Assembly (NCBI RefSeq): GCF_017306585.1
Contig: NZ_JAFKIC010000149.1
Coordinates: 1 to 39,395 of the forward strand
DNA from: Mesorhizobium sp.
GTDB lineage: Bacteria; Pseudomonadota; Alphaproteobacteria; Rhizobiales; Rhizobiaceae
Direction: 5' to 3'
DNA length: 39,395 nucleotides
Under the pieces are notes generated by a model. It was not told the DNA's origin. It saw only the letters and a program-made list of their open reading frames with translations, and ran no database searches. Made by a program: the position numbers and the translations under genes. Below, in pieces: positions 1 to 39,395 of this stretch. The number at the start of each line of letters is the position of its first letter. Position 1 is the first letter of the stretch.

Positions 1-154
1 CGTCGTAGGCCCCGCCTTCGGCCAGGTTGAAGACCACCCGGCGCACGTTGGGCAGGTCCCTGGCCAGCGGCGCGTGCCGGCCGAGCCATCAATCGGCGAA
101 CTCCTTTGCGCTCACTTCCGGTTTGCGCTTGAGCAGTATGGCTGCCTTGAACAT
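1..154 (-). pseudogene. EthD-like small protein, broken by an in-frame TGA, cut by window edge
   Basis: Reading leftward from an ATG at 154 gives a start MFKAAILLKRKP, which resembles EthD-domain dimeric alpha/beta-barrel proteins involved in degradative pathways. After 21 codons the frame meets TGA at 91-89. The reading continues beyond it with residues WLGRHAPLARDLPNVRRVV, typical of this fold, up to the window edge. EthD-like proteins often have two tryptophans at this point, so a TGG-to-TGA change is the simplest explanation. The start lies 2 nt after the stop of the upstream reading frame, which suggests the two were once translationally coupled. Family recognition is from memory of the motif, and the gene is incomplete here. 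Confidence 0.55.
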
Positions 155-156
155 GA

Positions 157-765
157 TCACGCCCCCTTGATGCGCTTCAGGGGGCGGCCACCCAAGGCAA
201 AGGCGATTGCGATCACCACTTCATTGTCGCGGGGAGCGTCGGCTATTCCTATCTCGATGGCGTCCATGTCGAGCAGGTGATCGTCCTTGCGCACGCCATA
301 GGAGACGACCTTGAACCACTTGCCGCTCATGTTGACCGGCGAGCCGTGGGTCAAGTGTCCGCCCGAATTGAGGTCGAGGCCCATGAAGGTGTCGCCAGGC
401 TGCAGCAGCGCCAGGAACACGGCCTGGTTCATCTGGCTGCCGGAGTTCGGCTGGACGTTGGCGAAGTTGCAGCCGAACAGCTTTTTCGCCCGCTCGATGG
501 CCAGTTCCTCGGCCACGTCGACGAACTGGCAGCCGCCATAGTAGCGCTTGCCCGGATAGCCCTCGGCATATTTGTTGGTCATGATCGAGCCCTGCGCCTC
601 GAGCACGGCGCGCGAGACGATGTTTTCCGAGGCGATCAGTTCGATCTCGTGGCGCTGGCGACCAAGTTCGTTGCGGATGGCGCCGAAAATCTCCGGATCG
701 GCGTCTTCCAGCGTGGTTTCGAAGAAGGATTCGAATTTGTTCGACGCTGCCGCTGCTGTTGCCAT
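157..765 (-). pseudogene. glyA: Serine hydroxymethyltransferase, N-terminal part only, fused to a foreign C-terminus
   Basis: GlyA interconverts serine and glycine with tetrahydrofolate and needs PLP. From ATG 765, preceded by a GGAGG ribosome-binding site at about 777-781, the first 171 residues match GlyA well, with motifs [25 protein letters not shown] and [15 protein letters not shown]. At about base 253 the GlyA sequence stops after DMDAIE and continues in frame with 31 unrelated residues ending LKRIKGA. Those residues look like the C-terminus of the gene that originally preceded the EthD-like frame. The PLP-binding lysine and the whole C-terminal half (a normal GlyA has about 430 residues) are absent, so this copy cannot be active. 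It is either a deletion junction or a misassembly. Confidence 0.8.
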
Positions 766-957
766 GGCCTGAAAATCCTCCGGTTCGGGGCAATTTATCC
801 CTGCATATCGTTGCCCCAAAACCGCTGCACGCCTTGGGGCGACATGCATTGCCGCGCCATTAACACAGTTGTTTTCACCCCGCCACGTTTGCGGCGCGAA
901 ATTTGCTGGCCGGTTTGCGCCAGACCCTGCAAATCCGGCACGCGTCGGAACATCCCG

Positions 958-2601
958 CTAGCTTCGCGTCTGCCTGCCATTCAAAAGAGCTTCCGTTAGC
1001 GTGATCTCGGTATAGAGCGCTCTGGCGGTGTGATCGTTGATTTCGCCGCGGCGAAGCATGCCCCGCACGGCGTCGCGCTCGGCTGCGATCCCGGCGAGCC
1101 GCAGATCGATCTCCAGCCTTCCCGCCTGACGCACTTCCGCACGCGCCTCATCCGCTTCGTCGGACGCGGCGATGCGCCGCTGATAGGCCGCGACAATGCC
1201 ATTGGCAGCGGCAAGCCTTGCGCCGGGTATATCGCCCTCCTCCTCGTCCGTCTGCGCGAGGCTCTCCAGATGGGCGATCGCCGCCTTCGCGGCGCCGACC
1301 CGCGCCATACGTTCCTCGGCATCGCCGGCATCTTCTCCCGGCTCCACCAACCCGCGCGCGATCACCGGCAGGGCAAGGCTGGCAATCACCAGCGAGCAGA
1401 TGATGACGCCGGCGGCGAGGAAGATGACCAGGTCGCGCGCTGGGAATGGCGATCCGTCCTGCAGGGCTTGCGGCAGCGACAATATGCCGGCCAGCGTAAT
1501 GGCGCCGCGTACGCCCGCGACCGACCCCGCCAGCCGCACGCGCAGGCCGAACGGCTCGGCCTCACGCTTGCCGAACCGGGCCGCGAGGCCCGCCGTGATG
1601 TCGCCGATCCAGATCCATACGAAGCGGAGCGCGATGAGGCAAAGCGTCAGCGCCACCACAGTCAGCACAGGCTGGACGATGGGATACTGGCCGGTGAGTT
1701 CCGGCGGCACCTTGCGGATGATTTCGGGAAGCTGCAGGCCGAGCACGATGAACAGCGCACCGTTGAAGACAAAGGAAAACGTCGTCCACAACGAGATTGT
1801 CTGCATACGCGCCGAGACGCCGAGGAAGCGGAATATGCCGGTGCTTCCGGTCAACAGGCCGGCGGTCACGGCGGCCAGGATGCCCGACGCCTCGAAATGC
1901 TCGGCGGCGAGATAGGCGACGAAGGGAAGCAGGATGGTGATCAGCACCTGCGCCTCGGCCGGCACGCCGCCGATGCGGTTCAAGAGTTGCAGCGCCTTGG
2001 CCGCGACGAACAGGGCCGCCACGCCGGCCAGGATGCCGACCGCCACGGCATAGAGAAAGCTCAGCGAGGCGGCCGCGAAGGAAAAACTGCCTGTCAACGC
2101 CGCAGCAACGGCAAAGCGGAACATGACGAGACCCGAGGCGTCGTTGAGGAGCGACTCGCCTTCCAGAATGTGCATCAGGCGCGCCGGAACGACACTGCGG
2201 TCGACGATCGAGGATACAGCCACCGCGTCGGTCGGCGACAGCACCGCGGCGAGCGCGAAGGCGACGACCAGCGGGATGCTCGGCACCAGCCAGTGCAAGG
2301 CATAGCCAAAGCCGACGATCGTGAAGAAGACAAGGCCGATGGCGAGGTCGAGGATCGGCTTGCGCAATGCGATCAGTTCACGCTTGGGGGCGCTGAAAGC
2401 GTCGCTGAACAACAGCGGCGGGATAAACACCAGCAAAAACAGCTCGGGATCGATCTCGATATGGATGCCGCGCACCGGCCAGGCAAGGGCAGCACCTATG
2501 GCGATCTGCAGGACCGGCAACGGCACCCGTACGAGCCGGACCAGGGCGCCGGAGACAGCGACGAAGACGAGCACGACGAGGACAAAGATGGCGGCTTCCA
2601 T
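958..2601 (-). CDS. CPA1-family Na+/H+ antiporter
   Basis: The 547-residue protein has about twelve hydrophobic segments across its first 400 residues, beginning MEAAIFVLVVLVFVAVSG. It matches the CPA1 (NhaP/YjcE-like) monovalent cation:proton antiporters of the inner membrane, which exchange cytoplasmic Na+ or K+ for protons. The segment LSPTDAVAVSSIV, with its buried aspartate, and the following EGESLLNDASGLV are the family's ion-binding and signature regions. The last 120 residues form a hydrophilic cytoplasmic tail, rich in Ala, Arg and Glu and predicted helical. The gene stands alone, 190 bp upstream of glyA on the same strand. A 609-codon open frame on the opposite strand is only its shadow. 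Confidence 0.88.
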   Translation of the reverse strand: MEAAIFVLVVLVFVAVSGALVRLVRVPLPVLQIAIGAALAWPVRGIHIEIDPELFLLVFIPPLLFSDAFSAPKRELIALRKPILDLAIGLVFFTIVGFGYALHWLVPSIPLVVAFALAAVLSPTDAVAVSSIVDRSVVPARLMHILEGESLLNDASGLVMFRFAVAAALTGSFSFAAASLSFLYAVAVGILAGVAALFVAAKALQLLNRIGGVPAEAQVLITILLPFVAYLAAEHFEASGILAAVTAGLLTGSTGIFRFLGVSARMQTISLWTTFSFVFNGALFIVLGLQLPEIIRKVPPELTGQYPIVQPVLTVVALTLCLIALRFVWIWIGDITAGLAARFGKREAEPFGLRVRLAGSVAGVRGAITLAGILSLPQALQDGSPFPARDLVIFLAAGVIICSLVIASLALPVIARGLVEPGEDAGDAEERMARVGAAKAAIAHLESLAQTDEEEGDIPGARLAAANGIVAAYQRRIAASDEADEARAEVRQAGRLEIDLRLAGIAAERDAVRGMLRRGEINDHTARALYTEITLTEALLNGRQTRS

Positions 2602-2709
2602 GGCGCGATTCCGGCTGTTTGGCGAACCATGCGCAATCGCCGGCGCCGCGTCCAGACAGTCTGCCCGCGCAGCGTCGAGGCGGAGGCCGGTGAGTCTTCA
2701 CAATTGAAA

Positions 2710-2762
2710 GGCCGGCACCCGGCGTCAGCGCGAGGCTGCCTAGGGGCACCGGGTCGCCGGCC
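2710..2762. repeat. GC-rich inverted repeat in the antiporter/luxR intergenic region
   Basis: The 391-bp gap between the divergent antiporter and LuxR-type genes holds a dyad. GGCCGGC (2710-2716) pairs with GCCGGCC (2756-2762), and inside it CCCGG (2718-2722) pairs with CCGGG (2749-2753). No T-run follows. It could be an intergenic repeat element or an mRNA leader structure. I see no other gene in this gap. Confidence 0.4.
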
Positions 2763-2992
2763 TCCACGCCCACGCCCCCCGGATATCGGCGTGGAAATGA
2801 GGAAAGGCTTGCGCAACCCCGTCTGTCCCGATTGCGTCCGCAAGCCCCTGCCCTCCTGAATATCCGAGGATGCTATCGCCTCAACCTCCCGATAGCGCGG
2901 GGTTGACAGGCGGCTTTCACCGGCAGCCAGCCTTGCGGCTGAAAGTAGGCTGTGCCACGCTGCGTCACGGCTGGCGGACGGGGGTTCGATCG

Positions 2993-3718
2993 ATGCTGTC
3001 ACGGATCATGGCACATGCCGAACCGGCCTTCGCGTCGGTAACGGCAGAGGATGCAAGCGTCGCCTATTTCGCGGCGATGGAAGCGTTCGGGGCAACCTAT
3101 CTGCAGACCCGCCTCTATCGAAGGCCGTCGGCGACGCTGACCTCATCTAGCCATTGGGCGGCAGGCGGCTTCATCACGCGGCTGGCGCCGGCGAACTGGC
3201 CGGGCAGCCCGGCCTTCGACTATGTCTGTTTCGAGTGCAATCCCTTGCTCGGCGCGATCCGCGAAAGCCGCACGCGCTATCGCTTCTCCGATTTTGCACC
3301 GCGCGACAGTTCGACGTTCGGCGCCTATTGGGAGGCGCTCAGCGAGGCCGGGATCAATGATGCGCTCTGCGCCACCTCCTATGGCGCCGACGGCACGATC
3401 GCCTCGCTTCACCTGGGCTTCGACGAGCGTGATTTCACCGCCGAGGAAAGTTTCGCCATCCAGATGACGGGGCTCGTGATCACCGAACGGCTGATGAGTC
3501 TGACCACGCCACCGCCCGCCGACACCATTCGGCTGACGGCGCGCGAGCGCGACACACTGGCGCTTGTCGCCGAAGGCAAGACGGATTGGGAAATCTCGGT
3601 CATTCTCGGCATTGCCGAGGCGACGGTGCGTTTCCATGTCGACAATGCCAGGCGCAAGCTCGGCGCCGTCAACCGCGCCCAGGCAGTGGCACGGCTGGTG
3701 AACCAGCGGCTGATCTGA
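2993..3718 (+). CDS. LuxR-family transcriptional regulator with autoinducer-binding-like domain
   Basis: The 241-residue product has an N-terminal domain (about residues 15-165) like the autoinducer-binding domain of LuxR-type quorum-sensing regulators. A C-terminal GerE/LuxR helix-turn-helix follows at about 176-238, with the motifs LTARERDTLALVAEGKT, EISVILGIAEATVRFHV and RRKLGAVNRAQAVAR. The ATG at 2993 was preferred over the in-frame ATG at 2870, because the 41 extra residues show no domain character and run through intergenic-looking sequence. No luxI-type synthase is nearby, so it may be an orphan receptor. It converges on the L,D-transpeptidase gene and shares a terminator with it. Confidence 0.8.
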   Translation: MLSRIMAHAEPAFASVTAEDASVAYFAAMEAFGATYLQTRLYRRPSATLTSSSHWAAGGFITRLAPANWPGSPAFDYVCFECNPLLGAIRESRTRYRFSDFAPRDSSTFGAYWEALSEAGINDALCATSYGADGTIASLHLGFDERDFTAEESFAIQMTGLVITERLMSLTTPPPADTIRLTARERDTLALVAEGKTDWEISVILGIAEATVRFHVDNARRKLGAVNRAQAVARLVNQRLI

Positions 3719-3732
3719 AGTCCTCAGCAAAG

Positions 3733-3762
3733 AAAAAAGCCGCCTCAAAAGGCGGCTTTTTT
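3733..3762. terminator. Bidirectional rho-independent terminator
   Basis: AAAAAAGCCGCC (3733-3744), a six-base loop TCAAAA, then GGCGGCTTTTTT (3751-3762). The stem is flanked by A and T tracts, so it works in both directions, for the regulator ending at 3718 and the convergent gene ending at 3780. Confidence 0.93.
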
Positions 3763-3779
3763 CGATAATTATCAGGCTC

Positions 3780-5033
3780 TTACAGCGAAGATGTGATCTG
3801 CAGCTCGCTAGCGCCGTCGAGCGCGTAGACGTCGTCGCGGAACTGGACGACGCCCGGTCCGGTCGACCAGGCCGACAGATAGAGGAAATGCACCGGCACC
3901 GGGTTGGTGACCTGAATCGGCGTGTTCTGGCCGGTCTTGATCGCCGCCTCGAAATGCTGGCGATCCCAGCCGGGTGTGTCGCGCAGGATCCAGGTGACGA
4001 GGTCACGCACGTTCTGGACGCGCACGCAGCCCGAGGAATCGAAACGCATCATCTTGCCGAACAGGCTCTGCTGCGGCGTGTCGTGCATGTAGACGCCGTC
4101 CGGGCTCGGGAAGTTGATCTTGACCGACGCCATGGCGTTCTCGGAGCCCGGGTCCTGACGGAAACGGTATTTTGCCGCGTCGTCGGTCGACCAGTCGACG
4201 TTCATCGGGTCGACTTCGCTGCCATCGGGCGCGAACAGGCGGATATGACTGTTCTTGAGGTAGTTGGGATCCTTCCGCATCAGCGGAATGATGTCCTTGC
4301 GTACGATCGAGACCGGCGCGTTCCAATACGGATTGACGATGATCTCGTTGATCTTGGAATTGACGATCGGCGTCTGGCGATCGATCTTGCCGACAATGGC
4401 GGTGTGGCGGAGCACGACACGGTCGTTCTCGACCGCCTCTACCTGCGCGGCCGGAATGTCGACCAGCACATAGCGGCTGCCCAACGTGCCGGCCTTTTCC
4501 TTCAGCCGCTGCAGATTGGTCTGCAACTGGCCAAGCCTGATCTGCGCCGAAACGTTCATCGCGGCATAGGTGTACTTGCCCATCGAGCCGTCGGCGGGCA
4601 GGCCGTGGCGCAACTGGAAGCGCTTGACGGCGGAATCGACATAGGAATCGAAGGCCGTGGAAATACCGGCATTCTGCGACAGGTCGCCCGCGATCATCAG
4701 GCGCTTGCGCAACGGCACGACATCCGGGTCATCGACGCCGAGCTGCAGCTTCTTGGTGTCCGGCACCGGCTGCCAGCCACCCTGCACGACGATGTTCTGA
4801 TACTGCGCGACCGCCTGTTCGGTGAAAGCGACGGTCTGCGGGCTGAAGATCGGCAGCGTCGAAGCCACCTTGCCGCCCTCGCTGGCGCGGGCGTCGAACT
4901 GGTCGTCCCAATTGCCGCGGGCCGATGATTTCAGGATATCGCCGATCACGTCCTGCGCATTCGCATGGCCGGCCACCATGGCGGCGGCGAGCGCGGAAGC
5001 TCCGGAAAGGAAAAAACGGCGGCTGGTTCTCAT
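3780..5033 (-). CDS. Tat-exported L,D-transpeptidase (YkuD domain) with peptidoglycan-binding domain
   Basis: The 417-residue protein begins MRTSRRFFLSGASALAAAM, a twin-arginine signal peptide ending at about HANA (residue 26), so it should act in the periplasm. Residues about 90-165 form a peptidoglycan-binding domain (VDSAVKRFQLRHGLPADG). The C-terminal YkuD domain carries YMHDTP with His317 and SSGCVRV with the catalytic Cys336. Such enzymes make 3-3 cross-links in peptidoglycan or attach proteins to it; the large size and layout resemble the YcbB/LdtD group. The start at 5033 was chosen because it places the Tat motif at the N-terminus; upstream in-frame ATGs at 5048 and 5108 add only unstructured residues. 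Monocistronic. Confidence 0.88.
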   Translation of the reverse strand: MRTSRRFFLSGASALAAAMVAGHANAQDVIGDILKSSARGNWDDQFDARASEGGKVASTLPIFSPQTVAFTEQAVAQYQNIVVQGGWQPVPDTKKLQLGVDDPDVVPLRKRLMIAGDLSQNAGISTAFDSYVDSAVKRFQLRHGLPADGSMGKYTYAAMNVSAQIRLGQLQTNLQRLKEKAGTLGSRYVLVDIPAAQVEAVENDRVVLRHTAIVGKIDRQTPIVNSKINEIIVNPYWNAPVSIVRKDIIPLMRKDPNYLKNSHIRLFAPDGSEVDPMNVDWSTDDAAKYRFRQDPGSENAMASVKINFPSPDGVYMHDTPQQSLFGKMMRFDSSGCVRVQNVRDLVTWILRDTPGWDRQHFEAAIKTGQNTPIQVTNPVPVHFLYLSAWSTGPGVVQFRDDVYALDGASELQITSSL

Positions 5034-5281
5034 GGACGTTCCAGACATTCTTGTAGCATCGATCAAGGGGCAATCCTGCCCGCACTCTAAAATTGGCAAT
5101 CTTAACAATTAGCCAACCATGTCCGTATCGGGTCGGCCACAAACGCGCGAGGCTCGATACGGGTTCCCTGCGAAAACACGACTTTCGCCACGTTATCACC
5201 GGCATCCTCGGTTCCATTGGAATATGGCGGCAACGTGGCCTTGGCCCGCAATTTGCTTCGGCCGCCAGCCCGAAAAGAAAA

Positions 5282-5305
5282 GACCGGTGCTTTTCGGCAC
5301 CGGTC
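5282..5305 (-). terminator. Rho-independent terminator, minus strand
   Basis: GACCGGTGC (5282-5290) pairs with GCACCGGTC (5297-5305) around a six-base loop. On the minus strand it is followed by TTTTCTTTTC. It would end a leftward transcript whose gene is represented here only by the short 3' coding end at 5366-5416. Confidence 0.8.
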
Positions 5306-5365
5306 CTGACTGGAGGTCGCTGATTTTGCCACGCTTCTGCGGCGCGGCTTGTATTCAGAAATGCC

Positions 5366-5416
5366 TTACATCCGGTAGGCGATGGTGTCGTTCCAGAAAC
5401 AGGGCAGAGTGTGATT
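5366..5416 (-). pseudogene. Possible 3' end of a host gene at the left attachment site
   Basis: Between the terminator and the integrase, a leftward frame of 16 codons reads NHTLPCFWNDTIAYRM and then TAA (5368-5366). It opens directly after a TGA at 5419-5417, so it has no start of its own. The integrase gene begins only about 40 bp to the right. The arrangement fits a phage inserted into the 3' end of a protein-coding gene, leaving its last codons and terminator at attL. The identity of the gene is unknown and the right-hand copy is outside the window. Confidence 0.3.
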
Positions 5417-5456
5417 TCAAACAGCTGCGGCTAACCGTGCAACGAAACTGCTATGT

Positions 5457-6560
5457 TCAGCGGGCGTAAGGGATTGGCGGCGCATCCAGAGGTATAGCGG
5501 CGCGCAGCAGCTTTTCCAGTGCCGCCGACGACTTCTCCAGATAATCAGGCGACCAGGCTGCATAGATTTCCGTCATGGAGAACCCCGCCACCTTGTGGCC
5601 CAGTTGCATCGCCGTCTCCCACGGCTGAACGCCTTCACGGCGCAGCCAGCGGGCCACCGTGTGGCGGCAGGAGTAGGCGGTAATCTGCCGATCGAGGTGC
5701 GCGCGCCGGAGCGCGGCGCGGAGACCCTTGTTGATGTGACCGACCTTCTGGCCACGAAACATCAGGACGAAGGGCGTAGTTTTGTCCATCGGCTCCAGCA
5801 CTTCCCGGAGGAAGGGAAGCAGCTTGACCGTAGGACGCCGTTTTGAGGTCTGTTTCCGGCCCTTGGGGTTCAGCTCTATCAAACCGGCTTCAAAATCAAT
5901 CTGCGGCCACGTCAGGGTGGTTATGGCCTCATTCCGCGCACCGGTCCCGAGCATCAATATCAGGAACAGCCGGATATGGTCGCCAGCGGCGGCATACAGG
6001 CGCCGGATTTCCTCGACCTCCATGGGCCGGCCCATCGGCGGCCCCTGCTCCATCGCCGGAACTTCGATGTAAGGCCGGTCGCGGACAATACCGCGCTTCC
6101 ACGCGCGGTTGATTGCCGCGCGGCCTACCTCCAGCCCACGAACCACCGAATTGTGGCTGAGGCCCTTGGCCGCCAGCCACTCCCTGAATTCTTCCTGCTT
6201 GGGTATGTCGCGCAGGTCGGCCACCGTGGCGTCACCCCAGAACTCCAGCCAGTAGCGCAGCAGGATCTTGACCGCCTGCCGCGAGCGCAGCTTTTCGACG
6301 TGGCTGGCCTGATACTCTTTCCATAGGCTTTTCAGCGTGACGGTTTCGGAAGACAGGTCGCGGCCGGTCTTCATGCGCTCCGCCGATACGAACTCCAGCA
6401 GCTTCGCCTTGGCCTCCTCCTCGTCGGAGGTGCCAAGGCTCACCTTGCGGGTCTGCTTCGCGACCTCGTCGTAAAAGGTGCGGTGCCAGGCGGCACTACC
6501 CGGCCGCTTGTCCAGCCAGTAATCGCCCACCTGGAACGCGCGCTTTTGATAACGCGGCAT
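5457..6560 (-). CDS. Tyrosine-type phage integrase
   Basis: The 367-residue site-specific recombinase has an N-terminal SAM-like core-binding domain (about residues 72-160) and a C-terminal catalytic domain. Recognised residues are Arg209 (GTGARNEA), Arg299 (SCRHTVARW), His322 (LGHK) and the nucleophile Tyr333 (EIYAAW). The usual first histidine of the HxxR box is Tyr296 here. It lies at the left end of the element, reading toward the host junction, as expected for an integrase next to attL. The excisionase-like gene starts 4 nt upstream of it on the same strand, so the two are probably cotranscribed. Confidence 0.92.
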   Translation of the reverse strand: MPRYQKRAFQVGDYWLDKRPGSAAWHRTFYDEVAKQTRKVSLGTSDEEEAKAKLLEFVSAERMKTGRDLSSETVTLKSLWKEYQASHVEKLRSRQAVKILLRYWLEFWGDATVADLRDIPKQEEFREWLAAKGLSHNSVVRGLEVGRAAINRAWKRGIVRDRPYIEVPAMEQGPPMGRPMEVEEIRRLYAAAGDHIRLFLILMLGTGARNEAITTLTWPQIDFEAGLIELNPKGRKQTSKRRPTVKLLPFLREVLEPMDKTTPFVLMFRGQKVGHINKGLRAALRRAHLDRQITAYSCRHTVARWLRREGVQPWETAMQLGHKVAGFSMTEIYAAWSPDYLEKSSAALEKLLRAAIPLDAPPIPYAR

Positions 6561-6563
6561 GGT

Positions 6564-6860
6564 TCATTCACCCGGGGCAGCGCCCGGCCGGGGATACCGG
6601 CCGAGCATCATGTCAGCGACATGGATGCCGAGGTAGTGGACCTTGCGCGGTCCGAGTTTTATGGCGGGCACGAGGTTTTGCGCCCGCCAGCGCTTGAGGG
6701 TGGACAGGTCCACCTCCACGAAGTGAGCAGCCTGCTCCTCCCCGTACCGGTGGTACGGGTCGATGCCGTGCTTTTCCATAATCGCCTGTCGCACTTGCTG
6801 GTACTCCTCATCCACAGGAGCCTCCCAACCTAAAGACCGTATCGGCTGCGGTTGGAACAT
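6564..6860 (-). CDS. Excisionase-like small DNA-binding protein
   Basis: The 98-residue protein has a central stretch FVEVDLSTLKRWRAQNLVPAIKLG and then VHYLGIHVADMM. This resembles the winged helix-turn-helix of excisionase and AlpA-type recombination directionality factors. It ends 4 nt before the integrase start and overlaps the upstream membrane protein gene by 53 nt, so it sits in one operon with the integrase. A role in excision is inferred from position and fold; it could instead regulate the operon. Confidence 0.65.
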   Translation of the reverse strand: MFQPQPIRSLGWEAPVDEEYQQVRQAIMEKHGIDPYHRYGEEQAAHFVEVDLSTLKRWRAQNLVPAIKLGPRKVHYLGIHVADMMLGRYPRPGAAPGE

Positions 6861-7119
6861 TAAGAATCATTATCATAATGCCTGCACTAAAGATAGAAGC
6901 GAGCCAGTCCCTTTTAAAGAGGTTCACCGCGAAACCGGCCAGCGTAATCAGGAACATTAAGTTTCCGAATGCCTCATACGCATGCCGGACCGTGGGGCCG
7001 AACCAGCAATAGAGATAAGGATATCCCCACCACTTGGCCGTCACGTAGTTGATGCACCACGCCAATCCGATGAGCGCAAACCAGATATCCACGTCGCCAA
7101 TCAGTGCCTTCCTTGCCAT
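6808..7119 (-). CDS. Small hydrophobic membrane protein
   Basis: This 103-residue protein of unknown family has about three hydrophobic segments (around IWFALIGLAWCINYV, LMFLITLAGFAVNLF and IFSAGIMIMILNV). It overlaps the excisionase-like gene at its 3' end and the upstream gene at its 5' end, in an operon-like chain. Tryptophan- and tyrosine-rich. No motif allows a functional call. Confidence 0.5.
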   Translation of the reverse strand: MARKALIGDVDIWFALIGLAWCINYVTAKWWGYPYLYCWFGPTVRHAYEAFGNLMFLITLAGFAVNLFKRDWLASIFSAGIMIMILNVPTAADTVFRLGGSCG

Positions 7120-7346
7120 TGTTTCCTCCGTTGGGCGCGGCAGCGGGGGCGAGGAGAACGCCGTCGAGGCATCCTCCCCGCTTCACGACCGCGCCAGCTT
7201 GACCAGATGTGGCTGACGATGGCGGAGCCCGCACGAAACGCCGCGGTGAAAAGCATCACCAAAAGCTGTGCGTAGGCCCGGATAAAAAGCTCCGCCAATC
7301 GCAGCGTGAACTGCGCAAAAAGCTCAATGAGTTTCACGGCGTTCAC
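7101..7346 (-). CDS. Small membrane-associated protein, unknown function
   Basis: The 81-residue product has a hydrophobic first half (FTLRLAELFIRAYAQLLVMLF) and a very arginine-rich tail. It overlaps the next gene by 19 nt and starts in an ATGA overlap with the gene ending at 7343, which supports it as translated. The family is not recognised. Confidence 0.45.
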   Translation of the reverse strand: MNAVKLIELFAQFTLRLAELFIRAYAQLLVMLFTAAFRAGSAIVSHIWSSWRGREAGRMPRRRSPRPRCRAQRRKQWQGRH

Positions 7347-7618
7347 TCAACCGGGCAGTCGGCCTGCCAAGTCCGGTAATGGGTGGCATCTATCCACTGC
7401 TGGTAGGTGCATTGCTTCAGCGGCTCCGGATCGAAGGTGATCCTGGAAAGGACGAAGAACCAGAGCAGGAACAACAGCAGGATTATCCAGAATGCACATC
7501 CGATCGTATCGAGCCAATCAGACTCAGGCTCAGTGGTGTAGAACACCTGGGTGATTGACGCGCTCGCATGGGAGGACGAGTTCCCACCATGCGAGCTGTT
7601 CGAGATTCGCTGGGACAT
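7343..7618 (-). CDS. Small single-pass membrane protein, unknown function
   Basis: The 91-residue protein has a Ser/His-rich N-terminus, one strong transmembrane segment (FWIILLLFLLWFFVL, about residues 43-58) and a C-terminal tail with two cysteines. Its stop overlaps the next start as ATGA, and its own start lies 2 nt after the stop of the upstream gene. It belongs to the leftward cluster that ends with the integrase. Confidence 0.5.
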   Translation of the reverse strand: MSQRISNSSHGGNSSSHASASITQVFYTTEPESDWLDTIGCAFWIILLLFLLWFFVLSRITFDPEPLKQCTYQQWIDATHYRTWQADCPVE

Positions 7619-7620
7619 GA

Positions 7621-7995
7621 TCAGACCCTCACGAATTCACGATGAGCCACGCTACGCATTCCCATCTGCTTGACCTGCTGGAAAACGCCCTCGTACAAGC
7701 ACCAGGCGTAGCGCTCTTGGTGGACGCCAAGATGGGACTGCACGGTCATCACGTAGATGCCGACCCACTTGCCGCGGTAGATGCCGCTGCCCCAACGCTC
7801 AATCCGTTCAAGCCGTGCGCCGTAGATGCCGGTATCGTAGCGATAGTGTGGTTGCCAGACCTTGTAGCAATCAGCCAGCCACTTTGGCGGTCCGTCGCGG
7901 TTCTCGATGCGCACCGTCCGGTGCTGGCCAGGCATGATGACTTCTGCCATCACCCGTCGCCCGCTGATGATCGCGGGGAGTCTATATTTTGACAT
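7621..7995 (-). CDS. Hypothetical protein, first gene of the integrase-side cluster
   Basis: The 124-residue product begins MSKYRLPAIISGRRV. The ATG at 7995 was chosen because a GGAGG box lies at the right distance upstream; an in-frame ATG at 8007 is less well placed. The sequence is rich in Tyr, Trp and Arg with alternating beta-type patterns (WGSGIYRGKWVGIYVMTV). No domain is recognised. It is divergent from the gene at 8125, with 129 bp between the starts. Confidence 0.55.
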   Translation of the reverse strand: MSKYRLPAIISGRRVMAEVIMPGQHRTVRIENRDGPPKWLADCYKVWQPHYRYDTGIYGARLERIERWGSGIYRGKWVGIYVMTVQSHLGVHQERYAWCLYEGVFQQVKQMGMRSVAHREFVRV

Positions 7996-8084
7996 TCTCG
8001 CCTCCATCCCCGGCGGTCACTCCGGGCGGAGTGGCTTTGGCGCCGGGTATGGGTGGACGATTGCCTACCAACCGTCGGAGGTTA

Positions 8085-8132
8085 ATGTTACGGCTGTATT
8101 TCGTCCGTAATACAGGTTCGATCAATGGCTAG
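8085..8132 (+). CDS. Candidate 15-codon leader peptide
   Basis: A GGAGG box at 8077-8081 is followed by ATG (8085) and a short frame reading MLRLYFVRNTGSING. It ends with a TAG (8130-8132) inside the first codons of the gene starting at 8125. That gene has no clear ribosome-binding site of its own, so termination of this leader could feed ribosomes to it. The frame is very short and unverified. Confidence 0.35.
   Translation: MLRLYFVRNTGSING
8094..8115. promoter_or_regulatory. Operator-like inverted repeat upstream of the 8125 gene
   Basis: CTGTATT (8094-8100), eight bases, then its exact complement AATACAG (8109-8115). A second dyad, TTACGG (8088-8093) and CCGTAA (8105-8110), overlaps it. 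The site ends 9 bp before the start of the plus-strand gene and lies in a divergent intergenic region, as expected for a repressor site or a leader RNA hairpin. Confidence 0.5.
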
Positions 8133-8877
8133 GCTGCCGAGCACACCCAAAGAACCACGCGCTCAGTTCTCAATCGGACTGCCTTCTGACTACGAGAGTC
8201 GGAAGGCAGCATTTCTGGACGAATTTGAAGATATTGCTACGGAACGCTATGGTCCGGGAAAGAAGTTCTCCGGCGTCGTAAGGCTGGCACTTGATGAGCT
8301 TTGGCGGCGACGAAGCGAAGTCCGCTCAAAGGCATCCGATGCGTTTGAACAGGTCGGCCTGACCGGCCTTTTGCCGATGGCGCTGGACCACAGTTTTTCC
8401 CGTCAATTAGTGCGAAGTGAAACGATCTTTCTAGTGATCGACGACTTTTTACCGTGGCTGAGAACAAATGATCATGACCGCGCGCTGGAATATCGTCTTA
8501 GCGAGCTTAAACTACCCACGCACATCATTCTTCCAACGCACGACTCGGATCTGGTCGCTACACCTGAACTGTCTGCCGACAACGAGTACGCCGCAAAGAG
8601 TCTCCTAAAACACATCGCGTTCGATCCGGACGACAATTACCCGTTGCGAATTCTGGCACATGCCAGGCCCCGATACAGCAAATTGCCCTTCGTTTTGATG
8701 ACGGACGACACCTGTTACTTTGCGCCCAGTTTTGAGAGCATTCAGGCGAGCACGGCATTCGTTTATGAGGCGGGCAAGGGGCCGGGCTACCTGACATTCT
8801 CACGAGAGCTTCACGACTTGTCGGCGACGGATTCGAACCTGTTTTGGAACTGGTACAAGGCCGATAAACCCCGTTAG
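8125..8877 (+). CDS. Hypothetical protein of 250 residues
   Basis: I do not recognise the family. The N-terminus (about residues 14-75, SIGLPSDYESRKAAFLDEF, then a helical stretch with RLALDELWRR) could be a ribbon-helix-helix or helical DNA-binding region. The rest is mixed alpha/beta with acidic patches. Codon use is less GC-rich than in the neighbouring relaxase. It precedes the relaxase on the same strand, with 109 bp between, and its expression appears controlled through the dyads and leader at 8085-8115. A role in regulating mobilization or in defence is possible but unsupported. Confidence 0.6.
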   Translation: MARLPSTPKEPRAQFSIGLPSDYESRKAAFLDEFEDIATERYGPGKKFSGVVRLALDELWRRRSEVRSKASDAFEQVGLTGLLPMALDHSFSRQLVRSETIFLVIDDFLPWLRTNDHDRALEYRLSELKLPTHIILPTHDSDLVATPELSADNEYAAKSLLKHIAFDPDDNYPLRILAHARPRYSKLPFVLMTDDTCYFAPSFESIQASTAFVYEAGKGPGYLTFSRELHDLSATDSNLFWNWYKADKPR

Positions 8878-8911
8878 CCGTGTCGCAGACGCAACAGATG
8901 AAATCTAGGAT

Positions 8912-8970
8912 GGTGCAGTTATAGGGCACAATATGGGTCGCAAGCGACCCGAAGTGCCTTGGGCTGCACC
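8912..8970. other. Candidate origin of transfer (oriT): three nested inverted repeats
   Basis: Directly before the relaxase gene, GGTGCAG (8912-8918) pairs with CTGCACC (8964-8970), GGCAC (8925-8929) with GTGCC (8954-8958), and GGGTCGC (8935-8941) with GCGACCC (8944-8950). Together they form one long interrupted hairpin with no T-run, so it does not look like a terminator. Relaxases of this family usually nick next to such hairpins in the short region before their own gene. The nick position cannot be read from sequence alone. Confidence 0.5.
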
Positions 8971-8986
8971 GTGCTAGGGTACTCCT

Positions 8987-10339
8987 GTGGCAATCGCGTA
9001 CTTCAACCACACGTTCATCAAGAAGAATGCTCAGAAAGAGCCCGGCACCGCCGTTGCCAATCTGAATTACAACACCCGCCGTCAGGCGACCGCCTACATC
9101 GGCGCTGGCGGCGGTCTTACCCCAAGCTACGGCCACATCCGTCGACTGCTGGAGGAGCGGGAAAACCGTATCCGCAAGGACGGCCGTGTCATCGAGAAAT
9201 TCATTATCGCCCTGCCGCGCGAGATGACGATGGAGCAGAGCATCGGGACCGTCCACAAGTTCGGCTTCCGGCTTACCCGTGGTGGCCGGGCGCCCTACTA
9301 TTTCTCCATCCAGGACTGGAACACCCACAATCCCCATGTCCACTTCGTCCTGCTCGACCAGGACCGGGAGACAGGCAAGACCGTCGCCAAGGCATGGGAA
9401 CGGAATAGCACCCACCGCTTCAAGCGCCTTTGGCAGGACGTTGCCAACGACGACATGGCGGCGCTTGGGATCGATGCCCGCATTGACTTCGATGCCGCCG
9501 AGGCGAAGGCACAGGGGCAAGAGGCTGCCAACGACAACCTTGAGGCCGATCAGGAGCCTGCACCGCTAAGCACCGATACTGAAGTGGAGCCGACTCTTGA
9601 ATCCGTCGAGGAAGAACCTCTGGAAACAGAGGACGCCGATGACGGCGACGAGGATATGGCCATACTGGAATTGCCGGGCACGCCGCTTGAGAACGTGCTT
9701 GAGGCCCACCGTGAACTTGAGACCCTTCAGAATGCCCAGGCTGAGCTGAAGCGGGTCCAGCAGGACTTCTCCCGGGCGGTCCGCGAGTTCGAGACCGCCG
9801 CGGTCGAAGCCGGATACGCTCACCGGGTCAACGAGATGGCCAAGCAGGCAATCGGGCCGGCCTATCAGGAATATCAGAACTATCTGAAGGACAACGGCCG
9901 GCTAAAGGGTCTGGCGATTGGCATTGGCCGCTGGACGTGGAAGTCGAAGACGCGCCGGCAGGCTGAGGAAGCCGCCCTAAGCCTTCGTGGTCTCCGCTCC
10001 AGACAGGAAGAGACCGCCAGGTCCCTCCGCGAACACGAGGACCAGGTGAAGCGCTGGGAGAACGCCAAGGCCGATTACCGGCGCCAGGAGGAGATGCTGA
10101 ACAATCAGCTCGCCCGTTACAGCAGCGGCAAGAACCAGGACTATGCGGAGAAGCTGTTCAAGGACGCCATTCGCAAGAACATGGAGAAGCTGTCCCTTGA
10201 GGAGCTTCGCGACCTCTACGAGCAGGGCGAACTTTCGGAAGCCAAATACCGCCAGATCCTCCACATCGTCGGCGCCATGCACGAGCTGGACGACCTCGAC
10301 GCGGAGAAGGCGGAGAAGGACCGGAGCGAGGGCTACTGA
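8987..10339 (+). CDS. MobA/MobL-family relaxase (MOBQ type)
   Basis: The 450-residue protein should nick one strand at an oriT and pilot it in conjugative transfer. The N-terminal domain has the probable catalytic Tyr28 (ANLNYNTRRQA) and the metal-binding three-histidine motif HNPHVHF (His114, His117, His119), both typical of the MobA/MobL family. Residues about 170-230 are an acidic linker. Residues about 235-410 are long charged helices, probably coiled coil, with many Gln, Glu and Arg. The start is GTG at 8987, immediately right of the oriT-like hairpin. The stop overlaps by 7 bp the stop of the convergent coupling-protein gene. There is no primase or helicase domain. A relaxase in an otherwise phage-like element is unusual. 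Confidence 0.85.
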   Translation: MAIAYFNHTFIKKNAQKEPGTAVANLNYNTRRQATAYIGAGGGLTPSYGHIRRLLEERENRIRKDGRVIEKFIIALPREMTMEQSIGTVHKFGFRLTRGGRAPYYFSIQDWNTHNPHVHFVLLDQDRETGKTVAKAWERNSTHRFKRLWQDVANDDMAALGIDARIDFDAAEAKAQGQEAANDNLEADQEPAPLSTDTEVEPTLESVEEEPLETEDADDGDEDMAILELPGTPLENVLEAHRELETLQNAQAELKRVQQDFSRAVREFETAAVEAGYAHRVNEMAKQAIGPAYQEYQNYLKDNGRLKGLAIGIGRWTWKSKTRRQAEEAALSLRGLRSRQEETARSLREHEDQVKRWENAKADYRRQEEMLNNQLARYSSGKNQDYAEKLFKDAIRKNMEKLSLEELRDLYEQGELSEAKYRQILHIVGAMHELDDLDAEKAEKDRSEGY

Positions 10340-11904
10340 TAAAACTCTACCACCGTTTTACGCCACAGTCGCTTGACCAGCTTAAAGGGCTTTAAGCCGT
10401 CAACCTTTGCCCTGCCGGGCACGATGAGGATGCACTGCATAAAGCCCATGGCGGCGATCTGGTCCAGGTTCCGGAGGTTGGTGGGCGTCTCGCTCCGGCC
10501 CTGACTGGTACCGTGCTGGCTGGCGCTCTCAGACCGGCCGTAAGAGGTCCGCTTGCCCAGCAGCTTGGATATCCGCTCCAGCCAACCGATCTCGTTCGAG
10601 CCGCCATAAACCAGCAGGCTGCACCCGCCAATCAGCGCTTCGGCGTCTTGCTGAAACGCTTCCTTGATGTCCGATTCCGAGAGGTAAGCCACCAGCAGGT
10701 TTACGCCGGCCTCACCAAGCTCTCGGTTCACGTCCAAGAGCGCGTTGCATCGTTCAATGGTCTTTGCCTCGTCCACGATCACCCACAGACCCTTCCTTAG
10801 CGGGGTGTCGCCGGTGGCGTTGAACATCCTCTTGGCGGAGTTGATCGCGCAGCCGATGAGCAGGCGTACCAGTGCACCTTCACCCGTACCAAGCCCGCAC
10901 CGGATGAAGACCGCCACCGGAGCGTCGTCTGTAAACACTTGCTCCCATGTGAAAGTGTTGACCAGCAACCCTTCCGCATCGCGATGTTCCGTGATGGCGC
11001 GAATAGACGGGCGCAGCCATACCTTCATTTTCTCGAAGTTGGTGGTGATGAAACTACCCTTCTCCCGATCGCCGGCCGACCGGAAAGCGTCCACCGCGGC
11101 GGTGATGATCGGATCTTCCACCAGCGCCATCATGGCGAACAGCGCTTCCCGGCTCTCGTTGCTGCTTACCAGCAGATCAACCGCGTGTGGCACTGTGGCT
11201 TTGCTGGGCTGTTTGAGCAGCAGGTACTTGATCACCCCGGCGATCATGATCTTGGGGTAGTTGTCGAAGTGGCTGTGTTTCCCATGCTTCGCATCGGCCG
11301 CGAGCAGGTCGGCAAACACATCGTTTTGCCGATCGAAATCGTACACATCGTGGATATCGAGGAACGTAACCGGATTGATCCACGCCTCAGTATTGTCTGG
11401 ATTATCGATGTCGATCACCAGCACCTTATAGCCGAGCTTTTCCAGCGTCGGCCTCGTTCGTTTCAACGTGCCGAGCTTCGGGTCGTACATGACCAGGTCC
11501 GGAAGATCCTGACGCCGCCGTTTGATCCTGTTGCCGCCGACTTCCACGGTCTCGGTCACCCAAGGCCGGTTCCGAAGATCCAGCAGGTTGGCGTTGATGG
11601 CCTGTGTTTTCCCCTGCCTCTTGTTGGCTACAATCAGTAGGCTGGATGTTTTTGGAAGATAGACCTTCCGCCGTTTTGGGGTGACGCAGGCGAAGAAGCC
11701 GCCCGGCTTCAGCATCCCCTGCTCCTTCAGTTCCTTATCGGTTGCAAAAGCGGCATCTCCGTGCGTCGGCTCCTCCTTCTGAGCCGTCATGCTACGGTAT
11801 ATGCCCTTTATTATTGCAATTATTCCGAAGACAATAGTACCCAGAAACCAATCAACCCAATTGATTAGTTTCAAAATGCCTAGAAATAACCGAATAACCG
11901 GCAT
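10333..11904 (-). CDS. VirD4/TraG-type coupling ATPase
   Basis: The 523-residue protein has one or two N-terminal membrane segments (FLGILKLINWVDWFLGTIVFGIIAI region, residues 6-31). Next comes a P-loop ANKRQGKTQ (93-101), a VMYDPKLG strand (138-145) and Walker B WVIVDEAKT (374-382). This is the layout of type IV coupling proteins, which deliver relaxase-bound DNA to a secretion channel at the inner membrane. It is shorter than many VirD4 proteins, with little C-terminal extension. It lies tail-to-tail with the relaxase gene and starts in an AT-rich region that also serves the divergent gene at 11995. No VirB-type channel genes are in the window, so a helper system would be needed. Confidence 0.78.
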   Translation of the reverse strand: MPVIRLFLGILKLINWVDWFLGTIVFGIIAIIKGIYRSMTAQKEEPTHGDAAFATDKELKEQGMLKPGGFFACVTPKRRKVYLPKTSSLLIVANKRQGKTQAINANLLDLRNRPWVTETVEVGGNRIKRRRQDLPDLVMYDPKLGTLKRTRPTLEKLGYKVLVIDIDNPDNTEAWINPVTFLDIHDVYDFDRQNDVFADLLAADAKHGKHSHFDNYPKIMIAGVIKYLLLKQPSKATVPHAVDLLVSSNESREALFAMMALVEDPIITAAVDAFRSAGDREKGSFITTNFEKMKVWLRPSIRAITEHRDAEGLLVNTFTWEQVFTDDAPVAVFIRCGLGTGEGALVRLLIGCAINSAKRMFNATGDTPLRKGLWVIVDEAKTIERCNALLDVNRELGEAGVNLLVAYLSESDIKEAFQQDAEALIGGCSLLVYGGSNEIGWLERISKLLGKRTSYGRSESASQHGTSQGRSETPTNLRNLDQIAAMGFMQCILIVPGRAKVDGLKPFKLVKRLWRKTVVEFYQ

Positions 11905-11994
11905 AGTATTTCCCTGTTCAGCTACATCTAAACTGTTTTCTCAACCGGGCGCAAACCCGGCTGAACACCTTTGCGCGCCCTTTCGGAGAGCAAA

Positions 11995-12273
11995 ATGCAA
12001 CCTGCGAAGAAAATGCCTACGCATGACATTCTGGTCGCCACACCGCTGACCGAGAAGGAGAAGGAGCAGGGCGTAAAGCCCTTCTGGACCAAGATCGGCG
12101 CGGCATGGTCGCTGCCCGACGGGAGCGGCTACAGCCTCGTGCTGCAAGCGCTGCCGCTCGATGGCCGGATGGTGATGAAGGTACCCACGGCGAAGGAAGA
12201 CGACCGGCCTGACCCGCGCGACGACCCTCGCTACGGCCAGTCCGACTACCAGACCCGAAGCAACGGCCGATAA
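11995..12273 (+). CDS. Small hypothetical protein next to the coupling ATPase
   Basis: The 92-residue hydrophilic product starts at ATG 11995, which has a GGAG box about 8 nt upstream. The middle (FWTKIGAAWSLPDGSGYSLVLQALPLDGRMVM) is compact and beta-like; the tail is Asp/Arg-rich and disordered. Proteins of this kind are common in alphaproteobacterial mobile elements, but no function is known to me. It is divergent from the coupling protein and 148 bp before ardC. Confidence 0.6.
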   Translation: MQPAKKMPTHDILVATPLTEKEKEQGVKPFWTKIGAAWSLPDGSGYSLVLQALPLDGRMVMKVPTAKEDDRPDPRDDPRYGQSDYQTRSNGR

Positions 12274-12366
12274 ACCCCACCTACGCCGGGTAAAGCCCAG
12301 CCTTCGGCTCCTGTCGGCTGCGGGGCGTTGACCCGGACTACGGCGCGGTTTCAGGCGCTGGGAACA

Positions 12367-12389
12367 CCAAGCCCGCAGTGCGGGCTTGG
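12367..12389. repeat. Long palindrome before ardC
   Basis: CCAAGCCCGCA (12367-12377), one base, then its exact complement TGCGGGCTTGG (12379-12389). The 11-bp arms leave no usable RNA loop, so a protein-bound operator in double-stranded DNA or a cruciform is more likely than a terminator. It ends 32 bp before the ardC start. Confidence 0.55.
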
Positions 12390-12421
12390 CAGCCCCCTCA
12401 CCCAAACATCGCGAGCAACCC

Positions 12422-13330
12422 ATGCACACCACCGAGAATCTGTATTCGGCGGTCACGGACCGCATTGTCTCTGAAATCGAAAAGGGAGGTCTCCTGCCAT
12501 GGCAGAAACCATGGGCCGTCACTCGGTCAAACGGCATCGGCATCATGCCAACCAATGCCGCGACCGGGCGGCCCTATTCGGGCATCAACATCGCCTTGCT
12601 GTGGCTTGCGGCGGGCGATCATGGCTATCCAACCCATGGCTGGATGACCTTCCAGCAGGCCCGGCAGCTTGGCGCTTCCGTCCGCAAGGGCGAAAAGGCC
12701 ACCACTGTCGTCTACACAACCTGGCTTGAGCCCGAGGAGGGAGAGGAAGAAACGCGGAGGCGCCCCATCATGCGGACGTTCTATGTGTTCAACCTCGCCC
12801 AAATCGAAAGCCTGCCGCCTGAGTTCTCCGAAACACCTGCCGAAGTGCCGGTAGAATCCAGCTATCAAGAGGCTTTAAAGACCTTGGACGGTAGCGGGGT
12901 TAAGGTGGAATATCGGGGCTCTCAGGCCTGTTACGTGCCGTCACGCGACATCATCGTGATGCCATCAGCCGGCGCGTTTAAGTCCGAGGAGGCGTTCTTC
13001 CATACTGCCTTCCACGAACTGACCCACGCCACCGGCCACAAAAGCCGGCTGGACCGAGAGTTCGGCAAGCGATTCGGCGACGAGCGCTATGCGTTCGAGG
13101 AGCTGGTGGCGGAGTTGGGCAGCGCTTTCCTGTGTGCCCATCACGACATCCAGCCAGGCAACTCCAGCGATGCATCCTACATCGCCGGATGGCTGAAGGT
13201 GCTGAAGCAGGATAAGCGGGCCATCTTCACCGCAGCAAGCCACGCTTCAAAAGCGGCGGACTGGGTGCGGGAACAGGCTGCCAAGGCGATCGACTGTCCT
13301 GCGGCGCGGGAGATCGAAGCCTCATATTAA
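12422..13330 (+). CDS. ardC: ArdC-like antirestriction / ssDNA-binding zincin protein
   Basis: The 302-residue protein has an N-terminal ArdC-type single-stranded DNA-binding domain (about residues 5-130, with PWQKPW, ATGRPYSGINI and FYVFNLAQI). A C-terminal zincin metallopeptidase-like domain follows, with HELTH (198-202) and the downstream FEELVAELGS (225-234) that supplies the third ligand. Plasmid ArdC proteins protect incoming single strands from restriction and degradation during conjugation. The start ATG 12422 was chosen over an upstream in-frame TTG because homology begins there. It fits the neighbouring relaxase and coupling protein functionally and is followed by a strong terminator. 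Confidence 0.85.
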   Translation: MHTTENLYSAVTDRIVSEIEKGGLLPWQKPWAVTRSNGIGIMPTNAATGRPYSGINIALLWLAAGDHGYPTHGWMTFQQARQLGASVRKGEKATTVVYTTWLEPEEGEEETRRRPIMRTFYVFNLAQIESLPPEFSETPAEVPVESSYQEALKTLDGSGVKVEYRGSQACYVPSRDIIVMPSAGAFKSEEAFFHTAFHELTHATGHKSRLDREFGKRFGDERYAFEELVAELGSAFLCAHHDIQPGNSSDASYIAGWLKVLKQDKRAIFTAASHASKAADWVREQAAKAIDCPAAREIEASY

Positions 13331-13334
13331 GGCG

Positions 13335-13365
13335 ATGACCCCGGTGATGAGCCGGGGTCATTTTT
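13335..13365 (+). terminator. Rho-independent terminator after ardC
   Basis: ATGACCCCGG (13335-13344), seven-base loop, CCGGGGTCAT (13352-13361), then TTTT. It lies 5 bp after the ardC stop and closes the mobilization block. In the other direction it follows the convergent minus-strand gene ending at 13370. Confidence 0.93.
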
Positions 13366-13369
13366 ATGC

Positions 13370-13666
13370 CTATAGATTGACCGAGCCCGGCAGATCGTAA
13401 GCGTCGGCGCCGCAGTGGTTTAGAAACGCTGGTCGGCCTCCAGCCATCGCCATGAGGACGTAAGCAGCGCGCAGGTCGGGTAAGCGAGTTTGGCCGCGCA
13501 GAACCTTGAGGTTCCCTGTCGCCTCCCGCCAGCAGAACCGGAAACCATCTTCGGTTGTCCCGTCTGCGTGGTGGTAGCGCACTGCCTGGAGGCAAAGGTG
13601 TCCCCCGTGTTTGTACTGAATGCTCACTTCGTCGATGATCTGGACGTTGGTCTGACCTGAAGCCAT
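13370..13666 (-). CDS. Hypothetical protein at the end of the late operon
   Basis: The 98-residue product begins MASGQTNVQIIDEVSIQYKHGG. It has a beta-rich first half with Trp/Phe (FRFCWREATGNLKV) and a helical second half. It resembles small rhizobial proteins that carry a short conserved arginine and tryptophan region, but I cannot name a family. It stands alone between the ardC terminator and the DUF982 gene, on the same strand as the late genes. Confidence 0.5.
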   Translation of the reverse strand: MASGQTNVQIIDEVSIQYKHGGHLCLQAVRYHHADGTTEDGFRFCWREATGNLKVLRGQTRLPDLRAAYVLMAMAGGRPAFLNHCGADAYDLPGSVNL

Positions 13667-13782
13667 TTTCGTATCTCCAAAGCGGTTTCGCCGGGTGGCG
13701 ATTTTACTTCCGCCCCAAGATCCTTTTTCAGAGCCTGACTTCAGCCTCTCGATCGCAAATTATTTTTTGGCCAAACCGGTTT

Positions 13783-14046
13783 TCAGCCGAAATCCCGGCC
13801 TTCCCGCACAAACACATCCGCTTCCTTGGCGGCTGCGGTGAAGGCTTTGCGGCCGACGCTGACGGTCTTTTCCTGTTCAAGTACCTGCTTAATGGCTCTC
13901 AGCGCCGCGCGGTACTTCGGCCCGGACGTAGTTGGCCATTTTCCGAGCAACAACGAAGCCGCTTGAGCCGTCCGGGTGACGGTCATATAGCGGCCGGTCT
14001 GGCTTGTCTCGATTGTAACGGGAACGTCGAAGTCTTCGTCACGCAT
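13783..14046 (-). CDS. DUF982-family small protein
   Basis: The 87-residue protein contains FDVPVTIE, then AQAASLLLGKWPTTSGPKY, a helix with IKQVLE and a final AFTAAAKEADV. This matches the DUF982 pattern, a small family abundant in Rhizobiales chromosomes and plasmids with unknown function. The ATG 14046, which has a GGGG-rich box upstream, fits the family's usual length of about 90 residues. An in-frame ATG at 14196 would add 50 residues without family similarity. It supports a rhizobial host. Confidence 0.7.
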   Translation of the reverse strand: MRDEDFDVPVTIETSQTGRYMTVTRTAQAASLLLGKWPTTSGPKYRAALRAIKQVLEQEKTVSVGRKAFTAAAKEADVFVREGRDFG

Positions 14047-14174
14047 ACTCACCACCCCACAACTCTGGCGAGTCGAACTAGCCAGCGCGGGATTTGTTCC
14101 TGCGGCAATGCAATCCACCCATTCCCAATCGACCTGGAGCCGGTCGGCTTCACCAGCAAACGTCTGCGCAAGTT

Positions 14175-14345
14175 TCAGGGTTGCGTGTGATGCCATGCCT
14201 TGAACCCCACCCAAAACACTCCCAGTAGCGCGGCAATTGCTACAAGCCATGCGCCGATCCAAGCCAGATACAAAATCAGCCAGGCGAAGGCGGATAGGAC
14301 CGCCATGCCGAACACGATGCCGATGGCGAGCGCGAACCAGATCAC
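14175..14345 (-). CDS. Small two-helix membrane protein
   Basis: The 56-residue, highly hydrophobic product (IWFALAIGIVFGMAVLSAF and WLVAIAALLGVFWVGF) probably forms two to three membrane helices. The GTG at 14345 overlaps the stop of the o-spanin gene (GTGA), with GGGAGG upstream; a longer GTG start at 14363 is possible. It lies right after the spanins at the end of the lysis cassette, so an accessory lysis or holin-type role is possible. Confidence 0.5.
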   Translation of the reverse strand: MIWFALAIGIVFGMAVLSAFAWLILYLAWIGAWLVAIAALLGVFWVGFKAWHHTQP

Positions 14346-14539
14346 CGACAAGCGGCCTCCCACCGCTCATTCAGCCGGATCATCTGCTTGTGGGTGTTGC
14401 TGCCGTGCCTCACCCCGTCGGCAAAAAACTGAGTTGAATGGAATGGAAGCTCGGCGGCCACCCAGGTGCAGTCATTTCCACTTGTCGGAGAGGCGCTGCA
14501 ACCCGGCATCATCGGCAGCATCAACAGCGCGGGCAGCAT
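14342..14539 (-). CDS. o-spanin (Rz1-like lipoprotein)
   Basis: The 65-residue product starts MLPALLMLPMMPGCSAS, a lipoprotein signal with the lipidated Cys at about residue 14. Then follows CTWVAAELPF, a short middle and a tail with HKQMIRLNERWEAAC, the usual Rz1-type ending. Outer-membrane spanins pair with an inner-membrane partner to fuse the envelope membranes in the last step of lysis. Its start lies within the gene at 14472-14669 in another frame, the classic overlapping spanin arrangement. Confidence 0.65.
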   Translation of the reverse strand: MLPALLMLPMMPGCSASPTSGNDCTWVAAELPFHSTQFFADGVRHGSNTHKQMIRLNERWEAACR

Positions 14540-14669
14540 CGTCAGCCCTTTGGGCTTTACGCAACGCGTTGAGAGTTTGGGCTGACTGGACCGACTTCCG
14601 GCCGGCGAAAAAGGCCACGATGTTTTCAAACAGCTGGACGACGAGGCCGACGACATCGGGCCAGCCCAT
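14472..14669 (-). CDS. i-spanin (Rz-like inner membrane protein)
   Basis: The 65-residue product has one N-terminal membrane segment (VVGLVVQLFENIVAFFAG, residues 6-23) and a charged, helical, Ala-rich tail (about 25-65) suited to a coiled coil. It overlaps the lipoprotein gene by 68 bp in a different frame. It starts immediately after the stop of the holin-like gene at 14670. It is shorter than lambda Rz, and the call rests on gene order, topology and overlap. Confidence 0.55.
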   Translation of the reverse strand: MGWPDVVGLVVQLFENIVAFFAGRKSVQSAQTLNALRKAQRADDAARAVDAADDAGLQRLSDKWK

Positions 14670-14861
14670 TTACTGTCCAGCTGTCGGGCTCACAGTCGAA
14701 GGATCGACCAGCTTGGCTTTCACGCTATCGAGGCTGGATTGAACCGGCGCGGTGATGCTGTTCATGCCCGGCACTACGCCCAGGACCGTAACGGTGCCGC
14801 CGAGGCCGAAAATGACCACCAGAAGCTTCCAGTTCTCTTTGATGAAATTGATGATCCCCAT
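14670..14861 (-). CDS. Holin-like small membrane protein
   Basis: The 63-residue protein begins MGIINFIKENWKLLVVIFGLGG and has a single membrane helix (about residues 12-32), then a polar helical tail. The size, topology and position between the endolysin and spanin genes suggest a holin or pinholin. The start ATG 14861 was chosen because the in-frame extension to 15002 crosses an intergenic region. The 167-bp gap to the endolysin gene shows no other gene. Confidence 0.5.
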   Translation of the reverse strand: MGIINFIKENWKLLVVIFGLGGTVTVLGVVPGMNSITAPVQSSLDSVKAKLVDPSTVSPTAGQ

Positions 14862-15028
14862 GTTCTTGTCTTTCCTTATGCAGGAATCAGAACACGAACC
14901 AGCTTGGCTGTAAAATGAAAATGGAGGCCGAAGCCTCCACCCCTGTGTTGCACAAAAGGAAATTTGAACAACTGCGTAGTCATACCGGAGAGGTCTTTCC
15001 ACGCCTCATGAATCTGACACAGCGCTGC

Positions 15029-15430
15029 TTAGGCGACAAGCTCAAAGTGCGGCAGGTCTTCAAGCGAGTTGTCGTGGAAGTCGTTGTCGCCATCCCAATT
15101 CCCGCCCCAGCGCACCGCTACGTCCTCGACCTTGGCGGCGGCGGCGATGACGCCGGCCAGAAAGTCGAACCGCTTGGTGTCCTTCCAGTCAACGGGATAC
15201 GGAACCGCATCACAGGCGTGGGCGAACCCGTCAGGCTGGCGCAAGTGCTTGCTGCTTTTAATCCCGGTGCCCTTGGCTGCGTTGTCGTTGGCGGCGGCTT
15301 GGGTTCGCACAGTCTCCAGGATCATGAAGTCCAGCAGTTGCCAGCTCATGGCGCGACGATAAACGCGCACGAGGTCGGGATGCAGATCTTTCAATCTGGC
15401 TTCGCTGATAGGACCGAAAGCGTAGGTCAT
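15029..15430 (-). CDS. Endolysin, M15 L-alanyl-D-glutamate peptidase type
   Basis: The 133-residue protein has SSKHLRQPDGFAHACDAVPY, a form of the VanY/T5-endolysin zinc motif with His and Asp ligands. A C-terminal RWGGNWDGDNDFHDN...LPHFELV follows, with the third histidine ligand in PHFEL. These enzymes cut the peptide cross-bridges of peptidoglycan during phage lysis. No signal peptide is seen, so release would depend on a holin. The start at ATG 15430 overlaps the stop of the upstream holin-like gene (ATGA); ATG 15442 is an alternative adding four residues. Confidence 0.82.
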   Translation of the reverse strand: MTYAFGPISEARLKDLHPDLVRVYRRAMSWQLLDFMILETVRTQAAANDNAAKGTGIKSSKHLRQPDGFAHACDAVPYPVDWKDTKRFDFLAGVIAAAAKVEDVAVRWGGNWDGDNDFHDNSLEDLPHFELVA

Positions 15431-15618
15431 TTCCGGCGCCATTCCCGAACCTTAAGGGCGATGTTAATGCCCAGATAGACGACGGTCATCACTGAAATGA
15501 TGTTGTTCCAGGTGATGAGGTAGGTGACCACGCCCAGCGTTGTGTTCCCGGTTACCTTGGCAAGCCATGTCGGTGTGATGACGGCTGCGGTATCGGTGAT
15601 TAGGGCGTCACGGTCCAT
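15427..15618 (-). CDS. Holin-like membrane protein
   Basis: The 63-residue protein begins [18 protein letters not shown]. It has one to two hydrophobic segments (LGVVTYLITW and IISVMTVVYLGINIAL) and a short basic tail VREWRRK, a common holin signature. Its start overlaps the tail-fibre stop (TAATG), and its stop overlaps the endolysin start (ATGA), so the three are translationally linked. Together with the gene at 14670 the element has two holin-like candidates, possibly a holin and an antiholin. Confidence 0.6.
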   Translation of the reverse strand: MDRDALITDTAAVITPTWLAKVTGNTTLGVVTYLITWNNIISVMTVVYLGINIALKVREWRRK

Positions 15619-17882
15619 TACGCCACCTTCCATATTTTTACCCTGGCGTAAGTCTCGGTCCCAATATTCATCGGATTTCCCAAGTCTGTCGCACCATTGG
15701 TTTGCGTCCGGTAGTATTGGAGCGCAAAGGCCTTGGAGCCTGAAATCGTTACAATTCCCGATACTCTCGGGTAGACGCACGGGAAGTTGGCGCCGTTGGC
15801 GTTGACGCTCTCTGCCACCGTGGTGCTGTCAGTGATATTCCTGATACGCTCCTTCACCAGGAATCCTGTGCTGGCATTGTAGAATTGCATGCCTTCGGTC
15901 TCGAAATAATAGGTTCCAGCGCCCAGAGTAATCTGGTTTGAGGACAGGGAGGCAATCGAGCCATTGTTCCGAACTGTGGTGTTGAGTGTCCGCGTTGTAT
16001 AGGCGCCGGTAGTGGCGGTCCCGCCGTTGGTGTTTTGCGTCCTTTGGTCCTCGATGATCACGTCCGGCGCCGGAGACGGCGGAGAGACCCATGCGCCATC
16101 GCCCCGCCAGTAGGTCGTGGCATCCGCGCTGGCCCCGCTGTTCAGATTACCGACAGGCAGGTTGCCGGTTACGCCGTTGGCAAGGTTGACCTGGTTCCAG
16201 GAAGGGCTGTTGCTTGTGCCCTGGTTGGACAGGTAGCGCGTGCTGCTGGTTGACTTACCGAGGAGGCTATAGGTGTTGGTCGCGGAACCGTACAACAGGT
16301 CGCCTTGAGCAACCGAGGACTGGTTTGTACCACCACTCGTTGCCCCGAGCGGCGTGGTTATGGAGGCGCTGTTGGCCACCACCCATCGCTGGTTGCTGCT
16401 GGCATCTTGAGCGTAGACCAGGTCAACACCGCTGCTGGCGTTGATCACATAATCGCCACCACCCGGCGTCTTGATACGGTTGGCGGCCGAGGAATTCGCG
16501 TTCTCGTTTTTTAGCGTGCATTTGTAGGCAGTGCCGTCGTTATTCACGACCAGCTTGATGACCCGCCCCAGCACCCCAGTTGCGATCCCTGTCAGGTTGA
16601 AGTCTTCCGTCAGCTTCATGTTGACGACGGCAGCATTGGCGAGGCCAGTAGGGCTGTAGTCGTTGACGTTATGCGACATATCCCCGGCTGGGTTGTCGTC
16701 GATCAGCCCGCCAGTTGCAGGCTTCCAGGTGCCGTCGCCGCTCCAGAAGGTGCTGGCACTGGCGTCGTTGCCGCTGTTGAGGTGTGACACCCCGAGGTTA
16801 CCCGTAACCTCAGAGCCGGAAAGGTCTATGGCAGCGGCGCTCACGACCCCGGATGCGGCTTTGAGTGGGCCTGACAGGCCAGTTGACAGTGTGGTGGTGC
16901 TGGTAGCTGTTAGGGTCGTAAAGCCACCCGCGGCCTTGGTCGTTGCTCCGACCGTAGTTCCATTGATCGTTCCACCAGTAATCGCGACCAAACTGGCATC
17001 CTGACTGGATATGGTGCCAAGCGTTGGTTTTCCAGTCAGGTCAGAATAGGCGCCCGTAGTCGCAACGGTTGCGAGGCTGGGAGTACCCGACAGGTCTGAA
17101 TACGCTCCAGTTGTCGCCACTGTTGCAAGTGAAGGCTTGCCGCTCAAATCGGAATAAGCGCCAGTGGTAGCGACCGTGGCCAGGCTAGAAATGTCGGCCT
17201 TATCGGCATCGAGAGTGTCAAGCGCGTCCGCCACGCTACTACCGGCTACGCCGCTATCGTTGTCGACCTGTGAGGCATCATAGTCGGAGGTTGTGGCGAC
17301 CACATCGCCGGTGCGAGTAAACACGCTGGAAACGCCGCCCACTGCGTCTACGCTGACAACGCCGCTTCCATCGATGGCTAGACCATCCCCGATTTTGATG
17401 CCGCCAAGTACGCTGCCAGTAGCCGTTGGCAGGGTGTAGGACCCATCGGCCCAGAGGGTATCATTATCGGCATCGGAGGCCTTGGCCAGGAATTGGCCGG
17501 TTGTGCCGCCTGCGGGTACTCCAAGCCCGTCGGCTCCATCAGTGCCGTCCGTCCCATCAGCTCCAGGCGCGCCGGTATCGCCTTTATCTCCTTTATCACC
17601 CTTTGCACCTTGGGAACCGGCAGCACCTGTCGGTCCAGTAGCTCCAGTGTCACCTGTATCGCCCTTGTCACCCTTGGCGCCAGCCGGACCTGTAGCACCA
17701 GTTTCGCCCTGTGGTCCTTCCCAGTAATCCAGGTCATTCCAGGCGGTGGTGCCATCACCCTTCTTCAGCTTGGTGGTGTCAGTCTCATATACCAGCTCCC
17801 CAATGAGCAGGACGGGGTTATTGGAGGTCCAGTTAGCGGCAGTATCCTGGGCGGGGACGAGGCGGGTTTTAACGACATTCAC
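15618..17882 (-). CDS. Tail fibre protein with collagen-like and tandem-repeat regions
   Basis: The 754-residue protein begins with a short beta domain ([25 protein letters not shown]-type, about residues 18-52) found at the head of many fibre proteins. It is followed by a collagen-like Gly-X-Y region (about 56-122), three 18-residue repeats (about 234-287) and long Ser/Thr/Gly-rich beta stretches. The C-terminal domain (about 600-754) is probably the receptor-binding tip. The start appears to be GTG at 17882. It follows the tail-collar gene and precedes the lysis genes, and likely determines host range. Confidence 0.82.
17022..17183 (-). repeat. Three tandem 54-bp coding repeats in the tail fibre
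   Basis: Each unit encodes an 18-residue motif [18 protein letters not shown], with small changes in the second and third units (GTP, LTGKPT). The DNA copies are clearly diverged at synonymous sites, so the repeats are not a recent slippage product. They could allow fibre length variation by recombination. Confidence 0.85.
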
Positions 17883-17896
17883 ATCGGGAGCAATCG

Positions 17897-18898
17897 TTAG
17901 GTTTTAATCATCATGTTCAGCATCATGGCGGGCGGCATATTTTGGCTTGAGCCGTCCCCGGCGCTGGAATTGCTCACCGTAATCCCCGTCGTCGCGGTCT
18001 TGGTCACCAGCCGGCTGCCGGTGGTGCCGGTGTCACGCGTCACCGCCGCCCCACTGGGGTTATTGCTGGCAGCTCCAAAGACGGCGTTTGCGTCGTGGGT
18101 ATGGCCTGGATCAGTCACGGACGCGGTGTGGGTATGCCCATGCATCGCTTCGCTACCTCCGACCGCACCTAAGGTTGTCCCCGTAATACCTGAGACCCCG
18201 TTCGTAACCCGGCTGGCCGTCGTGCCACCCATGTTGTCCAATCCGAACACACTGCGGCCTCGTAAATCTGGAAGATTGAATGTCGTGCTCCCATCACCGG
18301 CGCCATATGTCGTTGAGATTGCTGTGAACAGGTTCGCGTAATCAGTCCGGCTTTGTGCGGAACCATCGCACAGCAGCCAACCATCCGGTGGCGTCATTCC
18401 TGCGAACGGCACAACCACTCCCGCAGGTACAAGCGCCAAAGTCGGAATCTGGCTTAGGTTGAGGGTGCCGGAAAGGGTGCTGAAAGAAGCCCACGGGTTG
18501 GCAATCCCCGCAGCCCCCACCGCCACTTGCGCAACGGTATTGTCGATGCCGGTGCCATCCCAATCGACAGTTACCGAGGTGGTGGTGGAATAGCTGGAGG
18601 CGGTGATGGTGCCGTACACCATGCCGCCGATGCCGTCGGTCGCGCGGAGACGCCGGCCGACTTCATAAATCGCGGTCTGATTGCCGGTTACCGTGAATTG
18701 GGTCGAGCTGACGTAGGTCGGCGTGTGGCCGAGATCGATCCAGCCCGGCGCTTCCCACCAGGCCCGCACGTCCGCCATGATTTGACGGAAAATGTCCGAG
18801 ATTTGAGACCGATAAGTCCCACCTTCAGGCGCACCGTAAGGAGGCGTTGCGCTGTTACCGGCAGGCGAGCTGGACCAGTTGCGAATGTGGCTTGTCAC
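17897..18898 (-). CDS. Phage tail-collar domain protein
   Basis: The 333-residue protein has a beta-rich N-terminal region (about 20-140) and a tail-collar domain (about 160-222). Motifs include [43 protein letters not shown] and VFGLDNMGG, which are typical. The C-terminal part is glycine-rich with paired His ([18 protein letters not shown]), often seen in fibre tips with metal-stabilised trimers. The start is GTG at 18898, overlapping no gene but 4 nt after the upstream stop. It lies between the ejection-type genes and the main fibre. Confidence 0.85.
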
Positions 18899-18901
18899 GC
18901 A

Positions 18902-20191
18902 TCAAAGCCCCCTATTGTTGCTGTTTGCGCCGAAACCTGTCAGCGCTCCAAAACCTGAATATTGAGGCGGTAGTTTCCCGCCACGCAGGACAATCTGCAG
19001 GGCATCGTTCATGCGGCGCCGGGCAATGGCGTCAGCGACATTGTCGAGAATGCGCCCGCCCGCATATACGCCGAGCCCGGCAGAGGGGCTGTACCCCGAA
19101 CCGGTCACCGCCGACAGGATGGCAGCAGGGACGCGGCCAACACGGGCAGCAGATTCGCCAATGCCAATGCTACCGGCGCGGCGGAGGGCAGCTTGTTCGG
19201 CCGGAGTGCTGCCGCGCGCCGAGGTGGCCACGTTGCGAAGACGGGTGCGAGCCTGGGTTACGCTAGAACCGCCGGCATCCATTGCGTTGGTGATGTTCCG
19301 CGCAAGCTTGGAGCGTCGGTAGAGGTCTCGGTAATCGGTTGGAACGTCTGCGCTGTCGGTGAAGGTGTCGATATTGTCCCGGATGCGCGAGCTAAGGGGA
19401 TCTCCGCCAAGCTGGCTGCGAAACTCATCTAGCTGGTAGGCATTCGTGCCCTTCCGACCGAAATCTTGGAGGTCCTGCAATGCGGCAGGCGCAATCCGGT
19501 CGCTGATATTGAACACCGAAGGCTGAACGGCATCGATCGTCGGCTGGGTAAGGCCTTGAGAAACCTGTTCAGGGCTGAAGTCGATGTTCTTGGTCTGATT
19601 TTTTGCCAAGACGTAGTCGGCGCGGAGCGATTCCGGCGACGGCGCAGGATTGGTGAAGCCACGGATTCCGTTCAGGGCGGCATTACCAACCTTGCCGCCC
19701 GCCAGCGCTCCAAACAGAGAACCGATCGGACGAGCGCCTTCACCGAAGGTCGCAGAAGACAGGTCACCACCAGCTTCGCTCCCAACTCCTCCTGTAAAGC
19801 CCGTCAGTACCCCCGGCAGCCCGCCAATAATCCCCGTGGTTGCCCCTGCGGCGCCCCCTTGGGTGAGCCGGCCGGCTTCTGTCTTCGGCTGATAAAGATC
19901 GGCCATGAACTGTGTAGCAGGCGCCGACGGTTGACGGGCATTGGGAACCTGTCCTTTGAACAACTGGCCGAGGTCGCTCACATTGGCCATCAGGTCATGG
20001 CCCCAGTTGACCGGGTTCAGGGCGTCAGCGATGTTCCCGGCGCCGATACCAACACCGCTGGCGGCACTTTTAGCGACATCCGTACCAACCGAGGGCGCGG
20101 CAAACTGCTTTTGCAGAACCGCTTCAATGTCGGCCTGCTTCATGTTGTCCGGGAACTCGGCCACATCGCCGTTGGGGAGCTGGACCTGCAT
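18902..20191 (-). CDS. Probable phage DNA-ejection/internal virion protein
   Basis: The 429-residue protein begins MQVQLPNGDVAEFPDNM, a motif common at the N-terminus of large structural proteins of alphaproteobacterial phages. A Gly/Ala-rich amphipathic region follows (about 60-190), then a helical, charged C-terminal half. The ATG at 20191 shares its first base with the stop of the upstream gene (TAATG), which fixes the start. The position corresponds to gp20/gp16 of P22-like phages. Function is inferred from order and composition, not from a recognised domain. Confidence 0.6.
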   Translation of the reverse strand: MQVQLPNGDVAEFPDNMKQADIEAVLQKQFAAPSVGTDVAKSAASGVGIGAGNIADALNPVNWGHDLMANVSDLGQLFKGQVPNARQPSAPATQFMADLYQPKTEAGRLTQGGAAGATTGIIGGLPGVLTGFTGGVGSEAGGDLSSATFGEGARPIGSLFGALAGGKVGNAALNGIRGFTNPAPSPESLRADYVLAKNQTKNIDFSPEQVSQGLTQPTIDAVQPSVFNISDRIAPAALQDLQDFGRKGTNAYQLDEFRSQLGGDPLSSRIRDNIDTFTDSADVPTDYRDLYRRSKLARNITNAMDAGGSSVTQARTRLRNVATSARGSTPAEQAALRRAGSIGIGESAARVGRVPAAILSAVTGSGYSPSAGLGVYAGGRILDNVADAIARRRMNDALQIVLRGGKLPPQYSGFGALTGFGANSNNRGL

Positions 20192-21519
20192 TATTCCAGC
20201 CTCCCGGTAGTCGGGTTGAACTTCCAAGTTTTGGCTTGAGCTGTGCCGGTTTGCTGAGCGCCGGGATTCGAAACCACGGAGCCGAAGAACTTCTCATCAA
20301 ACAGCGGCTTGAGTTTGGCCGTCTCATCATAAAACCCGTCCAAGCTGCCTTGGTCCTTCAGCATACGGCGGGCGATCTTCTCCTCTTCCTTCCGGCGATC
20401 GAGAAGCTTGCTGTAGCTGTCTGCAATCCGGTCGATACCGCCCGGCGTGTTCCAAAGGCTCGGCAACGCCGCGAGGAACATGTTCACGTCGCGGTCAGAG
20501 CTGGAGCCGCTGCCGGGCGCGCGCATGGCAGGGGCGAGCGCGGAGGTGATGGCGGTGATTTGCTGGGCTTCCGGTACCCCATCGAGGTCAACGCCGAACA
20601 GCTGCCCGAATTTCATCCGCGCAACACCCAAGCCGCCCGTCTTGGTGTTGGCGGCAAGTGCCTTGATTTGCTGCACCTGCGGCTCGATTGCGGCAAGCTT
20701 GCGGGTCTGGTCAGCGAGAGCGCCAAAGGTGGCGGTATCGGCCGAGGCAACACCTTCAGCCACGGTCTTGCGGCCAGCCAACGGAACCTCTGCGGCTTGC
20801 TGTTGCAGGGCAGCGTCAACCTTGCGGTTGCCGGTGGATTGGAACAGAGAAGCGTCAGGTGTCTGCCCGACGGCCGGAGGTGGCATAAGATCGCCATTTT
20901 GTTGATTGGCGGCAGATTGGCTCATGGTTGGCGTCGGAAGCGAATTGGAAAGCGCCTGAGCGGCCGGAGGCGGGGAAGCTCCCTGCCCCACCAGCCGGCT
21001 CTTCGGATTCCACGCGTACTGACCACTTACAGGGTCCCATGACCCCTGCAAACGCTGGGCGGTAGCGACAACCCCTTGAGCTACCGCTTTGTCATGTGCG
21101 CTGGAATTAGGATCGGCCAGGACTACCTGGGCACGGGCAAGATCACCTTCAAACCCCTGGCTTTGAACCCCGTATTGGGCTTCCTGCTGTGCCTTGGCAA
21201 TTTTCGCCTGGGTGAGTTGGTCGGCCATACCTTGGTCGTGTTGACGGTTCTGCTCATCATTGAAGGCATCGAGCCCATATCCAAACGAGCCATCAAATCC
21301 GGCACCCTTGCTGTTGGCAATGAGAATGGCACTCCCCATGCGGCCAAGCGCGTTAAGCAGGGCAGGATTGTTGAGCGTCCGATTTGGTTGCGATTGCGCT
21401 TGCTGAGGGTCGGACTGCGGTGTCTGCTGGCCAGTCAATGCGCCAAACCCAAGCTGCTGCTGAGGCATTGCCTGCATCACGCTTTGGTCAAGGATGTTGG
21501 AGGCGGAGAACGGCCACAT
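20191..21519 (-). CDS. Probable internal virion/ejection protein
   Basis: The 442-residue protein is Gln-, Ala- and Ser-rich, beginning MWPFSASNILDQSVMQAMPQQQ, with long helical stretches and a C-terminal charged segment (SYSKLLDRRKEEEKIARRML). Such low-complexity helical proteins are typical of the set ejected into the host with the DNA by podoviruses. Its stop is overlapped by the next start, and its start overlaps the end of the upstream gene. No enzymatic motif such as a lytic transglycosylase was seen. Confidence 0.58.
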   Translation of the reverse strand: MWPFSASNILDQSVMQAMPQQQLGFGALTGQQTPQSDPQQAQSQPNRTLNNPALLNALGRMGSAILIANSKGAGFDGSFGYGLDAFNDEQNRQHDQGMADQLTQAKIAKAQQEAQYGVQSQGFEGDLARAQVVLADPNSSAHDKAVAQGVVATAQRLQGSWDPVSGQYAWNPKSRLVGQGASPPPAAQALSNSLPTPTMSQSAANQQNGDLMPPPAVGQTPDASLFQSTGNRKVDAALQQQAAEVPLAGRKTVAEGVASADTATFGALADQTRKLAAIEPQVQQIKALAANTKTGGLGVARMKFGQLFGVDLDGVPEAQQITAITSALAPAMRAPGSGSSSDRDVNMFLAALPSLWNTPGGIDRIADSYSKLLDRRKEEEKIARRMLKDQGSLDGFYDETAKLKPLFDEKFFGSVVSNPGAQQTGTAQAKTWKFNPTTGRLE

Positions 21520-22379
21520 TACAGGAATGCTCCTGCAAGACCGCCAAGGACGCCTCCACCGAGTGTGCCCCAGGGACCGAGGAATGACCCAGCCTGCGCA
21601 CCTGCCAATGCCCCGCCAAGGCCGCCAGCTATGCCGTTTGAAGCAGGCGTGCCGTTCAGGCTGGAACTGGCAGAATTCTTGAAGTTGGTCGCGCCGGTGC
21701 CGTTCAGGCGGGCGATGTAATCGTCAAGCGCGCCGCCGTTTTGGTAATTGTAGCGGTTCACAAGGTCTGTGAGCTGGGCCTGGTTCTGGGTGTCGTAGGT
21801 CTGGCCTACACCGGTCAGGGCCTGCAAGTTCGAGAAGTCCATGCCCGCCAGCTGCGGCGCCAACGCGGAGGTCTGCACCTGCCGATTCCGCTCATCACCA
21901 TAGTTCTGATAGGCAAGGTTCTGGCTGATATTTCCGATCTGACCGGCGAGATTGTTCTGCGCGTCGCTGACAGCGCCTTGCATCGCCCCCGAACCGTAAC
22001 GCCCTGATTTGCTGAAACTGCCCTGAATCCCCGGCAGCGTTGCCGTCTGGTAGTTTCGCACCAACCCTTGCGTCGCGGCGTCGATAGCGCCTTGCAGGCC
22101 GGGGTTGGAATTGAGATAAGCGCCATTCAGCGTGTTGGTGGCGTTGCCCTGGGCAGCCGATTGCAGCGGGCTGCCGTTCAACGCCCGCTGCTGGGTGAGG
22201 TCTAGTGCTTGCTGGGTTTGGCTGGAGAGCGGAGCGACGGTGCTGGTGGGATAGTACCCGGCGCCAGACTGATAGAGATTTTGGGCCTGCTGAAGGCTGT
22301 CAGTGAGATACGGCTGAACACCAGACCACGGCGTTGTCGTCGTGGTGGTGGTGGACGGGGTTTGTGCTTTGCTTCCCAC
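21519..22379 (-). CDS. Probable phage structural/ejection protein
   Basis: The 286-residue protein begins MGSKAQTPSTTTTTTTPW and is rich in Asn, Gln, Gly and Ala. It ends in a glycine-zipper-like hydrophobic region (GGLGGALAGAQAGSFLGPWG, about 250-270), suited to membrane insertion. Genes with this composition occur after the tail-connector genes in rhizobial podoviruses. By order it could correspond to gp7 of P22, which is ejected first. The start directly follows the stop of the acetyltransferase-like gene. Confidence 0.55.
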   Translation of the reverse strand: MGSKAQTPSTTTTTTTPWSGVQPYLTDSLQQAQNLYQSGAGYYPTSTVAPLSSQTQQALDLTQQRALNGSPLQSAAQGNATNTLNGAYLNSNPGLQGAIDAATQGLVRNYQTATLPGIQGSFSKSGRYGSGAMQGAVSDAQNNLAGQIGNISQNLAYQNYGDERNRQVQTSALAPQLAGMDFSNLQALTGVGQTYDTQNQAQLTDLVNRYNYQNGGALDDYIARLNGTGATNFKNSASSSLNGTPASNGIAGGLGGALAGAQAGSFLGPWGTLGGGVLGGLAGAFL

Positions 22380-22787
22380 TCATAGGCGCTTCCGTATGGT
22401 TGACGTGACTCGGTCGAAGTCACGGGATTTCAGGATTCTCTCCCATCCCTTCCGACCGGTGCCCTCCACGGATGTACAGCCCTGCGCCTTGCACCATTCA
22501 CAGACACTATCGATGAACCCGAGCCAGTCCGTCAAACCATCACCGGCCACGTAGACGATGCAGCCAAGTTTCTCATGACGGGTCTGTAGTATTTGAGTCA
22601 CAGCGACCGCGACCGGCCGAGGGCCATCTACGATGATATAGGCCTGATACTCGCCCTTCAGGAGCCCACCAGCAACGTCCAGCAGGTCTTCCCGGCCATC
22701 CTTGCCGACAACCCGCGCCAGGATAGGCGCGATGTCCGGCCACGCTGGCATGACCTGTTCGCGCGGCAGGGAGCGTAATTCCAACAT
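22380..22787 (-). CDS. GNAT-like/gp14-like late protein
   Basis: The 135-residue product has an alpha/beta pattern (GEYQAYIIVDGPRPVAVAV, LGCIVYVAGDG, WCKAQGCTSVEGTGRKGWE) that recalls phage-encoded GNAT-type acetyltransferases. The final helix-strand with GRKGWERIL is characteristic of small proteins in the head-tail region of P22-like genomes. The acetyl-CoA-binding signature is weak, so enzymatic activity is not certain. The start overlaps the upstream stop (TAATG). Confidence 0.5.
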   Translation of the reverse strand: MLELRSLPREQVMPAWPDIAPILARVVGKDGREDLLDVAGGLLKGEYQAYIIVDGPRPVAVAVTQILQTRHEKLGCIVYVAGDGLTDWLGFIDSVCEWCKAQGCTSVEGTGRKGWERILKSRDFDRVTSTIRKRL

Positions 22788-23011
22788 TATGCGAACTCAT
22801 CGGCCGTCAACATGCCGAGGATGGTGATGGTGTCGTCGCCAAGCTCGTCACTGGCGAGACCGCCGAGGACGAGCGTGCCGGATGCCGTACCGCCACCGCC
22901 AGACAGATTGGCGAAGGCGTTGTTGAGCATTGCGAGGCTCTGGGCGAGCAGCTGGATATATGCCGGATCATTCCGGGCCTGTGGACTGACGAAGAGGGTC
23001 TGGTTTGCCAT
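22787..23011 (-). CDS. Small late-operon protein
   Basis: The 74-residue product begins MANQTLFVSPQARNDPAYIQLL, with a Gly-rich middle and an acidic hydrophobic tail. It lies 2 nt after the gp10-like gene and overlaps the next gene by one base of start/stop. It is part of the late operon by position; the family is not recognised. A small tail or connector accessory is likely. Confidence 0.55.
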   Translation of the reverse strand: MANQTLFVSPQARNDPAYIQLLAQSLAMLNNAFANLSGGGGTASGTLVLGGLASDELGDDTITILGMLTADEFA

Positions 23012-23013
23012 GG

Positions 23014-24489
23014 CTACCTACCCGTATTCCGGTAAGCCAGTTGGATGCCTTGTGCCCGGTTCCAGGGACCGCTAATGACGATGCGAGCGCGGTGGTAGCG
23101 GGCATCGATATACATGCCGGCTTCCCCGGTTTCTTCCATCGATACCAACCCGGAAGACACCGGCGCTGCGGTCTGGTTGTCGCGGGTCAGTAGCTCGACC
23201 TGAACATTTTCGCAGTCGACCACAGGCACGATGCTGGAAATGTAAGCCCGACCCGTGGGATTGAGACGGATTTCGCCGGTGATGATCTCGGCATCACGCG
23301 CAGGCCCCGAGAACGAGCCTGCACGATGGTTTTCATTCACCACGGACAGAACGGTCCGACCACCCATGAAACTCACGCTATCGGTCAGGGAGTCGTTGCT
23401 GGGGTCATCGGTCAACTCATCGGTGTCGTCATCGGTCAGCGCCGCTTCGGTGTAGGTGGCGCCGATGGCTTCAACGAATTGCTCGACAAAGCCGAACCGA
23501 TTTGCCTGCCAGTTGTAAATCAGGATGCTGTCGCAGATACCGGCGCCGTCGACGGAGGGGAACGCCCACATCACCTGCTTGCGCCGGGGATTCACCACCG
23601 TCTGCATCTTGTGAATGTTGGAAAAGTCGCAGCGCTGGCGGAACCACTCATCAATCTTTTCATGACCGATCGGCTGAGAGCTGACCCCGTTGTAGATGTT
23701 GAACCCGTCTTCGCCCCAGTAGAAGACCAGGTTGGAGTAGCTTGCTACGCTCCCAGCTACGCGGGTGCCCTTGTTGGGTTCTGACAGGGTGAAGGTGAAG
23801 ATCGCGGCCGGCCCGACGTAGTCCAACCGGAAGATGCCGCCTGTCAGGAAGAGAATCGCGCTGTTCTGTGATCCCACCACAGCAGTGCAGGAACCATATC
23901 CGGGAGTGTCCTGATTATCGGCCTGCGTGGAAACATTGGGCGTCCAGGTCGTGATGTCATCCAGCCCCGACCACCACACCCGGAAGCTCCGGGTGCCATC
24001 AACTTCGTCGAAGGTGCTAACCGCCATCAGGAAGTTATTGACGACGCTCAGGTATTTCGCCCGTGGGGGGCTTCCGGCCAGATCGTCAAAGTTGGTGCTT
24101 GACGCCATGTCAAAGACTTGCATGACATCGTTGTAGTTGGTGGCGACGACGAAGTTGCCGTACTGGGCGAAGCGCCAGCGGTTGTCGTCAGTGGTCGAAT
24201 ACCCACCGGATTCACGGGTAACGTCCGACCAATCACCGTCTACAAGCTGAAAGAGCTTGTCAGCCGTTCCCGCAAACGTGTGAGGCAGCCCGGAGCTGTC
24301 GATATAAGCGAATACCCCCAGGCATTCGCCGGGCAGCGCACTCGTCTCCTCGTGAATCTCTTCAATCGACGTGTAATCGTCACCTATCGGAACGACGTTG
24401 CGGATGGAGTAGACGCCGGGATTGTTCAGCGGCCCCTTGTCAGGCAGCCACTCCCCGAACTTCTGTACCGGCGTGAGCTGAAATCCCAA
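23014..24489 (-). CDS. gp10-like tail/packaged-DNA stabilisation protein
   Basis: The protein is about 491 residues long, dominated by beta strands with repeated WR, YNDV and FRVWWSGLDD segments. It resembles the P22 gp10-type proteins that close the portal channel after packaging and join adaptor and needle. The likely start is TTG at 24489, one base after the adaptor stop with a GGGGGA box upstream. The in-frame ATG at 24594 would overlap the adaptor by 104 bp in another frame with an atypical basic sequence. A Asp/Thr-rich insert (TEAALTDDDTDELTDD) lies at about residue 380. Confidence 0.7.
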   Translation of the reverse strand: MGFQLTPVQKFGEWLPDKGPLNNPGVYSIRNVVPIGDDYTSIEEIHEETSALPGECLGVFAYIDSSGLPHTFAGTADKLFQLVDGDWSDVTRESGGYSTTDDNRWRFAQYGNFVVATNYNDVMQVFDMASSTNFDDLAGSPPRAKYLSVVNNFLMAVSTFDEVDGTRSFRVWWSGLDDITTWTPNVSTQADNQDTPGYGSCTAVVGSQNSAILFLTGGIFRLDYVGPAAIFTFTLSEPNKGTRVAGSVASYSNLVFYWGEDGFNIYNGVSSQPIGHEKIDEWFRQRCDFSNIHKMQTVVNPRRKQVMWAFPSVDGAGICDSILIYNWQANRFGFVEQFVEAIGATYTEAALTDDDTDELTDDPSNDSLTDSVSFMGGRTVLSVVNENHRAGSFSGPARDAEIITGEIRLNPTGRAYISSIVPVVDCENVQVELLTRDNQTAAPVSSGLVSMEETGEAGMYIDARYHRARIVISGPWNRAQGIQLAYRNTGR

Positions 24490-24490
24490 G

Positions 24491-25078
24491 TCACGGGTTC
24501 CCCCGCCTGGTTCGCATCTGGGGCGTCCGGCCGAGTTTCTTGGCGGCTTTCTTACCCTGCAATTCGGCGATGAACTGCTGGTAATTGCCCTCAATCTCAG
24601 CGCGGCGGTCGGCGTCCTGCAGAAAGCTCAGCATGAACATCAGTGAGCCGTAGACGTAGAGGAAAGGGTATTCCGTCAGGAGCCAGTTTGTGTCAGATGG
24701 CTGGGTAAGCGGCGTGACCTTGGCGTCATAGACCACCTCGAGCGGAAAGGCCCCGCTCGGGGTCGGTCCCAGCTTCAGCTTGTTGCCGGGATAGAGGGCA
24801 GCCAGGTATGGCGTATCCTGACCGCAGTAACCGGCATCACGAAGGGCTTGCAGGCTGACCAGTTGCACCGGCCCGACGCCGGTCAGATACAAGCTCACCA
24901 CCTCCTTGAAATCCGCCGGCAGGTCGATGGCATCGACGCCTTGGGCGGTGGTGACGGTGGCGGCGTTCTCGGCAAAATAGTTATCCTCGCTACCGTTGTA
25001 GCGGGCTTCAAACATGGCGATGGCATCGGCAATCTGGTTGTCCAGGCCGGAGCGCGCCAGGTACCCATTTGCCACCAA
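24491..25078 (-). pseudogene. Head-tail adaptor protein (gp4-like), N-terminus missing
   Basis: The readable 195 residues have features of P22 gp4-type adaptors that bind below the portal ring. These include NQIADAIAMFEARYNG near the start, ATVTTAQGVDAIDLPADFKEV and WLLTEYPFLYVYGSLMFML. A normal family member begins about 10-15 residues earlier with its own start codon. Here the frame runs straight out of portal coding sequence at about 25,062-25,078, and the only available start is a GTG inside the former portal frame. The rest appears intact and is followed tightly by the gp10-like gene. Confidence 0.65.
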
Positions 25079-25574
25079 GCTGGATCAGCTCCTCGCGGGT
25101 CATATGCTTCATCACCAGCTCTCGGATACGCAGCATGGCGGGGCGCAGGCCGGTTTCGCACAGCATAGAGACGACCAGCTTCATCCGTAGTTGGGCTTGG
25201 TTGAGGGTCATGGCGCCGATCATGTTGGTGCTGCCGGCCAAGGCTTCGGCGTCGAGGCCGGTGGTTTCGCCCGACAGGCCGGTCTTTTGCTCGGCCATCT
25301 GATCGATGGCTTCCAGCACGCCAAGACTCTGTGCCGCCATGAACGGCACGCTGACCGCTTCAGTCACCGGATTGCCGGTGCGCTTCAGTATCGTCATGCC
25401 AATACGGGATTGGCTCAAAACCTCCGGGTTGGAGACGTTGGTCACATCGACCGCCAGGCCGGGATTGTTGGACAGGTACAGGTTGTCCAGCGTCTGGCGC
25501 AGGATGGCGGTTTTAATCTTCTGTGTTTCCGCCACCAGTTCGGACAAAGCCAAGCCCTGGTGGCTGTGCGGCAC
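25008..25574 (-). pseudogene. Portal protein, C-terminal segment only
   Basis: The readable frame contains QGLALSELVAETQKIKTAI and LRQTLDNLYLSNNP. With the downstream region around MLCETGLRPAMLRIRELVM it matches the conserved C-terminal half of P22-type portal proteins. These proteins form the dodecameric DNA channel of the capsid and are normally 600-700 residues. Recognisable portal sequence begins at about 25,613, directly abutting truncated terminase, and ends at about 25,062 after LIQLGGKWV, where it runs into adaptor sequence in another frame. The apparent start is a GTG inside the portal. Both ends are therefore junctions, and the fragment cannot form a portal. Confidence 0.72.
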
Positions 25575-25594
25575 GACGTAGCCGGTGCAGGCAA

Positions 25595-26431
25595 TCAGCG
25601 CGTGACGTTGCTGCCCTCCCAGTAGTCGATGACGTTGAACATGTCGGTGTCGGTGGGCTGGACAAACCAGATCGAGGCAGGATCACCCCAGCCGAGGTCC
25701 CAGAAGGTCCACACCCGCTTGGCCGGGTCATGCGGCACCATGGTGATACGGCTGAGCTTGGCGGCGTCCTGCATCTCCTTTTGGAAGAACGCGCCTTCAG
25801 CAAAGGATCTGCAGTTGCCTTCCCAGACGTTGTCATAGGCCACCGGGTCAGTGAGCCGCATATGCTCCCGTTCGGCGTCGAGAGCCTTGGAGCGCCACGG
25901 GTTATCGGAGAAGTTGACCTTGACCACGAGAGCGCCGGGCGGCGGGTTGACCACGAAGCGCTGGTAGGTCGGCGCGTCTTCAACGTCCGGGTTGAAGCTG
26001 ACCCAGATTTCCGAGCCTTCCTTACGGACAGTCGGGGTAAGGTTCTTCCAGCTGGCTTCCGAAACGTTCTGGGCTTCCTCCACCCAAACGATGTCGGCGC
26101 CTTCCAGAGACTTGATTGCAGCGGCGTCCTGCTTGGACAGGCCCTTGAAAATGAACTCGGTGCCGAGCGCATTGTAGATGCGGTACTTCTCGACCGTGTA
26201 CGGCAGCTTGTAGTGGTCGATGCGTGACGCCAGCAGGTGATGCACGCTCTCTTCGATGCTGTTCTGGAATTCGCGGGCGCAGACGATACGGAGCGGCTTG
26301 CGGGCGCCGAGGTGGACAAGGGCGTCGGCGAAGGACCAGGACTTGGCCCCGTCACGCCCGCCATAGAAGACCTTAAAGCGATGAGGCTCAAAGAGCCCGG
26401 CGAACTTCTCCGGTAGCTCCACCTGGTTCAA
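25595..26431 (-). pseudogene. Terminase large subunit, C-terminally truncated
   Basis: The 278-residue product contains the packaging ATPase domain: P-loop variant GGRDGAKS (24-31), Walker B IVWVEEA (114-120) and a C-motif-like SFNPD. The nuclease domain begins with DLGWGDPASIWF (245-256). The sequence then breaks off at YWEG (residue 273, about base 25,613), and four codons later a stop appears. PBSX/P22-type large subunits have about 420-500 residues, so most of the nuclease is lost. The start is TTG at 26431, overlapping the upstream stop (TTGA). The ATPase part looks intact. Confidence 0.82.
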
Positions 26432-26622
26432 ACATGGGAACTTCCGTTGCGCTTGGCGCGCTTACGCCGCCACGCTGCGGCGCGGGCATCGTGCTTGCCC
26501 TTTCGCTCGACAGGAGCTTCGGCGTTGGTCCGACCTTCAGCCTGTAACCGCAGGGCATACCGCAGCTTCGGGCTCTTCGGCGCCTTGCCGGACTTACGGT
26601 GCTTGGCCAACCCCATGCTCAC
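26428..26622 (-). CDS. Small very basic protein
   Basis: The 64-residue product is rich in Lys and Arg (HRKSGKAPKSPKLRYALRL and AAAWRRKRAKRNG). It starts with GTG at 26622, overlapping the stop of the preceding mini-gene (GTGA), and its stop overlaps the terminase start. It may be a nucleic-acid-binding accessory to packaging. The family is not recognised. Confidence 0.5.
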   Translation of the reverse strand: MSMGLAKHRKSGKAPKSPKLRYALRLQAEGRTNAEAPVERKGKHDARAAAWRRKRAKRNGSSHV

Positions 26623-26735
26623 GCATTGGAGCTTTCCTTGGGAATGAGATAGCGGACATCGCCGATCTCAATGACGACATATAGCCCATCGCTAATTGCG
26701 AGCTCTACTTCGGACGGGTCAACGACAGTCCACAT
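26619..26735 (-). CDS. 38-residue mini-protein between the terminase genes
   Basis: ATG 26735 overlaps the small-terminase stop (TGATG), and the TGA at 26621-26619 overlaps the next start. The product MWTVVDPSEVELAISDGLY continues with a strand VVIEIGDVRYLIP, a plausible small beta fold. The tight overlaps on both sides are the main evidence that it is translated. Confidence 0.5.
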   Translation of the reverse strand: MWTVVDPSEVELAISDGLYVVIEIGDVRYLIPKESSNA

Positions 26736-27157
26736 CAGCCACCGGCGCTTTCCTTCGGCCGGACCAGAACGACCCGCAACTCACCCTGCACCTGCACCGG
26801 GTTATCGGCATCGCCGGCCAGTGTGGTTTTGTCGCCATACACCTTCGGCTTCTCTTTACCGGCTTGCCACTTCTCGGCTTCGATCGCCACACGGGCAGCA
26901 CTGGGGTCGATCTCAGCGCTCAGCAGCTTGGACACGATGCTGTCGATACGAGCAGATCGCCAGTCGGCCCGGTCTTCGCGTGCGCGGGCGTAGTTGTTGG
27001 CGAAGGCTTCGTCTTCCTTCAGCCACTCATAGATGCGCCAACGAGGCGGATATCCGTCGAGCTTGCCTATGACGTGGAGGTTCTGGCCTTCAGCAACCAG
27101 GTCGCAGATGGTATCGGCGACAGTCTTGTCGAAGGGCCAGGAGGAAGGTCCGGCCAT
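26735..27157 (-). CDS. Terminase small subunit
   Basis: The 140-residue protein has a helix-turn-helix-like N-terminal domain (KTVADTICDLVAEGQNL, PPRWRIYEWLKEDEAFANNY, about residues 10-45). A long central helix (ARAREDRADWRSARIDSIV) and a beta-type C-terminal tail (VQVQGELRVVLVRP) follow. This is the pattern of small terminases that recognise the packaging site and recruit the large subunit. It is the first recognisable gene of the late operon. ATG 27157 is likely; a TTG at 27175 would add six residues. Confidence 0.72.
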   Translation of the reverse strand: MAGPSSWPFDKTVADTICDLVAEGQNLHVIGKLDGYPPRWRIYEWLKEDEAFANNYARAREDRADWRSARIDSIVSKLLSAEIDPSAARVAIEAEKWQAGKEKPKVYGDKTTLAGDADNPVQVQGELRVVLVRPKESAGG

Positions 27158-27161
27158 GCTG

Positions 27162-27173
27162 GAATCATGATTC
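27162..27173. promoter_or_regulatory. Palindrome at the start of the late operon
   Basis: GAATCATGATTC is a perfect 12-bp palindrome immediately upstream of the small-terminase ATG. The half ATGATTCAA recurs in the dyad at 36731-36745 before the replication gene. It may be an operator that times late or replication expression. Confidence 0.35.
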
Positions 27174-27197
27174 AAGCCGGGCTGGCTGGCAACAAAA

Positions 27198-27215
27198 AAG
27201 GCCCCGAAGGGCCTT
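27198..27215 (-). terminator. Rho-independent terminator, minus strand
   Basis: AAGGCCC (27198-27204), a four-base loop, GGGCCTT (27209-27215). On the minus strand the loop is TTCG and a run of T follows. It ends the transcript of the secreted-protein gene at 27226-27966 and separates it from the late operon. Confidence 0.88.
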
Positions 27216-27225
27216 CCTGTTCGAG

Positions 27226-27966
27226 TTACTGTGGCAGTTGGAGGTCTTTGGGTCCGGCGTCCTTCATGGCCTTTTCACCCAATTTGCAGATTGCGTCCCG
27301 CATCGCGTATTGAGCGTTACGCTCACGGGTTGTCGCACTACTGTCACTAAAGGTCGCCTCAAGCCCATTTAGCTTGCCGTCCTTCCCTTTGAACCTCACT
27401 TCGAGATAAGCGGACTCCTTGGAGGAATTGTCGACCGGTTCGTTCTGCTTCCAGTACCATTTCGTAAACACACCCCAGCCATACTCCTTACCTTCTGCAT
27501 ACTTCCCATAGCTTGAAACGAATTCGTCGAGCACGGATTTGAATTCAGGCTGGCCACCTTGTCTGTAACCCCGGCTTATTGTGAAATATCCCAGCCCGTT
27601 CCCGAAAACCTCCGAAGTGTAATTGATCTTAATCATCTCGTTGTATGCGTCTGTTGACTTTTCATACATCTGAAAGCCAAGAAACTCGTTGCCGATCAGA
27701 TTGACCCCCCGCTCCACGTCCGAACAAGTGACAATCCGACTTTGCGCAGATTCGCTCAGCTTGTAGCCTTGGCCGGTGAGAAACTGTTCCACTTCAGCGG
27801 GTTTCATTCCAGCTTTCAGACCACCCAAAAACTGGAGCTTGGACGCGTTGGGTGAGAGAGCCGCGTATGATTGCAGCGGGACCTGAACATTGATTTTGTC
27901 GGCGGCCTTCGCGCCGAAAGATGCCAAAGTCAGCACAACAGTAACTATCGAAATCAGATTTCGCAC
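27226..27966 (-). CDS. Secreted protein of unknown function (moron candidate)
   Basis: The 246-residue protein has a Sec signal peptide (MRNLISIVTVVLTLASFGAKA, cleavage near residue 21). The rest is a soluble periplasmic alpha/beta domain with LKAGMKPAEVEQFLTGQGYKL, a motif of small periplasmic proteins with a repeated helical hairpin, and YFTISRGYR. Two cysteines (in VTCSDV and DAICKL) could form a disulfide. Its own terminator and separate transcription unit suit a lysogenic-conversion gene. Function is unknown. Confidence 0.65.
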   Translation of the reverse strand: MRNLISIVTVVLTLASFGAKAADKINVQVPLQSYAALSPNASKLQFLGGLKAGMKPAEVEQFLTGQGYKLSESAQSRIVTCSDVERGVNLIGNEFLGFQMYEKSTDAYNEMIKINYTSEVFGNGLGYFTISRGYRQGGQPEFKSVLDEFVSSYGKYAEGKEYGWGVFTKWYWKQNEPVDNSSKESAYLEVRFKGKDGKLNGLEATFSDSSATTRERNAQYAMRDAICKLGEKAMKDAGPKDLQLPQ

Positions 27967-28034
27967 TTTGTTTCCCCCAATTTAAACCCGGCCCGACTTT
28001 TGCTTTGGCGCTCACCCGGTTGTCAATGTCAATT

Positions 28035-28448
28035 TCAGGTTTCTGGCGCCGTCGTCCGCCCGCAGATCGTCACCAGCGCCTTCGAGCCGAAGGATGCCCG
28101 CGGCGAGTACATCACCTTGTAATCCTTGGTGGCTGGCAGCGGCCCGAACCACGACTGATGGGGAGGACCGTCAACTTCCGGCACGTCGAGGGACGGGGTC
28201 CGCTCCTCTTGGTCAAACGCCTCCGCGAAGCCGTCTTGGCCGATGGTGACCATCTGCACACCGAGGTAGGCGCCTTCCTTGAGGCGAACCGTGAAAACCG
28301 TGGCATCGCCAAAGTAAGAGCCGCAACCGGTTTCCTTATCCAGCTTCACTTTGACTTCCCGGAAGTCGTTGGGGCCAGCGTTGCCGCCAGCCCCGACCAG
28401 GAATGCCCAGCTTATTGCGACCACTGCGCAAAGAGATATCCGACGCAT
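28035..28448 (-). CDS. Small secreted protein, unknown function
   Basis: The 137-residue product starts MRRISLCAVVAISWAFLVGAG, a signal peptide. It continues with a beta-rich domain with two cysteines (TGCGSYFG, TICGRTT). The ATG at 28448 was preferred over the in-frame ATG at 28490 because it begins the signal peptide. It lies between two other predicted secreted proteins on the same strand. Confidence 0.6.
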   Translation of the reverse strand: MRRISLCAVVAISWAFLVGAGGNAGPNDFREVKVKLDKETGCGSYFGDATVFTVRLKEGAYLGVQMVTIGQDGFAEAFDQEERTPSLDVPEVDGPPHQSWFGPLPATKDYKVMYSPRASFGSKALVTICGRTTAPET

Positions 28449-28508
28449 TGCGCCCCACTGGCAACCGGTTGCGATCGTTAAAGCACGCAAGAATGATTAT
28501 GCTGGACC

Positions 28509-28844
28509 TTACTTAACCTGGATAAGGTTTTGTTGCGACAGGCCGCCCGTCGTATCACAGGTCGTTATGTGGAGCGTCGCGCCGTTGTTCAGGATGGCGT
28601 AGGTGCAGGTGTGATGAAAGTTGAGTTGCGGCACGTTCAGCTCGAACTGGCTGTCACCAACGGATTTCCACCGCCCTTCGTATCTACCTCCGCTTTCCGT
28701 CCACATGGCGTAGTTATCGGCAAGCAGCGTGACCATGTACCCGCGCATACTCTGCCAACGGCCATAAAGCGGGTTGTCGGCCCTAGCCGCCGTGGGGAGC
28801 GCAAGTACGGCCACCCCGAGAATCGTCATTAACTGCCTTCGCAT
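28509..28844 (-). CDS. Small secreted beta-barrel-like protein, unknown function
   Basis: The 111-residue product begins MRRQLMTILGVAVLALPTAARA, a signal peptide. It is followed by a lipocalin-like beta pattern (LYGRWQSMRGYMVTLL, RYEGRWKSVGDSQFEL) with two cysteines in the C-terminal half. The start at 28844 places the signal peptide at the N-terminus. It may act in the periplasm or outer membrane as a moron. No family recognised. Confidence 0.58.
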   Translation of the reverse strand: MRRQLMTILGVAVLALPTAARADNPLYGRWQSMRGYMVTLLADNYAMWTESGGRYEGRWKSVGDSQFELNVPQLNFHHTCTYAILNNGATLHITTCDTTGGLSQQNLIQVK

Positions 28845-28926
28845 TTGGTGAGTTCTCCGGTGAGAGGAATGGTGGGGACGGCCCCCCGGGAAACCCCGGC
28901 ATCCCCGAACCAACGCCTATCAGAAA

Positions 28927-29118
28927 TCACGAGTTTTGACGGCGCTCGCTCACCACCCAAAACGCAAAGCTGGAAGCCAAAACAAGCTCAAAAAGGCCGA
29001 TCTGATCACCATCTATGCCTCTTTGTGCCCCGTTAAAGAAATAGTCACCGTATTGCAAAACTCGTAACTTATGCGGACATGGAACACACTGCCATAAAAG
29101 CGCGTATACTCTTGCCAT
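28927..29118 (-). CDS. Possible small membrane protein
   Basis: A leftward frame ends with IGLFELVLASSFAFWVVSERR, a membrane-helix-like stretch, and looks coding. The start is unclear: ATG 29118 gives 63 residues but lacks a good ribosome-binding site, and TTG starts further in would give about 45. It reads divergently from the recombinase gene at 29139. Confidence 0.35.
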   Translation of the reverse strand: MARVYALLWQCVPCPHKLRVLQYGDYFFNGAQRGIDGDQIGLFELVLASSFAFWVVSERRQNS

Positions 29119-29138
29119 CGTCGGGCCGGACAGGAGCG

Positions 29139-29696
29139 ATGATTTACGGGTACGCAAGGGTTTCTACCGAGGGCCAGGATTTGGCCGACCAGCTCGAAAA
29201 GCTGGGGAGAGCCGGTTGCGGCCGAATCTTCCACGAGAAACGCAGCGGGAAGAACGCCGACCGGCCGGAGCTTCAGGCGATGCTCGATACCCTTCAGCCA
29301 GGCGATACCGTGCTGGCGACGGTGACGGACCGCATTGCACGCGACCCTCTCGACATGCTCACCATTATGCGAACCGTGAAGGCAAAGGGCGCCGGCCTGC
29401 GGTTGCTGGAGGAGCCCTTCATCGACACCACCTCCGAGATGGCGGATCTCATCCTGTACGTGGTCGGCTGGGCTGCACAGTGGCAGCGCCGGAACATCCT
29501 GCGATGCACCGCGATAGGCCGGGAGCGCGCCAAGGCCAGAGGCGTCAAGTTCGGCCGGAAGCCGAAGCTTGACGCTCCTCAGCAGGCGGCTGCCCTCGCC
29601 CGGCTTGCCGGTGGTGACAGCGCACGCGAAGTTGCTTCCGCGTTCGGCGTAAGCGAGAGCACGATCGGCAGGATCGTCAGCCGCCCAGCGCCTTGA
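29139..29696 (+). CDS. Serine recombinase (resolvase/invertase family)
   Basis: The 185-residue protein has YARVSTEGQ near the N-terminus with the nucleophilic serine at about residue 8. RIARDPLDML and ERRNILRCTAIGRERA-type segments form the catalytic and E-helix regions, and a C-terminal helix-turn-helix (AREVASAFGVSESTIGRIV, about 160-178) follows. Small enzymes of this type resolve dimers or invert DNA segments. ATG 29139 begins the conserved domain. The 44-bp dyad at 29905 and the iteron array nearby suggest a role in maintaining a circular or replicating form. Confidence 0.88.
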   Translation: MIYGYARVSTEGQDLADQLEKLGRAGCGRIFHEKRSGKNADRPELQAMLDTLQPGDTVLATVTDRIARDPLDMLTIMRTVKAKGAGLRLLEEPFIDTTSEMADLILYVVGWAAQWQRRNILRCTAIGRERAKARGVKFGRKPKLDAPQQAAALARLAGGDSAREVASAFGVSESTIGRIVSRPAP

Positions 29697-29868
29697 AAAA
29701 GAACGCGGTGACACCGAGCCCAAACAGGGTGACCAGCACGTTCTGCACCGGCGCGAGGAGAGGATTAGGGTCCGTACCAGGACTGAACATCGCAATTGCG
29801 ATCGCGGCGGCGCCGCAAAACAGCGTCAAGACGAGGCACGCACGGATAAGGTTGGGATTGTCGTTCAT
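29677..29868 (-). CDS. Small two-helix membrane protein
   Basis: The 63-residue product has two hydrophobic segments (LIRACLVLTLFCGAAAIAIAM and VLVTLFGLGVTAFFFKAL). Its 3' end overlaps the convergent recombinase gene by 20 bp. The 44-bp dyad at 29905-29948 lies just upstream of its start. Unknown function. Confidence 0.5.
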   Translation of the reverse strand: MNDNPNLIRACLVLTLFCGAAAIAIAMFSPGTDPNPLLAPVQNVLVTLFGLGVTAFFFKALGG

Positions 29869-29904
29869 CAGGCTCCACTTTCTGGTCGGAGAAGCCTGAT
29901 CGAG

Positions 29905-29948
29905 CAGGAACTTTCCCCGACCGCTTTAACGGTCGTTCGAAGTTCCTG
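29905..29948. repeat. 44-bp symmetric two-tier inverted repeat
   Basis: CAGGAACTT (29905-29913) pairs with AAGTTCCTG (29940-29948), and CGACCG (29918-29923) pairs with CGGTCG (29930-29935). Internal loops are four bases on each side, with CTTTAA in the centre. It lies 37 bp upstream of the membrane protein gene and 209 bp from the recombinase gene. Candidates are a recombination site for the serine recombinase, an operator, or a leader RNA hairpin. Confidence 0.6.
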
Positions 29949-30200
29949 GTCGCCCCCTATCTTGCCATAATGCCGGTCAAAAAACCGGTCCAATTAATAG
30001 CGCCAGAAATGATTGTACAGTGAATAGCATGGTCTCGCCGCATCGCCTCGATAGGGGAAGGAGGCAGCACAGCGCGGGCAGAACCCGAAGCACGAATCTA
30101 GGCGCGGAGTTTGGAATTAACAAGCCCCCGATTTTAACGAGTTGGGCTTGAACGCGGGGCAGAGGCGATCTATTTCGTCGGTGGGGCCAATGCTACAAAC

Positions 30201-30216
30201 CGCGGGTCGGCCCGCG
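30201..30216. repeat. Small GC-rich hairpin before the iteron-like array
   Basis: CGCGGG (30201-30206), TCGG, CCCGCG (30211-30216). No T-run follows. It lies 28-58 bp to the left of the direct repeats in the 629-bp stretch between 29869 and 30497, which holds no gene that I can support. Confidence 0.5.
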
Positions 30217-30243
30217 TGCCACCCGTTGTGCTATGTGATCTTT

Positions 30244-30353
30244 GCGCTGTTGATTGACCTGAAGCTGTTCTGACCCTGAAGCTGTTGTTGTCTCGAAGCT
30301 GTATCGTCTCTGAAGCTGCTGTTGTCGCTGAAGCTGATCTCGCTCTGTAGCTG
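30244..30353. repeat. Iteron-like array of direct repeats
   Basis: The core GAAGCTG begins at 30261, 30278, 30295, 30312 and 30330. A variant GTAGCTG follows at 30347, and a weaker copy ending GCTG lies near 30244. Spacing is 17-18 bp. Because 17 is not a multiple of 3 the repeats are not protein repeats. Direct repeats of this size and spacing are the usual binding sites of plasmid and phage replication initiators, or of partition and repressor proteins. Confidence 0.65.
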
Positions 30354-30497
30354 AATCAAAAATCTCCAGAAATTGAACTACATCGCAGGCCGGGACCAGC
30401 GGTGGCCACCGCCCCACGGCCAGATTTCGAAATCGCAATCCCCATCAACAACAGGGTTTTGCAGGCGCCTAACAGACCCGGAATCAGGGGGCCAGAG

Positions 30498-30602
30498 ATG
30501 GTTTCTTTCCGGATTTCGATCGAGGTCCAGCTTTCGGAACGCACTATTAAGACGTTGCTTTACGTCGCGGTGCTTCTGATCCGCTGGTACTTCGGTCACT
30601 GA
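30498..30602 (+). CDS. 34-residue membrane-tail protein
   Basis: ATG 30498 follows an AGGGGG box. The product MVSFRISIEVQLSERTIK is followed by a hydrophobic segment TLLYVAVLLIRWYFGH. It reads rightward from the iteron-like array and is followed by a hairpin terminator. Very small and unverified. Confidence 0.4.
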   Translation: MVSFRISIEVQLSERTIKTLLYVAVLLIRWYFGH

Positions 30603-30628
30603 ACCGTCGCGAGACGATACAATGGGCC

Positions 30629-30649
30629 AGGATGCCGCATTGGCATCCT
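30629..30649 (+). terminator. Hairpin terminator between convergent small genes
   Basis: AGGATGCC (30629-30636), five-base loop, GGCATCCT (30642-30649), then GTTTCCATTT. The T-run is interrupted, so strength is uncertain. Confidence 0.6.
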
Positions 30650-30663
30650 GTTTCCATTTCTGG

Positions 30664-30795
30664 CTAGTGCGTCAGCCACCAGACCACGGCGATAACCACC
30701 CACACCACCAGGAACGCAATCACACATTCCTTGTCGGTTGGCCCGTCAGCGCTGGTCCAGCCGGTCTCCGGGCTTTTGTGGTTCCAGTGGTTCAC
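30664..30795 (-). CDS. 43-residue membrane-tail protein
   Basis: The GTG at 30795 overlaps the stop of the upstream gene (GTGA). The product has a polar N-terminus (NHWNHKSPETGW) and a C-terminal membrane helix ending in WLTH (AFLVVWVVIAVVWWLTH). A longer in-frame ATG at 31062 would run through two other genes in another frame and is rejected. Confidence 0.5.
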   Translation of the reverse strand: MNHWNHKSPETGWTSADGPTDKECVIAFLVVWVVIAVVWWLTH

Positions 30796-30938
30796 TGCTT
30801 CCGCGCGTTCTTTTTGTAGCGCGCCGGATAACCATGCATGACGCGCCGGTAGGCAAGATGAAACCTCGCGACCTTCTTTCCGAATGCTTCGGGAGCGAGT
30901 AGGAAGTAGCAACCGAGATACCAGATGATAAATTCCAT
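30792..30938 (-). CDS. 48-residue small protein with hydrophobic N-terminus
   Basis: The ATG at 30938 overlaps the stop of the preceding gene (TGATG). The product begins MEFIIWYLGCYFLLAPEAFG and ends in a basic tail (RYKKNARKQ). It is probably membrane-anchored. It is translationally coupled on both sides. Confidence 0.5.
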   Translation of the reverse strand: MEFIIWYLGCYFLLAPEAFGKKVARFHLAYRRVMHGYPARYKKNARKQ

Positions 30939-31252
30939 CACCGCCCTCCCCGCGCACGCTTGCGGCGGTCTTTCGGCCATTTGCCGGTCCAGTAGTGGAC
31001 ACGGTGGGTGCCGTGACCAGAGCGGTTGCGCTGCTCGAAATGGCCGCGCGGATTATTGGCATCGAACAAGTAACCCTTGCGGCGCAGCCGGGTCATGAGC
31101 TTGTGGGCATCGGTTGTGCCCAACTGCACGATGGTCCAGGCGTCGATGACGCCATGCTTGACAAGGTGGTCGATGACACGGGCCTGAATACGGGCTTGAC
31201 TAGGTGTTTCGGAGGGCGGCGCTGGTTTGCGGAAGAAGCTGGGGAAGCGCAT
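30938..31252 (-). CDS. Small basic winged-helix-like protein
   Basis: The 104-residue product has a helical core (ARIQARVIDHLVKHGVIDAW, TDAHKLMTRLRRKGYLF, about residues 20-65) like a winged helix-turn-helix. A basic tail with HRVHYWTGKWPKDRRKRARGG follows. The fold suggests DNA binding, and it may be an early regulator. It starts directly after the stop of the membrane protein gene at 31253. Confidence 0.6.
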   Translation of the reverse strand: MRFPSFFRKPAPPSETPSQARIQARVIDHLVKHGVIDAWTIVQLGTTDAHKLMTRLRRKGYLFDANNPRGHFEQRNRSGHGTHRVHYWTGKWPKDRRKRARGGR

Positions 31253-31492
31253 CTATTTGCCCTCCGCATTACAAATCTGCGTACCGCTGGCGTCGAGCCG
31301 GGGCGTGATGCCACTCCAGGCGTTGCCCAGGTATTGGCAGCCTGTCCCGGCATCAGTCAGTAGCGCCAAGCCAGATAACCCATTTTTCGGGTCGGTCTCA
31401 TCCTTAGGCGAATGCCCTACGATTATGCTTGCGACAATCAATGCGGCACTCACAATCCAAAGAGCGCAGCAGAGTTTTAGAAGGGGATGCAT
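31253..31492 (-). CDS. Small membrane-anchored protein
   Basis: The 79-residue product has one N-terminal membrane segment (LLKLCCALWIVSAALIVASIIVG) and an extracytoplasmic domain with two cysteines (GTGCQYLG, TQICNAEGK). The latter looks like a short secreted-domain motif (WSGITPRLDASGTQICN) often found in phage and bacterial small proteins. ATG shared with the stop of the upstream gene. Confidence 0.5.
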   Translation of the reverse strand: MHPLLKLCCALWIVSAALIVASIIVGHSPKDETDPKNGLSGLALLTDAGTGCQYLGNAWSGITPRLDASGTQICNAEGK

Positions 31493-31884
31493 TACTCGAC
31501 CTCCCCGAGGCCGTGGCCTTCTTCAACGTCGATTTCGACAATTGCACGTACACCGGCAAGAGCTGCTTCCCGTGCTTCCTCGTGCGTGCGGTATCCATAA
31601 CCCAGGCACCAGTCTCCCTCGGAGACCTTATCATAAACCGGCGCGAAGCATCTTATGCGCTTGGGCTCTTTCCATTCGGCTACGAGGTCGTAATCGTCCT
31701 CTCCAAACGCGTTAATCGACCCGTCAACACGATACCATCGATAGTTCCCGTCTTCATCGTAGACCAGGATAGGCTTTTTATCTTTGTAGAAAGGGCTGGG
31801 CGTCACCGACGCCACAAAAACCCTCTTCCCATCACGTGTCTTGTAAAAGTTGCCAGCTTCAATCTCGAATTTCTTTGGCTCCAT
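31492..31884 (-). CDS. Hypothetical early protein
   Basis: The 130-residue acidic protein has a beta-rich N-terminus (AGNFYKTRDGKRVFVASV, PILVYDEDGNYRWYRVDGS, WKEPKRI) and a helical C-terminus (THEEAREAALAGVRAIVEI). The N-terminal motif is found in many phage-encoded small proteins. Its function is not known. It belongs to a leftward early operon. Confidence 0.55.
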   Translation of the reverse strand: MEPKKFEIEAGNFYKTRDGKRVFVASVTPSPFYKDKKPILVYDEDGNYRWYRVDGSINAFGEDDYDLVAEWKEPKRIRCFAPVYDKVSEGDWCLGYGYRTHEEAREAALAGVRAIVEIDVEEGHGLGEVE

Positions 31885-31899
31885 ATCCCTCGCTTTCTC

Positions 31900-32061
31900 T
31901 TAGATGACACTCACGCCCAGCGCGGCGATGACCGCACCAGCCACAAACAGGACCGCCGCGCGTATGAGGGCGCCGCGGTTTTCCCAGTACCAGTCCGCCA
32001 ACAGGTCGGCTGCCGTGGGCTTGAGCGCCAGCGGCTCATTCATAGTAAAATACGCATTCAT
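31900..32061 (-). CDS. 53-residue single-pass membrane protein
   Basis: ATG 32061 follows an AGGAG box. The product starts MNAYFTMNEPLALKPTAADL and ends with a membrane helix AAVLFVAGAVIAALGVSVI. It is the first gene of the leftward early operon, divergent from 32185 across an AT-rich promoter region. Confidence 0.55.
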   Translation of the reverse strand: MNAYFTMNEPLALKPTAADLLADWYWENRGALIRAAVLFVAGAVIAALGVSVI

Positions 32062-32108
32062 GGTTGTTCTCCTTTTGTTTAGTCAACGCTCTCACAATAC
32101 TTTATAGC

Positions 32109-32171
32109 TGTAAATACATTTATTACACTATTTTATATTGACGGCGTATAGCCATTTAGTAATATTATTAC
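32109..32171. promoter_or_regulatory. Divergent early promoter region with two GTAA/TTAC operators
   Basis: TGTAA-N9-TTACA (32109-32127) and a perfect odd palindrome GTAATATTATTAC (32159-32171) flank a sigma70-like promoter for the rightward gene. The promoter is TTGACG (32138-32143), 16 bp, TAATAT (32160-32165). The second palindrome covers the -10 box, so a repressor bound there would block transcription. The region is very AT-rich compared with surrounding genes. Confidence 0.5.
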
Positions 32172-32184
32172 ACAACAAAAGGAG

Positions 32185-32409
32185 ATGAACATGCAAAACA
32201 ACTTCGGTCACGTGACCGCGGTGGTCCCGGCTGCATTGCTGCCGGGCCGCCAGTACCAGACCGGCGAGCGCATAAAGGCGCTCGTGAAAGAGATTGACGA
32301 GCTGAGCGCCATCATGACGCCATGGGGCCTCAAGGACGCCCTCCGCCAGCTCGGATACGATGTTGACGCCTGCCCGGACACTTTGCGCCGGCGCGGTGTG
32401 GACGCCTAA
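32185..32409 (+). CDS. Small early protein
   Basis: The 74-residue product begins MNMQNNFGHVTAVVPAALLPG. It is helical in the middle (ERIKALVKEIDELSAIM) and ends with LRQLGYDVDACPDTLRRRG. AAAGGAG precedes the start. It is the first gene of the rightward early operon that includes the next three genes. No family recognised. Confidence 0.55.
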   Translation: MNMQNNFGHVTAVVPAALLPGRQYQTGERIKALVKEIDELSAIMTPWGLKDALRQLGYDVDACPDTLRRRGVDA

Positions 32410-32433
32410 GACAAACCAACGAAACGTAATGAA

Positions 32434-32784
32434 ATGAACCTGAATGATGCATTCCCGTCGAACTATCTGAAATCCGACGACCTGAAAGGCCGCGAGGTCA
32501 AAGTGACCATTGCCGACTACAAAATGGAAAAGCTGGGCGACGACGACAAGCTGGTCCTGTTCTTCGAGGGCAAGGACAAGGGCATGGTCTGCAACAAGAC
32601 CAACGCCAACCGTATCGCGCTGTTCTACGGCTCCGACCTGGATGCGTGGAAGGGGAAGGAAATCCTGCTCGGCACCGAGTTGGTGGATTTCCAAGGCAAG
32701 AGCACGCTCGCTCTGCGGGTTAAGGGCGGCGCCAAGCCTTCGGCCAATGAGAGCGCGCCGTTTGACGACGAGCCGGGCTTCTAG
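32434..32784 (+). CDS. Hypothetical early protein, possible OB-type fold
   Basis: The 116-residue product is beta-rich (LKGREVKVTIADYKMEKLG, KLVLFFEGKDKGMVCNKTN, KEILLGTELVDFQG) with an acidic tail ending DDEPGF. An acidic C-terminal tail after a beta-barrel is reminiscent of single-stranded DNA-binding proteins. The sequence also matches a set of unnamed phage proteins that begin with a similar strand pattern. Function is not established. Confidence 0.55.
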   Translation: MNLNDAFPSNYLKSDDLKGREVKVTIADYKMEKLGDDDKLVLFFEGKDKGMVCNKTNANRIALFYGSDLDAWKGKEILLGTELVDFQGKSTLALRVKGGAKPSANESAPFDDEPGF

Positions 32785-32996
32785 TGTCTGAACTGGACGA
32801 CATCAGAGACAAGTGGATCGCCGCGGAACAGGCTGCCTACGATGCCTGGACCGCGGTGAGCCGCACGCCGCTTTGGAAGGAGCATCGCCATCTCCGCAAA
32901 AAGGCGAAGGAGGCGAAAGAGCGGTTCAGAGCTGCATGGATCGCCAGCCAATCAACCAACGAAAGCCTACAACATGAAGAAACCGTCCAAGGGTAA
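32784..32996 (+). CDS. Small helical early protein
   Basis: The 70-residue product starts with GTG 32784, overlapping the previous stop (TAGTG). It is almost all helix, rich in Ala, Lys, Glu and Trp (DKWIAAEQAAYDAWTAV, HLRKKAKEAKERFRAAW). It overlaps the next gene by 23 bp. The function is unknown. Confidence 0.5.
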   Translation: MSELDDIRDKWIAAEQAAYDAWTAVSRTPLWKEHRHLRKKAKEAKERFRAAWIASQSTNESLQHEETVQG

Positions 32997-33183
32997 GCTG
33001 CTGCTGCCCCGGATCCTGCAGATCAAGATGGCCGCACACCCTGATATCGCCGCCAACATGGAGACCGTCGCAACATCGATCGGACTGACCTCTGCCACCG
33101 AGGTTGTCAAAGTCGCGCTGCATCGAATGGCACAAGATATCCAGCGTGAATCCGCCGACTGGCCACGCCGCTTGGCTGACTAG
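32974..33183 (+). CDS. Small ribbon-helix-helix-like protein
   Basis: The 69-residue product has LLLPRILQIKM, a possible beta strand for operator contact, then two helices (ETVATSIGLTSATEVVKVALHRMAQDI). The pattern resembles a ribbon-helix-helix repressor. It is the last gene of the rightward early operon and may bind the nearby palindromes. Confidence 0.45.
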   Translation: MKKPSKGKLLLPRILQIKMAAHPDIAANMETVATSIGLTSATEVVKVALHRMAQDIQRESADWPRRLAD

Positions 33184-33190
33184 ATGACTC

Positions 33191-33210
33191 GACTCACCTC
33201 AAAATGAGTC
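33191..33210. repeat. Small inverted repeat after the early operon
   Basis: GACTCA (33191-33196), eight bases, TGAGTC (33205-33210). It follows the stop of the RHH-like gene by 8 bp. Without a T-run it is more likely an operator than a terminator. Confidence 0.4.
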
Positions 33211-33336
33211 GCCGTTGCGGTGCACAAAGCCTGTAAATGCACAAGAAAATGGGATTTTCCACAGGATGTTTTTCCTATTGTATGAACACAACAAGAACAT
33301 CAGACCCATTTCCCATAGATACCGGGTTGGATGACA

Positions 33337-33364
33337 TTGTAAATTCCGGGTTCGCTGCTATATA
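33337..33364 (+). promoter_or_regulatory. Sigma70-like promoter for the 33393 gene
   Basis: TTGTAA (33337-33342), 16-bp spacer, TATATA (33359-33364). The gene starts at 33393 after a GGAGGG box at 33381-33386. The upstream 110 bp is AT-rich, unlike the coding neighbours. Confidence 0.5.
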
Positions 33365-33392
33365 CCGATGAAACTCACGGAGGGTTTCAACG

Positions 33393-33902
33393 ATGAACGC
33401 GGCCCGCGAAAACGCCCTTAAGCTGCGAGAGGAACTGAAGGCTAAACTGGCCGAGGTCGAGACTTACCTCGCCCTGGAGGAGAAATTTGCGTCTTTAAGC
33501 GAGACGAATGCAGAACATGGCACCCTGAGGAACCTCAGGATCGTCGGAACTGGCAGCCGAAGGATGCTACAGCTTGATGACGATACGGATACGAAGCGGA
33601 AGAGGAATATTCCGAAGGACGTGATGGAGAAGGAAGTCAGGAGCCTCATCACCGAAGCCCACAAGCGGCCGATGACCCGCACCGAGCTGGTCGAGGCGTT
33701 GGAACTTAAGGGCGTCCCGGTGGCAGGAGCCGACCCGAGCAAGGCCCTTGGCACCATCCTTTGGCGGATGGGTGACAAGTTCATCAACATCAAGGGGTTC
33801 GGCTACTGGCCGAGGGACCTTGAATACGAACCGGCGGGGTATAGGCCGCCCGACAATGAACCTCCATCCGGGGACCAAAGCCTTCCCGGAGTTTTCTCGT
33901 AA
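33393..33902 (+). CDS. Coiled-coil plus winged-helix protein
   Basis: The 169-residue product starts with a coiled coil (NALKLREELKAKLAEVETYLALEE, residues 7-31). After a linker a winged-helix-like domain follows (MTRTELVEALELKGVPVAG, PSKALGTILWRMGDKFINIKG, about 94-140), like the HARE/HB1-type helix-turn-helix. A DNA-binding or regulatory role is likely. The Pro/Asp-rich tail overlaps no gene; the next gene starts 10 bp later. Confidence 0.6.
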   Translation: MNAARENALKLREELKAKLAEVETYLALEEKFASLSETNAEHGTLRNLRIVGTGSRRMLQLDDDTDTKRKRNIPKDVMEKEVRSLITEAHKRPMTRTELVEALELKGVPVAGADPSKALGTILWRMGDKFINIKGFGYWPRDLEYEPAGYRPPDNEPPSGDQSLPGVFS

Positions 33903-33912
33903 CGGAGCCCAC

Positions 33913-34428
33913 ATGGCGTACCGGCCGATTGTCATCCAGGGTGTGACGTATACGCTGTCGCACCTCAATCCGTTCGTGATGGACGTGACGCCGACGACGC
34001 CGGGTGCGCCGACGTACAAGGTTCATGTGTCCTTTGGTCCCCATACGTTCTCGCGAGAGTGGTTGGTCACTGACACGCCCGACTACCGGGTGCAGGAGCA
34101 GAACGGGGACCTCAGGTGCTTTTGCACCACCCGCCATGGCCTGTCCGCCCACCTGCCCGGGATGATCCAGGCCTCCGCCCAGGGCAAGGCCCACTTCTCC
34201 CTCAAGGACAACTACCTGGTGTTCCGCAACGTGCCCGGGTGCACCGGTCCCTACACGGCCTTCTTCTCCCTCAAGAAGGCCCGCAACACCCAGTACGATG
34301 CGGTGATGTTCATCCAGAGCGCCTACGAGAAGCCTGCCCTCCCCAAGAACCTCCAGTCGATCGGCATGCCGACCCTGGTGTCCAAGGTGGTCAGGGGGGA
34401 GGCTATCAGGCGTCCCCGTAGGCGTTAG
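33913..34428 (+). CDS. Hypothetical protein with Cys/His pair
   Basis: The 171-residue product begins MAYRPIVIQGVTYTLSHLNP. A GGAG box lies before ATG 33913, which was preferred over ATG 33856 inside the previous gene. The sequence is beta-rich with LRCFCTTRHG, VFRNVPGCTGPYTAFF and a basic tail RRPRRR. The codon use here and in the following 850 bp differs from the rest (many ACC, CTC and CCC codons), suggesting another phage source. The function is unknown. Confidence 0.55.
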   Translation: MAYRPIVIQGVTYTLSHLNPFVMDVTPTTPGAPTYKVHVSFGPHTFSREWLVTDTPDYRVQEQNGDLRCFCTTRHGLSAHLPGMIQASAQGKAHFSLKDNYLVFRNVPGCTGPYTAFFSLKKARNTQYDAVMFIQSAYEKPALPKNLQSIGMPTLVSKVVRGEAIRRPRRR

Positions 34429-34446
34429 GTGTGGGTGGATAAGAAA

Positions 34447-34466
34447 ATAGCCCCCGCAGGAGCTAT
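34447..34466 (-). terminator. Possible weak terminator
   Basis: ATAGC (34447-34451) and GCTAT (34462-34466) with a short GC loop region; TTTTC follows on the minus strand. It may end transcription from the nuclease genes, although it is 210 bp beyond them. The 248-bp gap 34429-34676 shows no gene I can support. Confidence 0.35.
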
Positions 34467-34676
34467 CTTCTGGCCCGAAGGCCTGTACGAGAGTCCTCTT
34501 ACGTCTGCGCTCCGCAGAACCATTGCTGGCAGGTTCGCTGTTTCTCACTCGTCAGCAGCTGGTGTGCATATAGTACTTCCCAGGTACCCTGGCAAGCACC
34601 ATGTACACGCAAGTGGTTAAGGACCGCTGTACGGTACGTCCCCACCCTAGTGGCTAGCCTCTATCCCTGTACACGC

Positions 34677-35018
34677 TCATTGGGACGTAAAAAGGGCCAC
34701 TACGTCCTCAACTGACCTCGCAACCACGTACGTGCCTCCGGTGCGCTCCAAGCCCTGTTTAAAGGCTTTCTGGTGTTCTGAGAGCACTCCCACCCCAGAT
34801 TTCACCTCCAAACCTACGTACCGCCCTCCTATGCACACCAGGATGTCTGGTGCCCCGTGCTTATACCCAGTCCCTACCGGTCGCCTGTAGATCCCCTTGC
34901 GAGCATCGTATACGCCCCCGTTGTTCTGCCTGTTGTACCAGCAGCGCCCTTGGCGCTCCATCAGGTCCAGGTAGGTGCATATGGCCTTGAGTACGCGGCC
35001 CTCTGGTGTGGTCGCTAT
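34677..35018 (-). CDS. VRR-NUC family nuclease, apparent ATA start
   Basis: The coding region contains GCWYNRQNNGGVYDARKG, GAPDILVCIGGRYVGLEVKSG and VARSVEDVVAL, the core of VRR-NUC endonucleases with the PD-(D/E)xK triad Asp (APDIL), Glu and Lys (LEVK). These enzymes act on branched or recombination DNA. The first ATG (34961) would leave out TTPEGRVLKAICTYLDL, which is family sequence. Reading back, the frame reaches ATA at 35018-35016 exactly where an ATG would fit (MATTPEG), overlapping the previous stop TAG as ATAG. Length is then 113 residues. AUA initiation, a lost ATG or a -1 frameshift from the preceding gene are the options. Confidence 0.72.
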   Translation of the reverse strand: MATTPEGRVLKAICTYLDLMERQGRCWYNRQNNGGVYDARKGIYRRPVGTGYKHGAPDILVCIGGRYVGLEVKSGVGVLSEHQKAFKQGLERTGGTYVVARSVEDVVALFTSQ

Positions 35019-35320
35019 CCCCCCAGCTTTCCCTTGGTTGATTCGATCAGCTCACGCTGCGTCCCATACTTGGCCTCCCACGGGCGCATCCCCATCAGGT
35101 GGATAGCGTTGCCACTGGTCTGGTGGTGAGCCTCGCACAGCGGGATGGTGTCGTAGTGACTCGCCTTCTGCCCCATACCCCGGTACCGTGCTCCAATAGC
35201 GTGGTGGACAGTCACCCTCCCCGCACACTCGTGTCCCCACTTGTCACCCAGGACACACTCCAGTGCGGCCACCCTGCTTAGATGGACCCGTTCTGCGGAA
35301 GTGGTGGGTTTCTTACCGAT
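35015..35320 (-). CDS. Ref-type HNH recombination nuclease, apparent ATC start
   Basis: The protein contains RVTVHHAIGARYRG, HYDTIPLCEAHHQTSGNAIHL and FEAKYG-like WEAKYGTQRELI, as in P1 Ref and related RecA-dependent HNH nucleases. The first usable start, GTG 35272, leaves out GKKPTTSAERVHLSRV, which belongs to the domain. Reading back, the frame meets ATC at 35320-35318, where an ATG would fit and which lies 5 bases before the upstream stop. No ATG, GTG or TTG occurs between that point and an in-frame TAG at about 35365. With ATC the product has 101 residues. Neighbouring VRR-NUC shows the same anomaly. Confidence 0.72.
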   Translation of the reverse strand: MGKKPTTSAERVHLSRVAALECVLGDKWGHECAGRVTVHHAIGARYRGMGQKASHYDTIPLCEAHHQTSGNAIHLMGMRPWEAKYGTQRELIESTKGKLGG

Positions 35321-35960
35321 GGTCGGGGCAGTTTGCAGATGTTTGCAAGCGACCAGGTACCGCTACACGGCCTGTATTGACCGCGGCGTGTCCGTGTTCA
35401 CCGATTGCGGCCAGGTATTGAGCCTTGCGCTCGTTCGCTGTCGCGAAATATAGCGCCGCCTTGCCTTCGAACCCTCCGGGGATCACTCCGTTCAGCCACG
35501 CAGTGGTCAGGAGCTGGCCGAACGTCTTGCGCCGGTTCTCTGCCAAGCCCGACCCTACCAGCTCCAGCACCACATCAGCCCAGCTACATGGCCACGCTCC
35601 TGCCGGTAGCGGCTTGCCCATCAACCCTCGCCACCAGATATCGGCATCATTCTCGGCCTGTTTGACGTGTTCGGGCCGCCGATCGCCGGAGCCGGTACCC
35701 GCTGGGCGGCAGCCAAGCTCACGGAGCTGGTCCATGAACTCGCCTTCACTCGGCCATTTCTGCCACTTCCATGACGCGAATAGGACGCGCATGGCGGTCT
35801 GAATGTCGGACCAGGAGTAGCGGCCGACGCTGTTTTGCCAGCTCCGCTCCACGAAGTTCATGTTTTGACCGTCCTTCAACTCCAAAGCGCCGAAGCGACC
35901 GGTTAGGGCTTTGAAGAGGGCGGAGATTTTTTGTTCTGCGGTGGTTGGTTCCACGGTCAT
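35313..35960 (-). CDS. Hypothetical replication-module protein
   Basis: The 215-residue product begins MTVEPTTAEQKISALFKAL. A helical N-terminal domain with WSDIQTAMRVLFASWKWQKWPSEGEFMDQL (about residues 48-78) and a Trp-rich middle follow. The W/Pro pattern recalls small helicase-loader or primase-accessory proteins of phage replication modules, but no family is certain. It sits between the initiator-like gene upstream and the two nucleases, so a replication or recombination role is likely. Confidence 0.5.
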   Translation of the reverse strand: MTVEPTTAEQKISALFKALTGRFGALELKDGQNMNFVERSWQNSVGRYSWSDIQTAMRVLFASWKWQKWPSEGEFMDQLRELGCRPAGTGSGDRRPEHVKQAENDADIWWRGLMGKPLPAGAWPCSWADVVLELVGSGLAENRRKTFGQLLTTAWLNGVIPGGFEGKAALYFATANERKAQYLAAIGEHGHAAVNTGRVAVPGRLQTSANCPDHR

Positions 35961-35973
35961 GTCTTTCGATTGG

Positions 35974-36648
35974 TTAGAACGGTACGGGTTCGCCGGGCAG
36001 CGGAGCGTATGGGTTCACCGCCCGCTCAGGTTCCGGGCTGTCTTCCCAGCGTCGCTGGTTCAGGAAGGTGGTCGGGTGCGGGATGAACTTGCCGCCATCC
36101 CGCTTCCATTGCGGGGACGCTTTCCAGCGGTTCAATCCGGCGAAGATGCTGATCGCTTCCTGATCCAGCTTCTGGCTCCGCCATGATGCTGCGGCCTTCG
36201 GCTTTCCAACCTTCAGCGGGTAGTCCGACCAGAATTGGAGGAACAGCTGGGACGCCTTGGGGGCTACAGGGGGATTGTTAGATTTAGTATTATCTCTTGT
36301 ATTATTCTCTTCGGAATTTTCCGAAGGGGGTGCTTCGGCTTTTTCCGAAGGAGTGCTTCGGGATTTTACGAAGGGTTCGGAAAGCGAAATTCGGCGCTCC
36401 CAGCGACCACTTTCCAGCCGAACGTGCTCGATGGCTATGTAGCCACTATCGGCCAGTGCCTTAACCCATGCGCTTACCGTAGTATCTTGTACCTTGTAGA
36501 GCGTAGCGAAATGAGCGTTGGTGGCGAAACAGTAGCCAAACTTGTCGCTCAGGGCTGAAATCTCGCCATAGAGAAGTTTTGCATTGGGGGCGATGTCCGC
36601 ATATCGGACGGTGGCGGGTATTACCGCGTAGTAGGAAGGAGATTCCAC
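35974..36648 (-). CDS. Helix-turn-helix replication initiator-like protein
   Basis: The 224-residue product begins with a winged-helix domain (NAKLLYGEISALSDKFGYCFAT, YKVQDTTVSAWVKALADSGYI, about residues 20-70), like many phage replication O-type proteins and plasmid initiators. A Ser/Asn/Glu-rich linker (about 100-135) joins it to a conserved C-terminal domain (FWSDYPLKVGKPKAAASW, GKFIPHPTTFLNQRRWED). The latter is common in phage replication proteins and is thought to contact the helicase. The start is GTG at 36648. It heads a leftward operon with the 215-residue gene and two nucleases. Confidence 0.72.
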   Translation of the reverse strand: MESPSYYAVIPATVRYADIAPNAKLLYGEISALSDKFGYCFATNAHFATLYKVQDTTVSAWVKALADSGYIAIEHVRLESGRWERRISLSEPFVKSRSTPSEKAEAPPSENSEENNTRDNTKSNNPPVAPKASQLFLQFWSDYPLKVGKPKAAASWRSQKLDQEAISIFAGLNRWKASPQWKRDGGKFIPHPTTFLNQRRWEDSPEPERAVNPYAPLPGEPVPF

Positions 36649-36730
36649 ATTCCAGGACTTTCATTGTTTTTGGCACCCAGGTCATTGGCGGCAAATTGCC
36701 GGGAGTGTGGCGCCTGAGAAACCACACCCC

Positions 36731-36745
36731 TTGAATATGATTCAA
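36731..36745. promoter_or_regulatory. Operator-like dyad before the replication gene
   Basis: TTGAAT (36731-36736), ATG, ATTCAA (36740-36745) is a perfect 6-bp dyad. It lies in the divergent region between the replication gene (minus) and the membrane protein gene (plus). It shares ATGATTCAA with the palindrome at 27162. Confidence 0.45.
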
Positions 36746-36786
36746 CTATAGGATTTTAGTCTTGGCAAGAAGATTTGGAGGGGGCG

Positions 36787-37494
36787 GTGCCAGACGTTTG
36801 GAATATTGATCGCTCTTTGCGCGGCAGCTTCATCTTGAATGCTGCAGCCTTGCAGCGCATCTACAGCCACATCGAAAAAGCCACCGGCAAGCCACCTAGT
36901 GTCGATGTGACGTTCGCCAACCAGCGAACCGTGTCCGCTGACGGCCTCGACTCCATCCTTGCCGATAGCACAGTCTCCTCAGTCCCTATCGTCAGCGTAT
37001 CGATAACGAGCAATTTGCTTGAAAAACCCACAATCAGTTTCCGTACGTCGAATTACGACGCTGGGCCGGTCAGCATACGTATAAGCGGCGACCGCGACAA
37101 AGCCGTTGCCGCCGAAGAGACGTTGGTCAACGAAGTCCAGTCGACCAAAGCTTGGTACAGCGGCTTAAATTTGATGGGCTACGGATCTGGGCTAGCCTTC
37201 TTCTCAATGATCGTCCTAATCACCCTCGCTTTGATCGCCGTGGGCGTCTTTGCTTTCCCAGGGCTCTTCAATCGGTATCCGAGCTTGGCTCTCGTTGTCG
37301 TCGCGGCGGGCATGTTTGGTGTGCCACTGCTCTCGCGGCTGTTTTTTCCGGCAATCGTTTATCATTTTGGAGTGGGCGAGCGCCGTTTCACACGCTCCAA
37401 GGCACTTTACGGCCTGGTCTTTGGTGCCATTATTCTAGGCATTATCATAAACGTGGCATCTAGCTATATTTCCAACCGGTTTCACATCCAGTGA
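36787..37494 (+). CDS. Membrane protein with N-terminal soluble domain
   Basis: The 235-residue product starts with GTG 36787, which is preceded by a GGAGGGG box. Residues 1-125 form an alpha/beta domain (LNAAALQRIYSHIEKAT, VPIVSVSITSNLLEKP, ISGDRDKAVAAEETL). It is followed by two to four membrane segments (FFSMIVLITLALIAVGVFAF, SLALVVVAAGMFGVPLL, LVFGAIILGIIINVASSY). The family is not recognised. Soluble-domain-plus-membrane architecture and a position opposite an H-NS-like gene would suit a superinfection-exclusion or defence role, but that is speculation. Confidence 0.6.
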   Translation: MPDVWNIDRSLRGSFILNAAALQRIYSHIEKATGKPPSVDVTFANQRTVSADGLDSILADSTVSSVPIVSVSITSNLLEKPTISFRTSNYDAGPVSIRISGDRDKAVAAEETLVNEVQSTKAWYSGLNLMGYGSGLAFFSMIVLITLALIAVGVFAFPGLFNRYPSLALVVVAAGMFGVPLLSRLFFPAIVYHFGVGERRFTRSKALYGLVFGAIILGIIINVASSYISNRFHIQ

Positions 37495-37495
37495 G

Positions 37496-37855
37496 TCAAT
37501 ACCGATCCGCGTCGGTCCGCTCCGGGGCCTCGTTCCCCGGCCTCACCCTGTAGTCTTTGAGATCCTTACCCGGCTCGAAATGGGCGCGGAAGGCCTCTTC
37601 TGCCTTTTTACCACCCCTGCCCGTCCAGCCTTTTCGCTTGCTGGCAATCCAGTACTTGAACTGCGGTACGGCACGCCGGGCCTTCGCCGGGGTGTCGTCG
37701 GCGGGACCGGCCTGCTTAGCTTTCAGTTGAGCCAGGTTCTTTTCAAGCTCTGCAATCTGTTCGGCCAGCTTCCTGTCCCGAACTGCGGTGGCGTCGGCAA
37801 TCAGCTTTTCCAGCTCATCAACGGTCATGCCGTGCAGGTCGCGGGGTCCAGCCAT
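37496..37855 (-). CDS. H-NS-like nucleoid/xenogeneic silencing protein
   Basis: The 119-residue protein has an N-terminal coiled coil (DLHGMTVDELEKLIADATAV, RKLAEQIAELEKNLAQLKAK, about residues 6-47) for oligomerisation. After a Pro/Ala linker comes the H-NS-type DNA-binding motif in KRKGWTGRGGK (about 80-90), which inserts into the minor groove of AT-rich DNA. Phages and plasmids carry such proteins to silence their own or host genes. The ATG at 37855, with GGAGAGG upstream, was preferred over the 37906 start. It converges on the membrane protein gene. Confidence 0.75.
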   Translation of the reverse strand: MAGPRDLHGMTVDELEKLIADATAVRDRKLAEQIAELEKNLAQLKAKQAGPADDTPAKARRAVPQFKYWIASKRKGWTGRGGKKAEEAFRAHFEPGKDLKDYRVRPGNEAPERTDADRY

Positions 37856-37946
37856 GCATCCTCTCCAGTGGAGCCGGACGGTAGGCTTAATGGCTATGAG
37901 AGTCAAAAACGCGGGGGATTAAAGGTCTTTCGCGGTAAACACCCTA

Positions 37947-37962
37947 GGCAATACGTATTGCC
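37947..37962. promoter_or_regulatory. Perfect 16-bp palindromic operator
   Basis: GGCAATACGTATTGCC is a perfect palindrome in the AT-rich region between the divergent H-NS-like and 38046 genes. No hairpin-forming loop is possible, so it is most likely a repressor or activator binding site in double-stranded DNA. Confidence 0.65.
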
Positions 37963-38017
37963 GCATGTGGATAAATAAATATTAGAAAATGCTTTACAGT
38001 ATTATATTAGCGGAGCA

Positions 38018-38026
38018 TGATATAAT
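38018..38026 (+). promoter_or_regulatory. Extended -10 promoter for the 38046 gene
   Basis: TGATATAAT is a consensus extended -10 box (TGnTATAAT) 19 bp before the ATG, with AAAAGGAGA just after. A TTTACA at 37993 is too far away (22 bp) for an ordinary -35 box, so the extended -10 probably carries recognition. Confidence 0.55.
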
Positions 38027-38045
38027 CACAAAAGGAGACAAGACC

Positions 38046-38402
38046 ATGACCGAACAAGTATTTACTTCTGAAGGGAGACAACGCCCTACCCTCAATTTGA
38101 AAGGCAAGGCGACAAGCTATGCTGTTGCCGGTGCACCAGAAGGCTCCAAGCTTTACTGGACCGATGCTGAATATGTCCCGGCCAATGCACCGCTGGCTGC
38201 GCAAACCGCCTTCGCTGAAACCTTTAAGCCGTTGGGCTGCCTCTTTGGCGTTATTACCGGCGCTACCGCGCTGCGGCTCAACATTGCGCCCGGACTTGCA
38301 GGCTACGCCACCCTCACCACGCGGCCGGTCGAAGAAGAAACCATCGCTTCTTCAATCGGCGCAATCGCCCGCGACATGCGCGTAATCGCGGCGCTGGTTT
38401 AA
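38046..38402 (+). CDS. Hypothetical protein, first gene of the right-end operon
   Basis: The 118-residue product starts MTEQVFTSEGRQRPTLNLKG, with an AAAAGGAGA box upstream. It is mixed alpha/beta, with ATSYAVAGAPEGSKLYWTD, a hydrophobic mid-section and a final helix (IASSIGAIARDMRVIAAL). No family is recognised. Its strong promoter and palindromic operator suggest tight regulation. Confidence 0.6.
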   Translation: MTEQVFTSEGRQRPTLNLKGKATSYAVAGAPEGSKLYWTDAEYVPANAPLAAQTAFAETFKPLGCLFGVITGATALRLNIAPGLAGYATLTTRPVEEETIASSIGAIARDMRVIAALV

Positions 38403-38417
38403 GGGAGGGCTCAATGC

Positions 38418-38579
38418 GTGAAAATCACAATCATCGCCCTTGCCTTGGTGGCTTACGGCGCCATCGCTGACATCACATACACCTACACCCGACAACATGG
38501 CTTCGAACGCGGTTGCGCTGCAGGCACCGCTGCGGTCTGGCCGTTGTTCTGGATTTTCATGGTGGGAGGCGAACAATGA
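38418..38579 (+). CDS. 53-residue membrane protein
   Basis: The GTG at 38418 follows GGGAGGG. The product begins MKITIIALALVAYGAIADIT and has a second hydrophobic stretch (AAVWPLFWIFMVGG), joined by a short loop with Cys. Its stop overlaps the next start (ATGA), so they are probably coupled. Confidence 0.55.
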   Translation: MKITIIALALVAYGAIADITYTYTRQHGFERGCAAGTAAVWPLFWIFMVGGEQ

Positions 38580-39283
38580 AGCAGCCCCTTCCCATCGAAG
38601 AGTGCATGGCAAAGGCTGATTGCACCACAACGCTGCAAGCCTATCGAATCCTTGGAAACACTTACAAGGAACGGCATCGGATTAGACAGGCCGGAGGGGT
38701 GTACTCCCACGAATTAGGAGGGCATATCATCCCAGCAGATGCCCGCGACCTTCTCGCAGATATCGTGGGAGCGCACGGCTTGGAAGAGGTGCAGGTTGAA
38801 ACAGATTTTTTCAAGCCATTGACCGGGGAGGCTCTTAGGAATTATCGCACCCAGCGCAATTTACGGCGCGCGGACCGATTAGAAGAGCGCGCGCGCTCTG
38901 CCCGCAAGCACGCAGCCGGCCGGGATTTAAAACCTCACGAGCGCGATTTCCTGAGCCTTGGTGAGCCGGTTAAGGTTGGTCATCACTCAGAACGTCGCCA
39001 CCGGAAGCTCCTAGACCGAGCACAGAAGTCGCTCATCGAGCGCGGTCAATTGCTTTCGAAAGCCGATGGTTTAGAACGCCGGGCAGACTCTCTACGGACG
39101 CCTGCGTGCATCAAGGGCGATGCAGCGCGTGACGACGAGCGCATTTGCCAATGGCACCGTCAAAACACAAAGGTGGGCGATTCCGTCAATTGGCTCGGTC
39201 AAACCCTCAAAGTCCTGAAAGTTAATCGGGTATCCTTCCGCCTAGAAGTAAGCGCCACGCCGCTCCCCTCGTGCGGCGCATGA
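38576..39283 (+). CDS. DUF3560-domain protein
   Basis: The 235-residue protein contains the DUF3560 core (about residues 94-170): RRADRLEERARSARKHA, LGEPVKVGHHSERRHRK and LERRADSL. This core is common in phage- and plasmid-associated proteins of unknown function. The C-terminal part (about 175-235) contains GDSVNWLGQTLKVLKVN, a small beta domain. The ATG 38576 was chosen because it overlaps the previous stop; a start at 38513 would run back into the membrane gene. Function is unknown. Confidence 0.75.
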   Translation: MKQPLPIEECMAKADCTTTLQAYRILGNTYKERHRIRQAGGVYSHELGGHIIPADARDLLADIVGAHGLEEVQVETDFFKPLTGEALRNYRTQRNLRRADRLEERARSARKHAAGRDLKPHERDFLSLGEPVKVGHHSERRHRKLLDRAQKSLIERGQLLSKADGLERRADSLRTPACIKGDAARDDERICQWHRQNTKVGDSVNWLGQTLKVLKVNRVSFRLEVSATPLPSCGA

Positions 39284-39330
39284 GGTTAATGTGGCAAGAG
39301 TCCGCCGATCGTTAGAGACGGAGGGTCCAA

Positions 39331-39395
39331 GTGGGAGCAGACGGCAAAATGGACGTCCATTTGGACATCCCGACGACTGGCTACGCGGGTCGGCT
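39331..39395 (+). CDS. Start of a further gene, cut by window edge
   Basis: A GTG at 39331 follows GGAGGG by 7 bases and opens a frame MGADGKMDVHLDIPTTGY that continues to the end of the window. It lies 47 bp after the DUF3560 gene on the same strand. Too short for any functional call. Confidence 0.5.
   Translation, partial: MGADGKMDVHLDIPTTGYAGR

Follow-up and report, generated by a model that had tools for sequence, protein, structure and literature searches.

The stretch of DNA analysed here (the window: 39,395 nucleotides of a Mesorhizobium sp. contig) raises the question of why a tailed-phage element should carry the parts of a mobilizable plasmid, and whether these could offer it a second way to spread beside virions. 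An oriT-like nested hairpin, a relaxase, a coupling ATPase and an ArdC protein are sited there between the integrase and the late operon. The features concerned are:

5365..5398, minus strand, attL, corresponding to the retained 3' end of a gene for a MarR-family regulator
5457..6560, minus strand, tyrosine integrase (PF00589, E 1.6e-14)
8125..8877, plus strand, ORF upstream of oriT; an ORF is found in this place in 9/9 aligned elements
8905..8977, no strand assigned, oriT-like nested inverted repeats (core 8923-8950, hairpin 8935-8950)
8987..10339, plus strand, MobA/MobL (MOBQ-type) relaxase, GTG start at 8987 (PF03389 MobA_MobL)
10333..11904, minus strand, VirD4/TraG-type coupling ATPase (T4CP; PF02534, E 2.1e-14; PF12696, E 1.8e-13)
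11995..12273, plus strand, small ORF (92 aa) between coupling protein and ArdC, no PHROG match
12422..13330, plus strand, ArdC-type antirestriction protein (ArdcN, E 2.1e-38; MPTase-PolyVal, E 1.1e-46), the start most likely being the ATG at 12422
14670..25078, minus strand, SU10-like virion module (lysis, tail fibre, collar, DNA-ejection, nozzle, adaptor)
25008..25574, minus strand, portal remnant (PF23899, positions 322-492 of 593)
25595..26431, minus strand, large terminase remnant (PF04466)
39240..39247, no strand assigned, 8-bp target duplication of an insertion at the contig end that we take to be IS66-like; the other copy lies on contig C301

Composition and boundaries of the block

The joint presence of a MobA/MobL relaxase, an oriT-like hairpin, a VirD4/TraG-type ATPase and ArdC, as proposed in a first-pass annotation, is borne out by Pfam matches and by fold statistics of the single-stranded DNA. 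Its description as a mobilizable-plasmid kit lacking the secretion channel, housed in a tailed-phage element, likewise holds: the block lies entirely within the att sites of the prophage, and no VirB/Trb channel domains were recognised among the element ORFs scanned. Channel homologues (VirB4, VirB5-like, VirB6, VirB8, VirB9 and VirB10) are found in the host on contig C3.

The common core of attL and attR comprises 11 bp (about positions 5388-5398), and attL is the point where homologous chromosomal DNA ends in many members of the genus. The MarR-family regulator gene is uninterrupted in two other loci (L049/L050); its remainder, with a substitute 3' end, is situated on contig C301 of the window's own genome (G000). 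The window element is hence integrated between attL and attR, unlike the extrachromosomal prophage of a phage-plasmid, and it combines the traits of an integrative mobilizable element (IME), i.e., integrase and att sites together with relaxase and oriT, with no mating channel among the ORFs scanned. Concerning the ORF upstream of oriT, its counterparts in the nine elements aligned measure 174-268 aa and share 15-27% identity with that of the window, for which the structure model has a mean pLDDT of 69.5.

The head genes, described in the first-pass annotation as damaged, are so to a greater extent than was stated. The portal remnant corresponds to about residues 343-523 of the 681-aa protein of a relative (G479), the large terminase remnant to the first 277 of 424 aa in the reference, the prophage of Mesorhizobium sp. 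B2-3-4, and the G479 ORFs between portal and adaptor, including a SU10-type major capsid, have no match in the window at E<=1e-3. The window copy thus falls outside the functional temperate phages as defined by terminase, portal and major capsid.

Relaxase, oriT-like site and coupling protein

The window relaxase matches PF03389 (MobA_MobL) with an E-value of 9.2e-8 and 32.6 bits (cut-off 26.7). Among four relatives scanned with the same model, G479 and G488 are above the cut-off, G486 is below it (17.3) and G489 has no match; a profile from 11 phage relaxases has MobA (PDB 2ns6) as its top match (E 6.2e-19). Tyr28, His117 and His119 (the N-terminal tyrosine and the HxH motif) are present in 12/12 phage relaxases, and the first histidine of the metal triad is replaced by glutamine in seven of them, the window's included, and retained in five. 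Judged from sequence, the MOBQ kinship of the glutamine forms holds, and their activity is putative. The C-terminal part of the relaxase is common to the phage proteins, and the window protein is modelled with a mean pLDDT of 80.8. Over the first 167 aa it shares 32-39% identity with plasmid relaxases (15 best matches). In the relaxase tree, 12 phage and 10 plasmid proteins are separated with a support of 100/100, long branches meeting there between the phages and two plasmid mobQ rows. The relaxase ORF is open in 12 of 13 elements; that of G484, in which the late genes look whole, is split by an insertion.

The genes of relaxase and coupling protein are convergent and overlap by 7 bases (10333-10339). 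The domains T4SS-DNA_transf and TraG-D_C are found in the T4CPs of the window and of B2-3-4, all 13 T4CP ORFs are open and possess the Walker GK[ST] and DEA motifs, and the first residue of Walker A is alanine in 11 of them. As regards an N-terminal membrane stretch, the highest hydropathy of any 19-residue segment within the N-terminal 90 aa amounts to 1.92 for the window protein; it is at least 1.6 in 8/13 and 0.96-1.41 in five. The 13 phage T4CPs lie on one side of a branch (SH-aLRT 99) opposite 18 plasmid or chromosomal ones, G228 being a long branch in this tree, and the window T4CP is only 19-24% identical to its seven best-ranked plasmid matches. Values of dN/dS, approximate because dS is near 1.2 and close to saturation, amount to 0.136 (window-B2-3-4) and 0.140 (G486-G487) for the relaxase and to 0.052 and 0.049 for the T4CP in the same pairs, compared with 0.098 for the integrase and 0.218 for ArdC between window and B2-3-4; by this measure, the relaxases and coupling proteins of the phages are under purifying selection.

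Folded as single-stranded DNA, the nested hairpin (8905-8980) reaches -21.1 kcal/mol (z -5.15), and none of 200 shuffles was as good; the z values elsewhere range from -0.9 to -1.8 in three relatives and are -2.2 and -2.9 in two plasmids. The window site resembles those of rhizobial MOBQ plasmids in position, orientation and core, and a nick is presumed next to the hairpin, in the minus strand. Upstream of the relaxase gene, GCGCACTTAT with a GGGTTT hairpin is found in 8 of the 10 plasmids examined, and ATAT with a GGGTY hairpin in 8 of the 13 phage elements. A perfect stem of at least 7 bp, at most 110 bp upstream, precedes 9/12 relaxase genes versus 38/452 other ORFs, the upstream stretch of plasmids L189 and L193 being taken in this test from the start of the match and not from the annotated gene start. 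Scores below 7 belong to the window and B2-3-4 (6 each) and to G488 (4); the G228 stem (8 bp) was read separately from the 12 genes.

As multiple alignments of the oriT sites came out ragged, the cores were delimited by eye before their similarities were compared. In a set of 12 phages, the oriT similarity so obtained correlates with similarity in the N-domain of the relaxase (Mantel r 0.59, p 0.0013), also given C-domain and T4CP (r 0.54, p 0.003) and after removal of two near-duplicates (r 0.49, p 0.006). With the C-domain the correlation is weak (r 0.36, p 0.024), and with the T4CP there is none (r -0.05). Single pairs exhibit the same: G485 and G487 agree in N-domain (73%) and oriT (0.95), yet their C-domains are 25% and their T4CPs 31% identical, whereas G485 and G479 share a T4CP at 77%, yet have N-domains of 28% identity and an oriT similarity of 0.05. 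The correlation expected of docking partners, between relaxase C-domain and T4CP, did not reach significance (r 0.18, p 0.13, rank test).

Relatives of the element

The ordered block is also found in 12 further elements, namely in Mesorhizobium sp. B2-3-4, in Agrobacterium rubi, in one more genome and in nine IMG/VR contigs. Order and strands (integrase minus, relaxase plus, T4CP minus, ArdC plus) are identical in the 13 elements compared, which were selected for possession of the block, and an integrase homologue occupies the same place in 13/13. Another locus (L073) with T4CP and ArdC at a contig edge was excluded, because integrase and relaxase fall outside its available stretch. Judged by this recurrence, the block is a conserved feature of a lineage and not the peculiarity of one damaged prophage or a one-off capture.

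The family was found via the nozzle protein and ArdC and then via alignment of the T4CP. Among 76 ArdC-bearing loci, many of them short, the window T4CP was matched in eight and the relaxase in seven. A T4CP profile run over 397 genomes of the order gave a match at E<=1e-25 in 12, and a score above 130 bits was reached by two of these only (711 bits for the window's own genome, 238 bits for G228); the neighbourhoods of three of the other ten (G163, G262, G278) contain T4CP matches only. The scan of genome contigs, which returned two loci, undercounts because a single peptide pattern was used. No match to the window relaxase or T4CP was present in 50,697 phage records at E<=1e-3, the T4CP of locus L085 found one weak match there (20.7% identity), and single-protein scans of IMG/VR with the window relaxase and T4CP confirmed nothing.

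In 8/13 elements, among them G484 with its split relaxase, the block is accompanied by terminase and portal ORFs of full size, such that the suggested search for prophages holding terminase, MobA/MobL and coupling protein had a positive outcome. The B2-3-4 prophage has retained its genes for terminase, portal and capsid. Three elements, the window among them, have lost head genes and kept the block. The virion modules are of about four kinds, scattered over the relaxase and T4CP trees; their labels are our own and rely on PHROG/Pfam hits for the window, B2-3-4, G479, G484 and G489 and on shared ORF families otherwise. The G479 terminase, which at 20.8 misses the Pfam cut-off of 22, was assigned by family, and the siphovirus-like label of G488 and G228 refers to tape-measure homologues only. 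No separate element with boundaries of its own was found nested in the prophage: the block stands in the same position beside the same integrase family, and its proteins form phage-only clades. The earlier suggestion of spread by conjugation rather than by virions needs to be divided. Most relatives retain virion genes, and conjugation would therefore be an added route in them; as a replacement it stands for copies such as that of the window.

Possible role of the block and comparison with known systems

The block is likely, in our view, to serve a lineage of temperate tailed phages of soil bacteria as a conserved mobilization module, providing a second, helper-dependent conjugative route beside virions. 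The genes and the oriT-like site, their conservation, selection and synteny, the virion genes of the relatives and the VirB genes of the host are what the sequences show; nicking, docking, transfer and protection would proceed as follows. The prophage would be excised by its own integrase, and the relaxase would nick oriT, which immediately precedes the relaxase gene, and remain attached through Tyr28. Delivery of the relaxosome to a type IV channel, supplied by a conjugative element in the same cell, would fall to the phage's own VirD4-like protein, and a single strand would pass into the recipient and be recircularized. ArdC may shelter the incoming DNA from restriction until it integrates. 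Copies without head genes could thus remain mobile as phage-derived IMEs. Since the block is kept while virion shells are exchanged, a second way to spread is suggested. The wider picture, with two transmission modes, a stable integrase-mobilization-ArdC heart joined to unrelated virion modules, oriT and nicking domain exchanged as a specificity cassette, and repeated head-gene loss giving rise to phage-derived IMEs, has in our estimate an even chance of being correct. The glutamine in 7/12 relaxases, the non-significant correlation of C-domain and T4CP, the weak one of oriT with the C-domain, the split G484 relaxase and the lack of a match among the phage records speak against the favoured reading.

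Alternatively, relaxase, oriT and ATPase could be co-opted for phage DNA metabolism (nicking at oriT as the start of rolling-circle-type replication or as a feed for packaging, moving or anchoring of DNA by the membrane ATPase) without conjugation. The phage-only clades with their common C-terminal relaxase part, the constant linkage to the integrase side, the glutamine forms and the channel genes not recognised in the element would agree with this, but the oriT core is held in common with mobilizable plasmids, three elements with incomplete head genes still contain the block, and we know of no phage role for a VirD4-like ATPase. Moreover, the window and G487 have HTH_36 proteins, which we take to be of a kind found among phage and plasmid replication genes, and we regard co-option as unlikely. 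Channel-touching parts without a channel would also suit an interference device that competes for the mating channels of co-resident elements or loads a useless substrate on them, and prophages often bear such traits; neither a match between oriT and nicking domain nor strong purifying selection on both genes would be needed for this, which makes it quite improbable.

That the block is merely decaying cargo without function might be suspected from the broken head genes and the IS within the window element and from the interrupted G484 relaxase. The dN/dS values of 0.05-0.14, the open ORFs of 12/13 relaxases and 13/13 T4CPs and the retained motifs, however, render this very improbable. Least credible is a recent insertion of an IME or plasmid fragment into the prophage: MOBQ relaxases do occur on small alphaproteobacterial plasmids, near whose relaxase genes a T4CP gene and an integrase gene are each found in 7/10 stretches, but the position is identical in 13 elements, the clades are phage-only, and the window T4CP is remote from its best-ranked plasmid matches.

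Transfer by phages and transfer by conjugative elements are commonly regarded as two distinct modes. Bridges between them appear in passages of two publications, on phage-plasmids mobilizable after loss of phage functions (PMC10879196) and on a prophage moving by an unexplained conjugation-like process (PMC4260502). If the favoured reading is true, a stable relaxosome and coupling protein beside virion genes would give a single element two exits, virions and mating, and a way around receptor barriers, and would explain how prophages could go on spreading with dead head genes. The module makes the question of conjugative prophages directly testable, and oriT, relaxase domains, coupling protein and virion module occur in 13 natural combinations, which constitute a test set for relaxosome specificity.

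The prophage in question, Phi1207.3 of Streptococcus pyogenes, is described in the relevant part of PMC4260502 as a conjugative prophage and possibly a novel class of elements, with its mechanism yet to be elucidated, and is mentioned in PMC5154133 as well; the words relaxase, oriT and type IV are absent from the main text of PMC4260502. It resides in a different host phylum, and the window element, unlike it, has an explicit set of oriT, relaxase and coupling protein. Conjugation-like prophage transfer is thus already in print, whereas no description of a phage-borne relaxase with coupling protein was found in the open-access literature. For P1-like phage-plasmids, part of PMC10879196 reports conversion into mobilizable plasmids, relaxase and oriT being gainable upon loss of virion functions; these are likewise phage-type elements with relaxase or oriT, but they are extrachromosomal and gained these parts late, whereas the module studied here is common to integrated phages of several virion kinds. 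In Klebsiella, attempts at conjugative transfer of prophages failed according to a passage of PMC6908951, and 'mobilizable prophage' is used loosely in the passages concerned of PMC11332146 and PMC10210954.

IMEs share with the window element integrase, site-specific insertion, oriT and relaxase (in part also a T4CP) and helper dependence, whereas lysis and virion genes are found in the latter only; the IME literature passages concerned draw no link to phages. SU10-like phages have portal, adaptor, nozzle and (as in G479) the SU10-type capsid in common with it, but differ from it with regard to integrase and mobilization block. Among the rhizobia and other alphaproteobacteria, small MOBQ plasmids (pNCHU2750e and MesoLj131b5, for example) possess a MobA/MobL relaxase, an upstream hairpin with a similar core (8/10) and a T4CP gene nearby (7/10 stretches), but are plasmid replicons with T4CPs of other clades. 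Their typing in PLSDB varies between mobilizable, non-mobilizable and, in one case, conjugative.

Organization of the prophage and its putative mobilization block

The window is one complete contig (C189, 39,395 b) of a 7.09 Mb draft genome, and the prophage extends from about 5,388 up to the contig end, with the following features:

about 5,388: left end of the prophage, in the 3'-terminal part of a gene for a MarR-family regulator
minus strand, first in the order: integrase, followed by small genes
8125-8877, plus strand: ORF directly before oriT (model pLDDT 69.5)
8905-8977: nested inverted repeat (oriT-like)
8987-10339, plus strand: MobA/MobL relaxase
10333-11904, minus strand: VirD4/TraG-like coupling ATPase (T4CP)
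between T4CP and ArdC, plus strand: 92-aa ORF
12422-13330, plus strand: ArdC
downstream of ArdC, minus strand: late operon
39240-39395 (compared stretch L062, about 4634-4754): IS-like insertion in the end of a DUF3560 ORF, with an 8-bp duplication

The remainder of the MarR-family gene is situated on another contig of the genome, C301, its slightly different 3' end being supplied by the element. The contig break coincides with the IS-like insertion, presumably IS66-like, which is accompanied by the identical 8 bp on both contigs, and beyond which about 1.3 kb more of the prophage continues on C301 as far as attR. Homologues of the left flank are spread over members of the genus, with the insertion site uninterrupted in some; the left end of the Mesorhizobium sp. 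B2-3-4 prophage coincides with this site, and that of the Agrobacterium rubi TR3 prophage (stretch L148) lies at the corresponding sequence. The right half of the window prophage contains a serine resolvase gene (29079-29696; PF00239, E 7e-34).

The first-pass annotation had described relaxase, oriT-like hairpin, coupling ATPase and ArdC as lying together between integrase and late operon, as a kit without its secretion channel. The gene order bears this out, the relaxase, T4CP and ArdC of the window pass curated cut-offs, and in the element no genes for a channel could be recognised. The profile built from 11 phage relaxases has MobA (PDB 2ns6) as its best match (6.2e-19), and that of eight coupling proteins matches TrwB (2.7e-8). 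In seven of 12 relaxases, including that of the window, the first metal-binding His is replaced by Gln; these proteins are probably active, since two His and the Tyr are kept and the genes are constrained.

Relatives of the block and their virion modules

Scans of phage records and IMG/VR with the window relaxase and T4CP as single proteins confirmed no relatives. A scan with the nozzle protein yielded two contigs, one (G479) with a relaxase homologue (E 2.3e-22), the other a 16-kb fragment with no match; the remaining relatives were found with ArdC and with T4CP alignments. The 13 elements compared are the window, B2-3-4 (whose block is the nearest relative identified), A. rubi, the genome G228, and the IMG/VR contigs G479 and G482 to G489. 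Order and strands of integrase (-), relaxase (+), T4CP (-) and ArdC (+) are identical in all 13, which is uninformative on the frequency of the block, because 11 were found via block genes and chosen for carrying it; what the synteny adds is that the block is constantly linked to late genes and to one integrase family. In the order, the frequency of the block is low: among 397 genomes, a T4CP of the window family exceeds 130 bits only in the window's own genome and in G228, and among 150 relatives the window T4CP matches its own genome only.

Concerning the virion modules, about four kinds are found: an SU10-like late module (window, G479), a portal of the phrog_156 type (B2-3-4, G482, G486, G487), a portal of the phrog_12082 type (G484, and G485 by homology), and a siphovirus-like kind with a tape measure (G489, G483, and by tape-measure homologues G488 and G228); no label could be given to A. 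rubi. One branch separates 13 phage T4CPs from 11 plasmid and seven chromosomal ones (SH-aLRT 99), and one branch 12 phage relaxases from ten plasmid ones (100/100; the split G484 relaxase was omitted), both trees carrying a long-branch warning. The virion labels require six changes on the T4CP tree (mean after shuffling 6.8; no more than six in 62 of 200 shuffles) and six on the relaxase tree (6.0 after shuffling). Judged from these trees, the phage T4CPs and relaxases appear to be of one origin, combined with several virion kinds. The clearest pair of near block and unlike virion is the window and B2-3-4, with identities of 91% (T4CP), 90% (integrase), 83% (ArdC) and 76% (relaxase), and with different portal families.

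If the block were decaying cargo, it would not look like this: dN/dS is 0.136 (relaxase) and 0.052 (T4CP) between the window and B2-3-4, and 0.140 and 0.049 between G486 and G487, although the ratios are approximate, dS being near saturation (about 1.2 for both genes in the first pair). The block may have a role in phage replication.

Correspondence of oriT and relaxase

A GGGTTT hairpin with GCGCACTTAT directly before it accompanies eight of the ten plasmid relaxase genes compared, and a GGGTY hairpin preceded by ATAT occupies the same place in eight of the 13 phage elements; hairpin and preceding core we take to be the IncQ/Ti type of nick region. G483, G488 and G228 have related oriT sequences, and G479 and G482 share a different repeat at this place. 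Directly before oriT, nine aligned elements contain a poorly conserved ORF of 174-268 aa.

In the main test, a Mantel comparison among phages, oriT similarity follows the nicking part of the relaxase (N-domain; r 0.59, p 0.0013), also with the C-terminal part (C-domain) and T4CP taken into account (r 0.54, p 0.003) and with two near-duplicate elements removed (r 0.49, p 0.006; partial 0.43, p 0.015), as a working relaxase-oriT pair predicts. The correlation is weaker with the C-domain (r 0.36, p 0.024) and absent with T4CP (r -0.05); the parallel expectation for C-domain and T4CP is not significant (r 0.18, p 0.13). Single cases show what looks like exchange of oriT together with the N-domain: G485 has both of the G486/G487 type (62-73%; 0.95), joined to a C-domain (59%) and a T4CP (77%) like those of G479. 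G482 resembles G483 in T4CP (62%) and C-domain (51%) but not in N-domain (25%) or oriT (0.09), whereas it resembles G479 in N-domain (44%) and oriT (0.57) but not in C-domain (18%) or T4CP (33%).

Head-gene loss and a candidate helper

The search for homologous prophages holding terminase together with MobA/MobL and coupling protein, as proposed in the first-pass annotation, was successful: full-size large terminase (TerL) and portal ORFs exist in eight of the 13 elements (B2-3-4, G479, G482, G483, G484, G486, G487, G489), the relaxase of G484 being split. TerL or portal is broken or missing in three (window, G485, A. rubi), and in G488 and G228 this region lies beyond the stretch compared.

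The damage to head genes described earlier in the window is confirmed by comparison with the terminase of B2-3-4 and with G479, where SU10-type portal and capsid are complete: the window is without the C-terminal part of the terminase and most of the portal, and the G479 ORFs between portal and adaptor, including the major capsid, have no match in it. The damage may be an assembly fault; taken as it reads, this copy would not be expected to form virions of its own. In G485 the portal, the ORFs that follow it and the C-terminal part of the terminase are missing, while seven of its late proteins are 98-100% identical to those of G484, in which no capsid gene was identified. The A. rubi prophage (L148 5073-15866, reoriented) retains integrase, oriT-like repeat, relaxase, T4CP and ArdC, but the late operon of the relatives is almost gone: the interval from ArdC to the early genes contains no more than a lysis-side ORF, a fragment of an amidase and an ORF with weak likeness to a small terminase. 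Each of the three elements has open reading frames for integrase, relaxase, T4CP and ArdC as well as the oriT-like repeat. The opposite case is G484 (L071 3286-7517), where an insertion with a 545-aa ORF splits the relaxase, whereas T4CP, ArdC and the late genes seem intact; the search itself favours head loss with the block retained, because the elements were found mostly via block genes.

Every single part of the block is of a known kind. P1-like phage-plasmids are described as giving rise to mobilizable plasmids (PMC10879196), a prophage of Streptococcus pyogenes, Phi1207.3, is reported to move by a conjugation-like process (PMC4260502), a survey of Mesorhizobium IMEs (integrative mobilizable elements) and plasmids reports one MOBQ gene located on a putative IME (PMC8627217), and defective prophages are treated as possible proto-hitchers, the case of an integrated phage with relaxase and T4CP being absent from those passages (PMC11389934). 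Text searches of an open-access library turned up no account of integrated phages sharing a relaxase-T4CP module, and for this reason we regard a phage lineage with a built-in, putative mobilization module as a known type of element in a novel form.

A possible helper element is encoded in the same genome, on contig C3 (L185 9689-18950), where homologues of VirB4 (803 aa), VirB5 (VirB5-like), VirB6, VirB8, VirB9 and VirB10 form one run of VirB-type T4SS (type IV secretion system) genes. A short stretch of C3 also matches the ArdC region of the window at the DNA level. In four relatives, genes for DNA methyltransferases are present at the distal end of the element (L161 730-1920, L163 4069-5196, L164 2819-4114, L159 958-1692), where they may provide, in addition to ArdC, another protection against restriction.
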